NCBI GenBank assembly: GCA_019828595.1
Contig: JAHQRK010000007.1
Location: 992,001-1,056,000, forward strand
Source: Aphanomyces cochlioides
Taxonomy: Eukaryota; Oomycota; Saprolegniomycetes; Saprolegniales; Verrucalvaceae
Reading direction: 5' to 3'
Length of the DNA stretch: 64,000 bases
The notes under the pieces are model-generated. The model worked only from the letters and a program-made list of their open reading frames with translations. It made no database searches and was not told the DNA's origin. Both the position numbers and the translations under genes were made by a program. This document shows, piece after piece, positions 1-64,000 of this stretch. The stretch's first letter is position 1. Each line of letters opens with the position of its first letter.

Positions 1-1264
1 TGCGGCGCGTATTGTCACCGTTTCTGGAATGACTGCAGACGATATAATCCGGGGCGCCTAAGGCGCGGAAAGCCTTGCGAAGGTCGTTGGGGGACATGTA
101 GTCCGTGTTGGAGTATTCCAGTTGGTTGAGGCTCTCGGGAGGGTCGTTGGTGGCCGCGTGTTGGTAAGACATCATAATCATTGCTTGAGGTAAAAGTATG
201 TAGCCACGTTTGGCGGCTGACCAGGCCTCAATATGGCGTTCGTTCGGGATGCCCATCAGGACGGCAGCAGAGCCCGTGAGGGGCGTTTGAAACGTAATGT
301 CGAAAAAATACTTGCAGTTGGAGGTGATTTCCTCACGGAAGTTGAGGATGTTCCACCGTGTGGCTTCTTCAGGATTGAGGTGGAATAAGAGGGTGTTGGT
401 AGATTGAGCAAAAGCCTCCTCAATGGTAGTGATTTCTTCGGCTGTGAGCGTAGGAAAAGGTCATCTTCAGAAGCCCAGAAGATGCTGTCTTGTGCGTAGG
501 GTACGGGTGGGTGGCATTCATCGCGGACTTCGTCAAGGCCCGGTCTACGGGGGGAGGGGGATGCGCCAGATGGCTGCTGGTCAGAGGATATCCCATCGGC
601 GGCTACTGCCGGTGACGCCATAGGTGCAGTGGCCTGCGCGGGTGGGTGGAATCGGAACCAGCTGGCGAGTCCTGCGCCGGGTTCTGGGTCGGGGTGGGTA
701 TCATTGGCGTGGCAGGATGGTTAATGGTGCCATGGGAAGGAGATGTGACAACGGCGTGTGGGACGGGCATGTAAAGAGGGGAAAGAGAATGGGCATTGGT
801 CGTTGGAAGAGCGGGAAGAGCCGTTGGTGTTGATGCTCCCGGAAGGGACGTGCGGGTGAGTTGACCTGGGGATGTGGCTCGTCAAGCCAGTTGCCAAGCG
901 TATCGGTGGAGGAGGGTGGAGGGGGAGGGTGGAGGGCCTGACAGGCCAGCAATGCTGGGTCGGCGGTTGCCTTGTGGCTTGGTAGCGCTGGTCTGTGGCC
1001 ATCTGACGGATCGTCAATGCTAGTGTTAGTGGGCTGGGAGGCTTGAACGGGAGGTGTGGTGTTGAGATCGACTGGCGCGCTGGGCACGGTGGGTGGTATG
1101 GCAGTTTGCTGTTGCCGCAGTCGGAGTCGTTGGCTATGGCGTCGGGGCGGGGAAGGCGAGCACCGAGGGTTGGAAGGCCGATCAGGCGGTGCTGCCGGTG
1201 GTCGACGTGGAGGCGTTTTCGTGTTCGCCAGCGGCGTGTCGGGACGGATGTCCGAGGTGTCCAT
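1..1264 (-). pseudogene. Decayed long ORF, truncated by window edge, function not recognised
   Basis: On the minus strand an open frame starts near 1264 (MDTSDIRPDTPLANTKTPP) with a Pro-rich, low-complexity N-terminal region. It breaks into other frames around 620-900. It reopens as 621-256 (MASPAVAADGISSDQQPS...), shifts frame again near 460, and then stays open without a stop to the window edge (FHLNPEEATRWNIL, then MGIPNERHIEAWSAAKRGY). The last 450 bases read as ordinary protein, so the breaks look like frameshift mutations rather than absence of a gene. A disordered Pro/Ser-rich leader before a globular part would suit ORF1 of a non-LTR retrotransposon, but I see no diagnostic motif; that is a guess. 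The gene continues off the left edge. Confidence 0.4.
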
Positions 1265-1486
1265 GGGTGTAAAGTACCACTTGTGGGTCACACAGCAAAT
1301 TTGGGAATACTGTACCGCATTGCTGGAATCCACAACTGGACCATATACCATGAAGTAGCATGGTCAAGGTGTGAATTGATCCTGACAACTTTGTAAAAAA
1401 TGTGCGACGCTGCAGCCTTCTTGGTTATGATGCCAAGCGGCGAACCTTGGGAAGGAATGCTCGAAGAACGGCCATAGCAAAGCGTC

Positions 1487-1933
1487 ATGTTAGTTGTCGA
1501 CTGTGATGTCGTCGTGGTGGGATTTGACAATCCAAACAGCGCGTTGGACCTGCCAACGATGGATATCATGTCAACTCTTGAGGAAGAGCTTATTCCAGAG
1601 TGTATCGTTCGTTGGATTGATGAAATGTAGCTGCTTAAACGATGCTTTTAGCTACAGGATGACGATGCCGAGCTAGTCATCACTCGTAGATTCAGGCGCT
1701 CCCAAGGCCATTTGAGAAAACCAGCCAAAGAGAACGACCGTGAATCATTGGGATGCGACGTCACGATACTACCGGTACAATCCTCTTCACTTGAGGCCAC
1801 TTCGCCGTTCTCCGCCATGGACTGTCTGTGGAAGTCGCCTGTTCATGGTATGTGGAGCATTCTCTCAGAGCCTGAGAGGTTCACAGTCTGTGTGACAAAA
1901 AACATGACGGCGGTCAAGTTGGGCTTGTCTTAG
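1487..1933 (+). other. Possible small gene, two open blocks in one frame
   Basis: One frame starts at ATG 1487 (MLVVDCDVVVVGFDNPNSAL) after an in-frame TAG at 1475. It runs to TAG 1628-1630, and after a second TAG at 1649 it reopens to 1933 (KPAKENDRESLGCDVTI). Both stops lie within 24 bases, and GT...AG pairs that preserve the frame exist (for example 1607-1657, 51 nt), so a short intron is possible, though the donor is poor. The peptide is acidic then basic and matches no family I know. It could equally be a chance ORF. Confidence 0.25.
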
Positions 1934-2352
1934 CAACTCTTGGTGACGAATCGCCACCTTTTGCTTACTGTTAGCCCCAGCCAAGTTCCAGCCAGGCTGC
2001 TGGGGTAGTCAGTGGCGCAAACCGGCATCTCAATGTGACGCGACTCGTCGGATGACACAGCCAGCTTGCGGCATCGGCTGAAGGGTAGAATCGACTGCGT
2101 AATCTAGGATCCCTCTTCTGCTTGAAAGAACACCTCAGCTGGCGTCACTGCTCACATGATATACTCCATGAAGCAGGCGTCAATGAAGAGCCACCACGCA
2201 CCATGGCTGCACTCTAAGTACGGAGCGATTTGAACGCGTTCAAGTCAAGACAGAACCGCAGAGGTGGAGAGGGTCAGAATCTCTTGGTTACGGAATCACG
2301 AAGGCCGAGTTATCTCCTTGTGCACAGTGGAGACTTGATGGAAAGGACAAGT
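1934..2352. other. Intergenic, nothing recognised
   Basis: No reading frame with protein-like composition, no repeat and no structured RNA was seen between the weak ORF on the left and the 3' end of the kinase gene on the right. Confidence 0.5.
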
Positions 2353-4003
2353 TCACAACGTTATATTACTCCGCAGTGTTTTCACTATCGTTGAAATGGT
2401 CGGTCGCATTTTGGGATCCTTGTGGACGCATGCGAGACCGAGTTTCACGAGCCACGCGGGTGCGTTCGCCGAGAAAGTGACTTTAGCTTCCGCGGTAAGA
2501 AATTTGAGGAACATGGAGGCCTTTTCAGTGGACTTGAGCTCGGCAAAGGGGACGCAATGCGTGTCAAACTCTGTCAAGAGCAAGCCTAGACACTTATAAA
2601 ACAAGGGAGGCGACCATGAAAACATACCAAAGGAATAAATATCTGCTTCTGGGGAATACTTCTTGGACGTGATGATTTCAGGAGCCATCCATCGGTATCG
2701 ATCAACGCCTTGCATCGTCATTTGGCTAGACCAGTCGCGCACCAAGCCAAAATCAGCGAGCTTGACACCCTTGACCGCATCAATGAGGACATTGAACGAG
2801 TTGAGACTTCGGTGGATAATTGGAAACGAGTGGAGGCAATGCAAGCCTTCAGCAATACTTTGAATGTACTGGAGCTTGTCTTCCCATGGGAATGACGAAG
2901 CGTCGTCCGACGCCAAGTACTCGCGTAGACTGCCACTGTCCATGTACTCAACGACACACTGGAGATCTTCAGGGGTTTCCCAGCAAGCTCCGATGAATTC
3001 CACAATGAAAGGCGAATGTACCCTACAAGCATTAGGATTCAGGTGATTCTTGATAGCCAAGAGCTTACATGGCCATCAACTGAATGCCTTCCGCAAATGT
3101 TTTAACTTCTCGTCGTGTCGGTGGAATTTCATGGAGTGTCTTCACCGCCACTGGCTTTCCTTGACATACACCAATGAAGACATCAGTGAAGAAACCAGAA
3201 CCGATGGGTTTCGTCACTGAAAGGTGCCGTGGATCGATGCGATACAAGTCGAGGAACGACAAGTTCAGCGGCGGCTCGGCAAATTCCATCAATTCTGCGT
3301 AGGCTCTTGACATTTTTCGTTTGTGTTGCGCTCGTCGGCGTTTGTGCATGACAATCCCGATCCACGTTCCCAACGCAACGCAAGCCACAAAGACCGAGAT
3401 GACGACAATAAGGGTCGTTGATACTCTGCCGGATGGAGGCGTTGTTGTTGGACGAGCTGGATCACTGGAAAGATTTTGACCTGGGTTCACGGATACCTGG
3501 GCATTGTTTAGCCGTCGCCAAGTCGAGACCTCCAGCATTTGGATGATAGGCTGACTCGGCGGACCTTTCTGTTGGAAGAGCTTGTCTTGGCAATCTGCTA
3601 TCGATTGTGTCGAGTTGAGGCAAGTCGTTCCATCCATTGAAAAACATTCGGTCAGACCTTGTTCGTTCAGTCGAAGAGCCACGAATGCATTCCTCGACGG
3701 CCGACAAGCGTAGATACGTGGATCTGTTGAGTTCATCATGCGGAGCGCCATAGAGCACCAATGGTGCACGTCGTCGTATCCTGTCGTCTGCCCTCTCGTC
3801 TTTCGTTTGAGTTCCAAGCCGCACGTCATCTTTCGAGTTCGTGGCCATGGCAATCTTTCTCTGCAGGCTGCAACAGTCTCCATCCACTCACACGCATCTT
3901 CCTCTGCTGTAGCTGCACATTCGATATCTCCGTGGGTGTTTCTCTGGATTGAGATGTACTTCTGACCGCCGTCCTCCTCAAGACAGAGCCATGTCGCTCC
4001 CAT
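2353..4003 (-). CDS. Receptor-like TKL-type (pseudo)kinase, single-pass membrane protein
   Basis: Three visible exons, complement of 2353-2585, 2628-3022 and 3069-4003, joined by GT-AG introns of 42 and 46 nt. Splicing restores the kinase core: QLMAM-VHSPFIVEFIGACW and YSFG-LLLTEF. The N-terminal part is Cys-rich and extracellular-looking. A membrane segment (STTLIVVISVFVACVALG) is followed by a basic stop-transfer stretch, then a kinase domain with loop GSGFFTDV, lysine in VAVK, DFG and APE. The catalytic loop reads HRSLNSFN instead of HRDLKxxN, so the catalytic Asp and the Lys are both missing: a predicted pseudokinase. The true start is probably in another exon, because a stop (TGA) precedes residue 1 and an AG acceptor lies just upstream (about 4022), and no signal peptide is seen. 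TKL/receptor-like kinases are abundant in oomycetes; the ligand is unknown. Confidence 0.85.
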
Positions 4004-4054
4004 GCTTGAAATGCAGTGCCCTTGTCACGTTCGATGAACTTTCGCACAAACGAC

Positions 4055-4082
4055 GATCCGGATGATTTAATCTTATCCGGAT
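4055..4082. promoter_or_regulatory. ATCCGGAT palindromes upstream of the receptor kinase
   Basis: GATCCGGATG (4055-4064) and TTATCCGGATT (4073-4082) lie just upstream of the first recognised exon of the minus-strand kinase gene. The same core recurs upstream of four other loci in the window. Confidence 0.4.
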
Positions 4083-4110
4083 TTCTGGAATCTATCAATT
4101 TACAGCACAA

Positions 4111-5496
4111 TGTAAATCTTTTATTTTAGAAAATGACTGATAAAAATACCTAAAAGTGAGTGTTTTTTGTCAGTCCAATCCGATATTGCTGCAGTGCGAC
4201 ACTTCACGTACGGCACCGCGCAGCACAGTAACAACTTGGATTTCACAGAGTTCAGCGTGCAGTGGGCTCTCTGCAACAAAGTTCATCATGCAGGATGCAC
4301 ACGGCTAAAGAGAAGCGATGGCTGCTTGTCTTGCCGGGGAGTGTTTGGAGAAATATTGAGCATTTTAGAGGGTGAGAAGAGATCTTGGATTTCACGCTTA
4401 CAACAGTCAACATCTCGTAATTGTCGGTATTACTACCACTTAGATTTTGCGGCCACTCTGAAAGGCTTGAAACTGGTTGATGTTTGTTACTGCTTTGGAT
4501 TGCTGAAATTACCCTCTTTAAGGTTACACAAAGTACCAATTACGGTCACCGAGAGGGATTTTGCCATCGACCGTGCGGACGCTTTTTGTAGCCCTGGAGG
4601 GGCTGTTGGCGATGTGACATATACCGGTACAGTAGTTCTATGCTTTGTCGTACTTGTCCAAATCCAGTCAAACGAAGATTGTGGGCTGAATGGCTCGATG
4701 CGTTATTGGGGACCTAACTGTCAGAGACTATATAATCGCATGGGAGGTTCAAGTGAAAGATTATGTACCTCACAACGCATCCCCGTGGTAAAGCTATCCT
4801 TTTGAGTGGAGAACATTATTTCAGGGCGTTCATCGTCGTCACACTCTTGGATTGTGGCGGTGGGCAGTCTCTCATCTCAATTGTTCGTTTGATTAATTGT
4901 TTCTTCCTTGACAACTATTCGACCAATTAAAATTATTCCATTTTATGTGAGGCATGGAACGATCCAATCAGAGTGCAGATCGTTTCTCGAAAGAAATCAT
5001 ACCGATCCAAACAGTCTCCTTTTCTTTCACCAACACACCAGAAAACTTCAGAGAATCCAACTAGGCTTGTATCTCACTAGGAATGTGTATTTAGAGAACA
5101 GTAAATCATGCTAAGAGGCAAGACAATCCCTTGAAAGCACAATCGTAAGATCGAGATCAACACTCATAAACAGATATTCAGCCAATCAATTTGAATCTCA
5201 TTTATTCCTTAGATTTGAATCCGCCAATCAAATTTGCTTACTAATTGAGTTTCATTGTGCACATCGTGTTCGCCAGAACGATAAACACAATCTCTATTGG
5301 GTTGCATGCGAATTCATCGATCGATTTCCATGTCATTGATTCGTCAATAAGCTGAATATCGACTGCTCACACGACAAATATTGCCCACGACGATGGGTTG
5401 TCACTGCAGCAGCGTGACATTTCTCACAAGAGGTCATGGATCGATGCCTCCGCGTTAACAGCATATGTCACTTCTCACTTTTCAAAACGTATCCTC
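4111..5496. other. Long intergenic stretch
   Basis: The AT-rich stretch between the divergent kinase and zinc-finger genes has open frames on both strands (up to about 210 codons at 4167-4805), but their composition looks random and no motif is seen. It may hold an upstream exon of the kinase and promoter sequence for the zinc-finger gene. Confidence 0.4.
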
Positions 5497-6057
5497 ATGT
5501 CGACAACTTGCCTCTTCAATGGCTGCACGAATCCTGCGCTTCCCACTGGCAAATGCGAAGCACATAAAAATCGGACCAAGTGCATTGTCGACGACTGTCG
5601 AAATCAAACCTACGCACGTAATCTATGCATCAAACACGGGGCGAAGCAAAAGTGCCAATTCGATGGCTGCAACTCGAACGTCCGAAGTCAAGGCTTTTGC
5701 TGCAAGCATGGCTTGACCAGCTCGAAAAACGTGTGTGAAGTCGACGGTTGTACCAAAGTAGCTCACGCACGACGACGATGCGTACGTCATGGGGGCGGGC
5801 AAAAGTGCAAGATCGACAACTGCTCCAAGTTTGCTCGCTCGGGGGGAATCTGTTACCACCACGGCAGCGCTCTGCGTCAATCGCCTACTGCGAGTGAGCC
5901 TTGTTCCGACGATGAAGATATTCTCGCCTGTATTTTGGGCGACGTCCACTTGATGGAATTGACAAACGTGGACGATATTCTGGCAGCGTCCTGCAATTGC
6001 GATTTTGAATTCACAACGGAAGAGCATGAAATGCTCGATTACTTTATCTCCCCTTAG
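5497..6057 (+). CDS. Five-repeat C-x4-C...C-x2-H zinc-finger protein
   Basis: A 186-residue single-exon protein. The start is taken at MSTTCLFNGC because the 33 residues before it (ATG at 5398) look like leader sequence. Five consecutive modules follow the pattern C-x4-C-x9/10-C-x2-H: CLFNGC...KCEAH, CIVDDC...LCIKH, CQFDGC...FCCKH, CEVDGC...RCVRH and CKIDNC...ICYHH. The acidic C-terminal tail (CSDDEDILACILGDVH, then TTEEHEMLDYF) looks like a transcriptional activation or interaction segment. Such repeats are a lineage-expanded family in oomycetes, often labelled WRKY19-like by weak similarity; DNA or RNA binding is assumed, not shown. A nuclear regulator is the most likely role. Confidence 0.85.
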   Translation: MSTTCLFNGCTNPALPTGKCEAHKNRTKCIVDDCRNQTYARNLCIKHGAKQKCQFDGCNSNVRSQGFCCKHGLTSSKNVCEVDGCTKVAHARRRCVRHGGGQKCKIDNCSKFARSGGICYHHGSALRQSPTASEPCSDDEDILACILGDVHLMELTNVDDILAASCNCDFEFTTEEHEMLDYFISP

Positions 6058-6333
6058 CTTAAAACTAATATTTATCAATGAAATTAACTACACCAGTACC
6101 TTCAAAGCTGCCACGATCATCCTGGTGGCAACTCCTGTCGAGTGATTGACATGACAGCCATAACAACTCATCATCAACCCGCGGTTTCGTTGCCAAGAGT
6201 CGATTCCAGCGATGAGAACGGATTAGAGAATATTAGACAGGTCTGCCCAATGAGATGCATAGCATCTGAGCTGGCGCAGTCAAGTTGTGGTTGTTGACTC
6301 TTATCTCACGTTTTAATCCTCAATGTCTAATGA

Positions 6334-6766
6334 ATGGAAGCGCTTCAAGAGAGCTCTAAGGCAGTATCAGTGGCTTAAGACGTTGTCGAGGCCAAGATCA
6401 GCGAGTCGGCTGGAGAGGAAGCAAACTAGAAAGACTTGCAGCAGCGCATGCAAGACAATAAGGATAAATTTCCCATCTACAAGACATGGAAAATAACCTG
6501 TTGGGCTTGCAAGGGACTTTTCCACTGGGCACTCTACTCCCGACACGGAAATCTTCCTCGACATTCCTGGCCCAACGCTCAGTCGCATCTTGGGCGAATT
6601 GGGCACCTTTGACGCTCTAAATCCATGTGAAAACGAGCAGTTGAGCCATCCGTTGTACTTCCTTAATCTCTCAGACCTTCGGACTTATGAAGCGAAGCAA
6701 TGGTTGTGGAACCAGCAGACGAGCCACGGCAACGCGATACTGTCGTTTGATGGAAAGAGGGTTTAA
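6334..6766 (+). pseudogene. Broken gene of unknown function
   Basis: From ATG 6334 one frame reads MEALQESSKAVSVA, stop, DVVEAKISESAGEEAN, stop, KDLQQRMQDNKDKFPIYKTW. After TAA 6494 a second frame continues to 6766 with convincing sequence (TEIFLDIPGPTLSRILGELG, then ENEQLSHPLYFLNLSDLRTY). Two in-frame stops and one frame change in about 430 bases suggest a dead gene. Unpredicted introns are an alternative, but the stops do not sit at good donor sites. I do not recognise the family. It lies between the zinc-finger gene and the 7260-7825 gene. Confidence 0.4.
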
Positions 6767-7259
6767 TGATGTTACATGTGGTGTTGATTGATGGGGGATC
6801 AGCCTGTCGCTTGTTTTCACGGGCAAGTTACGAATTTGGGCTAATGGATGTACTACATTGGACTATGACCTCTCAATGACAGTCGTGTGGACAGCGACTA
6901 TTTCATTCACTTGCAGCTGGCTCTGCTCATACTACTGTAGACGATGACATTGGAGTACACACCTTGCAGGACGAAGTTCTTGGGGTATTCCGATCGTCTA
7001 ACGGATGGACTTGCTTCGAGATGACTGGAAAGCACTTGCTTGGGTGACGCATATGAAGTGATCAACGGACTAGAGCTATTTCCCATTTGTGGTATTTGGG
7101 GCGACGGCGCTATCTTCATCGTGAAATCAAGCTGTTCTTATCTACGCTGGTGCTCTCTCAGCTGCTGTAATGTAGCGTCAGTGAAAGGAATTTTTTTTCG
7201 CAACCGCATCGAGCAAATACATGTTTAAAGATGAAAACGAATATATTGATACGAACTGC
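6767..7259. other. Intergenic, nothing recognised
   Basis: Only short incidental frames on both strands. No repeats or structural signals were noticed. Confidence 0.45.
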
Positions 7260-7825
7260 TTACCACCCGTGGACATCGTCCATGTACCGGGCATACAAGT
7301 GCTGTCTCTCTGTTGCTGGTACGGGTTGCGGGCGTGGATAATAAGGCATGGGGTGCTTCTCGACTCTTGACCACGACATTGGGCCGTCATGGTGGTGCAT
7401 TGACTGCGGTAACAGAGGTGGACACCACGCTTGAGGGGGTGGTTGTATGGGCGTCTCGCGCATTTGAATAAGGATTTCCGACACTTCTCTCTCGTCGTCT
7501 TCTAATGTCTTGGGTTTTTTCATTGCGGGTTTGCTGCGCATGATGCAGTCGTCCAAATCGAGCGACCGAATCGCACGAGACACCCATGCACGCTGGCTGC
7601 GGAGCTTCTTGTCGGTAAATCCGTCGATGTGGAGCGAGCAGTAGTGAATGGCGTCGCTAATACTCCTCGGTTGGCCGCTCGCAAAGCTCTGCTCCAGCCA
7701 CGTGCCGAGCACCTGCTTCTGTTGCGTTCGTTCTTGCATGGCGAGTGATCTTGTGTGGCACTTTGACCAGAGGGGAACCTTTCACAATTGATATCTGCAT
7801 CCTCCCATTTATCATTCTCGGCCAT
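7260..7825 (-). CDS. Hypothetical protein, two exons, 176 residues
   Basis: Exon 1 is the complement of 7768-7825 (MAENDKWEDADINCERFPS). A 35-nt GT-AG intron (7733-7767) joins it in phase to exon 2 (7260-7732, ERTQQKQVLGTWLEQSF onward). The N-terminal half is helical with a spaced WLEQSF...IHYC...AWVSRAIRSLDL pattern. The C-terminal half is Pro/His-rich (RETPIQPPPQAWCPPLLPQ) and probably disordered. The final TAA overlaps a possible donor (GTAAGC), so another 3' exon cannot be excluded. No family is recognised. A TTATCCGGATAA palindrome lies 134 bases upstream of the start. Confidence 0.6.
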
Positions 7826-7910
7826 GTCGGTAGTAAAGTACCTCTATAACATTATCTCTCAGGAATGGTATCCATCCGATGACACATATGACCTACATTC
7901 ATTGACTTCT

Positions 7911-7970
7911 CCGGATAAGAACTTAGATTCGTCGTTGAAATCACATGAAGAATATACATTATCCGGATAA
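7911..7970. promoter_or_regulatory. CCGGATAA and TTATCCGGATAA elements
   Basis: CCGGATAAGA at 7911-7920 and the full 12-base palindrome TTATCCGGATAA at 7959-7970, upstream of the minus-strand gene that starts at 7825. Confidence 0.4.
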
Positions 7971-8393
7971 ACCTTCGCAAGTGATACATTTTATTTTGTT
8001 ACAGCCACGAACACCAAGTCCACGCATAGTCCTTTCAGTCTTTAAGTGAAGCTTTATGCCTTACAAACATGCTCTGAGCCTCTTTATCTCTCACAAAGTA
8101 TATTGCTCCTTCGCTTCGAGCACTCGAAAATGAAGAGAAAATAATAATAACAGGATCATCCATGTTGAAAATGTCTCTCCAGCAAAAAATAGACTGAATT
8201 GGGACAGAAACTATTTGAGAAGCAGACAAAATATGAACTTTGCGGTCAGTCATTGAGTCTGCAAAGAGTCGAGAAACACAATGTATCATTTGTGCAAATT
8301 GTCACGAGGGTGCTTGATGAAGAAACGAGCTGTTTCGCTGCATTGCCATGAATGGCGACTGTACACGAACAAGATTTTCTTGAAGAGGCTGGG
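7971..8393. other. Intergenic between divergent genes
   Basis: No convincing frame. The minus-strand frames here have composition typical of antisense or intergenic sequence. Confidence 0.4.
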
Positions 8394-8420
8394 TATCCGG
8401 ATAATGAAAAATGTATCCGG
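8394..8420. promoter_or_regulatory. Paired ATCCGGA elements before CAF1
   Basis: TATCCGGATAAT (8394-8405) and TATCCGGACA (8413-8422) sit 35-60 bases before the ATG at 8455. An alternative ATG at 8404 lies inside the first element, one reason to prefer 8455 as the translation start. Confidence 0.4.
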
Positions 8421-8454
8421 ACAAACAACGCTTCCACCCAACCTGAAAAACGTC

Positions 8455-9314
8455 ATGCGCGGGTATATAGGGGACGATGTGGAGATACGAGACGTCTGGG
8501 CTGGAAACTTGGACGAAGAGATGAAGAAGATGAGGGAGATCGTACGGCGCAAGTGCTACGTGGCGATGGATACAGAGTTTCCCGGCGTCGTAGCGCGACC
8601 GATAGGGTCGTTTAGCACGTCGACGGAGTATCAGTACCAAACTTTGCGATGTAACGTCGACTTGCTGCGAATCATTCAGCTGGGCCTCGCGTTCTTCCAC
8701 GAAGATGGCACGGTCATGCGGGATTGCCCTGTGTGGCAGTTCAATTTCAAGTTCTCGCTCGGGGAAGACATGTACGCGGAGAACTCGATTGAATTGCTGA
8801 AACAGTCTGGCATCGACTTTGCCAAGCACGAAGAAAGCGGGATTGAGGTGACGCGATTTGGGTATGCCGCTTTGACAATTCCATTCCCTTACTCATGACT
8901 CGTTCGTCCAGGGAACTTCTCGTCCCATCTGGCTTGGTGCTTGAACCCAACATCAAGTGGCTCAACTTTCAAGGCTCATACGACTTTGGTTATCTTCTCA
9001 AGATTCTCACATGTGCACCGCTCCCAGCGGATGAAGACTCTTTCTTCGAGCTCTTTCAACTCTACTTTCCATCCTCCTACGATCTAAAGTACCTCGCGTT
9101 CGATTTCGACAAGATGGGCGGTCTCAGCCGTTTGGCCGAAGACCTCCAAGTCGAACGCATTGGCACAATGCATCAAGCTGGCTCAGATGCCCTTCTGACT
9201 GCTGGCGTTTTCTTCAAGATGCTTGATCTCTACTGCGACGGCAAAGTCGAGAATGCAACCAAGTACGATGGTCAGTTGTATGGCTTAGGGACGACGTTGC
9301 CTCTACTCGGATAA
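8455..9314 (+). CDS. CAF1/POP2-type poly(A) deadenylase (CCR4-NOT subunit)
   Basis: Two exons, 8455-8861 and 8912-9314, separated by a 50-nt GTATGC...CCAG intron; splicing gives ...EVTRFG-ELLVPSGLVLEP. The product has 269 residues, the usual CAF1 length. It opens with the family signature EIRDVWAGNLDEEM. It has the DEDD-type exonuclease motifs: MDTEFPG (first Asp and Glu), YDFGYLLKIL, and HQAGSDALLT near the C-terminus with His and Asp. CAF1 shortens mRNA poly(A) tails in the cytoplasm as part of the CCR4-NOT complex. The segment before YDFGYLL reads NFQGS where many homologues have FHSG, a small insertion or substitution beside the active site. Confidence 0.95.
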
Positions 9315-9416
9315 ATAAGACTCCCATCATTTCCATCCCTTCGAGTCTTAGGAAGCACAAGAAGTTGGCTCATGGTCAGCCATATACGAACGAGAAAACA
9401 ACGAGAAAACCTTGCA

Positions 9417-10226
9417 TTACTCTTGCAGAATAAAGTCAAGCAGTGGCGCGACGCCATTTGGTGTATGGATCGAATAGCTCTCAAACACAACTTCGCATGG
9501 AGCATCCACGTCAAACGCAAAAGGGACATTCTCACGGCCAAGAGGGATCGACTCGTCATCGTCTTGAGTGTCCAACGAAGCACGAGTTCCCTTCAATTGC
9601 GTCCTACAACACATTGAGCAACGTTTTGCAGAGTTGCATACAATTCAGCTTCCAATAGCGATTGGATACGCGAAGGTGCGGCAGCAGTCGCTTGATCGGC
9701 CTTGCTGCATGCAATGAGCACAGGAATGCCATTGTCATTGAGCTTGGGATGGGTAAAAATGTCGAAGAGAAATCTATGTACACGAGTGAGAATCAACAAA
9801 TATATGCGTGGTGTACTCGGCAGCTTTGCGCACTTGGAGAGGGTCCGAGACAGTCGTCGCGTCCACGATGAAGACAATTTTCTTGGCAATGGGATAGAAC
9901 TGTGGCGCTTGGCTCCGAAGACGTTCGTGGCCTGGAAAATCCAACACAGATACATTGGCTGCTTCTTCGTCGTGCAAAGGGAAATTTTCCATTGTTTCCT
10001 TCATGGACGTCACAGTCTCAATAGAGACAGCGCCGTCGCGCAATCGATGAAAGAGAGCGGTCTTGCCACTTCCAGACGGTCCCAAAAGAAGAATTACATC
10101 GCGCTTGCCGCGAGGGCCACTGCCTGAGGCAGCTAGCTTGATGATAAACGCAACTAGAAGTAGGAAAACCACGCCAGCGACGGCGTATACAGCGTACAAG
10201 TTGCGCTCTTCGTCTTCCCCTGACAT
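9417..10226 (-). CDS. SRPRB: Signal recognition particle receptor subunit beta
   Basis: Three exons, complement of 9817-10226, 9642-9773 and 9417-9603, with GT-AG introns of 43 and 38 nt. The spliced product has 242 residues. Joins read RKAAE-FLFDIFTHPKL and LLEAEL-TQLKGTRASLD. An N-terminal membrane anchor (AVAGVVFLLLVAFIIKLA) is followed by a small-GTPase domain: P-loop GPSGSGKT, switch DFPGHERLR, base-recognition CSKADQ, and a helix ending LLDFILQE. This is the ER-membrane subunit that anchors the SRP receptor alpha subunit during co-translational targeting. Length, topology and motif order all fit, and no key residue is missing. Confidence 0.93.
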
Positions 10227-10500
10227 GATGTCGATGCCCGCCCTTCAAAACAGCAAATTACTCCCATATTTTATATACACTATATACTATTAGAAAGGTA
10301 CTTTATAATCCTATAAATATAACTTTTGAGGGTAGAAATACTACAACATTCTATAACCTTAATTTTATTATGAGCTATGGAATTGAATATTTGTTTTGAA
10401 TATAAACATACGCTAACCAAGTGAAATCTTAACCTTGGAAAATCGATAAATTTTTTGTTGACACTGTCAGAGCATTTTCTGTCGTGGCCAACCAACCGAG
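10227..10500. other. AT-rich divergent intergenic region
   Basis: Separates the SRPRB start (minus) from the bL36 start (plus). AT-rich with poly-A/T runs and no ATCCGGAT element; probably a bidirectional promoter. Confidence 0.4.
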
Positions 10501-10767
10501 ATGAAGGTCCGCTCGTCCGTCAAGAAGATGTGCGATTCGTGCAAGACGGTTCGCCGTCGCGGCAAGGTGTACGTGATTTGTGACAAGAGCCCCAAGCACA
10601 AGCAGCGCCAGGGCTTCCACACTACCGCTACGGCCGCTCAACCACAAGTTATGCCTCTCTCCGTTGGTGCAAACCCCAACAACAACTTCCGCAATATGAT
10701 GGCGCAATACCCTGGACTTGCCGGATTCAAATCCTTCCGTGAAGCCGTCACAAAGCCATTGTACTAG
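10501..10767 (+). CDS. Mitochondrial-type ribosomal protein bL36
   Basis: Starts [20 protein letters not shown] and continues [20 protein letters not shown], the classic bL36 fold with a zinc site C-x2-C...C-x4-H. The bacterial protein is about 38 residues. Here about 45 extra residues follow ([20 protein letters not shown]), as in mitochondrial homologues of protists. The lack of a cleavable presequence is normal for this small basic protein. Total 88 residues, one exon. Role: large subunit of the mitoribosome. Confidence 0.93.
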
Positions 10768-10949
10768 TGTAGTCCATATAAGAATTATAATTGCGACACC
10801 CGACTACTGGGCATTTTGAGCTTTCTTGACAAGACCTTTGATTGTGCTGACGCATATATGATAATAACACGAGCTATGTATTGACTGTGAGATATACATC
10901 CTGACGAGATCTACGAGTCTGCATGCCCGTCAGTGAGCAGTCATAATTC

Positions 10950-11364
10950 TTAGTTGAAGTCTTCCAAATGCACTTCAAAGATCAAGGTGGCATTGGGAGG
11001 GATAACACCTGGAACTCCGCGGGCTCCATAGCCATAATCGCCCGAGATGGTCAAGACAGCCTTTTCACCCTTGGACATTTGCGCAACGCCTTCGTCCCAT
11101 CCTATGCAAAGTAAAAACATTAGGTTGCATCGCTTGAGCTCGACAACCTCGGATGACACGTCCAACACCCAATGGGAACTGGAAAGGGCGGTTCTTCTTG
11201 TACGACGAATCAAATACCGTGCCGTCTTCCAACTACCACAAACGTGATTACCTTAGATAGATTTCGCAGATACATACCTTTCCAGTGTAATGCATGACGC
11301 AGTTTTGGCCCGTTTGTGGCCTTTCGCCATTGCCAGGATGGGTCGTTTGGACTTGGACTCCCAT
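10950..11364 (-). CDS. FKBP12-type peptidyl-prolyl isomerase
   Basis: Three exons, complement of 11278-11364, 11148-11232 and 10950-11101, with introns of 45 and 46 nt. Splicing gives 107 residues, the canonical FKBP12 length. It begins [20 protein letters not shown], then [43 protein letters not shown], and ends [17 protein letters not shown]. These include the conserved Tyr, Phe-Asp, Val-Ile, Trp and Tyr of the FK506/rapamycin pocket and active site. It is a single-domain cytosolic proline isomerase. It shares a 190-base divergent promoter region with the gene at 11555. Confidence 0.95.
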
Positions 11365-11440
11365 GGATTTCGTTTCAAAATGGCATTTCTGTGCATCTCA
11401 TCTCTCTTGAATAAACTATCCTATACTCACTACAACATCA

Positions 11441-11510
11441 TTATCCGGATAATTTCCATTTGAATCCGGATGTTCTGTGTTTACCGGAATGTTCGGAATG
11501 TTATCCGGAT
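11441..11510. promoter_or_regulatory. Cluster of ATCCGGAT elements in a divergent promoter
   Basis: TTATCCGGATAA starts at 11441, AATCCGGATG lies at 11463-11472 and TTATCCGGATG at 11501-11511, with related TTACCGGAAT between them. They lie between the FKBP gene (minus, start 11364) and the small mitochondrial protein (plus, start 11555). This is the densest cluster in the window. Confidence 0.45.
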
Positions 11511-11554
11511 GTTGATGTAAGCTGGCTCAAATTTCCCCACACTTCGAGCCACTC

Positions 11555-11857
11555 ATGATGCGCTCGAGTTCCGTCCGCGTGATTCGCCGCTGCTTCTCAA
11601 GTGAAGCTCAACCTGCTGCTGCTGCTGCTGCTCCGAAACCAAAGAAGACGGGATCTTCTTTGGGCCAACGTTTCACCGCTTTCTTCGTCGGTGCTGCGGT
11701 CGGCAGTGCTGGTGCGATCTATCAAATTCGTCAAGACTTGATTGTCTCAAACGCCGAGCTCCAAAAAGAGATTTCAGCCCTCAAGAACGACGCTGTTGAA
11801 GCTAATGCTCGCTTGGCGCAACGCGTGGCGCAGTTAGAAAAGGCCAATAAAGCGTAG
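11555..11857 (+). CDS. Small mitochondrial membrane/coiled-coil protein
   Basis: 100 residues, one exon. The N-terminus (MMRSSSVRVIRRCFSSEAQP) is a textbook mitochondrial presequence with an R-C-F-S-S cleavage-like site. An Ala/Pro linker precedes a hydrophobic segment (FTAFFVGAAVGSAGAIY) and a C-terminal coiled coil (LQKEISALKNDAVEANARLA). This suits a single-pass inner-membrane protein with a soluble coiled coil, such as an assembly or scaffold factor, but I recognise no specific family. The ATG is 45 bases after an ATCCGGAT element. Confidence 0.75.
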   Translation: MMRSSSVRVIRRCFSSEAQPAAAAAAPKPKKTGSSLGQRFTAFFVGAAVGSAGAIYQIRQDLIVSNAELQKEISALKNDAVEANARLAQRVAQLEKANKA

Positions 11858-11875
11858 AGTCGACGTGTAATTGAT

Positions 11876-12898
11876 TTACGAATTTCCAACTAACGTCTTG
11901 GGAGTGCTCCAGCATACAGCACAGAACAGTGCTGCCAATTGCTTCTCACCAAAGATCATACCAATGTGAAAGAATATCTTGCTCGTCCATGAGTCGAACG
12001 TCGTTGACCAAGTTCCATCAAGTACAGCATCAACAGCAGCTTTGGCTGACACCTTTGTGTCAACCACCCAGGGCAACTTGTACACCAATGCATCGCCAAT
12101 TCCAGCGGTGTCACCAAAAGGAGTATGCAATGGGCCTGCTTGAATGTTAGAGTATTCAAATGAGAGGACTTTACCTGGACAGAACGCTGTGATTCCAACG
12201 ACACCTCGGCATTCATAAGCCAAAGCTTGCGAAAATCGGATGAGGAAGGCTTTCGACCCTCCATACATTGCAACACCAGGCATAGGCGACCCCGCAGCAA
12301 TGGAGGCCACATTAAGAATGCGCCCAGATCGACGTTCAAGCATACCAGGAAGAAAGAGGTGGCACATCTCAACGTACGAAAGCACGTTTAGGTGCATGAG
12401 GTCCGTCACGTCTTTCTCGGGCACAGTTGTAAAGTCACCATGTTTGGTGCCACCGGCACAGTTGACAAGTATATCAACTTTGAGGGAGTGCTTCTTGACA
12501 AAGTCCATGACCTGCCGGGGACCAGCAGGCGATGAGAGATCAGCGCTGCACACATGGGCAGTGATGTCCCAAACGTCGTGGAGTTCTTTAGCCATGCGAT
12601 GAAGCGTTCCCTCGGATCTTGCAACGAGCACCAGGTGGTAGCGCTTCTCCGCAAGAATATAAGCCATTTCCCGTCCAAGGCCAGAGGAAGCGCCCGTAAG
12701 GACAACGACACCGTCAGGTCGCGGCTCCACTGGCAGCAAATTTCTTGTTTGATATCGTCGCAAGAGCTCATCACCCACGAAAAGAAGGAATAGCCCAAAT
12801 ACAGCAGCAAAGAGTATTGACTCAATTCTTGTCGGAGAGATCATCGAGAGCGAAAGCACCGAAGCCAGCGCCCCAAAGCTGTAAACTGCCCATGTCAT
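11876..12898 (-). CDS. Membrane-anchored short-chain dehydrogenase/reductase (11-beta-HSD/DHRS-like)
   Basis: Two exons, complement of 12175-12898 and 11876-12135, with a 39-nt in-phase intron whose removal restores ITAFCPG-PLHTPFGDTAG. 327 residues from MTWAVYSFGALASVLSL; the frame stays open upstream, but that part lies in or next to a transposon end and is not counted. Two hydrophobic N-terminal segments anchor it, probably in the ER. The Rossmann fold shows TGASSGLG (cofactor loop), ADLSS, VNCAGG (NNAG variant), the Ser of NVASIAAGS and the catalytic YGGSK. It should reduce or oxidise a lipid, steroid or carbonyl substrate with NADP(H); the substrate cannot be told. A transposon ends 66 bases upstream and may have altered the promoter. 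Confidence 0.9.
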   Translation of the reverse strand: MTWAVYSFGALASVLSLSMISPTRIESILFAAVFGLFLLFVGDELLRRYQTRNLLPVEPRPDGVVVLTGASSGLGREMAYILAEKRYHLVLVARSEGTLHRMAKELHDVWDITAHVCSADLSSPAGPRQVMDFVKKHSLKVDILVNCAGGTKHGDFTTVPEKDVTDLMHLNVLSYVEMCHLFLPGMLERRSGRILNVASIAAGSPMPGVAMYGGSKAFLIRFSQALAYECRGVVGITAFCPGKVLSFEYSNIQAGPLHTPFGDTAGIGDALVYKLPWVVDTKVSAKAAVDAVLDGTWSTTFDSWTSKIFFHIGMIFGEKQLAALFCAVCWSTPKTLVGNS

Positions 12899-13039
12899 GT
12901 CGTGCCAATTTTGATTCTGTCCTTCAAAATGGAAAAAAATAGTCCACCTCGAATTGTTACATACTATTGTAGGGGCCATTTGGGATGATACCAGGGGCCT
13001 GCGGGAAATAACGATTTCAAAGAAATTCATATTAAAATG

Positions 13040-13924
13040 TTAAGTTTCAAACACTGAATACAATGGCTCGCCATTTTCAATCATGATTTGGGTCAAGTTC
13101 ACGACGGCGTGGAAGCAAGTAGGATGTAACGTCAGTCTATGACGAAAAATGCCACCGAGAATTCGAAATTGCTTCAATCTTCTGTTGCAAGTTTCATGAC
13201 GAGCCATGATTTGCTTTTGACGAGCATTGTCTCGCCTTTCATCAGAAGGGTAAATAAAATATGAAGGATCTGCATAACCTCTGTCGGCTAAGGTCTTTTC
13301 ACCACGGTTGACAGCGTAGATGTAGGCATCACGAGCAAGTCTCAGGTCTGGCCATTCACCACATGCCAGGCCTCCGTGAGCCCAAACAATATGACCTGTA
13401 TGAATACACAGACCTATCTCGTAGCGCAATCCAGCTCCTTTGAACTTGTGACTAAACCATTTTGCATCGAAGTGAGTGGGCTCCAAAATTCTGAAGTCCG
13501 TCCCGTCAAGCGAAACGGACATCGTTGCTCCAGGAGATGCGTTCACAAAACGATTGCCCCAATGAATCTGTATTATAGTTAGTTAAGAAATAATAAACTA
13601 TACTCACAACATCCAAAGCGGCAATGGCGCGGATCCATTGCCACACCCACTTGCGAAACGTCTTTTCATCGGCACCAGTTATGGCATGCAGTTGGGCCTC
13701 GGTGGCATACGCCTTGAGAAAGAGAAGTGCCCAGAGCAGGTGAATTGGAAGAGAACCCAGTGGTCGATTCTCTCCAACGAGACGCCAGGCAAGACTGCAG
13801 CATCTAGGAGATGTACCAAACATCTCTCTAAACCGACGAATGCCAACTGCAGCGCTTCCGTGGGGCGTATGCTGGGCAAGTCAAGGTAAAATGCGTCAGC
13901 CGACATGTTTGAAAGTGATAGCAT
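13040..13924 (-). CDS. DDE transposase of element T1
   Basis: Main exons are the complement of 13608-13871 and 13040-13567, joined by a perfect 40-nt GTGAGT...ACAG intron (ALDV-IHWGNRFVNASPG). A short first exon around 13905-13924 (MLSLSNM) is likely. The N-terminal part has IRRFREMFGTSPRCCSLAW and ADEKTFRKWVWQWIRAIA, the helix-turn-helix-like region typical of Harbinger transposases. The catalytic part shows LDGTDFRI (D1), KTLADRGYAD (D2) and HETCNRRLKQF (E). No internal stop is seen in these exons, so it may still be functional. The start is uncertain by one small exon. Confidence 0.8.
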
Positions 13925-14580
13925 CCAGGCTCATAACGACGGATTTTTAAATATTTTTCATAATTAATTTTTTTAAAGTTTCATTTGATTAATGTATGCA
14001 TTTTATAATATTATATGCCATATTTATTAAAATATATGGTGGAAGATTGTGGTTTTGTTAAACAAAAAGATTCAAAACTTGCGTCTTTTGGACGGCAATG
14101 CTGTCGTCAAAACATCTTTTCGAGCCAACGACGAAGCATAACTTGATAATTGGACGAAACGTGCCCAATGATATGCTGCAAGATGCAGACGCAAGGTCTT
14201 CGTCAGTGAGAAAGTCCCTTTCAAAACTCCTGAAAATATTATATTTTGTGAAATTAAATGATTTTCATTGGCCGAAACTTTTTTCAATTCTTGGAATTGA
14301 CAAACGTCAAACACGTCATTGTGTTGCTCACATCATGGCGAACAAAGATATGCTTGAAATTTAAAGTTTAGCCCAATCAGAGAAGCTAAAATCACCTCTG
14401 AAAAAACGTTATCATAAATGTGGTCAAAATGGCGTTTCACAACTTCAAAATACCAACTTGAAGATGTGTAGTAGCTGTACGGATAATGTGTCCTATATCC
14501 GTAATTGTGTGTTTGAGCGCGAAAAAGCTGGACGGAAACACGAATAGAGCAAAGATATATGTTTTCACTTCTCATTTCGA

Positions 14581-15442
14581 ATGGTTGAGTACAGATGGGC
14601 CAGCAATGGCCCAGAGCAAAAACTCTTGGAGAAGCTAATTCGCGATGGTTCAATTGAACCAAAGGACAAGCCCAAGACAATCTACGCTGCACACGTTCCC
14701 TTTCGACGTGTGTCTCTCAACTGTTTTCGCATGCATCTCAGCAAAACACGAGCCCGACTAGGCACAGAGTGTACGAATGAAATGAATCGCAGGTTAATTG
14801 TATGTAGTAGGTCGCGATGCATGTGCTGATGAGTCGACTATGGATGAAATCGACGAGCTACGCCCACTTAAAAGACACAAAGCGGAAGAGCACGAGGAGG
14901 AGTACTCTGATGATGAAGAGAGTGATTCTTGTGTCTTTTCTAACCCTCCATGCAATCTAGCAGTTTACAATGATCCCGAAACAATGCATGAGATGCTTGT
15001 ATTGACGCTCTCCCTTCCATCTGGAGTGAACAAAATCAAATTTGAAGTTTCAAAGAATGGGCGTTTTGGATTGGTTGGTTATAATTGGCCAATCATTATG
15101 GCCAAAGTTGACAATATTTTCAAGGAAGAGATTGATTCGAAGAAAATCGCAAATTATCATCCAATGATCATGGCGTTGAAAAAGCAACTCCAAACACACA
15201 CGGATGTCATCAGCGACTTGCCCCAGTCAACGATTCGGATCAATTTTCCAATCAATGTGAAGTGGAGTCCAAATCAAGTTATCAAGACAGTTGTTCGCTG
15301 TCCCGAGACGGGTGCGCTTGTACTAGTTGCAAAGATGGAAGCAGCTTCAGACACTTTTGCTACAACGAGAGACAGCACGACTCTCTCAAACTTCAATTTC
15401 TGTGGTTTCAGCTTTGAGCGCGAGGTGAATAGTATTCTATAA
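14581..15442 (+). CDS. Accessory protein of element T1
   Basis: Exons 14581-14799 and 14834-15442 join in phase across a 34-nt GTATGT...TGAG intron. 275 residues. The N-terminus reads VEYRWASNGPEQKLLEKLIR then DGSIEPKDKPKTIYAAHVPF, a Trp-containing helical segment like the Myb/SANT-type partner proteins of Harbinger elements. Next comes an acidic patch (EEYSDDEESDSCVF) and a globular C-terminal half (SLPSGVNKIKFEV, VGYNWPIIMAKVDNIF). Harbinger elements need a second, DNA-binding protein for transposition, and its position fits that role. The C-terminal domain is not one I recognise. The next-best start is inside the predicted intron. Confidence 0.65.
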
Positions 15443-16141
15443 TAATACATGTGATCCATTTGGGTTTTTATCAAACCGGCAACTTCCCGCAGACCCCAAG
15501 ACTATATAATTTGAAGTATTGATACTAAAAATATCAAATAAATTGTTTTGAACGGAGTGGTAGATAGAATCGTTTCTGCACAATATTTTGACTGTCGTTG
15601 TTTTAAAATCGGACAAGAAACGGCCAAGATATGGCCAAAAGATATGAGCTATCAGCACCTATGGAGCTTGTGGTTGTCAAAAAAACACGACTATATCCTC
15701 CAAAAGACTAACGACAACACTCCAGGATTAGATTATTTCGATTGTTAACTCAGTATATGCATACTTGTTTTGTGTTCTTGTTGTTAGATGGCGAATGGCT
15801 CTGGTGTCCTGGATGCACTGCTGACTTCGTCCTGATCGATCTTGTGCAACTGCGAAGGAGCGGTGACTACTGACCAATAAGATTTCACCTTCGAAAGAAA
15901 TTTGACCAGTCATTTTCTTTTAAAATCTACTAAGTAGGTACTACCAATCGTTTTACATTGTCACTTTTTTTAAAGGGATTTACGGTGACATTATCGTCAC
16001 CAAGAAAACATGCCGTCAATAGAAACATGTTCAAGCTCTTTGTTTAGTTTTTTAATATTCAAAAATTATGTCGATGTCTGCAAAACTTGTCGACTTATGA
16101 CACTTTGTCTGATGTATCTTCCCAAATGGCCCCTACAATAG

Positions 16142-16534
16142 TACAACCGACAGTTGAGTTTTCAAGTTTATTATTACAGTATATCATATTGTCAATTTCG
16201 CACAAATTTGGACTTTCCAGTCTATTGGCCGAATCGATTTTGAATGTCTTTTTCGATTAAAATGTATCTTTTACCAATACTGTTTAAAGAGTTCTTCCTA
16301 GAGCCATCAGCCACTCTGGGGATCCGCAGCTTTTGCGCAAGGAACCATTGTTGTTGCGATTTTCCTGTTGATGTCAAGGCGGGTATACATGTATAAGAGA
16401 GTGCAAAATTAAATGCATATGACTGGTTAAAAATAAATTATAACGTGATATGATTGGCTAGCCCATTCACAAATCGATTTGCCCAGTCGATTCGATTCGC
16501 CAGGCAACTCCAAATTCGAATCGATTTGACAATA
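16142..16534. other. AT-rich spacer
   Basis: Between the right end of T1 and the left duplication of the next element. No frame or repeat recognised. Confidence 0.4.
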
Positions 16535-16537
16535 TTA

Positions 16538-17206
16538 GAGCATCTCCACTCCTGGTTTGTAACGGTAAATACAAACGAAAATCAGAAAAAATCATCCCCA
16601 CTGGGAGTTTATATTTGAAAAATTTACACATCTGAGACATTTTTGTTTGTAAAATTGACAAAATAAAAATTGGCTGACCAGCTTACAAACTTGGGAATGT
16701 TGGTCGAAGAATAATGTGATTGGCTGTTCACTTCCAAATGTTGGTCTGAAGACTCGCGTGTTGCTAGGACAATGAAGCAAGAGACGTTTTGGAGCAGTGT
16801 TCACGCGAAGTGGCAACACGAAGTCGTCCTCTAGTCATAGAGAGATGATTACAATTAACCTTATAGAGTGTGCCCTCCACAAACTGGTGCCTCACTGAAA
16901 TAGTCCCGGATGAGTCTTACGTGGCCAAAAGCAAAGTCTCGAAAAAGAGACTTCAAGCGTCCTGCTCGCGACCAGACTAGCCTTTACATGTTTGGTTGCT
17001 CACATAGTATGACAAAATGTCGAATATTCTCACGTCATCCTCAAGAAGCAAGGCAACTTCTTCCTCAGAGTCGCTGTCAGCTGTGTTAGCAATCGGTGCG
17101 AGTGCATAAAAATCAATGGCACTTGGTTTGTAAGCATGATTAGCCAATCAGCGTCAAGTTCAAGTTTTTATTTACGTTACAATACAAACCAGGAGTGGAG
17201 ATGCTC
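16538..17206. mobile_element. Non-autonomous PIF/Harbinger derivative, TTA duplication
   Basis: Inverted ends GAGCATCTCCACTCCTGG (16538) and complement ending at 17206, at least 22 bases each, flanked by TTA at 16535-16537 and 17207-17209. A 3-base TTA duplication is the Harbinger hallmark. Inside, the minus strand keeps what looks like the 5' coding part of a transposase: SDSEEEVALLLEDDVRIFDI, a short intron (GTAAAG...AGCAG), then FAFGHVRLIRDYFSEAPV, which resembles the region before the DDE core in Harbinger proteins. It then stops, so the catalytic part is deleted. 669 bases in total. Confidence 0.85.
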
Positions 17207-17254
17207 TTATAGAGGAACACATTATGGAGGAAAAATGGGTCGCTGTGGAGGCTG

Positions 17255-18519
17255 ATGAATTGCATTCTTATAATGGAAAGCAGCGTCGAAATTGTCAAGG
17301 CACGCCGCCGCTATAGTCTCGACACAAAGCGAAACATTCTTCGTGCACTAAATGAATGCACACAAAAGGAAGTTTCGACTCGCAGCGGCATCCCACTACG
17401 CACGATTCAAAACTTCGTGCGTGAGAAGGACAAGATTTTTGCGTCGCTTCGTGCGAAGCGATGTCGCAATATTGGATACTCTGGGCGTAAGGAAATCCTT
17501 CCTGGTGCCGATGTAAGACATCAATATTGTACTGTCTAATCTATTCCATTAGGACTTATTGGACTATATGATTGCCATGAGGGAAATTTTTTTCCCTCTA
17601 ACGACGTATCATGTAGTCCAGCAAGTCAAGGCAAACCACCAGGACTGGGTAACTGCTTACTCTGCATTGAAAGTAGATCCATACAAGTCTTTATTTAACT
17701 TATGTAGAGACTTTGTTTATCGACATGGCTTTTCTCGCCGTCGTGCTTCAACGGCAAAGTCTCTGGATCCCCAACAAATGCATGACGTCCGAGAAAAATT
17801 CTCCGCGAATTCTGGCATGAACACGGCGAATTTGAAGACAGCTACGTCATCAATTGCGACGAGACGGGGATATATTTTGATACCCCCCAAGATACATCCT
17901 AACGCAAAAGGGATCTGACGCCAGCATAGCTCAGGGGACAAGTCGTGCCGACTAACGGCTGTGTTAGCTGCTAGGCGTAATAGTAAGTCTCTCTTGTCAA
18001 CATGAAAATTCACACTCTAATAGGGAAAGCCTGGGGGATATATTGATTCGAATGAATTGTATTTGTATCCTCCAGAGCATCTATATGCCGTCCAACAAAA
18101 TGCATGGATCGACGGTGAAAGATGGAAATTCTATCTTGACAACGTCTTAAGGTAATTCTTACAAGTGAGTTGATTTAAGATGAATCAATGCTAGGCCTGA
18201 AATTTTAAGGCCTTCTCTGATTGTCATTGACAACTTTGATGCACATACGACATCAAAGAACATTGCCTTCGTCGAAGAAGAGCTTAGTTCTGTCGTTTGT
18301 ACACTCCCTCCCAACACAACGTCTGTGCTGCAACCACTAGACGTGGGAGTGATGGGTCCTTTCAAAGCCAAGATAAGGAATTTATCTTTTATGCGAGAAA
18401 CCTACAGTGCAGTGAAAAAGCGAATGGCCTGCATTAAAAGAGCCATTCAAGCTTGGGAAGAAATTCCCCCTGAGACTACTCGAAAAGCATTCGAAAAGGC
18501 TATACCAAGACGTAGCTAG
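17255..18519 (+). pseudogene. Degenerate pogo-like (DDE_1, Tc1/mariner superfamily) transposase
   Basis: Begins MESSVEIVKARRRYSLDTKR with a helix-turn-helix (QKEVSTRSGIPLRTIQNFV). It continues in other frames with VVQQVKANHQDWVTAYSALK, VINCDETGIYFDTP (first catalytic Asp), LIVIDNFDAHTTSKNIAF (second Asp) and LPPNTTSVLQPLDVGVMGPF (third Asp). Several stops and frame changes separate these blocks (near 17539, 17880, 17940 and 18150). One or two may be introns, but TAA within the DETG block and others show decay. It starts only 49 bases right of the Harbinger derivative. No flanking inverted repeats were identified. Confidence 0.8.
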
Positions 18520-18563
18520 TTGTAGCTGTCTTTGATAATAAACTGTCCGATTTGTTTTTCATC

Positions 18564-18915
18564 TGCCCTTACGAAGATCCATTGTTTCTCAATTGCATAA
18601 TGTTGGACTGAGATTCAGCATACACCAAGGCTTACGCGATGCGGTGCATGAACATCCTCCCTATTCCCCTACATCATGCTTGTAGGAAACCACTGGATCT
18701 CGATAAGGGCAGTTGAAAAACATGGACTGTCATGATGACTTCAACATGACAATCCATGTTTTTCACCTGCCCTTATGAAGAGCCCATATTTCTCAATTGC
18801 ATGATGTAGGACTGAGATTCAGCATACACCAAGGCTTACGCGGTGCGGTGCATGAACATCCTCCCTACTCCCCTACATCATGCTTGTAGGAAACCATTGG
18901 ATCTCGATAAGGGCA
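18564..18915. repeat. Tandem pair of fold-back units with a palindromic linker
   Basis: Two 148-base units (18564-18711 and 18768-18915, period 204) are nearly identical. Each begins TGCCCTTAyGAAGA and ends in the imperfect complement TCGATAAGGGCA, so each can fold back on itself. The linker (18712-18767) is a separate inverted repeat: TGAAAAACATGGACTGTCAT against its complement near 18745-18765. The right copy is followed by another linker-like start. No coding potential; it looks like a MITE tandem or hairpin satellite next to the dead pogo gene. Confidence 0.8.
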
Positions 18916-19858
18916 ATTGGAAAACATGGACTGTCATGTTGAAGTCAAATTTGATAATGACGTACAAATAACCTGGATGTCTACCTAATTTAATCAAGTC
19001 ATTTTTTGTTGTAGGTTTTATGGTTTTTGTTTTTACTTGGAGCTCATTCTCTCTGGACATCTACTCTAACAGTGAATAATGATCATATAATTAAGTTTGG
19101 GATGAAATATGCTTATGGACGTATCACTGAAAGCATTTGAAGCTTACTTTTAGACAATTGTATTCAGTATAAAAGTGTATTAGTTTATATAGGTCTTTCT
19201 AAAATTGATATGTGGTAAACCTGGCCATTTGGCCAATCAAATTGTAGTACAACTGTACGTGTATTTTTACCAGGGCTCTGTACAGTGTATTGTGTCATAC
19301 TAGTACAATTTTAACAGGCATGATTATAGAAGTGTGACAAACCTCCAGCACACATGAAGGCCACAGGACTCGCGACTTTACCCTTTCCAAAATTCCCCAT
19401 GGCATGAATTTTCTTCCGCTGAGAGCAGAGGTTCGCGAAGCATGACACCTCAAGCTTAAGGCTATATGGGGCTTACATGTTGGAGTTGAGCTCCCAATGA
19501 TGCCAGATATGATTTGTGCCACCAAAGATTTCGACAGTGCCATGGCCATGGACAGGTTGGATACGTGGAGCCCCATGACACGATTCACCTGAAAACTTAG
19601 TCCATGTAGCTATCTGTACAGAAGCATCATGGTCTGTGATCTAACAAGAGTTGAATGATGAGCTGACTTGACAGGTATTCTACCCCAGAGGAACTCCCAA
19701 GACTATTCTGGACGATATCATGTTGCGAGGTATATGTCTGGGTTTATTCGAGCTTTAGCAGAGACTTTGCGAATTCATAGTGTTGAAGTGCCAGCCGGGC
19801 TGTCGGGTATAAACCTCAGTGTGGGCTCAAATGGGTAGATCTTCATGCCAATCATGGA
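18916..19858. other. Intergenic, nothing recognised
   Basis: AT-rich to 19300, then more balanced. A frame at 19295-19588 (minus) has no protein-like features. Nothing else seen. Confidence 0.45.
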
Positions 19859-20146
19859 TCATAGAAAACGTGCGGCAAACGTTGTGAACTTGCTGAGGAC
19901 AACACCGCCGAGAAAGATGGCCCCCATCAATGCAAAATAGGCAAAGATAGAGATCAAAGTCTGCTGGGCTGGCGTTTGGTTGTCATTGTAGAGATGTTGA
20001 GTCACGACTTCTCGATTCTGCCACGCGCGTTCCGCCATTATTGAACTTGCACAGACCAAAATTACACGAAGCATTGTTGGCAGCCTGCCTTGCTCATTAG
20101 TTTGGGCTGGTGTCGCAGCAGATTCCTTCTTGGTTGTCTTCTTTCC
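19859..20146 (-). CDS. Small C-terminally membrane-anchored protein
   Basis: The frame ends with a clear hydrophobic segment (LISIFAYFALMGAIFLGGVV) followed by LSKFTTFAARFL, a tail-anchor arrangement. Upstream is a soluble, charged part (MAERAWQNREVVTQHLYNDN). Two starts are plausible: 20038, giving 59 residues, or 20146 (MGKKTTKKESAATPAQTNEQ), giving 95 residues with a basic head. The frame stays open to 20311, but that part has a different character. Basic head, short helix and tail anchor resemble small ER proteins, but no family is certain. Confidence 0.5.
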   Translation of the reverse strand, partial: GKKTTKKESAATPAQTNEQGRLPTMLRVILVCASSIMAERAWQNREVVTQHLYNDNQTPAQQTLISIFAYFALMGAIFLGGVVLSKFTTFAARFL

Positions 20147-20311
20147 CATCCACACTCCGCAAAATGTCAAAATGATGGGGTTAAATAGTGTTAGAATGTA
20201 AAGCTCATTGCCAGGCCCATTCATACTTTTCCAAGAGGAAAGAACCACGTTTGATGCTCGCACGTCGTCATTCCAAATCATCCAACAAGGAGCGCTCAGT
20301 CTACCTCGCAA

Positions 20312-20838
20312 AAAAGATCAATTATTGCGCCAAAGAATGAATGCAAAATATCGCGAACAAAGGCTGATCAAATGCAGGTGAGGCATTTCACCAAATTCGT
20401 CAAGACAATTATCGTTGCTTAGAAGTGTGCGAGCCTCTCAACGAGAAACGCAAAGCTGCCTCTCGAGCGCATGTTGTACCATGAACTAGCAGCTCTAAAT
20501 GACTTGCCAATGCCCCTTAATCGTCAAGGGGGGGCTGGCGATGGGGGTGTATACAAGCAACATGAAAATCTTGTACAACTTCCATTTAGGTCCTCTGGAG
20601 CATTGATGACAGCGGCATGAGTGATCAATTCGTCAACCGTGCCCAATTGAGCAAACTACGTGGTACCGAAAGCACATCGTGACATATTTGTCCGTTGAAA
20701 AGACAACACTTTGCCCGTGGACCTGAAGATTTGCATCATAAACTATCAAAACTCAAGCCAACGTAACATCACAACTCATTGCAGCATCGATAGAATTGAT
20801 CGAGATCGCAACAGTTATTTGGGCGGATTAGTGTCCAG
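20312..20838. other. Intergenic, nothing recognised
   Basis: No convincing frame. One G-rich spot (AAGGGGGGGCTGGCGATGGG near 20526) is the only visible feature. Confidence 0.4.
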
Positions 20839-21444
20839 TCAAGCGGAGCTAGATGAGAGGGTATTCAAAATGTCTTGGGTATCAACGACCGTAGCAAATT
20901 CGTCGTGCAGTTCCGCCAGGGAGATCTCATGCACGATTTCCGCATCTATTTTGTCTATCCCAAGCTTACTGCCTGGCGCCGTTGGCCGCTCAAACATGGC
21001 AGTACCATCACGAGGAAGGAAGACACGAAAGCCAAGATTGCCAGCCATGCGAACTGTAGTACTTACACAGTGAGATGTCGTGAGTCCAACAACCACAAGT
21101 GTGTCCCATTTATTGTCGCGCAAGAGGCTTTCCAAATTCGTGCCGATAAAGCTCGAGTTGACATTCTTCATGACAACGGGTTCACCAGGGGCTGGCCTTG
21201 CGAAGAGTAGAGGCTCAATACCAGTGGGGTTGCGAGTCGGATGAAAGGGCGAGTCGTCCAAAAGCGAGTGATGATGCACATGAATAACCGGCAGCTCAGT
21301 TTGGCGAAACGCAGCGAGCAGAGCCGTGACATTGGCTTCAAATTCTGGCGTTGACCGCGCCAACGATGAGTATGGTGGTTGATGGAAACCTTCCTGGACA
21401 TCGATGAGGATCAAAGCAGAGCTAGATTTGGGCAGAGCAACCAT
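20839..21444 (-). CDS. Isochorismatase-family cysteine hydrolase
   Basis: 201 residues from MVALPKSSSALILIDVQEGF; the 26 residues upstream look non-coding and are excluded. The family triad is present: Asp in LILIDVQEGF, Lys in VVMKNVNSSF and Cys in TTSHCVSTTVRM. The rest follows the alpha/beta isochorismatase fold: VIHVHHHSLLDDSPFHP, WDTLVVVGLTTSHC, then LAELHDEFATVVDTQDIL. Members hydrolyse isochorismate, nicotinamide, ureidoacrylate or similar amides; the substrate cannot be assigned. Single exon. In oomycetes secreted relatives have been discussed as interfering with salicylate, but this protein has no signal peptide. Confidence 0.9.
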   Translation of the reverse strand: MVALPKSSSALILIDVQEGFHQPPYSSLARSTPEFEANVTALLAAFRQTELPVIHVHHHSLLDDSPFHPTRNPTGIEPLLFARPAPGEPVVMKNVNSSFIGTNLESLLRDNKWDTLVVVGLTTSHCVSTTVRMAGNLGFRVFLPRDGTAMFERPTAPGSKLGIDKIDAEIVHEISLAELHDEFATVVDTQDILNTLSSSSA

Positions 21445-21689
21445 GATGTGCAGAGCGACGAATTTGATTTGCTTTTCGAACAGACGAAACTTAATTAGTG
21501 TTACAACTGTAAATAGTGTCATCGTATACTAAATTATATATGTAAAGTTTACCGTAAATAGAGTGTTCTGATCATTCGGGAGATAAAGTTTGATGCTGTG
21601 AAGCGACCATGGGCGTCGAGAACTTAGTGCTGAAGGGCGTCTCTCAATGCGAGCGAGGTGAAAATCTCATTGTAGATTGAATTGTTTGA

Positions 21690-21943
21690 TCTTCAAAGCT
21701 CGGAGCGAAGCTCAACTTCGCTGAAGAGACGCTAACAGATTCACCAAAGAGTGTCAACTTTCAAACAACGTGGAAACGTGTGAGGAGTCGCTTCTTCAAT
21801 CGTTTCTCCTCAGATGAGAGACGTAGACGCTTCGGTTTCTCTCATCTCTTCTCTTCCGATGGTCTGATATACATGGCCCTAGATCTATTGGTATATCTTG
21901 ATGCGATTCGGCCTTCCTGCCGCCATTTATCTACCGAGCCAAG
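21690..21943 (+). pseudogene. Host ORF interrupted by retrotransposon R1
   Basis: From 21690 one frame is open up to the R1 insertion point (SSKLGAKLNFAEETLTDSPK ... RFFNRFSSDERRRRFGFSH ... LVYLDAIRPSCRHLSTEPS). If R1 and one CAAG copy are removed, it stays open for about 17 more codons beyond 35692 (ELESQMLSSVYCNQF) to a stop. An ATG at 21609 in the same frame (MGVENLVLKGVSQCERG) precedes two stops that could lie in an intron. No family is recognised, so whether it was a real gene is uncertain. Confidence 0.35.
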
Positions 21944-22696
21944 TGTGGCAAAGCGAACCGCCACTCGCGAAACCGATCCAACGCGTAGGTTGGCGCGAAG
22001 ACGAAGAACTATTGGCTGGAAGGTCGCCAATCGCGACGGACGGCGAGTAAATTTCGGTGCCTGATCGTGTGCGAATTATGGCCAAGGAGCGGGCGGCATG
22101 AATGGAAAAGCAGAACACAGCGAGCCAGGGCAATGACTGTCAATAGAGGGAGCCGACCAAGCAGTCAGTCAGTGTTGGTAGCAGGGGACGGGCGTGCGAC
22201 TGAAGTTTATGGCCAATGAAGATGGCGAGCAAGACCTGAAGACCAATCAAGGGAGCAAGAGCGAGCGGATTAACACGCGTGCGTGCGAAGTTAGGAGTAG
22301 CTTAGGAAACAGAGGCAGTAGTTAGACAGAGCTCTTTTTGGCTGGCGTTGAATGAACCTCTAAGTTTGTGGCGTCCCGTCGAGAGAGTTTTAGCGCCAAG
22401 AAGTTTGCAGGAGTTCCGTGGGTCTATCGAAAACCCGCACCGTCAATCGCCCTCACCAACGCCAGTCAACGCTAGGCGTAGCTCGTGGGCAACCGAGCAA
22501 TCAACCCCCCTTCCGGTCCTCCCCACCGTCCTCTCCCCCAGCAGCGGTCGACTGCTGTGGACTTCAACCCACAGCCACGCCTCTCCATTTCCTTCGTTCG
22601 CGTCTGGTTCACCTAAAGCCCCAGGCGACCTCTAACCTTCCACCCCCCTTTTCTTGCGGCGAGAAGCTCGGACTTCACTGATCCGACCATACCACA
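21944..22696 (+). repeat. 5' LTR of R1
   Basis: Begins TGTGGCAAAGCGAACC and ends ACCACA. Its first 50 bases and last 450 match the R2 LTRs, but the middle block (about 21990-22290) differs. Confidence 0.93.
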
Positions 22697-22698
22697 AG

Positions 22699-22717
22699 TG
22701 GTGCCACGAACCGGGAG
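22699..22717 (+). other. tRNA primer-binding site of R1
   Basis: Two bases after the LTR: TGGTGCCACGAACCGGGAG. It begins with TGG, the complement of a tRNA CCA end. Same in R2 at 51072. Confidence 0.8.
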
Positions 22718-22803
22718 GCTGAGCACACGATCGAAGAGATGGTTAAGCCAGTTAACCCTTCTACCCTGCTGTCGGACGCGTCAGCAGACAACCAGACGTC
22801 ATC

Positions 22804-23958
22804 ATGGACGACATAAGCGATGGCGCCGATTCGTGGGATGGAATCGTAGAGCTGACCGATCGTATCCTCGCACGCTTGACCTATTTCGGCGTGAGCATCT
22901 CGGCCCTGAAGAGCAAGTTTGGCAAATTCGCAACCGATTTCCTTGGCCGCGTTGTATCTCGCAGAGGATTGGAGGCAAGGCCGCGGAGTCTCGATACTGT
23001 CCTAGCCACGCCATTCCCGAAGTGCCTCCGTGACATGCAATCGTTTCTGGGCTCGCTGAATTTTTATAGCCGATTTATCGAAAATTACTCGATTTTGGCG
23101 AGCTGCCTGTACGAGATCTCGGACGAAGAGCTGCGCCTGGGCCTGGTATCACCCGCTGCCGTTCGTGCGTTTGCTGACCTGAAGGCCGCTTATTCGTCGA
23201 CACCGCTCCTGCGTCATGCCGATCCTGGCCGAGAGTTCCACATCCTGCTGTACACGACAACTTGGGCGATTTCGGCGACAGTTTGTCAGGACTATGATGG
23301 AGTGCTGCATCCCGTGAGGTTCTGTGGTCGGACTCTGAAGGGCGGCGAGCCGGGTTACGAGGAATGGGCAAAGGAGGCTCTTGCTCTGCTGTGTGCCGTC
23401 AAGGTCTGCTACTACGAGTTGCGCAACATGCAGCTGGTGGTGTATAGTCGCCATGGCCTCTTGAAGTGGATCCTGGCCGACAAGCGTGGCAAAGCCGATC
23501 ATCTGCCCTGGGCCGCGATCCTGTCGCCCTGGACGATTCGCGTGGAACAAGTGGTCGAGTTGGATGAACGATGGGCCCTGCCGATTCGTTTGATGGACAT
23601 ACTGCACCCCCCAGACGCGTCAACCTTGGCCGATATGGATGTGTACAAGCCCAGCAAAGCCAAGGATGTGCAAGTCTCTCAACGGCTAGCCGCCCACCAC
23701 GATTCGACCTCGACGAACGGGCTGTGGTAGTTGCCTTTGACGGTGCTATCAAGGTGAAGGAGAAACTCGGCAGCTTCGGCTTTGTGATCTGGCAGCTGCC
23801 TGGTTGGAGCGTGCTGTGGGCAGAAAATGGCGTCCTCGCCGATGCGACGGTTAACCTTGCAGAGTACAATGGACTGATTGCGGCCTTGGAACGTGCCTTG
23901 GGCCTAAGCCTGGCGAATCTAGTGATTTTCGGAGACTCACGCTTGGTTATCCACCAGG
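22804..23958 (+). pseudogene. R1 pol remnant: RT thumb, first and second RNase H
   Basis: Starts at the deletion junction, just at the DD of the RT box (DDISDGADSWDGIVELTD). It continues through the connection/first RNase H region (EFHILLYTTTWAISATV, PVRFCGRTLKGGEPGYEEWA) to a frameshift stop at 23730. The next frame gives the second RNase H (VVAFDGAIKVKEKLGSFGF, NLAEYNGLIAALERALG, VIFGDSRLVIHQ) up to the MITE insertion. Unlike R2, this copy keeps the AENGVLADATVNLAEYNG part intact and shows the original second RNase H. Confidence 0.85.
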
Positions 23959-23960
23959 TA

Positions 23961-24620
23961 CTACTCTGGTCCGAAATAATTGCTACAGTTACATTCTCTG
24001 CAGAATTTTTTTTCAAAAATAATCGAAATATTCAACGCTGATTGGCTCAGTAAACAGCTTAGGATCTCCTCTTTGATTGGTTAATTTGTGGAAACTACAA
24101 TTCGTCTCCGTTGGCGAGATATGGTGTGTCAAAGTTGACCGACCAGGCGGATAGATCACATTTTTTTCGCTGCGGGTTCACTGTAGGAATTGAACCCAAT
24201 TTAATTACATATCTAGATTCAACATCAAAGATAGATGGTGTTAACATAGCAACACTGCTGGTTCTTGGTGTATAGCCCGGTTGCAGGTCGTCAGAAGGCT
24301 GGATCCTATCAAACCTAGAGATGACTGTCAAACATAGCGCTCTCGCGATGAGAGCCGCCAATAGCCACACCTGACATGCGCTATAACATAACTGACATTA
24401 TACTGACATTAGACTTCGCTATTTCTGTTCTGGGCAAGCAAGATGAACACAGAGAGACCTGTGTCATCGGGACATCAGTGCAGTTTGAATAAAAATATTG
24501 GACATCCTGTGAAATTTTATATACGTTTTTGAGGTTGTATACAAAAACCCATATATCCTCATATCCGGACATACTCAAATCAAGATAAAACAGTGTAGCA
24601 TTTTTTGCGGACCAGAGTAG
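23961..24620. mobile_element. MITE with TA duplication inside R1 pol
   Basis: Inverted ends CTACTCTGGTCCG (23961) and CGGACCAGAGTAG (ending 24620). With mismatches they extend about 27 bases through TGCTACA. TA flanks both sides (23959-23960, 24621-24622). R2 has the uninterrupted site (GTACTGGGGTGG at 56067). 660 bases, no coding capacity. A TA target points to the Tc1/mariner/pogo group. Confidence 0.85.
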
Positions 24621-24622
24621 TA

Positions 24623-26371
24623 GTGGGGTGGATGCAGAGCAAGCAGTCCCATTTACAGAGCTGCCTTGATCGGGTCCGCGCACTATGGGATCGAGCGACT
24701 GGGGTGGAATTTCACCACGTGAAGCAAGAATGGAACGGCGCCGCTGATCTGCTGGCTGGGCTCGCACTGCAAGACCGTGCTGGAGGGCAAGTGCTGGACG
24801 AATCGGTCCTGGAAGAGCTACAGCGACGCAACCTGCTGCCGGAGCTTCTGCATCCCGCCGCTGCCGTTGCAACCCCGATGATTATGACGCTCCAAGCAAA
24901 GTCGACGGAGAAAATGGCCGCCCTGAGACTGGACCGAGTGAGTAAAGCACAAGATCGAGAGAGAGAATTGGCGAATATTAAGTGCTATTTGCGGGGCGAA
25001 GTCAGCCACCTGACTGAGACGGAGTGTCGTTTGTTGCCCAAGTTAGCCGGTCAGTTCGAAATCGGCCAGCGAGGGGCTCTGTACCGCGTCGAGTGGTCGT
25101 CGAAGAGATCGCCAGAAGAGCGCATGCAATGGAAGCTGGTGATCCCGCGAGTCCTGGTCAAGGTGGTGCTGGCTCATTGTCATGACGACGCTCAGGGTGG
25201 ACACGCAAAGTTCCAACGGACGTACGAGCGCGCAAGAGCCCACTTCTATTGGAGAATAATGTATGCCGATACGAAGGACTACGTCGCCGACTGCGCCGTT
25301 TGCAACACGGCTGGGCCACCGCCGAACTTTCGAGCCTTGAGCCCAGGGAACCTCACCCCGGAAGGGCCGTTGGATGTGGTGTGCATGGACGCTGCGACCG
25401 ACATGCCGTTATCCTTCAGAGGGAACACCCAGCTGATTGTCTTTGCCGATGTGCTCGCGGGTTTCAACATGACCAAGGCGACGCCGAATCGGACGGCTCA
25501 CACAGTCGCTCTTGCCTTCGAGGAAGTCGTTTTCCGCCGCTTTGGAGCCTGCCGTGAACTGCGCCATGACCGTGACCCCTCCTTCATGTCGAACGTGTTC
25601 AAGTATTTTTGCGAGATGCTGGGGCAGCGGCAAATGCCGACGTTCGCATACCGTACACAGGCGAATGGCCACGCCGAGCGATCGATCCAAGTGATGGTCC
25701 GTGCCGTGAAGCACTATGTTCAGGATCCGAAGCAAAGAGACTGAGACGACTGGGCTGAGAGACTGGTGTTCGCGATGAACACGTCCGTGTCGGTCGTGCG
25801 CAAAGAGACTCCGTTCTTCCTCATGCACGGATGGGACCCGCAAACTACAATCACTGCGAGCCTGCCGACAGTCCGTGGGGACGCCGAGCCAGAAGCTTAT
25901 CGCTGGCGATTGCAAGTCCACCAGCAGCAAGTGTATTGTCATGCATTGAATCGAGACCTGGTTGCTGCGGCTATTGCTAACCGTGCGCGTCGCCACAACG
26001 AGCAATTGCCTGAAACTGTTGACGAGCGCATCAAAGTGGGTGATGCAGTGTGGCTGTACATCGACCAGGTCAAGCCCGGCGTGAAAGTCAAGTTAGCCCA
26101 CCGCTGGCACGGCCCTTTCCGCGTGTCGTCGCGTCCCAACGATTATTCAAGCGAATTGGAGTCCCGCGTGCGTCATACAGGGAAGGTTTATAGGTTCCAT
26201 GCGGTTGTGCACGATTCTCGGCTGAAGCCACGACGGGTCTACTTAGAACGACCAGTGGAATTGTTGCAAAACGTGCCGGAAATTGACTTTGACGAAGAGC
26301 TAGCTTTACCCGACGACTCATTTCTTGGTGGACGACCCGACCGCGACGATGTACTGGGCTCGCGCCCGTAA
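24623..26371 (+). pseudogene. R1 integrase remnant
   Basis: Continues the second RNase H tail (VEFHHVKQEWNGAADLLAGL), then the H2C2 zinc region and DDE core (VVCMDAATDMP, LRHDRDPSFMS, and NGHAERS, where R2 has NGLIERS). A TGA at 25742-25744 replaces the Trp seen in R2 (RDWDDWAERL). The remaining frame runs 25766-26371 and ends early at TAA where R2 has CAA. Not functional. Confidence 0.85.
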
Positions 26372-26976
26372 GTTGTGGCTGTGCGAAACGTGCGATACAC
26401 AGAAGGCACGAAGGAGTATGAAGTTCAATTTTACCGGGGTGGACCGTGGATATGGGAAGCGCTTGTCAATATGAACTGATTTACGAATTTGAGCGAGTGC
26501 GCCTCGGGTTTGATCGGCTTGCGATGATGGTCCAGGAAGAACTCCACCCGATCGAAGTGGAGGAGACGAAGGACGACGATCAAGCGTAAATCCCAGCCCA
26601 ACGGCGCTCGAAATGGATTCCGATATCCCGGTTCGGCGGTACTTGGGTCAAGTCTCAGCCTAGTGCTTGTGGAGATTCCGGTTCGGAGGCCCCCGACATT
26701 GACATTTATCCCGGTTCTGTAGCGCTTTACTTGGTTGAGATTACTTTGGTATGGTTGGCTTTGTGAGGTGCAGGCGGATCGAATGGCCCGATTATTGGTG
26801 ATGGAATGGAAATTGATTGATTTTGTGATGGGAACGTGCGTATTATGCATTTAGTTACATGTGATTTATGAAGAAAATTGGACGAACATGGTGGTGGGGT
26901 ATTAATTGTTACGCTATACTACAACTAAAAGCTCCACTTCAAGTTCGATGGCCCCAAACTTGGTTGTTGGTTCAGG

Positions 26977-28198
26977 CTAGATGATGCGTGGTTTCTTCTT
27001 GTTTGGGCCCGTGAACTCCTGCTTGTAAGATTGGTATTCGCAGAGGCAGAAGCGCCAAGCTTCGACCCCTTTTGGGCGAGTGGAAAACTCACGACGATAC
27101 AACTTGCCTGGTGGCGGCTGCGGCGCCCACTGACGGTGTTGAGAGCATTGCTTGATTGGTGCCTTGCAGCGAGCCATATGCTTCGTCGTGATCCAGCGGC
27201 ATTGCTCCCCGTGATGGCCATGTCTGCGCTCCGTACAATCCGCCAGCAGCAAAGCACAGTGCCGGTCTTCTTTCCCAGGGTAGCGGTGGTCACACAACTT
27301 CCCGTTCATGGCTTGGTGGTAGCGCTGAGCTTCTGCTGATGTTTTGTCCTCGTATACCCAGTACGATTTCGTCGCGGCTCCTGGGTTCTCCACTATCTCA
27401 TAGTCGGAGTCGTCAGAGTTGTCCACCACGGGTGATATGGGGGCCGCAAAGAGATCATCGTCCTGGTTAGCTGACGGTGTGACTGCTCCGTCAGAATCGA
27501 TCGTCACAGACCCCCGAATGGCTTCACGCTTGCGCGCGACAGGTGAACTTGGCGGCGTGTCAATGGGTCAGCCGAGGCCAATACCCGTGCTGGAAAGATC
27601 CTTGCCACTGGCAGATGCGACAACGATGCCTGATGAGGTCTCAGACCCCTTCGCCCCCGACAAGGCCTTCAGCTACACGAGTTACTTCAACAAGGGCGAG
27701 TGGATGTTAGTACCTGAGCCTCCAGCGCGTCGATTTGCCACCCCTGCGCCTCAATGCGACTCTCCTGCAGTTGAATGAGATTCGCTTGGATCCCCACTTG
27801 CTCCTCGAGAACGCTGATCTGCTGCGTCGCTTGCGCTGTGGCTAGAACGCTTGCTGCGAGTTGGTGACTGCTTCTGAGCAGCAAGGAATGGGTGATGGAG
27901 ATGAACTCTTGACGTGTCCTCGAGTCATGGATCCATCCATGAGCGTTCTAATCAACTGCCGGGAGTTGGCGAGCGTATCAACATCTGCGTGCGTAAGCGA
28001 AGGGAGGTCGACCAACGAAGAGGCAGCTCCGGGGAAGATCCCTTGAAGGCGCAGAGCGTGGTTTCCAAGCTCTGTGGTGAGCTCAGATGCTGCTATGCTC
28101 AAAGCGGCCTGAAGAGACGACATGACGGCTGGCTGAGAAGCGAGCTGGTTGGATTGTGAACTTGATGGCTTGGCTCCGTCTGAGCCCTTTGATGGCAT
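26977..28198 (-). pseudogene. R1 copy of antisense gene C
   Basis: Counterpart of R2 58391-59616. The same 41-nt intron is present (27673-27713, GTACTAAC...GTGTAG). The Cys/His-rich C-terminal part is open (26977-27507, CDHRYPGKEDRHC, HGEQCRWITTKHMARCKAPI). There is a nonsense codon near 27570 (TGA in place of GGA) and a frame change near 27935, so the copy is dead although most codons are conserved. Confidence 0.7.
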
Positions 28199-28521
28199 CG
28201 GTCAGTTGGTTAGAGAGGACGGTGCACAGAATCCGCGAACAAACTGACTCATGAAAGCAATCGACAAACGCTCCTGTATTACGGAGTTTTCGCAAACTGT
28301 ATTATATTATAGATTATATTATAAATATAGTGTTTTGAAGGATCCTTCCAAATCCTATCCTTTTATAATTAAAAATCATAATAAAAGCATTATAGGACGG
28401 CGTCTACAATAAAGCAAGTTGACCTGCATAATATTATATCCTTTAAAATTAAACAAATTCTACAGAATGGCTTTAAAGGGTGTTAAATGAGCACCAACCA
28501 ACTTTCATATTGCAATCTGTC

Positions 28522-29231
28522 ATGGCAAGCGAATGCGAAGGATCGAATAACGCAGCTGAAGACTCCAAATCAAGGAAGACAAGATTCAATTTCAAGGATG
28601 AGCTCGACCTTCTCCTCTTACGCGAAGTACTGGGCGATGACGGCTTGTTCTCGAACAGAGAAAGCCCCATGCGCGACTGTTGGAAGAACATTGCGCAGCG
28701 TTTGCAGCTCAATGGGATGGCGGTAACGACTCACAGCTGTCAAGTAAGGCTTCGACTCATCTACCAGAAGTTCATCGATGACGAGCGACAGTCGAAAAAG
28801 GCTTCAGTTACTCTTATTTGTTACGTCATGCTAATATTTCTAGGTGTTGATGAAGAAAACGACGAGAAGGTCCAGCTCCTCACGGAGTACCATAGTTTGG
28901 TCGAGGAGGCGGCCGCGCTCAAAGAGGCGAAGGCGAACAAGACAAAAAAAGAGGAAGCGGACAAGAAGGCGGCAAAGCGATCCGAGACGCAGCTCTTGAA
29001 TCAATCAAGCCGATTCAAAAGAAGACGGATGACAAAAATTTTTGCATCCACACGCACCTTGAAGCAAATCAAAGAATTCGTGAGCGTCAAACCATGGAAG
29101 ACGAGGCAACCAAGAGACGCAAACTCGATATCGAGGAGAGACAAATCAGCATACAAGAGAAGCAGCTCGAAATCCAGCAGCAAAGCATGGCGCTGATGTC
29201 AGCGCTGTTGGCGCAGTTATCAAAGCAATAA
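28522..29231 (+). pseudogene. Myb/SANT-like accessory protein of element A
   Basis: Starts MASECEGSNNAAEDSKSRKT, then a Myb/MADF-like domain (FNFKDELDLLLLREVLGDDG, ESPMRDCWKNIAQRLQL, VRLRLIYQKFIDDERQSKK) and a Lys/Glu coiled coil. A frame change near 28970 is needed to reach the natural end in a second frame (IRERQTMEDEATKRRKLDIE, then QLEIQQQSMALMSALLAQL, stop at 29231). A segment at 28805-28852 looks like a short intron but does not fix the frame. This is the usual DNA-binding partner of Harbinger transposases. Confidence 0.65.
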
Positions 29232-29364
29232 TAAAAATATTTTTCAAAATAGTTTAGTTTAAACAAGAACAAAATAATTTACCAAAATAGTTCTTCAATA
29301 AAATTGAAATGTATAGGATTATTAAACGAGATATTTTATACACAACGATGAGAGATTTAGATAA

Positions 29365-29639
29365 GGGTGCGTCTGGCAAAATTTCAAAATAAATATGCCA
29401 TTTTCAGCAAAATTGGGATCAACGATTTATGGCATATTCAAAATAGAGGTAAAACCTCCATTTCGTAAAATGGCATTTTGGGAGCCTCCAGTGAGTATAT
29501 CCCAACCAAAAATATTGGATTTGGAGCAAAACTCTTTGAGATAAACAAGTTCATATTTTGACCTCAATTATTGAATTTGGCCTCAAAATGGCATTTTGGG
29601 CCTATTTATTGTAATATTTTCGGTTGCCAGACGGGCCCT
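29365..29639. mobile_element. 275-base MITE, TAA duplication (copy 1)
   Basis: Ends GGGTGCGTCTGGCAA and TTGCCAGACGGGCCC, imperfect 15-base inverted repeats, flanked by TAA at 29362-29364 and 29640-29642. A second copy is at 44629-45359. It lies inside element A. A TAA target suggests mobilisation by Harbinger-type transposase. Confidence 0.85.
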
Positions 29640-30550
29640 AAGCTATATTATGAACAAAATGATATAATTTGACGATAAACGAAATGTATTTTTAAACAAG
29701 TTTTGGATCAAAGCACCAAATACTCTTCAAGCTCAGGTGGATCGACTCCAAAGAAGCGGCTTGTTGGATTGCTGCCCCGCTCGCATGTCAAGCAGTTCGT
29801 CAGAAGCACTCCAGTCAAGTATAGCTTGGCCACTGGCGAGAGAAAGACTTTGATATTCTTTCTGTAGTCAAGGAAGGCCCAATAGCGGAGAACGTCGCCA
29901 AAGCACCATTCTACTGAGACTTGTACAGAGCTCATTCTGGAGTTGTAGAGAGCTTGCTTGGTAGTTAACTTTGCTGCCTTATAGGGACTGAGGAGCCATG
30001 GGCGCAAGGGGTAGGCAGGATCACCGTAGATGTAGTGGCCTTCGGGAACAGCAGCGCGCCAGTTTGAGCCCAGGTTACTTTCGCGGAGAAGGGCTACGTC
30101 ATGTCGACGCCCTTCGATAGGCCCAAACATACTGACGATAAGGCCGTGGGCAATCGTGAGGCTTTGGAACTTGATGGAGTGCACACGTTTATGACCATTG
30201 TAGGCTTGTTCTTGGAAGTACACAGGACGGGCTATTGGGCGAACTGTGCCGTCGACGAAGGCGACACAATCGGTCTCGATTTTGGTCTTGCGAGAGATGG
30301 CAAGTTTAGATTCATGAGCAAGCATAGAGAGACAAGCACTATCGAATTCAATCTTAGAACGATATTTATCATAGAGGATGTTGACGGTATGATTAAGGGC
30401 CAGTTCCAAGTAAAACAAGTATTTGATACAGCCAATCAGAATTCGTTCCGTCTAATAAAATTTTTGATTTCAGTTTATGAGATGGCTGACCTCATAAAAT
30501 GTGACGGGCGTCTCATACTTCGAGAGTGTTGACATTGTCTTCATCTTACA

Positions 30551-31768
30551 ATGAAAGATTCCACCCAATCATACGTGATCCAGCAATCCGTCCTTCGTCA
30601 CCACGCTCCACTCCTTTTCCAGACCATGGAACGCGCAACAATCCTCTGTGCCGTTGTGCTCGCCACCGCTTCCGTTGTCGCTTTAGATGGCCGATCGATG
30701 ACCAAACCCCGAGAGAATGTTTATGCGTTTCGAAGCGAAAAGTGGAGCCGAGTCAAAGCTAGCTCTCGTTCTGAAGGTTGGTTCCATCGCAACCTACGTT
30801 GCAGTCGCGCAACCTACGAAACAATCGTCCAACGTGTTGCCAGCATGTGGTGCAGTGTCCACGAAGCTCTCCATCACAATACTTTCTTCGAAATTGATGA
30901 TCGAGTCGCCATGACGCTGCATTATTTGACCCATGCCGACGGCTATGACCAAACTGCCGAGATATTTGGGACGAGTAAGACTCGTGCCTATTCATACGTG
31001 TGCGAGGTGGTTCAAGTCATCAACATTTGCTTTCTCACCAGTACCGTCCGTTTGCCCAACAACCCTGCCGAATGGGAAGCAGTTCGTCGTGGTTTCGAGA
31101 TGAAGGCAGGTTTTCCAAATTGTTATGGTGCACTTGATGGGAGTTTGATCCCGATCAAGAGGTTTGCAGACTTTGACGGATGGTACTGTCGAAAAGGCTT
31201 CCCTGCCTTCAATATGCAAGCGGTTGTTGACGCAAAGTTGCGCTTTCGATCTTATTCTTTAAGGTCTGGCTCCCAAAACGACAAAGCCCTCTTCAACAAC
31301 TCTCGATTTGGACGAATTTGCCATCTAGTCATTCCTCTTGGTGGATGTTTTGTCGGCGACGCAGGCTACAAGCTATATGAACACGTCATGACGCCATATC
31401 CCATTGTATCCAATATGCCCTGTACTGAGTCTCACTACAACCACATCCACAGCAAGACTCGGATGACAGTGGAGCAATGCTTTGGGTTGCGGAAAAACAC
31501 ATTTCGAATCCACCAAACAGTGTTCCTTCATGACACACCAGAGCAAATGGCTGCTCTAATTACTTGCACGCTGGTACTGCACAATTGGTTTATCGATCTT
31601 GATGTTCACAACATTCATGACGACGACACCCCCATGAATGAAAATTGGATGCACATTGGAGGCGACGAAATTTATCCGAACGAGTTAAACTTAATTGATG
31701 GCGCGCAAGCTGAAGCAACACGTAACAAGATAAGGGACTACTTGTTCATGAATGTAGATACAGACTAA
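30551..31768 (+). CDS. PIF/Harbinger transposase of element B
   Basis: 405 residues from 30551, or 380 from the more likely ATG at 30626 (MERATILCAVVLATASVVAL). DDE_Tnp_4 motifs: YGALDGSLIPIKRF (D1), CFVGDAGYKLYEHV (D2), MTVEQCFGLRKNTFRIHQ (E). The upstream helical region (VAMTLHYLTHADGYDQTAEI FGTSKTRAYSYV) is the usual helix-turn-helix. Single exon, no stop, full length. It ends TAA at 31766-31768, overlapping the stop of the opposing gene. Confidence 0.93.
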   Translation: MKDSTQSYVIQQSVLRHHAPLLFQTMERATILCAVVLATASVVALDGRSMTKPRENVYAFRSEKWSRVKASSRSEGWFHRNLRCSRATYETIVQRVASMWCSVHEALHHNTFFEIDDRVAMTLHYLTHADGYDQTAEIFGTSKTRAYSYVCEVVQVINICFLTSTVRLPNNPAEWEAVRRGFEMKAGFPNCYGALDGSLIPIKRFADFDGWYCRKGFPAFNMQAVVDAKLRFRSYSLRSGSQNDKALFNNSRFGRICHLVIPLGGCFVGDAGYKLYEHVMTPYPIVSNMPCTESHYNHIHSKTRMTVEQCFGLRKNTFRIHQTVFLHDTPEQMAALITCTLVLHNWFIDLDVHNIHDDDTPMNENWMHIGGDEIYPNELNLIDGAQAEATRNKIRDYLFMNVDTD

Positions 31769-32701
31769 GGTATTCTAGCCTGCATAAATTCGAGGAGCTT
31801 CGCGTTCAAATCATTGGCTTTGTCTTGACTCTTCTTCGACTCGGTCAAAAGATTCGAAATGTTCTCTAATTGCTTGTTTGTTTCAGACATGACACGAACG
31901 ATCGAATCATCCGTTGAATTGTTCGAGACCGAGATAGTGGCTGAATCGACTAATGCTTACGCCAATGAGTCGCCAAGGGAGCTAAACCTGCAGCATCATC
32001 TTGTTTTTTCGTCGTAAAAGGGCCTCGTGCCTTTCTTTGTCGACCGATTTCCTCATCGACCTCACGAATTCGCTTGTCCCCTCGTGTTTGCTTTCGTTGT
32101 TCTGCTGTTTCATCCGTATCATGGTCAAAGCTGGTGGTTTCATCAACGTCAGGGGATTGAAGCATTGTTTCTTCACCATACTCAATATCCCCCAGGCCTT
32201 TTTTATTGCCAAGATGCTGGACAAGAATATCCCAATACTCGGGGGTTTCGATGGGATGCTCCGTGGAGTTTCCTGTGGCCTCTTGAGCTGACCGTATTCT
32301 CGTGTATTCACGCCTCAAATTGTTTATTTTGTTCTTGAGAGATAAACTTTCCACCTGCATCGCATGTTAGAGCTATCTTCATATAGACTTACAGATTGTT
32401 GAGTTGCAATGTTAAATCTCAACGTCAATTTCTCCCACAATATTGCCCTTTGTGCGTTGCTCGTCGACTTTCGAAACGCATCACCAAGAAAGCCATATCG
32501 TATTTCCAGCAATGCGGCAACCATCTGCGATGTGTAGGTTACACTGGACTTGGACTCTGCAGAAGGTGCGCCAACAATCAATCCTGCCATTGACATGCAA
32601 GCCGTGCCTCTTGCCAAACTGTGCAGTTGTGTCTGCATTTCTTCGAGCTTCACTTGTAGTTCCTTCTTTGTCGGTGGTTTGCCCTTGCCCGTTGTGCTCA
32701 T
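31765..32701 (-). CDS. Accessory DNA-binding-type protein of element B
   Basis: Exon 1 is the complement of 32393-32701 (MSTTGKGKPPTKKELQVKLE ... LWEKLTLRFNIATQQS). A 38-nt GTAAGT...GCAG intron (32355-32392) leads to VESLSLKNKINNLRREYTRI, EYWDILVQHLGN and an acidic/basic region. A further short intron near 31935-31980 (the acceptor at about 31935 is clear, the donor ambiguous) links to TISVSNNSTDDSIVRVMSE and a C-terminal coiled coil ending MQARIP, with TAG at 31765. The middle resembles a Myb/MADF fold. A related gene lies at 45413-46154. It probably guides the transposase to the element ends. Confidence 0.75.
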
Positions 32702-33427
32702 CGCAGTTTCGAATGCTGAAAGGGAATGCCATCCATCGTGTCCACCAATCAAAAGACAAACTTGCAACTGGTGATAAAATTACATGAAACTTACTTGGAA
32801 CTGATTGTGGCAAAATTTCACCGTTTACTTGGAACTGGCCCTAAACACTTTGCAAAGTGAAGGAATACTACAACCAAACATCATCGCCATATCAGTCCAT
32901 CGATTAGGATAGCTCAAACGTCGTAGAACAATCAAAAGCGCCTCATAAGTGCATATTTTGTCTCTGTCGCTGGTAACGAGTACATCAGGCAACCTCATTG
33001 ACAAAAGCATGCGCGAAATTCCTTGCTTAGAAAATCTAAACAAAGCTAGGCACGTCTGATCGCAAATGGAGTCCATACAGAATCTTTCATCCGGTATCAT
33101 GAGACGTTCTCTGAGGGACCGATCAAGGAGCAATAGCATTGCTTCATCGTCTCCATCCTCTGGAGCGAGAACCAGCAAGCGAGAATCCATGCCTATCAAC
33201 TCAAAATGAAATTTGAAACAAAACCTCTGAACCATTGATATTATACTATACTAGTAATAACATTCAAAGGCTTGATTTAAGTGCGAAATCGGTTTTTCAG
33301 CGGATTATAGATTTGTATTATATTATGCTTTACAGTATAATTAGACTTCATAAAACGAGCTGCGAAAACTCTATTATCAACCAATGGGATTATACTATGA
33401 AGACTCTGAGCGTGTCAAGCGAGTCGA

Positions 33428-33943
33428 TCAGTCGAGGGGCAGCGCGGGGAAGTCGATGCGAGGGCCGTAGCCATTGATGTGGTAGCTATACCCGAAGGGG
33501 CACTCGTCCTTGTAGTGGGAGCAAGACGGCTCGTTTGGCAAGTCTCCTGGCGTGATCCCCGAGCACGGAGCACCCATGTGCCCCCTCATGTCGCGATTGG
33601 CGTCGCGGTGGTCCAGGGGATATCTCTTCAGGTGCTGCGCTAACAGCTCGCTCAGCCGCATGACGCCCTGGGCAAGTTCGGTGTGGCTCTCCTGCAACCG
33701 GCGGATCTCTCGGTCCTTTTGCATGATTTGGCGCTGCAACTGACGAAAGATTTGAACGTGCTCAGCGAGCGTGTGGCTGAACGTGTCTTGTTGGTGATGG
33801 GCTTCCCGAATGCGCGCCTGCACCCCTGTTTTGTGGTCATACAGGTGGATGTGGAAGGTTTGAAGTGCCTGCCCCAGCTGTTGGTTGGCTGCGGCGATCA
33901 CCTGGTGCATCTGGTCTGTATTGTCTTGGTTGTTGAGAGCCAT
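33428..33943 (-). CDS. Antisense gene B in R1 (intact copy)
   Basis: 171 residues from MALNNQDNTDQMHQVIAAAN to DFPALPLD, uninterrupted. The N-terminal two thirds form a long coiled coil (HTLAEHVQIFRQLQRQIMQK, RLSELLAQHLKRY). The C-terminal part has a Cys/His cluster (RGHMGAPCSGIT, CSHYKDECPFGYSYH) that could bind a metal. It runs opposite to the retrotransposon, between pol and the 3' LTR. The R2 copy (59751-60259) has a 7-base deletion, but over 70 compared codons (33452-33661) 23 of 29 codon differences are synonymous in this frame. That argues it was translated. Confidence 0.7.
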   Translation of the reverse strand: MALNNQDNTDQMHQVIAAANQQLGQALQTFHIHLYDHKTGVQARIREAHHQQDTFSHTLAEHVQIFRQLQRQIMQKDREIRRLQESHTELAQGVMRLSELLAQHLKRYPLDHRDANRDMRGHMGAPCSGITPGDLPNEPSCSHYKDECPFGYSYHINGYGPRIDFPALPLD

Positions 33944-34030
33944 GGCCAGAAGAAGATGAGCGACAACGATGGCGAAAAGGAAATGAAGAAGAAGAAGATG
34001 TCGTGTTGCTCAAGAAATTGACTATGATGG

Positions 34031-34833
34031 CTATTCCGTTGGCTCGTCTGGTGAAGATTCGTTCTGTGAGGATGATGGACTGTCAGTTGGCTGGGCTGGA
34101 TGCATCCCAGAGCGACGATATGGACAGCGCGCCAAGGAGTTACGACACGGGTGACCCTTGTTTGTCAGCATGCCGCACAACTCGACGTCCGGACGGCGGC
34201 GTGGCGAGCATCCTTGCGATTGCACCGCAAGTCGAAGGTTGTCCAAGTCGGCTGCGAGCTTGACCACAGCTCGCCCATATTGAACCACGCTGTTTGCTAC
34301 ATGTCAACGGATGCCTTTTGTCGAGTGAGTCGGCTGTTGAGCTGCTCCGTGGCGGTGGTTTGTGTAGCTACTCGCTCATTCATCTCAATGATGGCCGCGT
34401 CCTGCTTGTCAATCCGAGCCAGAATGTGATTGATGTGGTTGACCTGGTTCTTCGGCTCCTCGATGGGGTCGCTGCTGAATGGCCCATGAGTGCTCGCATG
34501 AAACGGAGCCTCATCATCGGACTCGTTGTCCTGTGGCAGTGGAGAATGCTCCGGCGAGTTGACGGCATGGTCCCCCAGTTTGCCCGACACTAAGAAAATC
34601 CCGGGAAGCGGTGCTACCGACGAAACATCTTGTGGCGAACCTGGCCCTTGTAGCGACGAATCGGCCGGTGGTGGCGATGGTAGCGATTGACTCATTTTGT
34701 CTCGAATGATCTTGTCCTTGCGGCGCACGACTTGTGGCTTACGATTGGCGGTGAACGATCGCTTTGGCTCGAGATCTGAAGAGTCGCTTGACATATACGA
34801 GTGTGGGCGATGACTGTTGAAGCTGACCTCCAT
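34031..34833 (-). CDS. Antisense gene A in R1
   Basis: Two adjacent frames: 34300-34833 (MEVSFNSHRPHSYMSSDSSD ... IDKQDAAIIEMNERVATQ ... TRQKASVDM, stop) and 34031-34288 (VQYGRAVVKLAADLDNLRLA ... ELCGMLTNKGHPCRNSLARC). The helical character continues across the -1 frame change at about 34290. R2 has the same arrangement, so it is not a private mutation; recoding or an unrecognised intron is possible. The Ser/Pro-rich head precedes a coiled coil and a Cys-rich end (CGM...GHPC...ARCPYR). The start is taken at the last ATG before conserved sequence; the frame is open into the LTR. Confidence 0.55.
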
Positions 34834-34934
34834 ATCGAAAGCACTTGTGGACCAAGGGAGCGAAGCCCAGCGAGTGTCGCTCGTCGGTTGGCAGCCGTTT
34901 GTGCCCGTGGCGTCACGAGCTGCCAGGGGTGGTT

Positions 34935-35688
34935 TGTGGCAAAGCGAGCCGCCACTCGCGAAACCGATCCAACGCGTAGGTTGGCGCGAAGACGAAGAAC
35001 TATTGGCTGGAAGGTCGCCAATCCCGACGGACGGCGAGTGGATTTCGGTGCCTGATCGTGTGCGAATTATGGCCAAGGAGCGGGCGGCATGAATGGAAAA
35101 GCAGAGAACAGCGAGCCAGGGCAACGACTGTCAATAGAGGGAGCTGACCAAGCAGTCAGTCAGTGTTGGTAGCAGGGGACGGGCGTGCGACTGAAGTTTA
35201 TGGCCAATGAAGATGGCGAGCAAGACCTGAAGACCAATCAAGGGAGCAAGAGCGAGCGGATTAACACGCGTGCGTGCGAAGTTAGGAGTAGCTTAGGAAA
35301 CAGAGGCAGTAGTTAGACAGAGCTCTTTTTGGCTGGCGTTGAATGAACCTCTAAGTTTGTGGCGTCCCGTCGAGAGAGTTTTAGCGCCAAGAAGTTTGCA
35401 GGAGTTCCGTGGGTCTATCGAAAACCCGCACCGTCAATCGCCCTCACCAACGCCAGTCAACGCTAGGCGTAGCTCGTGGGCAACGGAGCAATCAATCCCC
35501 CTTCCGGTCCTCCCCACCGTCCTCTCCCCCAGCAGCGGTCGACTGCTGTGGACTTCAACCCACAGCCACGCCTCTCCATTTCCTTCGTTCGCGTCTGGTT
35601 CACCTAAAAGCCCCAGGCGACCTCTAACCTTCCACCCCCCTTTTCTTGCGGCGAGAAGCTCGGACTTCACTGATCCGACCATCCCATA
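34935..35688 (+). repeat. 3' LTR of R1
   Basis: Begins TGTGGCAAAGCGAGCC after a purine-rich tract (CCAGGGGTGGTT). Ends CCCATA, a C-to-T change from the expected CCCACA, followed by the CAAG duplication. Confidence 0.93.
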
Positions 35689-35863
35689 CAAGTGTAGAGC
35701 TGGAGAGTCAAATGCTCTCAAGCGTTTATTGCAACCAATTTTGACGATTCTATGCAATGTGTGACTCAAGAACAGTGAGGATCTCAAGTTGATTGAGGTT
35801 TTAAGGTACATTAAGACAACATGTAGTGAGGACTCTCGTAGAAGACTCAGAGTAGTCGCAAGT

Positions 35864-36301
35864 CTAATCGCTCGAGGCGGTCGTGCGAGGAGCATGCGTT
35901 CCGTTGCCATGGTGGGGTGGAACATGTGTTCCATTGCCATGACTTGGTGGAATGTGCGTTCCATTGCCATGGTTTGGCGGGAAATGCGTGCCGTTGCCAT
36001 GGTTTGGAGGGAAATGCGTGACGTTGCCGCGGTGGGGAGGAAAGTGCGTACCATTACCATGGTTGGGAGGAACGTGGGTGCCGTTACCGCGTTGAGGAAA
36101 GCTTTCAGTTTGATCGCCGTGGGGGAAGGTGTGGTTGCCAGGACCAGTCCAGTTGCCATGGGGGAAGGTGTGGTTGCCAGGGAATGTATGATCGTGTCCA
36201 TCGTGTTGGGAATGATTGCCTTGGTTGATTCCACGCAGGGCAGAGTCAAGGACGACACTGGAGGCGGCGAGAACAGTAGAAACCAATGCGAGGAACTTCA
36301 T
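35864..36301 (-). CDS. Secreted His/Asn-rich repeat glycoprotein
   Basis: 145 residues: signal peptide MKFLALVSTVLAASSVVLDS, then about ten imperfect units of the type HGNGTHFPPN and PGNHTFPHGN. Nearly every unit has an N-glycosylation sequon (N-G-T, N-H-T, N-W-T, N-V-T). No Cys, no known domain. The DNA repeat unit is about 30 bases, so unit number should vary by slippage. It resembles the larger protein at 37637-38616 in composition. Secreted and heavily glycosylated: cell-wall or surface protein, mucin-like coat or effector are possibilities. Confidence 0.85.
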   Translation of the reverse strand: MKFLALVSTVLAASSVVLDSALRGINQGNHSQHDGHDHTFPGNHTFPHGNWTGPGNHTFPHGDQTESFPQRGNGTHVPPNHGNGTHFPPHRGNVTHFPPNHGNGTHFPPNHGNGTHIPPSHGNGTHVPPHHGNGTHAPRTTASSD

Positions 36302-37636
36302 CTTGTTTGGAAATTAGATAATGAGGGACCCACTCGAAGACACTTCGTGTCCACTCTCGTCAAGCCTATGATGACACTGTAAAAACAGACCTCACGCTGT
36401 CATACACAACCGGCTGGTTGGGTTCGTGGACAAATGTTCTCTGATAACTCCATTAGATACAACAGCTTTCTCTCAAAACGACAGCATCATGGAGGTACTG
36501 AGGCGCTTCCTAGCCAAGCTCATGGTCATCTCAAGCCGACAGGAGCGACGCCGATTGCAGCTAGACTGAACCAAGACCAACAGAGACGTTGGCTACGACT
36601 GATTGTGATAGAATACGGTTTATCACTCCCTTCCATGCGTACAATCCTCGTCACACCTATGCCTGTCGACACATTCGTACACCAGATGGAGAAGTTGCTC
36701 GTGACCGTCTGATGCAACTTGATTTCTCGTCGACGTCTTGAAGGATCGCTTGGGCTATTGCTTGGGCTCGAATTCGTACCGCAGTCAGCATCGCGTCGAC
36801 GGCCAAATGCGTACGAGAGCACCGCATTCGAGGAAGTTTTCTGTCGATTCTACAGAGATGACAAGGGGAAGTCCTCTTGAAATATCCCAACTGGTTGTTG
36901 TGAAATGTGACGTCGGACGGGCCCAAGTTCTAATTGGTCGCGTGCCCCAGCGACACTGAGCCGACAGAACCAGAGTCCAGTAGCGGCGACAGCACTGGCT
37001 TTGTGTTGCCAACAGGCCATACAAGGGAAAACGCACCCGGAAATGAAAAGCCAGGATAAGCGGACAATTCGATTCGTTTGTAGGCGCCATTAATTACTAC
37101 GTCGTCCATTCACGATGACTAGCGTCGCTGATACATATGAACTACTGTAGCCAAAGAGTTGGAATATCGACGGTCGAGAAGCACCCAAAGTTCAGATCCC
37201 ATCGCTTCTTCAGCGACAGCACTGAAAGTGGCCCTGACTTTGCGAGCCGTGATCAATTTCCAGACAGTAATCTTTGGGAGGAAGCAGCCATCTGCCTTGA
37301 CCTTGGTCGTTTGTGTGGCGGAGCTGCCGCTTTCTCAGTGATGTCGATCGTTGCTTTACGCAGAGCTGCATCACAACCTTTACAGATGCAACGTTCGATG
37401 GACACGTGAGCAACAAACGCAAGAACTTGACCAGACAAACCTTTGGCTGCGTTGATCTTGAGCAGTTTTGTCCAAAAGATCCAACTGGGGGCGTTTTCAT
37501 CCAACGCCCCGCACGCGTAACATCATTAGATTAAGCAGGCAAGGTGGTCGTAGGACTAAGGGGGAAAGTAGGCGTACGTCTGGACACGATGAAACCATTT
37601 TGATCCTTGACTTCATTTTTCAAAACACCATCAACT
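36302..37636. other. Intergenic with weak frames
   Basis: Several frames of 70-100 codons exist on both strands (for example 36434-36712 plus and 37253-37504 minus) without family features or consistent exon joins. No repeat was recognised. Confidence 0.4.
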
Positions 37637-38616
37637 ATGAAGCTCCTCCAATTCGTTCCAGCTCTCCTCGTCGGCTCTGCCTTGGCCATGATGAGCGCCA
37701 CGAACTCCCAAGACAAACCTGGAAACGGCCATGCTAACAACACCCATGGCGACCATCCTTTCCCTGGTAACCACACCGGCGGCGATCATCCTTTCCCGGG
37801 CAATCACAGTCACGACGACAAGCCATTCCCAGGCAACCACAGCCATGGAGACCACCCCTTCCCAACCCGCGCACTAGAAGAGCGCCCCTTCCCTGGTAAC
37901 CACAGCCACGATGACCATCCTTTCCCTGGCAATCACACTCATGATGGCAAGCCTGGTAACCAAACTCACGGCGACCATCCTTTCCCTACCCGCGCGCTTG
38001 AAGACCGTCCGTTCCCTGGCAACTACAGCCACGATGACCATCCTTTCCCCGGCAATCACACTGGTGGCGATCATCCTTTCCCTGGCAACCACACTGATGA
38101 CCATCCATTCCCCGGAAACCATACTCATGATGGCAAATTTGGTAACCAAACTCACGGCGACCATCCTTTCCCTATCCGCGGGCTTGAAGAGCACACCTTC
38201 CCTGGTTACCAGGGAAGGTGGGGAATCATACCGGTGGTGACCATCCTTTCCCCGGTAACCACACTCATGATGACAAACCATTCCCTGGCAATCACACTCA
38301 TGATGGCAAACCCGGTAACCAAACTCACGGCGACCATCCTTTCCCTACCCGCGCGCTTGAAGACCGTCCGTTCTCTGGCAACCACAGCGATGGAGACTAT
38401 CCTTTCCCTGGTAACCACACCGGCGGGGATCATCCTTTCCCTGGCAACCACACTGGAGGCCATCCATTCCCTGGTGACAAACCTGATCACCATTGTAACG
38501 AAACCAAGATCCCTCCTCACCACGATGGGAACAACTCCCATGTGCCACGCGTCACCCCCTCGCCAAGCCCAAGCTCTGAGTTACCACTCAACCGACACCG
38601 AGTTAGCTTTGGCTAG
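37637..38616 (+). pseudogene. Secreted His-rich repeat glycoprotein with a frameshift
   Basis: Starts MKLLQFVPALLVGSALAMMS (signal peptide). It continues with more than twenty units such as GDHPFPGNHTGG and HDDKPFPGNHSH, plus a longer period (GNQTHGDHPFPTRALED) that recurs three to four times. Sequons N-H-T/N-H-S are in almost all units. At 38194-38220 the DNA is a perfect palindrome that adds 17 bases and shifts the frame; the repeats continue in the next frame to a stop at 38616 (VPRVTPSPSPSSELPLNRH). As read, the protein would continue in the wrong frame to 38671, so this allele is probably defective or encodes an altered tail. Confidence 0.8.
38194..38220. repeat. Perfect 27-base palindrome
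   Basis: CACCTTCCCTGG-TTA-CCAGGGAAGGTG: 12-13-base arms around a 1-3-base centre. Neighbouring repeat units lack it. Confidence 0.9.
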
Positions 38617-38738
38617 CCTGCATGTTAACGTAAATTCATGTCGCCTTTATGACACTCGTCAGCACGATTGAGTTAATTTCCATTCATCTTAGCGATTCCT
38701 AACTTCGTTACGTTCCGACAGGGATGCTAAGCAGACAC

Positions 38739-39331
38739 TCAAAAAGTTCCTTGTCTGTCCTTGAATACTTGGGCTATGCCGCTGCCTTTGCCGCAATCCA
38801 TTAGCACAGGCTGGGCTCCCATTTCACCGGAGCGCAGTGTCATGCATGTCGTCAAATTGGCGGCTGGGCGGATCGTGTACCCGAGGTTGTGCCATGTAAA
38901 CTGCCAGAACTGGTTGATCTTCAAACTGATGGGATACATGTCGATGCGCGATTCCGGCTGTGTCTTTCCCGAAAAACCAAGCAAGTCGATGGCTGTGGAC
39001 GCTTCGCCAAAAGCAGGAACCATCAAATGGGCTGCAAAACGATCTGCGTACGCTGGCCAGTACTGAAAATGCCACGCTTGGGCTTCCAATTTATCGTCGC
39101 AGCGTGAAAGACGCAAGGCTTTGAAGTCGCTTGATGCGTCGAGGCATTTGCCAGGGAATTCCACACTTTCGATATCTACAGCGTGTTACTTTCCAGCTGA
39201 CATGAGCACGTACGGTGAGACCAAATGCCAAGAACTCCATCAACACTAGGTAGAGAGACCTGTCCGCAGAGTCAATCACTTTGTTCAAAGAGTACACTCA
39301 CGAGGATGGCAAGACCAAGAGCGGACAACAT
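38739..39331 (-). CDS. Secreted ricin-B-like (beta-trefoil) lectin-domain protein
   Basis: Three exons, complement of 39302-39331, 39214-39259 and 38739-39175, with introns of 42 and 38 nt; 170 residues. Splicing creates a signal peptide, MLSALGLAILVSLPSVDG, and then VLGIWSHHIESVEFPGKCLD. The mature part shows two beta-trefoil-type subdomains: KCLDASSDFKALRLSRCDD with AQAWHF (QxW-like), and CMTLRSGEMGAQPVLMDCG. The fold is a carbohydrate-binding module common in secreted proteins; there is no enzymatic or toxic domain. Only part of a full trefoil is recognisable, so the assignment is moderate. It lies in a cluster of secreted-protein genes. Confidence 0.7.
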
Positions 39332-39667
39332 TTCAAGTAGGACGCGACTATCGTGTGGATTTATTGACACTGCACTGAGGCAACATTACTGCAGCAGTCG
39401 CTATGCCGTCAGAGACGAAGATGTTACGTATCGGTACCTAATGCTTCTTGTCGGATGAACTGCTGGCTCTTCAGCCATGCTTCAAACGACATGGCAAACC
39501 AGAGACGATCAAGAAGCACACGGCGATGTGAATCTTGGCCTTCCGGTATCCTTCTGCCAACGTGTAGTCGACTATCGAACAGAGCGCGATCATAGCGGTC
39601 GGTCTGTAGTGTCTGGAGAGATTGCAAGTCAAAATAGATTAGAAAATCACAACTTCGTGTGGAGTAA
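39332..39667. other. Intergenic, possible gene remnant
   Basis: Minus-strand frames at 39424-39627 read FEAWLKSQQFIRQEAL and, in another frame, RKAKIHIAVCFLIVSGLPC. They may be fragments of a decayed gene; nothing definite. Confidence 0.3.
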
Positions 39668-39931
39668 TTACGGGTAATGACTACCGACGACTACGAAGCC
39701 GTCGTCGTACAAAAGATGGCCGTGCGTCGAGTTGCTGCCGTAGCTGTTGTTGTACGATGTCCAATTGCTTGAGTTGGCCCAGTTGCCCGTCCAGTTGCCA
39801 TGATGCGTCCAGTTAGTCAAATTTGTCCAGTTGGTAGGACGTGTCGTGTTGTATTGACTGGTGTTGAGGGACTTCATCCCGCGCATGAAAGCGGCAGTGG
39901 CGACTGTGGCGATGACAGAGATGAACTTCAT
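39668..39931 (-). CDS. Small secreted Asn/Trp-rich glycoprotein
   Basis: 87 residues: signal peptide MKFISVIATVATAAFMRG, then repeated N-W-T / N-L-T / N-S-S sequons (PTNWTNLTNWTHHGNWTG), a Ser/Tyr/Asn segment and the end HLLYDDGFVVVGSHYP. The start at 39931 gives the best signal peptide; the frame is open 20 codons further. No Cys. Similar in style to the two His-rich secreted proteins nearby, suggesting a local family of glycosylated surface or effector-like proteins. Confidence 0.8.
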   Translation of the reverse strand: MKFISVIATVATAAFMRGMKSLNTSQYNTTRPTNWTNLTNWTHHGNWTGNWANSSNWTSYNNSYGSNSTHGHLLYDDGFVVVGSHYP

Positions 39932-40171
39932 ACTGTGCGAATCTGAAAATGCGAGAAGAGCGATCTCAAAAGGGAAGTTCCAATCGAACATGCAGTGAAT
40001 TTGGAAGATTAGAGGGCAGCGAATGGGAGCAAGTGGACGAGATGACGATTCACAACGACTGGTTCGATCTGATTGTGGAACATTGTGTGGCTCGAAGCAC
40101 TCAAGCCTCCTTGGAATCTTGTCTTTGTCGTCTTGTCGCCAATATTGAGATCTAGCGGCGAAGCGGCATAG

Positions 40172-41205
40172 TCAGCCTACACTTGATTGAGATAACGTAC
40201 CAGAGCAGAGCTCAACTAAACACCACCAGCTATTGACGCCATGGAACGAAAACTTAATCCAATTCTTCGAGCACGTCGCGAAAAAATGCTCTGTCGTGTT
40301 GTCGTCAAAAATTTTCAAGTCCATGGGCGAGATCACGTACTCAATCTCCTTTCCAACTTTGAAACCACGGCTAAATGACACAAACAATTCCTGAACAGTT
40401 TTCGAATCGTCTTCGGATATGTCGTCGCTTGATTGTTTGCTTGCCTCGACCTTTGCCTTTTCCTTCTTGATCGAGAAGAACATGAGAGGTGGGTGATGGA
40501 TGGATGCGAAGAACCTTGTCCTGGAGCTCTTTTAGCTTTGTCACGAGGCTTTGATTTTGATCTGCAAGGCTCTTGACTTGCTCAAGCAAATCCTTCATCT
40601 GCTCCTGCTGTGTCTTGATCTGCTCTTGTTGTGTCCTGTTCACACCAGAGAGCATTTTGTTGCGAGCTCCTTGCTTTTTCTCCCTCTCTACATCATGTTA
40701 CAGCATAGATGCTCGCAATGTAAATTAGTGTACCTTCAGCTTGCGCTAACTTGGCATTGAGCAGCTCGATTTCAGCCTGGAGTTTAAAGTTTTCAGCCTT
40801 TTCCATGAGTTCGCTGCTATGTTTAAGTAACGCGGCGTGCTTTTCATTGACTGTGTTGGAGCTCTCGTCTTTCTTCGATGCTCTGGGCAAAATAATAGTC
40901 CAGCCAATCTCGTCGGCATCACCTATACCTCCTCGAAAGATCGTCTTTCTTCGAGTCTTTAGACTTCGCGTCTTTCTTTTGCTTGTCGTCCTTTGGAGGA
41001 ACTACCCGCGCGCCGAATGCATACTGCGTGGGAGGGACTTCAGACTTCGCAGTGGAAGACGGCAAAACTGGAATTTTCGACGATCCTGGGCCAGCAGATC
41101 TTACTCTATAAAGCGAATTTTCATTTCATCACGAGCATCCATCACTTACCGTTTCTTGGGCGATGACTCGACGTCCTTCAGCTCGTCGCCTTCCCGCTTG
41201 GACAT
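40172..41205 (-). CDS. Five-exon nuclear-type coiled-coil protein, function unknown
   Basis: Exons (complement) 41150-41205, 40929-41105, 40734-40882, 40515-40687 and 40172-40465; introns 44, 46, 46 and 49 nt. All junctions keep frame; 282 residues. The N-terminus is basic with a likely nuclear signal (SSPKKRVRSAGPGSSK). A Lys/Asp-rich linker leads to a long coiled coil (LLKHSSELMEKAENFKLQAE ... QEQIKTQQEQMKDLLEQVKS). The C-terminal domain (VQELFVSFSRGFKVGKEIEY ... FATCSKNWIKFSFHGVNSWW) is globular and not recognised. The last intron has a weak donor (GTTCTT). An ATCCGGAT element lies 28 bases upstream. Confidence 0.75.
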
Positions 41206-41232
41206 GGTGGCAACTCAAAATTTGAAATGTTC

Positions 41233-41242
41233 TTATCCGGAT
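41233..41242. promoter_or_regulatory. TTATCCGGAT element
   Basis: Begins 28 bases upstream of the ATG of the minus-strand coiled-coil gene (41205). Confidence 0.4.
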
Positions 41243-41864
41243 GGTCCATTTGTGACACCGATTAGTGACTGGTCACTATTTAGTGACCATTCATTGCAGT
41301 GTGACGGAGGGACTACTGCATTCGACCTTCACGCAAGCTTTACTCTGCCATGCCTTGAAGACGATGAATACTCAGCAATAGCACTCCTCGGGGAAGCTTA
41401 CGACCACGAGTGAAAAACAGCGAGCTGGGCTTGCAAATGTTAGTAGAACTTGAAAGCTTGACGACTCATACGTCTACCTAGACATGGAGGTTAACGTTAG
41501 TACAGTGTTGCTATTACAGACTGGCTGGCTCAGGACTCCCAAGTCAACCAGACTCAGCGTATATGGGTCTGCATTCCAGTGACCGAATAAATCACCGAAC
41601 GATGTTGAACATTGACAACTGCATTAGGCTAGAGTTTTAGCTTTCATGATACGTTCTTGGAGAAACCGACTAAAGTCAACTGAGCTTAAGGCTGTGTTTG
41701 TGCATGGGCGAGAGCCTAGACAAATACACTTTTGAATACGCATAGCTATGAAATTGCCCTACTCTGTTTTCTTGTTTTGATATGGCGTAAATGCACGAGG
41801 CGGTACCAAGTTGTCGAAGCATTGTATGTCTTGGAGGCCAATTCATCGTGGAGTTTTAACCGGT
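41243..41864. other. Intergenic, nothing recognised
   Basis: Between a gene start (left) and the 3' end of the kinase gene (right). No repeats or credible frames. Confidence 0.45.
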
Positions 41865-43273
<1,409 letters not shown>

Positions 43274-43530
43274 CCTTCGGCGTGTAAATATAAACGAGTG
43301 AGCGTTTCATGCATAAGCTGAAAGAGCAACCACAATGGAACGGTGGTTATGAAACTGTGCTGGGGCCACAACAAACATTGAAAAGACCATCCAGTGTCTC
43401 CTGCAGGAGCATTGATGCTCTGTGCATTCTGGAGAATGCTCAGTCCTTCTCAAAACTTATCACTCGACCAACTGAAGGACTTCATTGTCCTCTTTCTTTA
43501 GCCTTGTAGTAGCGAGATCTTCTAGCCAAG
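43274..43530. other. Short intergenic region
   Basis: Separates the kinase start from the end of the first VC0807-like gene. Nothing recognised. Confidence 0.4.
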
Positions 43531-44163
43531 TTAAACGAGCTTCGTGGTTTCTGTGGCAGCCGCTGCATTTTCCTGTCGGACTTTGCTTACGTACCATTTC
43601 GTCCAAAATCCCAGAGTTGCAAACGTGATGATCATCAAGATGGGGCTAACGTAAACCACCATATCCACTGAGATGGAGTACACGAGATCGACACGGACGG
43701 CTACCTCTAGCAAAAGAGCAGAGCCCCATACACGGCAGACGAGTTGCGATCGACCACGCACATCAGGTTTAGCATACTTGGCATCAAGTTCGTCCTTCGC
43801 ATCAGGTCCTCGTAGTTGACGGTTTTATGACCAAATGAGATCTTCCATTGCGCAAATCGTCGAGCCCAAGAAGGTCGCTCCAATGATAAAAGTGAACGAG
43901 GAATCCTTGACCAGCAAGAGCTTTGGATCTTGAGTCAGGGTTGCAACTACAGCCGGCAAGGCGATCGACACCACCGTCAAGGAAGCTGTGATGTCGAGTT
44001 GGCGTTGACAGACCATCGTAATAATCGCATCAACCGCTGGTGGAATGCCTGAAAGAACGAGCGCCTCAACATGGGATGTGTATTGGGACGCGATGCTGTA
44101 AATGACGAGAGGCGCAACGACGTTGACAAGGAGAGTCTTTCGGATGGCATTTACTCGGCTCAT
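43531..44163 (-). pseudogene. VC0807-like membrane protein, member 1, nonsense mutation
   Basis: Reads MSRVNAIRKTLLVNVVAPLV and the family core (IYSIASQYTSHVEALVLSGI, VVATLTQDPKLLLVKDSSF). At 43825-43827 there is a TAA where the relatives have Tyr (WTYNRQL). After it the same frame continues (RQLRGPDAKDELDAKYAKP, VCRVWGSALLLEVAVRVDLV) to a normal end at 43531. One base change would explain the break. Five or six hydrophobic helices, about 210 residues. The core resembles the VC0807 family of small membrane proteins known mainly from bacteria and fungi; its biochemical role is unknown to me. Confidence 0.8.
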
Positions 44164-44625
44164 TTTTGCGTTGGAGTGGCAATTTGGAAAGTGGAAAAGT
44201 GGACAAGGGGTTGTCTGCTGGGGAAGGAATGAAAGTGAGTTTGCAGTTTTCCAAAGTAGTAGGTGGACGACATTCACTCGGTAGTCGTCAGAGAGTATGA
44301 CAACTGTAGTCAACATGGGAAATTTGGAATTTTTCGTCCAACAACAGTGAGACCAAGGTCGCTACTCTTCAGTCGTCAGCGCGGACTACAGTGTAGTCGT
44401 TTCGCTTCCTTAGGGGCAGTTCGGAGTAGAATTGGAAACATTCACCAAAAGGCGTGCGGAGTAGATGTCGTCTCGTGACCGTCTCCGAATCACATTGCGT
44501 TGATGTAGATGATTGGCCAAGAGTTTGGGGGCGGCATTTGTGTCTCCTGATATCTGCAACAACACTAGTGGTCACTATAATATATTGACCACATGATAGG
44601 TTTATATTTTGATATTATCAAAATA
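44164..44625. other. Intergenic, nothing recognised
   Basis: Upstream region of the first VC0807-like gene up to the MITE at 44629. No gene seen. Confidence 0.4.
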
Positions 44626-44628
44626 TAA

Positions 44629-45359
44629 GGGTGCGTCTGGCAAAATTTCAAAATCAATATGCCATTTTCAGCTAAATTGGGATCAACGATTTATGGCATA
44701 TTCAAAATACCGTATTTCCCGTAAGGTTGTCACCATAAATGATTTTCGAAAATGGTGACAAGTCCAAAGGAAATCAGATATCAAAACGAGGTACATTTGA
44801 TTGGGTAAAAATTAGACGTATTTACCAATCATATTATTATCATGAACACTTCGCAGTCGTATGTCGACTTTACGAGTGGCTGACTCCAGTTTGGGAGAAT
44901 GAAAACCTGCAACGCTCATTTGGGTCCAGGTTTGCCGACTGCAACGCATGAACACGACAAATTTATGGCCCTGGTATCTAATTGAGCCATTGCATTTCTT
45001 CCAATAAGATCTGACTGGTGACAACTCAAGGGGAACTCCGAAAAATTTCATCAGATTGTATTATAAATGTATACTATAAATTTGTATGAATCATTTAAAT
45101 AATTATATCAGTGGTGACAACTCAATGGGAAAAAATAGTGGTGACAACCTTACAGGAAATACGGTAGAGGTAAAACCTCCATCTCGTAAAATGGCATTTT
45201 GGGAGGCTCCAGTGAGTATATCCCAACCAAGAATAAAGGATTTGGTGCAAAACTCTTTGAGATAGACAAGTTCATATTTTGACCTAAATTATTGAATTTG
45301 GCCTCAAAATGGCATTTTGGACCTATTTATTGTAATATTTTCGGTTGCCAGACGGGCCC
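44629..45359. mobile_element. MITE copy 2 (TAA duplication) containing a nested element
   Basis: Same ends as the copy at 29365-29639, with TAA on both sides (44626-44628, 45360-45362). It is 731 bases because a 455-base element sits inside it. Without that, the copies align along their whole length with few differences. Confidence 0.88.
44710..45164. mobile_element. Nested TA-type MITE inside MITE copy 2
   Basis: Inverted ends CCGTATTTCCCGTAAGGTTG and complement of CCGTATTTCCTGTAAGGTTG, about 26 bases with one mismatch, flanked by TA (44708-44709, 45165-45166). The other MITE copy shows the empty site (CAAAATAGAGGTAAAACC). The interior has several GGTGACAAC repeats and only a short chance frame. 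A TA target suggests Tc1/mariner/pogo. Confidence 0.88.
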
Positions 45360-45412
45360 TAAACTATCATTTGGCAATTCACTCAACTCCACCCACCACT
45401 TCCGAACTCACG

Positions 45413-46154
45413 ATGGCGCGGCAACCAAAGGCCAAGACCTTGTCCAAGAAAGAGCTCCAAGAGTAAGTGCGTCAGCTTCAACAAGTTCTCAGGGCACCCC
45501 CAGGATGCGAGAATGCCGCAAGTGATGGCGTTGTTGAGGAGGTGGAAGCTGTATCATTCGTCACCTACAGCGACGACATGGTCATCATTTTGCTTGAGTT
45601 ACGCTATGGACGATTCAAAGAGGCTTTCATGAATTGTAATTCTAACCAAAAGAAGTGTAGTCTGTGGGAACGACTAGCTTTGCAGTTCAACATCATCTCG
45701 AACAGCAAAGTTGCTGTAATAACGGCGTCTCTCAAGAACAAGGAGTACGACTTGAGGGCTAAATACAAGGCAATTCGAATCAAAGAGGGGTCAACTGGCA
45801 ATGACACAAGTAGTCCAATTATTTATCCGTCGTACTGGGATGAACTTGTCAGTGCTTACGATGACATGCCTGGCTTGGGTGAGATTGAGAACGGACACGA
45901 GGATCCCAATGATGTTGGCAATGATAAAAATTCCGATAAACGAAAAGCTGTCGATGAGCTCGAAGTCCAAAGACAACAACGCGCCAAACCAAAGTACGAT
46001 GTTGGTGCTGGACTTGTGGCACTTGGAGACTCTTTGGCCAAAGGAATGACGGGGGGATGCAGCAGCCCTCCGTGCTATCCCAGACCCAAGTCATTCGCTA
46101 ACGATAGAGCTTCTTGCCGAAACGAAAGGTCTTCTGACGGTACAGCTAAATTAA
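45413..46154 (+). pseudogene. Orphan Harbinger accessory-protein gene with a frameshift
   Basis: Starts MARQPKAKTLSKKELQE; a 30-nt GTAAGT...TCAG intron then gives APPGCENAASDGVVEEV and the domain YSDDMVIILLELRYGRFKEA / LWERLALQFNIIS / LKNKEYDLRAKYKAIRIKEG / YWDELVSAYDDM. This parallels the accessory gene of element B (TSQMVAALLEIRYGFLGDAF, LWEKLTLRFNI, YWDILVQHL). At a run of six G near 46048 the frame shifts; the other frame continues DAAALRAIPDPSHSLTIELL to a stop at 46154. No transposase or inverted ends are seen nearby, so it is an orphan or a domesticated copy that died. Confidence 0.65.
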
Positions 46155-46497
46155 GTCTTCCTTACCAAACACTGTCGAGAACCAAAAGGTCAAACCAAAC
46201 GCGACGGTGTAGAATGAATCCTTCACAAGCAACAGTCGCGCGTCGTTCGTCTGGGTCGCGACAACAACGGATAAAACAATGGAAAGCACTGCAAGCGACG
46301 ACACAATGTCCAACCGACGATGACGAATAATCCCTCGACACCCTGCTCATCTCTGGTATCATACCAGAGAGGAGCAGGGCATTCACTTGCGACATATGCG
46401 ATTTGGCGACGGAGTAGATGACAATGGGTGAGATGATATTGATCAAGACCAAGAGCACGATGGCTCTTCGAATGCGTGCTGATATGTCCGTGGCCAT
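46155..46497 (-). pseudogene. VC0807-like membrane protein, truncated member 2
   Basis: Starts MATDISARIRRAIVLLVLIN ... IYSVAKSHMSQVNALLLSGM. A disrupted spot near 46350, with a small palindrome (CTCTGGTATGATACCAGAG), shifts the frame. The rest follows in another frame (RRLDIVSSLAVLSIVLSVVV ... RLLLVKDSFYTVAFGLTFW ... VFGKEDLI) and then a stop at the point where the other copies have the WTYN motif. The C-terminal half is absent, so this is a dead 5' fragment abutting the orphan Harbinger gene. Confidence 0.75.
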
Positions 46498-47534
46498 GAT
46501 GTCGAAGCGGTCGGCAATTTGAAAATGAATATTTGGTTCAAGCCAAACCAAATGTTGACAAAAGTGGACTTTTCTACCAGAATGAATGTCCTAAGGACTG
46601 TAAAGTGAATGTTGTACATGCATCGAAATCCCATTTTACTCTTTTATCATTATCTTTTCGATGCAACGTTGACCAACACAAACTCGAATACGACGCCAAG
46701 TGCTGAATCTTTCAAAGGCAATATATCACACGATCTACATACTGTGGTCCAGCTTTAAGTTTGCATGGTTGATTCTCATGGCTCTCAATAGCTTCGTATG
46801 ATACTGTGCTTGGTGTCTACAACACTGTGTGTATGCTATATAGCTCCCTGATACCTGTTGTGACTTCCGGGCGACAACAGCAGTCGAACACGCGAGGTGG
46901 AGAGAATGGCACTTGATTAGATCGCTGTGAATTCCAAACTAAGGCTAGAAACATATCTGCCCTACAACGACTCAGGACAACCAGTCCCTTACTGAGCCAA
47001 TCGACGTACTATCATGATAAAACTGCCGCCTAGCCACGGCGCCTAGCCGCCTGACTGGCGCCTGGTCAACTGATCTCGTTTACTGGTTCCAGCTGTACAC
47101 ACAGGCTAGACCGAGAAGATGACACATGACAAAAGGATCGGCGCATGATGTAGCGCCCGACACAACAATACCATTGCTGCTTCGCGATAACTAGAGCTCA
47201 TTTCGAGCACTCTTCAACCATTCGAACCCCCGCACTGATTTGTCTACAGCAACAAGGACGAAGACAACACACCAAACGTAGATCTCACGCTTGATAGGAC
47301 TAGTAGCCACTGACTACTAGTACTACCTCCGTTCAGAAATTCTAGTATTTGCTACAAACACAATTTGGTAAAGTAATTATAAAATTATAAAGTATTCGTG
47401 TAATATTACTTTACCACTACATTACACGTAAACCTCTGATAATACATATTCTAAGTAAAAACAAAGTATTGATTCTATTAATTAATAATTTTGTACAGAG
47501 AAAATTGATCAACGTTCTTGGCTCTCTTCAAGGA
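46498..47534. other. Intergenic, nothing definite
   Basis: No gene-like frame. Around 47325-47355 and 47547-47570 the motif TACTACCTCCG occurs twice in the same orientation and resembles a MITE end, but no partner in opposite orientation was found. Confidence 0.4.
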
Positions 47535-48071
47535 TTACTCCTGAATACTACCTCCGATCCGTTTGAAGTGGACGCCACATGGTTTTTGTGGAATATTATT
47601 AAGTATGTATAATCCAATGCTCTGTAATACTGGCAGGATCCAAGAGCCCCCGACGCTGACGATTCGAATTCTGGAGAAGTCGTCGACAGATTTTGCCGAC
47701 TGCAAGCTCAAAGTCGAGTAAAAATGTCGAGATGGACAAGGTATTACAGATTGTAGAGTCGATAGATGTCTTCCCATTGTCTCGGGCAACTCTAGTCCCT
47801 TCCCAACTCTTAGTTTGACAACGACATGCATCACCGTGAGCTGACGACTACCATACGATGACTGAATTTCATTTGCAACTGCTGTCAAAATCTTGCCAAT
47901 GGATCGAGGCAAGTGGTGATGACTAGAGGAGTCATCGGCTTTGCACACGAATAAATTCGTCGAGGCGTCAAATTCCACGCAATTATTCATAGCCACATGA
48001 ACAATTACAGATAGCGCATGCCAGAGATCCGTGCTCCTGGAGCTCATACAGATGTCGGGGAACTTTTTCAA
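47535..48071 (-). CDS. Hypothetical protein, 178 residues
   Basis: One uninterrupted frame starting MKKFPDICMSSRSTDLWHAL and ending KRIGGSIQE. It has mixed alpha/beta character with a positively charged tail and no signal peptide or clear membrane helix (VHVAMNNCVEFDASTNLFVC, LTVMHVVVKLRVGKGLELPE, IRIVSVGGSWILPVLQSIGL). I recognise no family. The length and lack of interruptions favour a real gene, possibly one exon of a longer one. Confidence 0.45.
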   Translation of the reverse strand: MKKFPDICMSSRSTDLWHALSVIVHVAMNNCVEFDASTNLFVCKADDSSSHHHLPRSIGKILTAVANEIQSSYGSRQLTVMHVVVKLRVGKGLELPETMGRHLSTLQSVIPCPSRHFYSTLSLQSAKSVDDFSRIRIVSVGGSWILPVLQSIGLYILNNIPQKPCGVHFKRIGGSIQE

Positions 48072-48219
48072 GACTCGACAATGAATTCGTGATGAATTGC
48101 CATCACTACAAGTCGTTCAACCAGAGTAAACCATCAAAAGTCCGTGGATTAACTTATCGCTCACGTAGGTGAGAAGAAATTAGGCACGCTCGCAGTTACG
48201 AAATCATTATTGAATGCTC

Positions 48220-48879
48220 TTAGATGGTGCTGTAGTCACTTGTGAGGCTGCTCTTTCCTTGGAGAAAGGCCGACTTTTCAGAATTTGGTTCAGGCGCTGC
48301 ACCTGAAAACCACTGCGTCCAAATGACCAAACTCGTGAACGTCACGACCATCAGAAGTGGACTTGTGTACGCCACTGCATCCACGGACAGCGTGTAGATC
48401 ATCGTGATACGAATGGCTGCTTCAATCAGCAAGCCTCCTCCCCACACGCGGCAGACACGCTTTGAGTGAGCTTTCACTTCAGGCTTGGCGTACATCGCAT
48501 CCATTTCTTCCTTGGCTTCAGATCCACGATGTTGGCGCTTGTGGGTCCACATCATATCTTCCTTTCCCCAAAACGTGGAGGCCAAGAAGGTAGTTCCAAT
48601 GATGCACGTGAAGAATGAGTCCTTGACGAGTAGGAGCTTTGGATCTTGGGTTAGGCTAGCGATGAGAGCTGACAAGGATATCGACACGACCATCAAAGAT
48701 GGCACGACGTCGATACGACGGTGTCGAATCATGGAAACCATCGAATCGAACGCAGGAGGAATCCCAGAGAGCAGGAGTGCATTCGCCTTGGACGTTTGTT
48801 TCGATGCGATGTTGTAAATGACGATCGGTGAGACCACGCTGATGAAGATCGTCTTGCAGATTGCCTTCCGCTCGGCCAT
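48220..48879 (-). CDS. VC0807-like membrane protein, member 3 (only intact copy)
   Basis: 219 residues from MAERKAICKTIFISVVSPIV. Core: IYNIASKQTSKANALLLSGI, IDVVPSLMVVSISLSALIAS, LTQDPKLLLVKDSFFTCIIG, then a charged loop (KEDMMWTHKRQHRGSEAKEE), CRVWGGGLLIEAAIRITMIY and a last helix (YTSPLLMVVTFTSLVIWTQW). Five to six membrane helices are predicted with the charged loop in the middle. No break. The frame is open to 48999, but only this start matches its relatives. Function unknown; the family is conserved in bacteria and some eukaryotes. Confidence 0.8.
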   Translation of the reverse strand: MAERKAICKTIFISVVSPIVIYNIASKQTSKANALLLSGIPPAFDSMVSMIRHRRIDVVPSLMVVSISLSALIASLTQDPKLLLVKDSFFTCIIGTTFLASTFWGKEDMMWTHKRQHRGSEAKEEMDAMYAKPEVKAHSKRVCRVWGGGLLIEAAIRITMIYTLSVDAVAYTSPLLMVVTFTSLVIWTQWFSGAAPEPNSEKSAFLQGKSSLTSDYSTI

Positions 48880-49837
48880 GTTCGTTCTCCACTGGAGTTT
48901 CAATTGTGCCGCCTCAAGCAATCTCTCCCGCTGTCTCAACCATTTCATCTCAGGATCTGCACGACCACAGCTTCGAAATTCCAAACGCCTACGATCCAAC
49001 CTCCCTCACAACTAGGCTCATGCTCCACTCAAACTTCCATCGAACATGATTACATTTGACGACGTGGCATATTCAACGTGTAACAGTACCATTAAGCCTC
49101 TTGAGCTTGGATTTTAACATCTCAGTTGGTGTCAGTGGGTTTGACAGAATGAATGAACTTCTGGATGTAGTTTGCATATCTCCAACAGTTTCGCAGTAAC
49201 ACCACGACTCCTCCATGAGAGGAATGTCGCTATGAATTTGACACGATACGAAGGCATCCTCGCCAAATTTGGGAAGAGGTTGATGCCTCCATTGCCAGCT
49301 GAGCGAGCCGTTCGGTTTAGATCTCCCAGGTTTGGTACTCTAGTTCATTTTAGAAGCTGCGACGCGTAGTGTTCTTATATACTTGATTACAGTTGATGCC
49401 ATGGCCAACACGAGCGCTTCTCTCGAGGTCGTTGCATTCCTCAGTCGTTGTGCATGAATGAAAGGGGACCTTGTTCTATGTCCACCAAGAAAACACTCAA
49501 CAAGCTAACCTTGATCGAACATGGTTCTGAGCCATCGCTACACTAAGAGAAGGCTGTACTGAGCCTAAATAAAGAAGTATAGCAGACAGAGTTCTAGACG
49601 CCACAGTCAACGAAGAGTGGTCAACGTGGCGTGTGAAACATAATTCAGTCTCCATGAGGCCCGGTGGGAGGGGCTATCAGACAGCTACTACTCGACGATG
49701 GGAACAACTTTGTCAATGACGAGTGTGCCACGACTTTGATAAACATTTCGAATTACATGCTTTTGGGCCATGAAGAGGAAAAAGGGGGCGTAGAGAGGGT
49801 TGGATTTCTCATCGGGTCTGCCTGACGACTCCACACG
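48880..49837. other. Intergenic, nothing recognised
   Basis: No convincing frame or repeat between member 3 and the 3' end of member 4. Confidence 0.45.
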
Positions 49838-50315
49838 TTAGAACACGACGGAGGCGAAAAAGGAGCTACAACGATGAGATACCTCCAGATTTGCAGGTTC
49901 TCGATAACTGGCAAGGGGGTGAAAAACTTCATTTAGAGTTATCACTAGTCTTCGTAACTCGGGATAGTGCCAACGACCTGAGCGGTTAGACGGCGGAACT
50001 TGAGCTTTTGGAGTAAGGTGGATTCGGGATTCTCGCATCATCGGAGGCTTGCGCAGTAGCTGGTTGTGGGTTTTTGCCGACGAACCACTTGTCCACAAAC
50101 CCAAGCAGCCAAACGACACTACAATCAAAATTGGACTCACGTACGCCATCGCATCCACCGGAATCGTATAAACTAGTACGATACGGACAGCTGCTTCAAA
50201 CAACAGACCTGTTCCCCACACACGACAGATGAAATGCGAGCGAGAGCGGACTTCCGGTTTGGCATAAGCTGCATCAAGGTCGGGCTTTGCGTCAGGTCCC
50301 CATAGTTGACGGTTG

Positions 50316-51069
50316 TGTGGCAAAGCGAGCCGCCACTCGCGAAACCGATCCAACGCGTAGGTTGACACAAAGAGCGATGATCTATTGGCTGAAAGGTCGC
50401 CAATCGCGACGGACTACGAGTGGATTGCAGTGCCGGATTGTCCAGGAATCATGACCAAGGAGCAAGCAGTACGAGTGGAAAAGCAGAGCCCAACAAGCCA
50501 GAGCAGTGGCCACCAATGGAGGGCGGCCAACCAGGCTTGCAGTCAGTGTGGTGGCCTGCTGCGAGTGTGCTGCCAAGACTTATGGCCAATTGAGTGAGTG
50601 AGTAAAGGTCAGAGACCAATCGTGGAGCGAGACGGAGACAATTACAGAGCGTGCGTGCGAAGTTAGGAGTAGCTTAGGAAACAGAGGCAGTAGTTAGACA
50701 GAGCTCTTTTTGGCTGGCGTTGAATGAATCTCTAAGTTTGTGGCGTCCCGTCGAGAGAGTTTAAGCGCCAAGAAGTTTGCAGGAGTTCCGTGGGTCTGTC
50801 GAAAACCCGCACCGTCAATCGCCCACCACCAACGCCAGTCAACGCTAGGCGTAGCTCGTGGGCAACCGAGCAACCAACCCCTTCCCGGTCCTCCCCACCG
50901 TCCTCTCCCCCAGCAGCGGTCAACTACTGCGGATTTTCAACCCACAGTCGGGCCTCTCCATTTCCTTCGATCGCGTCTGGCTCACCTAAAGCCCCAGGCG
51001 ACCTCTAACCTTTGACCCCCTTTTTCTTGCGGCGAGAAGCTCGGACTTCACTGATCCGACCATTCCACA
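50316..51069 (+). repeat. 5' LTR of R2
   Basis: TGTGGCAAAGCGAGCC ... ATTCCACA. Followed by AG and the primer-binding site TGGTGCCACGAACCGGGAG (51072-51090). Confidence 0.95.
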
Positions 51070-51071
51070 AG

Positions 51072-51090
51072 TGGTGCCACGAACCGGGAG
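51072..51090 (+). other. tRNA primer-binding site of R2
   Basis: TGGTGCCACGAACCGGGAG, two bases after the 5' LTR, same as in R1. Starts with TGG, as expected for pairing with a tRNA CCA end; the tRNA is not identified. Confidence 0.8.
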
Positions 51091-51111
51091 GTTGAGCACA
51101 CGAACGAAGAA

Positions 51112-52212
51112 ATGGTTAGACCTGTTAACCATGCCACCCTGCTGTCGGACGCGGCATCAGACAACCAGACGTCCACTTCGGTGGACATGCAATCGGACCC
51201 GTCGGAGCAAGCGAAGCAAGCGATGGCGGCATCCAGGAGTCGTTACGGGCAGACTCCAACTGCCTTCGGGCAATATCAATCAGTAGCGGCACCGACCCAC
51301 GCCACTTCGACCAACCTAGACGCGCGATCGCGCTCTAGCAAAAACAATCCCGTGGAATTCCAAAGCCACGGTAACGATGTTGGTGACTACGACGAAGACA
51401 TGGACGCCGATGAATCGCCTCCGGCTCCCGCCGACGACCAGTCAAGATTGATCGCGGTGTTGGTCAGGCAAAATCAAGATCTGATGCGGCAGCTGCAAAG
51501 CAACCAAACCTCCGCGCAAGTGCAGGAAGACGAGGACGATCTTGACGAGTGGAACATGGACGCTGCGCCTGTCGGGCTCCCTTTCAACAATGCTCCCCGT
51601 CTGCATATCCTCGCGCTCGAGCCGCTGCAGCGATTCAACGGATCCGCTGACGGCACCGATGCGGCGTCAAGTTTCTTCCGACGATTCGAGGAGAATGCGA
51701 CCGCCAGCGGATGGACTGACGACGAGGCAAAACGCAAGTTCCGCCTGACTGTCGGCCGAGTCGTCCAAGACTGGTACAACCAGCTGCGAGCTGACGAACG
51801 ATCCACTTGGAAGGCCGTGCGTGCGAGCTTCGTCCGCGAGTACATCCTCAGTCCGGTGCCCAAGCAGGAGGTCTACTACACGATGCGTCAGAAGGAGAAT
51901 GAGACTATCCGCGAGTACCTCTTCCGCTTCAACGCGGCTGCCACGAAGATCGGTCTCAAGTACGATACCAATCGGAAGCACTTTGTCGACCACTTACGGT
52001 GCTTTTGCCACTCGCTGGCGGATCCGAGCCAAGCCAAGTGGATCTCTTCGATGCACTTCACCTCGATGGACGACTTGAAGGAGTACTTGAATGACCAGCG
52101 CCACACTGAAGCATTGCGAGAGCATCGCAGCCAACGAGGAACGGCCCAACCGAGCGGCAACCAGCGACAAGAACGTGCAAAGGTTCCGCGTGTCAACCAC
52201 TTGACGCTGTGA
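51112..52212 (+). CDS. R2 Gag (matrix/capsid part)
   Basis: 366 residues from MVRPVNHATLLSDAASDNQT. A disordered acidic N-terminal region is followed by the retrotransposon capsid domain: LQRFNGSADGTDAASSFFRR, ASGWTDDEAKRKFRLTVGRV, VQDWYNQLRADERSTWKAVR, then a basic linker (REHRSQRGTAQPSGNQRQER). It ends at TGA 52210. The nucleocapsid follows in the -1 frame. There is no slippery heptamer here, so the break is probably a one-base indel in this copy; R1 lacks the region and cannot settle it. Confidence 0.85.
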   Translation: MVRPVNHATLLSDAASDNQTSTSVDMQSDPSEQAKQAMAASRSRYGQTPTAFGQYQSVAAPTHATSTNLDARSRSSKNNPVEFQSHGNDVGDYDEDMDADESPPAPADDQSRLIAVLVRQNQDLMRQLQSNQTSAQVQEDEDDLDEWNMDAAPVGLPFNNAPRLHILALEPLQRFNGSADGTDAASSFFRRFEENATASGWTDDEAKRKFRLTVGRVVQDWYNQLRADERSTWKAVRASFVREYILSPVPKQEVYYTMRQKENETIREYLFRFNAAATKIGLKYDTNRKHFVDHLRCFCHSLADPSQAKWISSMHFTSMDDLKEYLNDQRHTEALREHRSQRGTAQPSGNQRQERAKVPRVNHLTL

Positions 52213-52556
52213 CCCCAACGGACATGGCCAAGCTGGCGGCGGCAGCGACCGACTCTGTGCGCGCTGAGATCTTCGCTCTTGGACTCAACAATCATGAGGC
52301 GCGTCGCGAGGTCTGTCGCGACTGTGGCAAGACGCACTTCAAGTTGGATGGCTTGTGCTGGTCGAAGGTCTTCTGCACTCTCTGCCAACGCATGGGGCAC
52401 CCGGAGATCAACTGCTTCAAGGCTTGTCAACTCTGTGCGACACCGCACCACAAAGCCGATCCGTGCCCGACTCGTCAACAAGCTGCCGAGCTGAAGGAGT
52501 TCCTGCAAAGGCTGGACATCCCCGACATGCCCAGCCTGGATTGTTTAAACTTGTAA
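52213..52556 (+). CDS. R2 Gag nucleocapsid, three zinc knuckles
   Basis: Frame -1 relative to the capsid. Knuckles: CRDCGKTHFKLDGLC (C-x2-C-x3-H-x5-C variant), CTLCQRMGHPEINC (classic C-x2-C-x4-H-x4-C) and CQLCATPHHKADPC. The frame ends at TAA 52554-52556, two codons after the slippery heptamer TTTAAAC. Confidence 0.8.
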
Positions 52557-52580
52557 GTCCGTGGGGACCGCGATACCCCA
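52544..52580 (+). promoter_or_regulatory. Putative -1 programmed frameshift site between gag and pol
   Basis: In the gag frame the codons are TGT TTA AAC TTG TAA, so the heptamer T TTA AAC is in the correct X XXY YYZ phase. A shift of -1 enters the pol frame (CTT GTA AGT CCG). The 11 bases after it are followed by a stem TGGGG (52562-52566) / CCCCA (52576-52580). The loop and the sequence downstream both contain CGCG, so a pseudoknot is conceivable. Confidence 0.75.
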
Positions 52581-55500
52581 GCCGCGACGGACGTCGGACA
52601 TCGCACACTGACTCAAAAAACCAAGAAAAACTGAAAAATGACGAAAACCCAAAAACATTGAAAACCCAAGAAAAATCCATAAAAATAGCCCCCACCAGAA
52701 CCTTACTGACGGAGTTCGAAGAGCTTTTTGAGGTGGTTCGTGGATGGAAGAGGAAGCGACAAGAGCGAGCGGTTACGGCAAGCGTTGAAGAAGCAATCAA
52801 GAATGAAGACAGAATCAAAAGTCGACGCGACGCCAATGCCGCCAACCATGTTGGTTTCCTGAAAGTTCCCCCAGTAACCAAGAATACATCCAACCTTATT
52901 GACAAACCTTTTGTTTTCTACTCGGCTGTCGACTGCGTGGCGCTGTCAGACGAGTACGGGCTCAAGGAAGGCGAACACTTTGGTCACTGGCAAGATACAA
53001 CGTTCATCGAGAACGACATGACCCGCCAAGCATTCCTAAATGCGCAAATCATGGACCAAGCAGTGGTGGTCCTGGTAGATACTGGTGCCAACATGAGTAT
53101 CATCCACCCCATGGTCGTCAAGAAACTCGGCCTGAAAGTGGACACAACGAAGACGACTGATATAGCTGGCCTTGGAGGAGCCGCCGTTGTGAACACTCAA
53201 GGCATCGTAGACATCAAGTTGACCATTGGTCGCGGACTAGTTTACGTTTTCCCCATCGCTGTCTGCGACTTTGGGGACACTGGCTTCGACGCCATCCTTG
53301 GGATGGACTTCCTGTTCCGCGCTGTCGTCATGGTGGATGCGAGTCGTCGCGAACTGAACCTACCTGAAGGCAAGTACGTCGAACTACACGACCAGCCGGT
53401 CTGCTACAGTCGTGGCTACATGAATTACGTGCGCCTGAACCGCGATGCGAGCATCCCGCCCGGTGGATCAATCGTTGTGCCTTTACCCAAGCTGCGAGAA
53501 GGAATGCCAGAGACACTGGAATACTGGGTTCATCGCGATGTGCGCTGGATTACCACTGCGTTAGACGCCGACGACAAACCAGCAGCCTACAAGGTCACAA
53601 ACGTCAGCGAACGCAACGTGTTTCTGTCTGCCAACACTGTTGTCGGGGCAATCTCAGCCCAAGGCGAGCGACCGCTTAGCCGGCTGATGGTGCGTACGAG
53701 TAGTTTGAGATACCAAGCGTGGAAAACGGAAGCGTGGGAAGGGAGTTACCCCGATGACCACCGAGCGAGACTGGAAGAAGCTGCGGCTGAGTTAGCTGAC
53801 GACAACAGCTGGAGGGAACCGCGACCCCCGTCACCCAGACACTTGCTCACTGCTGACGGGAAACTGCGTACAACCTGCGAGAGCGACGGTGACTACGGCG
53901 TGGATGACGAACGGCCCCCTATTACACAATCGGTGGACGACCATGAAGCGCCGCTGGATCCGGTGGAAGCCGCCGAGCCAAGGATGCATGCTGTCTTCTG
54001 CTACCATGCCTGCCACTTTCGGGACACGCTGCCTCCACCATCAATCTTCCTGATGGACACGATGCCCGACAACCTGGATCAGCGGCGGATGGCTAAAGAA
54101 GTAATGCTGCGCGAAGGAATCGATTTGTCAACTGAAGAATTGGAGCAGCAGCTAGCCATAATCCCTGAAGTGCTTCGCGAGGTAGAGCCGTTCGACCCTG
54201 ATCAACTGGACGTCGGCGAGGATGAATTGAGCGATGAAGAAAAAGAGAAAATGAGAGTCGTCCTCCGCAAGCACCGAAAGTTCTTTATCAAGTCGGGCAA
54301 CAGCCTGCCGCCGCCTGCTAAGGGAGCTGTCTGCGACATTGATGTCGGTGAAGCAAAGCCACTAGCTGAACGAGCAAGACGCATCCGCCCAGAGCTGTTG
54401 AAGAAGCTGTTTGACCTCCTGCGAGGATTGTTGGACTTTGGGCTGATCACCTTTTCGAATTCGCCTTGGGCCTCCCCGATCGTGCTGGTCCTCAAGAAGG
54501 GTGGCAAAGATATCCGCCTTTGTATCGACTACCGGGGAATCAACGAGCTCCAAGAACTCATGCGGTCACCGATGCCGACGCTGGACGGAATGCTAGCCAA
54601 CTTCCACACGATGCAGTGGTTCTTGTCACTCGACAACGCATCCGGGTTTTGGGTCGTACGTGCAACCAAGCGGGCGCGCAAGGTCAGTGCCTTCATCTGC
54701 GCGTTGGGCCACTTCGAATGGACGCGAATGGCGCAAGGGCTCAAGAATGCGCCGATGATATACCAGCGGATGATTACGAACGCGTTGTTTGGCTTTGTGG
54801 ACATGCCACCAGGGGTGACCGATGATGATGCTGATGGCGAGCCAGTGGATATGTTCGCTTTGGGATTTAAATGCGACTTATCGCAGCTTCCACCGCCGGC
54901 CAACCGCACATCGTTCGCCGACGACATAAGCGACGGCGCCGATTCGTGGGATGGAATCGTAGAGCTGACCGATCGTATCCTCGCACGCTTGACCTATTTC
55001 GGCGTGAGCATCTCGGCCCTGAAGAGCAAGTTTGGCAAATTCGCAACCGATTTCCTTGGCCGCGTTGTATCTCGCAGAGGATTGGAAGCAAGGCCACGGA
55101 GTCTCGATACTGTCCTAGCTGCGCCATTCCCGAAGTGCCTCAGTGACATGCAATCGTTCCTGGGCTCGCTGAATTTTTATAGCCGATTTATCGAAAATTA
55201 CTCGATTTTGGCGAGCTGTCTGTACGAGATCTCAGACGAAGAACTACGCCTTGGCTTGGTGTCGCCCGCTGCCGTTTGTGCGTTCGCTGACCTGAAGGCC
55301 GCCTACTCGTCGACACCGCTCCTGCGTCATGCCGATCCTGGCCGAGAGTTCCACATCCTATTGTACACGACAACTTGGGCGATTTCGGCGACAGTCTGTC
55401 AGGACTATGATGGAGGGCTGCATCCTGTGAGGTTCTGTGGTCGGACTCTGAAGGGCGGCGAGCCGCGTTACGAGGAGTGGGCTAAGGAGGCTCTTGCTCT

Positions 55501-55951
55501 GCTGCGTGCCGTCAAGGTTTGCTACTATGAGTTGCGCAACATGCAGTTGGTGGTGTACAGTCGCCATGGCCTCTTGAAGTGGATCCTGGCCGACAAGCAT
55601 GGCAAAGCCGATCATCTGCCGTGGGCTGCAATCTTGTCGCCGTGGACGATTCGCGTGGAACAAGTGGTCGAGTTGGACGAACGATGGGCCCTGCCGATTC
55701 GCTTGATGGACATCCTGCACCCCCCAGACGCGTCAACCTTGGCTGATATGGACGTGTACAAACCCAACAAAGCCAAGGACGTGCAGGTCTCTCAGAGGCA
55801 AGCCGCTCTGCCCCAATTCGACCCCGACGAACGGACTGTGGTGGTCGCCTTTGACGGCGCTATCAAAGTGAAGGAGAAACTTGGCAGCTTCGGCTTTGTG
55901 ATCTGGCAGCTGCCTGGTTGGAGTGTGCTGTGGGTAGGGTGTCCTCGCTGA
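52551..55951 (+). CDS. R2 Pol part 1: protease, RT, first and partial second RNase H
   Basis: Entered by -1 shift (LVSPWGPRYPSRDGRR). Protease: VVVLVDTGANMSII. RT: SPIVLVLKKGGKDIRLCIDY, WFLSLDNASGFWV, HFEWTRMAQGLKNAP, and the box SFADDIS (F-A-D-D). Connection/first RNase H: EFHILLYTTTWAISATVCQD and RTLKGGEPRYEEWAKEAL; the usual TDAS is TTT, so the first catalytic Asp is missing. Second RNase H begins VVAFDGAIKVKEKLGSFGFV, then an indel leads to a stop at 55951. R1 shows the undamaged version. Two RNase H domains are known in plant Tat and some oomycete Ty3/Gypsy elements. Confidence 0.88.
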
Positions 55952-56006
55952 TGCGAACGGTTAACCTTGCAGAGTACAGTGGACTGATTGTGGCCTTGGA
56001 CGTGCC

Positions 56007-58046
56007 TTGAGTCTAAGCCTGGCAAATCCAATGATTTTCGGTGACTCGCGCTTGGTTATCCACCAAGTACTGGGGTGGATGCAGAGCAAACAGTCCCATC
56101 TACAGAGCTGCCTTGATCGGGTCCGTGTGCTGAAGGACCAAGCGACTGGGGTGGAATTTCACCATGTGAAGCGGGAATGGAACGGCGCCGCTGATCTGCT
56201 GGCTGGGCTCGCGCTGCAAGACCGCGCTGGAGGGCAAGTGCTGGATGAATCGGTCCTGGAAGAGCTACAGCGACACAACCTGTTACCAGAGCTTCTGCAT
56301 CCCGCCGCTGCCGCTGCAACCCCGATGATTATGGCGTTCCAAGCGAGGTCGACGGAGAAAATGGCCGCACTGAGGCTGGATCGAGTGAGCAAGGCACAAG
56401 ATCGAGAAAGAGAATTGGCGAATATTAAGTGCTATTTGCGGGGTGAGGTCAGCCACCTGACTGAGACGGAGTGTCGCCTATTGCCCAAGTTGGCCGGTCA
56501 GTTCGAAATCGGCGAGCGAGGGGCTCTATACCGTGTCGAGTGGTCGTCGAAGAGATCGCCAGAAGAGCGCATGCAATGGAAGCTGGTGATCCCGCGAGTC
56601 CTGGTCAAGGTGGTGCTGGCTCATTGTCATGACGACGCTCAGGGTGGACACGCAAAGTTCCAACGGACGTACGAGCGCGCAAGAGCCCACTTCTATTGGA
56701 GACTAATATACGCCGATACGAAGGACTACGTCGTCGACTGTGCCGTTTGCAAAACGGCTGGACCACCGCCGAACTTCCGAGCTCTGAGCCCTGGGAACCT
56801 CACCCCGGAAGGGCCGCTAGATGTGGTGTGCATGGATGCCGCAACCGACATGCCGTTGTCGTTCAGAGGGAACACCCAGTTGATTGTCTTCGCCGACGTG
56901 TTCACGGGTTTCATCATGACCAAGGCGACACCGAATCGAACGGCTCACATAGTCGCTCTCGCCTTCGAGGAAGTTGTTTCCCGCCGCTTTGGAGCCTGCC
57001 TCGAACTGCGCCATGACCGCGACCCCTCCTTCATGTCGAACGTGTTCAAGTATTTCTGTGAGATGTTGGGGCAGCGGCAGATGCCGACCTTTGCATACCG
57101 TCCGCAGGCGAATGGCCTTATCGAGCGATCGATCCAAGTGATGACCCCTGCCGTGAAGCACTATGTTCAGGATCCGAAGCAAAGAGACTGGGACGACTGG
57201 GCTGAGAGACTGGTGTTCGCGATGAACACGTCCGTGTCGGTCGTGCGCAAGGAGACTCCGTTCTTTCTCATGCACGGATGGGACCCGCACACTACGATCA
57301 CTGCGAGCCTGCCGACAGTTCGCGGGGATGCTGAGCCGGAAGCCTATCGCTGGCGATTGCAAGTCCACCAGCAACAAGTGTATTGCCATGCTCTGAACCG
57401 AGACTTAGTGGCTGCCGCCATCGCTAACCGTGCGCGTCGCCACAACGAGCAATTGCCTGAAAATGTTGACGAGCGCATCAAAGTGGGTGATGCAGTGTGG
57501 CTGTACATCGACCAGGTCAAGCCCGGCGTGAAAGTCAAGTTAGCTCACAGCTGGCATGGCCCTTTCCGCGTGTTGTCGCGTCCCAATGATTACTCAAGCG
57601 AACTGGAGTCTCGTGTGCGTCACACGGGGAAGGTCTATCGGTTCCACGCAGTTGTGCACGACTCTCGGAAGAAGCCGCGACGGGTTTACTTAGAGCGGCC
57701 AGTGGAATTGTTGCAAAGCGTGCCGGAAATTGACTTTGACGAAGAACTAGCTTTACCCGACGACTCGTTTCTTGGTGGACGACCCGACCGCGACGATGTA
57801 CTGGGCTCGCGCCCGCAAGTTGTGGCTGTGCGAAACGTGCGATACACAGAAGGCACGAAGGAGTATGAAGTTCAATTTTACCGGGGTGGACCGTGGATAT
57901 GGGAAGCGCTCGTCAACATCCCGCCGTCTGAGCTGATTTACGAATTTGAGCGAGTGCGCCTCGGGTTTGATCGGCTTGCGATGATGGGCCAGGAAGAGCT
58001 CCACCCGATCGAAGAGGAGGAGACAAAGGACGACGATCAAGCGTAA
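56007..58046 (+). CDS. R2 Pol part 2: end of second RNase H, integrase, chromodomain-like end
   Basis: 679 residues in the next frame. FGDSRLVIHQVLGWMQSKQS and HHVKREWNGAADLLAGLAL end the second RNase H. Integrase: zinc region with HDDAQGGHAKFQ ... YVVDCAVCKTA; DDE core VVCMDAATDMP, LRHDRDPSFMS, PQANGLIERS. The C-terminal part includes VYRFHAVVHDSRKKPRRVYL and PQVVAVRNVRYTEGTKEYEV then WIWEALVNIPPSEL, which looks like a diverged chromodomain that may guide integration. Ends DDDQA. Separated from part 1 only by small indels. Confidence 0.88.
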   Translation: MSLSLANPMIFGDSRLVIHQVLGWMQSKQSHLQSCLDRVRVLKDQATGVEFHHVKREWNGAADLLAGLALQDRAGGQVLDESVLEELQRHNLLPELLHPAAAAATPMIMAFQARSTEKMAALRLDRVSKAQDRERELANIKCYLRGEVSHLTETECRLLPKLAGQFEIGERGALYRVEWSSKRSPEERMQWKLVIPRVLVKVVLAHCHDDAQGGHAKFQRTYERARAHFYWRLIYADTKDYVVDCAVCKTAGPPPNFRALSPGNLTPEGPLDVVCMDAATDMPLSFRGNTQLIVFADVFTGFIMTKATPNRTAHIVALAFEEVVSRRFGACLELRHDRDPSFMSNVFKYFCEMLGQRQMPTFAYRPQANGLIERSIQVMTPAVKHYVQDPKQRDWDDWAERLVFAMNTSVSVVRKETPFFLMHGWDPHTTITASLPTVRGDAEPEAYRWRLQVHQQQVYCHALNRDLVAAAIANRARRHNEQLPENVDERIKVGDAVWLYIDQVKPGVKVKLAHSWHGPFRVLSRPNDYSSELESRVRHTGKVYRFHAVVHDSRKKPRRVYLERPVELLQSVPEIDFDEELALPDDSFLGGRPDRDDVLGSRPQVVAVRNVRYTEGTKEYEVQFYRGGPWIWEALVNIPPSELIYEFERVRLGFDRLAMMGQEELHPIEEEETKDDDQA

Positions 58047-58390
58047 ATCCCAGCCCAACGGTACTTGAAATGGATCGCGATATCCCGAGTTCCGGTTCGG
58101 AGGCCCCCGACATTGACATTTATCCCGGTTCTGTAGCGCTTTACTTGGTTGAGATTACTTTGGTATGGTTGGCTTTGTGAGGTGCAGGTGGATCGAATGG
58201 CCCGATTGTTGGTGATGGAATGGAAATTGATTGATTTTGTGATGGGAACGTGCGTATTATGCATTTGATTACATGTGATTTATGAAGAAAATTGGACGAA
58301 CAAGATGGTGGGGCATTAATCATTACGCTATGCTACAACGAAAAGCTCCATTCCTAGTTCGATGGCCCCGAACTTGGTCGTTGGTTCAAG

Positions 58391-59616
58391 CTAGATGATA
58401 CGTGGTTTCTTCTTGTCGGGGCCCGTGAACTCCTGCTTGTAAGATCGGTATTCGCATAGGAAAAAGCGTCGAGCTTCGACTCCTTTTGGGCGAGTGGAAA
58501 ACTCACGGCGATACAATTTGCCTGGAGGTGGTTGCGGCGCCCACTGACGATGTTGGGAACATTGCTTGATTGGGGCCTTGCAGCGAGCCATATGCTTCGT
58601 CGTAATCCAGCGACATTGCTCCCCGTGGTCGCCAAGTCTACGTTCCATGCAATCCGCCAGAGGTAGAGCGCAGTGCTGGTCTTCCTTCCCAGGGTAGCGG
58701 TGGTCACACAGCTTCTCGTCCATGGCTTGGCGGTAGCGCTGAGCTTCTGCTGATGTTTTGTCCTCGTACACCCAATACGACTTTGTCGCGGCTCCCGGGT
58801 TCTCCACTATCTCGTAGTCGGAGTCGTCAGAGTTGTCTACCACGGGAGATGCGGGGGCCGCAAAGAGATCATTGTCCTGGTCAGCCGGCGGTGTGGCTGC
58901 CCCGTCAGAATCGATCGTCACAGACTCCCGAATGGCTTCGCGCATTCGCGCGACAGGTGAACTTGGTGGCGTGTCTATGGGTGGACCGAGGTCAACACCC
59001 GCGCTGGAGAGATCCTGGCCACTGGCAGGCGCGACAACGATGCTTGATAAGGCCTCAGACCCCTTCGCCTCCGACAAGGCCTTCAGCTACACGAATTGCT
59101 TCAACAATGGCGAGTGGATGTTAGTACCTGAGCCTCCAACGCGTCGACTTGCCGCCCCTGCGCCTCAATGCGGCTCTCCTGTAGTTGAATGAGATTCGCT
59201 TGGATCCCCACTTGCTCCTCAAGAACGCTGATTCGCTGCGTCGCTTGCGCTGTAGCCAGAACGCTGGCCGCGAGTTGGTGACTGTTCCTGAGCAGCAAAG
59301 AATGGGCGATGGAGATGAATTCTTGGCGTGTCTTCGAATCGTGAATCCATCCTCGAGCGTCACGTCTGATCAGCTGCCGGGAGTTGGCGAGCGTATCAAC
59401 AGTTGCGTGCGCAAGTGAAGGGAGGTCGGCTAACGGAGAGGCGGCACCAGGAAAGACCCCTTGGAGGCGCAGAGCGTGGTTTCCGAGCTCGGTGGTGAGC
59501 TCGGACGCGGCTATACTCAAAGTGGCTTGGAAGGACGACATGACGGCTGGCTGAGGTGCGAGCTGGTTAGATTGTGAGCCCGATGGCTTGGCTCCGTCTG
59601 AGTCCTTTGACGGCAT
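58391..59616 (-). CDS. R2 antisense gene C, spliced
   Basis: Exons are the complement of 59128-59616 and 58391-59086, with a 41-nt GTACTAAC...GTGTAG intron also present in R1. 394 residues from MPSKDSDGAKPSGSQSNQLA. The N-terminal half is helical (ATLSIAASELTTELGNHALR, VLEEQVGIQANLIQLQESRI). The middle is acidic (DNSDDSDYEIVENPGAATKS). The C-terminal part is Cys/His-rich: KLCDHRYPGKEDQHC, LADCMERRLGDHGEQC, RWITTKHMARCKAPIKQCSQ H. It runs opposite to pol. Function unknown; the Cys/His spacing suggests zinc binding and a nucleic-acid or protein partner. Confidence 0.7.
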
Positions 59617-59750
59617 CGGTCAGTTGATTAGCGAGGACGGTGCACAGAATCCGCGAACAAACTGACTCATGAAATCGATCAACAAACGCTCCTGAATTAT
59701 CGGCCAATGGGATTATACTACGAAGATTCTAAACGTGCCAAGCGAGCCGA

Positions 59751-60259
59751 TCAGTCGAGGGGCAGCGCGGGGAAGTCAATGCGAGGACCATGGCCGTCGA
59801 TGTGATAGCTGTATCCGAAGGGGCACTCGTCCTTGTAATGGGAGCACGATGGCGTGTTAGGCAAATCTCCTGGCGTAATCCCCAAACATGGTGCGCCCAT
59901 GTGCCCCCTCATGTCACGATTGGCATCGCGATGGTCCAGGGGATATTGCTTCAAGTGCTGTGCCAGCAACTCATTCAGTCGCACTGGGCGAGCTCGGTAT
60001 GACGTTCTTGCAGTTGGCGGATTTCACGGTCCTTCAGCGCGATCTGGTGCCGCAACTGACGGAACAGTTGAGCGTGTTCGGCGATTGTGTGGCTGAATGT
60101 GTTTTGCTGGTGGTGAGCTTCCCGAATGCGCGTTTGCACCTCGGTTTTGTGGTCGTCCAGGTGAGTGTGAAAGGTTCGAAGCGCCTGTCCCAGCTGCTGG
60201 TTGGCCGCTGCGATCACTTGGTGCATCCGATCAGTGTTGTTTTGGTTGTTGAGAGCCAT
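59751..60259 (-). pseudogene. R2 antisense gene B, 7-base deletion
   Basis: Same protein as R1 33428-33943: MALNNQNNTDRMHQVIAAAN ... coiled coil, then RGHMGAPCLGITPGDLPNTP, CSHYKDECPFGYSYH. A 7-base deletion near 59983 shifts the frame in the middle. Before and after it the codons match R1 with mostly synonymous changes, so it was coding until recently. Confidence 0.7.
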
Positions 60260-60348
60260 GGCCAGAAGAAGATGAGCGACAACAATGGTGAAAAGGGAAA
60301 TGAAGAAGAAAGAAGATGTCGTGTTGCTCAGAGAATTGACTATGATGG

Positions 60349-61151
60349 CTATTCCGTTGGCTCGTCTGGTGAAGATTCGTTCTGTGAGGATGATGGACTG
60401 TCAGTTGGCTGGGCCGGATGCATCCCAGAGCGACGATATGGACAGCGCGCCAAGGAGTTGCGACAAGGATAGCCTTTGTTTGTTAACATGCCGCACAGTT
60501 CGACGTCTGGACGACGGCGTGGCGAGCGCCCCTGCGATTGCACCGCAAGTCGAAGGTTGTCCAAGTCGGCTGCGAGCTTGACCACAGCTCGCCCATATTG
60601 AACCACACTGTTTGCTACATGTCAACGGATGCCTTTTGTCGAGTGAGTCGGCTGTTGAGCTGCTCCGCGGCGGTGGTTTGTGTAGCTACTCGCTCATTCA
60701 TCTCAATGATGGCCGCGTCCTGCTTGTCAATCCGTGCCAGAATGTGATTGATGTGGTTGACCTGGTTTTTGAGCTCCTCGATGGGGTCGCTGCTGAACGG
60801 CCCAGGAGTGCTCGCATCAAACGGAGCCTCATCATCGGACTCGTTGTCCTGTGGCAGTGGAGAATCCTCCGGCGAGTTGACGGCATGGTCCCCCAGTTTG
60901 CCCGACACTAAGAAAATCCCGGGAAGCGGTGCTACCGACGAAACATCTTGTGGCGAACCTGGCCCTTGTAGCGACGAATCGGCCGGTGGTGGCGATGGTA
61001 GCGATTGACTCATTTTGTCTCGAATGATCTTGTCCTTGCGGCGCACGACTTGTGGCTTACGATTGGCGGTGAACGATCGCTTTGGCTCGAGATCCGAAGA
61101 GTCGCTTGACAGATACGAGTGTGGGCGATGACTGTTGAAGCTGACCTCCAT
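60349..61151 (-). CDS. R2 antisense gene A
   Basis: Two frames as in R1: 60618-61151 (MEVSFNSHRPHSYLSSDSSD ... NHILARIDKQDAAIIEMNER) and 60349-60606 (VQYGRAVVKLAADLDNLRLA ... CGMLTNKGYPCRNSLARCPY). The frame change at about 60610 is shared with R1. The first frame is open into the LTR, so the transcript probably starts there. The C-terminal knuckle C-x8-C-x6-C resembles those in genes B and C. Confidence 0.55.
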
Positions 61152-61252
61152 TTCAAAAGCACTTGTGGACCAAGGGAGCGAAGCCCAGCGAGTGTCGCTC
61201 GTCGGTTGGCAGCCGTTTGTGCCCGTGGCGTCACGAGCTGCCAGGGGTGGTT

Positions 61253-62006
61253 TGTGGCAAAGCGAGCCGCCACTCGCGAAACCGATCCAACGCGTAGGTT
61301 GACACAAAGAGCGATGATCTATTGGCTGAAAGGTCGCCAATCGCGACGGACTACGAGTGGATTGCAGTGCCGGATTGTCCAGGAATCATGACCAAGGAGC
61401 AAGCAGTACGAGTGGAAAAGCAGAGCCCAACAAGCCAGAGCAGTGGCCACAAATGGAGGGCGGCCAACCAGGCTTGCAGTCAGTGTGGTGGCCTGCTGCG
61501 AGTGTGCTGCCAAGACTTATGGCCAATTGAGTGAGTGAGTAAAGGTCAGAGACCAATCGTGGAGCGAGACGGAGACAATTACAGAGCGTGCGTGCGAAGT
61601 TAGGAGTAGCTTAGGAAACAGAGGCAGTAGTTAGACAGAGCTCTTTTTGGCTGGCGTTGAATGAATCTCTAAGTTTGTGGCGTCCCGTCGAGAGAGTTTA
61701 AGCGCCAAGAAGTTTGCAGGAGTTCCGTGGGTCTGTCGAAAACCCGCACTGTCAATCGCCCACCACCAACGCCAGTCAACGCTAGGCGTAGCTCGTGGGC
61801 AACCGAGCAACCAACCCCTTCCCGGTCCTCCCCACCGTCCTCTCCCCCACCAGCGGTCAACTACTGCGGATTTTCAACCCACAGTCGGGCCTCTCCATTT
61901 CCTTCGATCGCGTCTGGCTCACCTAAAGCCCCAGGCGACCTCTAACCTTTGACCCCCTTTTTCTTGCGGCGAGAAGCTCGGACTTCACTGATCCGACCAT
62001 CCCACA
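61253..62006 (+). repeat. 3' LTR of R2
   Basis: Preceded by the purine-rich tract CCAGGGGTGGTT. Ends ATCCCACA, then the GTTG duplication. Confidence 0.95.
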
Positions 62007-62348
62007 GTTGTAAGTCCACATGAGATCTTCCTTGGCGTACACTGTCGACAACCAAAACGTCGTTCCAATGATGAGAGTTAACATGGAGTCTTTGACAAGC
62101 AAGAGCTTTGGGTCATGGGTCAAGGTGGCAATGACAGCAGAGAGAGCGATCGAAACCACCGTCAAGGAAGACAAAATATCGATGCGGCGGTCTCGGACCA
62201 TCGTGTAGACAGCATCAGTTGCTGGTGGAATCCCCGAGAGGACGAGCGCGACGACTTGAGTGGTGCGTTTGGACGCAATGTGGTAGATAATGAGCGGCAG
62301 GACGACGTTGACGATGACGATCTTTTTGATGAGATTGGATTTGTTCAT

Positions 62349-63269
62349 GGTTGCTCAAAGTTGGAAAATTTGAATATGACAAATTGATGCCGAGTTGTGT
62401 TTTCAAATGCACTACATTCAATAGAAGTGTTCACATAGATTCTCACGGACTATTACTACAATAGTCATCATAATCAATTCAGCATCGCAAGGACCATGTG
62501 GATTCTGATTTCATGGACATCAACGAGTAATTAGCTGCTTTGGCAGGGAGAGGAGTCACCGTGAAAGGTTATCAAACGATCGAAGACGGACGAAGAAGGC
62601 TTCGAATGGGCATGGAATCAATTGATTCCTCGAGATATGTCTTGGGGTGAAAAGTGGTTCTATCTACCAGAGGACTTGTCGCTTTCAACTTTTTAATACT
62701 ACGTAGTACTAAAGTTCTCTCTCAAGACAGTCGCGTATTCGAGCATTGAAATGTTACAGTAGTTTGAAAGGTCGGAAGTGAGTTTTCACACTCGATGCAA
62801 GACGACGCTCGTTTGTTCATGACCAGAGCTGTGTATCCCATCTCGTTTATTCAAGTTTTGACAGAGACAAGTTGGTTCAAAGAATGTCCTGTGTTGAAAA
62901 TACTCGGTCGAGTATTGATCAGTGGTTCTCTGAAGAGAGCTTCCAGTGCGACGTCGTGGCACCCAAATGTCCAGAACTTGTACTCCTGGAGTACAAATTA
63001 CGTCCATCTGTCAACCAAAGGTACAATAAACATTGTTCCAGCGGCGTATAAATCAAGTTGGTTCTTTGACAGCACAGAATACAAAATGTACCGCCCTTGG
63101 ACTTGCTTTGGCCGGAATTTTGTCGCAATCGACGGAATCTAATTACAGCAACGGAATCCATGTCGACATTTTTTCATCCAAACTTGGAGCTGTCGGCAAT
63201 CGGTATAGCGATGAAGAAACACTTAAGATAAATTTGCAAGAAAGTGTTCATCGCTTTATACTACATATG
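62349..63269. other. Intergenic, nothing recognised
   Basis: Upstream of VC0807 member 4 and downstream of member 5. A 62795-63142 plus frame looks like chance. A short repeat TACTACGTAGTAC (62697-62709) is a small palindrome. Confidence 0.45.
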
Positions 63270-63945
63270 TTAATTGCTAATGCTTCTGTACGTGGAGCGC
63301 CTAGACGACGGAACTTGAGCTCTTGGAGTAAGGTGGATTTGCGAGTTTAACCTCTTCTTTGCTTGTTGTTGGCTTTTGCCGACATACCATTTCGTCCACA
63401 AGCCCAGACAACCAAATGCTACAATCATCAAGATTGGACTCACATAAGCCATTGCATCCACTGAGATCGTGTACACGAGAGCCACACGGATGGCTGCTTC
63501 CAACAACAGACCCGATCCCCACACACGACAGATGAAATGCGAGCGAGAGCGGACTTCCGGCTTGGCATAAGCAGCGTCAAGTTCTGCCTTGGCATCGGGT
63601 CCTCGAAGTTGACGATTGTACGTCCAAATGAGATTCTCCTTCCCACACACTGTCGACAGCCAAAACGTCGCTCCTGATGAGGGTAAACATGGAGTCTTTG
63701 ACGAGCAAGAGTTTTGGGTCGTGGGTCAAGGTGGCAATGACAGCAGAGAGAGCGATTGAAACCACCGTCAAGGAGGACAAAATATCGATGCGGCGATCTC
63801 TGACCATTGTATAGAGGGCGTCTGCAGCGGGCGGAATCCCCGACAGGACAAGCGCGACAACTTGAGAGGTGTGTTTTGACGCGATGTTGTAAATGATAAG
63901 CGGGAGGACGACATTGATGAGGACGATCACGTTCGACTTGCTCAT
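63270..63945 (-). pseudogene. VC0807-like membrane protein, member 5, 2-base deletion
   Basis: Starts MSKSNVIVLINVVLPLIIYN, closely like member 4 (IPPAADALYTMVRDRRIDIL, ATLTHDPKLLLVKDSMFTLI). At about 63676 two bases are missing relative to member 4 (TCCTGATGAG against TCCAATGATGAG on the plus strand), shifting the frame. The second frame continues ATFWLSTVCGKENLIWTYNR ... CRVWGSGLLLEAAIRVALVY to a stop at 63270. It shows the unbroken WTYNRQLRGPDAK loop that R2 interrupts in member 4. Confidence 0.85.
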
Positions 63946-64000
63946 GGTTGCTCCTTGATGGAAAATTGGAAAATGACCATTTGCCAACTGCATTCTGTCC

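Follow-up and report, generated by a model that had tools for sequence, protein, structure and literature searches.

The segment at 58391-61151 of the window (the whole 64,000-nt stretch of Aphanomyces cochlioides DNA that was analysed) lies after pol and ahead of the 3' LTR in R2, an 11.7-kb Ty3/Gypsy element. It is delimited on the minus strand by the final base of the gene C stop codon (58391) and the first base of the gene A start codon (61151). Three gene-like units stand here antisense to gag-pol, with A on the LTR side, then B, then C on the pol side, and the same three are present in R1, as a sequence-only reading of this DNA had reported (Table 1). R1 and R2 are two copies of one family whose LTR pairs are 98.4% and 99.5% identical, respectively; an insertion of about 5 kb (28282-33372) separates gene B from gene C in R1. 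A stretch resembling a tRNA primer-binding site starts, by eye, at about 51072 after the R2 5' LTR, and inspection by eye of the frame after gag (52110-52556) suggests a CCHC-like zinc knuckle. The Pfam matches in pol at 52700-55948 are to RVT_1 (E 4.1e-14), RT_RNaseH (E 1.9e-13) and Asp_protease_2 (E 5.4e-11). The second pol frame matches RVT_3 (E 5.2e-9), Integrase_H2C2 (E 1.3e-13) and rve (E 4e-7, slightly under the Pfam cut-off), so that the element has, in addition to RT_RNaseH, the second RNase H that had been proposed for it. The C-terminus of pol is chromodomain-like by eye, with no Pfam or PDB match.

Table 1. Features of elements R1 and R2 in window coordinates.
Feature	Position	Strand	Remarks
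R1 LTRs	21944-22696 and 34935-35688		TSD CAAG
R1 gene C	26977..28198	-	broken: 4-nt gap in exon 1, stop in exon 2
R1 gene B	33428..33943	-	fully open
R1 gene A	34031..34833	-	carries the frameshift of R2
R2 5' LTR	50316..51069	+	754 bp, TG...CA; TSD GTTG 50312-50315; from self-comparison and LTR ends
R2 gag frame	51055..52212	+	stop to stop, start within LTR; Retrotrans_gag PF03732 E 3.6e-6
R2 pol frame 1	52298..55951	+	stop to stop; protease, reverse transcriptase, first RNase H
R2 pol frame 2	55965..58046	+	stop to stop; second RNase H, integrase zinc domain and core
R2 gene C exon 2	58391..59086	-	open in R2
R2 gene C intron	59087..59127	-	41 nt, GT...TAG; conserved splice ends, A. euteiches models, family L061
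R2 gene C exon 1	59128..59616	-	ATG at 59616, in 26/26 copies; helical/coiled-coil part
R2 B-C spacer	59617..59750	-	mean divergence 0.072, unusually conserved; may be the gene C promoter or 5'UTR
R2 gene B	59751..60259	-	ATG at 60259; frameshifted by 7-nt gap
R2 gene A	60349..61151	-	ATG at 61151; frameshifted; selection, alignment, A. euteiches homologues
R2 3' LTR	61253..62006	+	TSD GTTG 62007-62010; putative source of antisense transcripts

The gene A frameshift is a 1-nt change that R1 and R2 have in common and that is absent from the other 22 aligned copies. A 50-nt intron at this place was considered and ruled out by the alignment of copies and by a diverged family, L061. Because the frameshift is confined to R1 and R2 among the aligned copies, gene A is to be read as a single gene without interruption, about 267 codons long, and its product in open copies has a basic, Ser-rich N-terminus, a helix of 83 residues and a Cys3His tail. 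The ATG is kept in 22 of 24 distinct copies. The two parts of the gene that enter the selection counts (A1 and A2, with the 50 nt between them excluded) are without stops or frame-breaking gaps in 15/24 and 18/24 copies, and full-length proteins of A. euteiches are 82-84% identical to the product. The statement that gene B is fully open in R1 proved correct, but its R2 counterpart is not open. Open copies encode a coiled coil of 171 amino acids ending in a Cys3His tail; the frame is open in 18/25 copies and the ATG present in 22/25, and A. euteiches has proteins, also of 171 amino acids, with 71-80% identity. An Inr-like site lies 43-44 nt ahead of the gene B ATG in 22/24 copies and another at -30 of the gene A ATG in 7/24; at gene C no Inr-like site was common to three or more of 25 copies.

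Gene C consists of two exons, the second of which encodes an acidic Ser/Pro-rich linker and then, at the C-terminus, a basic domain that contains two Cys/His motifs; proteins of A. euteiches are 52-68% identical to it. The 41-nt GT-AG intron described in the earlier reading is present, but the coding frame around it does not survive in R1, with its 4-nt gap and internal stop. Among 28 aligned copies the intron begins with GT in 26 and ends with AG in all 28, at constant length. The diverged family L061 has an intron of 41 nt at the same junction, and seven A. euteiches gene models that were examined join there too. The two exons are without stops or frame-breaking gaps in 15/26 and 13/26 copies. 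Frameshifting in place of splicing was rejected for R2, since the two frames of gene C (59101 and 59086) do not overlap and would need more than a frameshift to be joined; the frames of L061 share 19 nt, so that frameshifting could join them there. Gene C is apparently spliced, on the evidence of its sequence and of another species' gene models.

The antisense frames carry a clear signature of constraint. Pooled over 24 to 26 distinct copies per gene, dN/dS was 0.22 and 0.10 for the two parts of gene A (24 copies), 0.13 for gene B (25 copies) and 0.21 and 0.30 for exons 1 and 2 of gene C (26 copies each). These values are far from 1 and can be set beside 0.12 for the C-terminus of pol (23 copies), while the remaining two antisense frames gave 1.04-3.05 and had stops in every copy. 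The purifying selection on antisense proteins that had been proposed is therefore borne out by dN/dS and by the keeping of frames, starts and intron across the majority of copies and also within a diverged family. The proposal had been based on 70 codons of gene B (33452-33661 against 59775-59984), where our recount agrees on 23 synonymous differences but finds 30 differing codons, not 29. In the three sense frames of that stretch 4/30, 20/32 and 4/34 differing codons are synonymous, and it is in the 20/32 frame that the third codon positions fall on those of the antisense frame. The same coincidence accounts for the one sense frame that mirrors the low dN/dS (0.15-0.41) across the genes, and it is the sole point in favour of chance antisense frames or the shadow of a sense gene. 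That sense frame is stop-ridden in the copies of most pieces (A1 24/24, A2 10/24, B 25/25, C1 26/26, C2 26/26), and the proteins of the antisense frames are conserved between species and families; the idea is already refuted and we give it practically no credence.

Constraint does not extend to every copy. The closest pairs of copies had dN/dS of 0.43 (6 pairs) and 0.73 (5 pairs), and pairs at pS 0.3-0.5 had 0.14 and 0.21, a rise and fall that indicates decay after insertion and constraint along the lineage that goes on copying. Many copies carry breaks: in all five pieces, gaps that break the frame are more numerous than those that keep it, with totals of 38 and 13. Judged by this pattern of sequence change, A, B and C are real antisense proteins kept by selection along the copying lineage.

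What the three proteins have in common is their predicted form. The heptad pattern was matched by 0, 4 and 19 of 2000 shuffles for A, B and C, respectively, and a Cys3His motif was found in those relatives of A, B and C that were examined, with 0, 1, 0 and 11 of 5000 shuffles matching it. The model of gene A has its helix at residues 121-203, with mean pLDDT of 85-97 in the blocks from 121 to 200, and that of gene C is poor (mean pLDDT 43.7), its helices being predicted at modest confidence. A, B and C are, by these predictions, coiled-coil proteins with a C-terminal Cys3His motif. Comparison by hhalign gave probabilities of 67.5% for A-C, 20.5% for A-B and 0.2% for B-C; the case for a common origin of the motifs is weak. 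A Pfam profile search of all three products yielded no family at its cut-off; the matches to coiled-coil families (Spc29, PUMA_CC, DUF1664 and others) were all under Pfam cut-offs and were set aside, as were two PHROG matches of gene B (E 0.00026 and 0.0031), which were treated as coiled-coil noise. Sequence searches of the PDB returned just weak coiled coils for A (E 0.29 and above) and nothing for C.

The association of these genes with Gypsy elements is not confined to R1 and R2. In a search of the same genome that scored 98 of 623 candidates, and so recovered a minimum of 85 integrase places, an antisense A or C gene stood no more than 12 kb downstream at 70 of them and one on the same strand at none (0/85). 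The 15 places with no A or C gene suggest either that the module is not indispensable or that it has diverged there beyond the reach of the search. L061 elements have the same gene order and antisense layout, with identities of 44% for A, 22% for B (second part) and 30% for C, and their gene B contains an in-frame stop; L062- and L063-type elements carry a different, two-gene version of the module. Relatives of A, B and C are shown by these alignments in several diverged Gypsy families of one genome. Such a distribution bears on the possibility that the genes were captured from the host and travel as passengers selected for host benefit. An intron in one gene would suit the capture of genomic DNA, and at 24 of 145 A/C places (fragment rows of one place left out) there is no recognised opposite-strand integrase within 12 kb, so that stand-alone copies are possible. 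The other 121, however, lie opposite to a recognised integrase, and selection decays in young copies. Nor do the protein database searches, one of which scored the 7997 candidates sharing most words, point to a host origin: 22 of 23 matching rows name a species and all are Aphanomyces (21 A. euteiches, 1 A. cochlioides), and none of the rows has a precomputed Pfam domain. We consider host capture very unlikely. The remaining row is the window's own gene, with no source named.

In the plant Ty3/Gypsy elements Tat/Retand, Grande and RIRE2, antisense ORFs are described from the region that separates pol from the 3' LTR; the gene23 protein of Grande is nuclear and transcribed from its own promoter and TRP28 of Retand is predicted to bind DNA (PMC11963269, PMC7264820); Tat elements also have a dual RNase H (PMC5348765, PMC10508981). 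R2 is like plant Tat/Retand in being a Ty3/Gypsy element with antisense genes in the same place and a dual RNase H, and unlike it in having three distinct, conserved genes, of which one contains an intron, in another host lineage and with no known protein family. The parallel with plant Tat drawn in the sequence-only reading therefore stands for the architecture but not for the proteins. TRP28 (PF04195) was not listed for A, B or C at E up to 1, nor at E up to 5 (for one protein among the best 25 of 41 families), and without TRP28 the likeness to plant Tat, as far as sequence comparison goes, looks like convergence. Nearer in host are Archon and Chronos, oomycete Gypsy groups with dual RNase H, of which Archon was described from the Saprolegniales, where the same paper also places Aphanomyces; its main text contains neither 'antisense' nor 'additional ORF' (PMC5348765). 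R2 agrees with these groups in its oomycete host and in the order RT_RNaseH then RVT_3, the second RNase H being typed by Pfam match alone.

Antisense genes also occur in fungi, namely brtn in the Boty/BcGypsy1 elements of Botrytis (PMC7264820, PMC8365987). There too the host is a filamentous plant pathogen and its Gypsy element carries an extra antisense gene; by description, which is the sole basis of this comparison, the fungal element has one named gene against three here. HBZ of HTLV-1 is a spliced coiled-coil protein of the bZIP type. The HBZ gene is antisense, is transcribed from the side of the 3' LTR and has a role in the life cycle of the virus (PMC10186651). HTLV-1 is unlike R2 in being a retrovirus with one such gene, where R2 is a Gypsy element with three, and a bZIP family was not listed in the Pfam searches of A, B and C, which have a long helix only. 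An envelope-like third gene would follow pol in sense orientation; all three genes here are antisense. For oomycete LTR retrotransposons we found no description of antisense genes in the open-licence literature, among the matches listed, and the same holds for the A, B and C proteins, of which the earlier reading likewise knew no account.

Taken as a whole, the material is best explained, with about an even chance of being right, by an antisense accessory module that belongs to the retrotransposon and whose nuclear proteins tune the element's life cycle. Transcription would start at the 3' LTR end and may also use internal promoters, such as the Inr-like site before B; the gene C transcript would be spliced at its 41-nt intron; and the products would be coiled-coil proteins that oligomerise and bind metal through their Cys3His tail. 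An intron in antisense orientation could outlast retrotransposition because the genomic RNA would be made from the other strand. The proteins would be nuclear, where their most likely role is to bind nucleic acid or chromatin, and they may restrain or time sense transcription or shield the element from silencing. This role is modelled on that of HBZ for HTLV-1 and on a proposal for the plant Retand antisense genes; its nuclear and regulatory character rests on composition and analogy, since Pfam matches all fall short of their cut-offs and those in the PDB are weak for A and absent for C.

The proteins might instead be structural partners of the particle or of integration, a second Gag-like protein or a targeting factor, and not regulators of transcription. 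Coiled coils with a Cys/His tail would suit a multimeric protein that packages nucleic acid, and all three genes are conserved, but a gag with a Retrotrans_gag match and the CCHC-like knuckle are already present in the element, and the Cys3His motif is not such a knuckle; we hold this to be improbable. The VANC proteins of Arabidopsis VANDAL transposons are anti-silencing factors. By analogy, the module might counter RNA- or chromatin-based silencing by the host, which would fit both selfish, lineage-level selection and the way the module changes from family to family, as seen in its two-gene version; the searches with A, B and C, however, recognised no known family, and this too seems to us rather unlikely. 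Returning to the accessory module of nuclear proteins, we think it possible, at somewhat less than an even chance, that a whole clade of dual-RNase H Gypsy elements in oomycetes has an ancestral reverse-strand set of two or three coiled-coil Cys3His proteins, possibly duplicated from one another, forming one complex and expressed with splicing. A multi-gene antisense regulatory system would then have arisen in a retrotransposon independently of Retand in plants, brtn in fungi and HBZ in HTLV.

Antisense genes at this place being known from plants and fungi, A, B and C are a variation on a known theme; what is new is a set of several genes, apparently spliced, in an oomycete and encoding new proteins. 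This would be a second, apparently independent case, besides plant Tat, of a dual-RNase H Gypsy element with antisense genes. To our knowledge, the antisense genes of LTR retrotransposons have no settled function. Selection has now been measured on three of them, over 24-26 copies each and together with a conserved intron, and with defined proteins in hand the purpose of such genes becomes testable. Relatives of A, B and C stand in the databases as hypothetical or unnamed Aphanomyces proteins, which could be relabelled.

Our comparison of element copies demonstrates, at the level of codon substitution, that the antisense genes A, B and C between pol and the 3' LTR of the Ty3/Gypsy family with copies R1 and R2 are truly protein-coding and evolve under purifying selection. 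The sequence-only reading had described a multi-gene antisense module, putatively spliced and under such selection, at 58391..61151, and that description holds. In the antisense frames, pooled Nei-Gojobori dN/dS was 0.22 and 0.10 for the two parts of A (A1, A2), 0.13 for B, and 0.21 and 0.30 for the C exons. These values come from 24 of 31 aligned rows for A, 25/31 for B, 26/33 for C exon 1 and 26/32 for C exon 2, near-identical duplicates and the badly aligned copies L009 (A) and L024 (C exon 1) having been left out. The pol C-terminus gave 0.12 (23 copies). The remaining two antisense frames had ratios of 1.04 to 3.05 with stops in all copies; two sense frames had 0.80 to 2.99 and also carried stops in all copies, with two exceptions: a frame spanning the end of A, in which 2/24 copies have stops (dN/dS 2.99), and one spanning B, in which 16/25 do (1.03). 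The third sense frame, which has its third positions in common with the antisense frame, gave 0.15 to 0.41 and was interrupted by stops in 24/24 copies in A1, 10/24 in A2, 25/25 in B and 26/26 in each C exon.

Coordinates of the elements and antisense genes (window positions unless a copy is named)
Feature	Position	Strand	Remarks
R1	21944-35688		LTRs 98.4% identical; TSD CAAG
R2	50316-62006	+ (gag-pol)	LTRs 754 bp, 99.5% identical; TSD GTTG (self-comparison)
Gene A	61151 to 60349	minus	between pol end and 3' LTR of R2
Gene B	60259 to 59751	minus	between pol end and 3' LTR of R2
Gene C	59616 to 58391	minus	41-nt intron at 59127-59087
Long antisense protein	L062:1996-4116, L063:1345-3399	antisense	~700 residues; in place of B + C

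Stops and frame-breaking gaps are absent from 15 and 18 of 24 copies for the parts of A, 18 of 25 for B, and 15 and 13 of 26 for the C exons; the start codon is retained in 22/24, 22/25 and 26/26 copies of A, B and C, respectively. Across copies there were 38 frame-breaking gaps against 13 in-frame ones, an excess that is expected if many copies decay. For A and B together, dN/dS was 0.43 in the closest pairs (pS <0.05, 6 pairs) versus 0.14 at pS 0.3-0.5 (138 pairs), and for C it was 0.73 in the five closest pairs versus 0.21 in 54 pairs at pS 0.3-0.5. This dependence on distance is expected if the replicating lineage requires the proteins and insertions decay, placing selection on the copying lineage, and it argues against the module being kept for a benefit to the host. 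Gene B differs by 17% between R1 and R2 and the R2 LTRs are almost identical, so most R1-R2 differences predate the insertion of R2.

Splicing of the C intron is supported by its pattern of conservation. Its length is constant across the 28 rows aligned, of which three are near-identical duplicates, with GT in 26/28 (lost in L011 and L045) and AG in 28/28; in contrast, the C-pol spacer carries indels in 23/24 copies. The two C frames of R2 do not overlap. L061, a copy from a diverged family, has a GT-AG intron, likewise of 41 nt, at that codon junction, and of the eight A. euteiches C models examined, seven (P0001 to P0007) read through the junction without a break. The eighth, P0009, is a B-C fusion that takes in a segment of each gene; it may be an artefact of gene prediction or may point to alternative splicing among the antisense genes. 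An intron in gene A was rejected: a frameshift in it is common to R1 and R2 and absent from the other 22 aligned copies, and A is continuous in L061 and in A. euteiches P0016 and P0017.

Sequence comparison further establishes that the antisense orientation of the module is fixed and that it has relatives within this genome, in several families, as well as in a second species. In A. euteiches, protein database searches found identities of 82-84% for A (full-length matches), 71-80% for B (171-aa matches) and 52-68% for C. The home assembly (76.2 Mb, 94 contigs; the window is C67:992001-1056000) yielded 74, 52 and 48 matches to the A, B and C exon 2 protein queries, fragments and distant rows counted. 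In L061 (integrase 76% identical) the three genes keep their order, with identities of 44, 22 and 30%; its gene B has one in-frame stop, and the 22% covers the part after that stop alone. In L062 and L063 (integrase identities 59 and 53%), A is again present in antisense, and one long antisense frame, measuring 771 or 694 codons from stop to stop, replaces B and C; it terminates in a C-like Cys/His stretch and had no Pfam match. In an integrase survey (at least 85 merged places, from 98 scored among 623 candidates), an antisense A or C gene lay within 12 kb downstream in 70/85 places (33/33 close relatives, 5/5 at 70-81% integrase identity, 32/46 at 51-64% and 0/1 at 42%), and a same-strand one in 0/85. 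At the 15 places without a match, the module may have been lost or may have diverged beyond detection. P0022, an A. cochlioides database protein, is gene A of an element family on contig C5. Five near-identical copies of one element (L002-L006, on C31, C32, C48, C53 and C73, contigs of 39 to 436 kb) are probably one locus assembled repeatedly or a recent segment duplication.

Antisense genes between pol and the 3' LTR are described for the plant elements Grande, RIRE2, Retand and PvRetro13 and the fungal Boty (PMC7264820); in Retand, TRP28 occurs in 97% of clusters and a regulatory role is proposed (PMC11963269). The A/B/C module shares this location and presumably works along the same lines, but Pfam searches of its proteins found neither TRP28 nor bZIP. 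Ustyantsev et al. described the dual-RNase H Gypsy groups Archon and Chronos in oomycetes, in a main text that does not contain the word 'antisense' (PMC5348765). The module thus appears to be a variation on a known layout.

In the model of the A protein (A. euteiches P0016, six sequences), a disordered N-terminus is followed by a single helix at 121-203, whose blocks over residues 121-200 average pLDDT 85-97, and then by a loose tail. That of C (P0002, mean pLDDT 43.7) is helical up to residue 148 with modest confidence, the rest being unmodelled. Heptad patterning was matched by 0, 4 and 19 of 2000 shuffles for A, B and C. All three carry a C-terminal motif C-x(9-14)-C-x6-C-x(2-7)-H, twice in C; the strict form arose in 0, 1, 0 and 11 of 5000 shuffled proteins. 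With a looser pattern, the diverged relatives examined retain the Cys/His motif, the L063 long protein showing it once. Profile comparison (A-C probability 67.5%, E 5e-5; A-B 20.5%; B-C 0.2%) lends weak support to common ancestry for the motifs of A and C, less for A with B and none for B with C. A basic stretch in A (residues 24-39) and a KKK close to the end of C could serve in nuclear entry.

The start of gene A is some 100 bp away from the edge of the LTR; the A transcript is therefore predicted to begin either within the 3' LTR or just internal to it. Divergence was 0.072 in the B-C spacer (indels in 3/24 copies), 0.126 in the intron, 0.161 in the C-pol spacer and 0.288 in the LTR stretch 61253-61550. 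An Inr-like site lies 43-44 nt 5' of the B ATG in 22/24 copies. This site and the unusual conservation of the B-C spacer make internal promoters possible; the spacer could also have a role for the sense RNA.

The plus strand of R2 encodes gag, protease, reverse transcriptase, RNase H, a second RNase H (RVT_3) and integrase (Pfam search); pol ends at 58046 and the 3' LTR begins at 61253. The pol C-terminus 3' of integrase (57765-58043) had no match by Pfam (R2, L061, L062) or PDB sequence search (R2); by eye it is chromodomain-like, and it is kept in L061 and L062. The element R2 lies within one copy of a locally repeated family: its flanks (50100-50315 and 62011-62220), when joined, match 63403-63815 unbroken (415 bp, 84.6%), and other relatives lie at 43634-44019 and 48338-48732. 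R1 is interrupted between genes B and C by about 5 kb of inserted DNA (28282-33372), which holds a 411-codon plus-strand frame (30533-31768) with the look, by eye, of a DDE-type (Harbinger-like) transposase; two stretches of this insert recur at 44625-44709 and 45165-45367.
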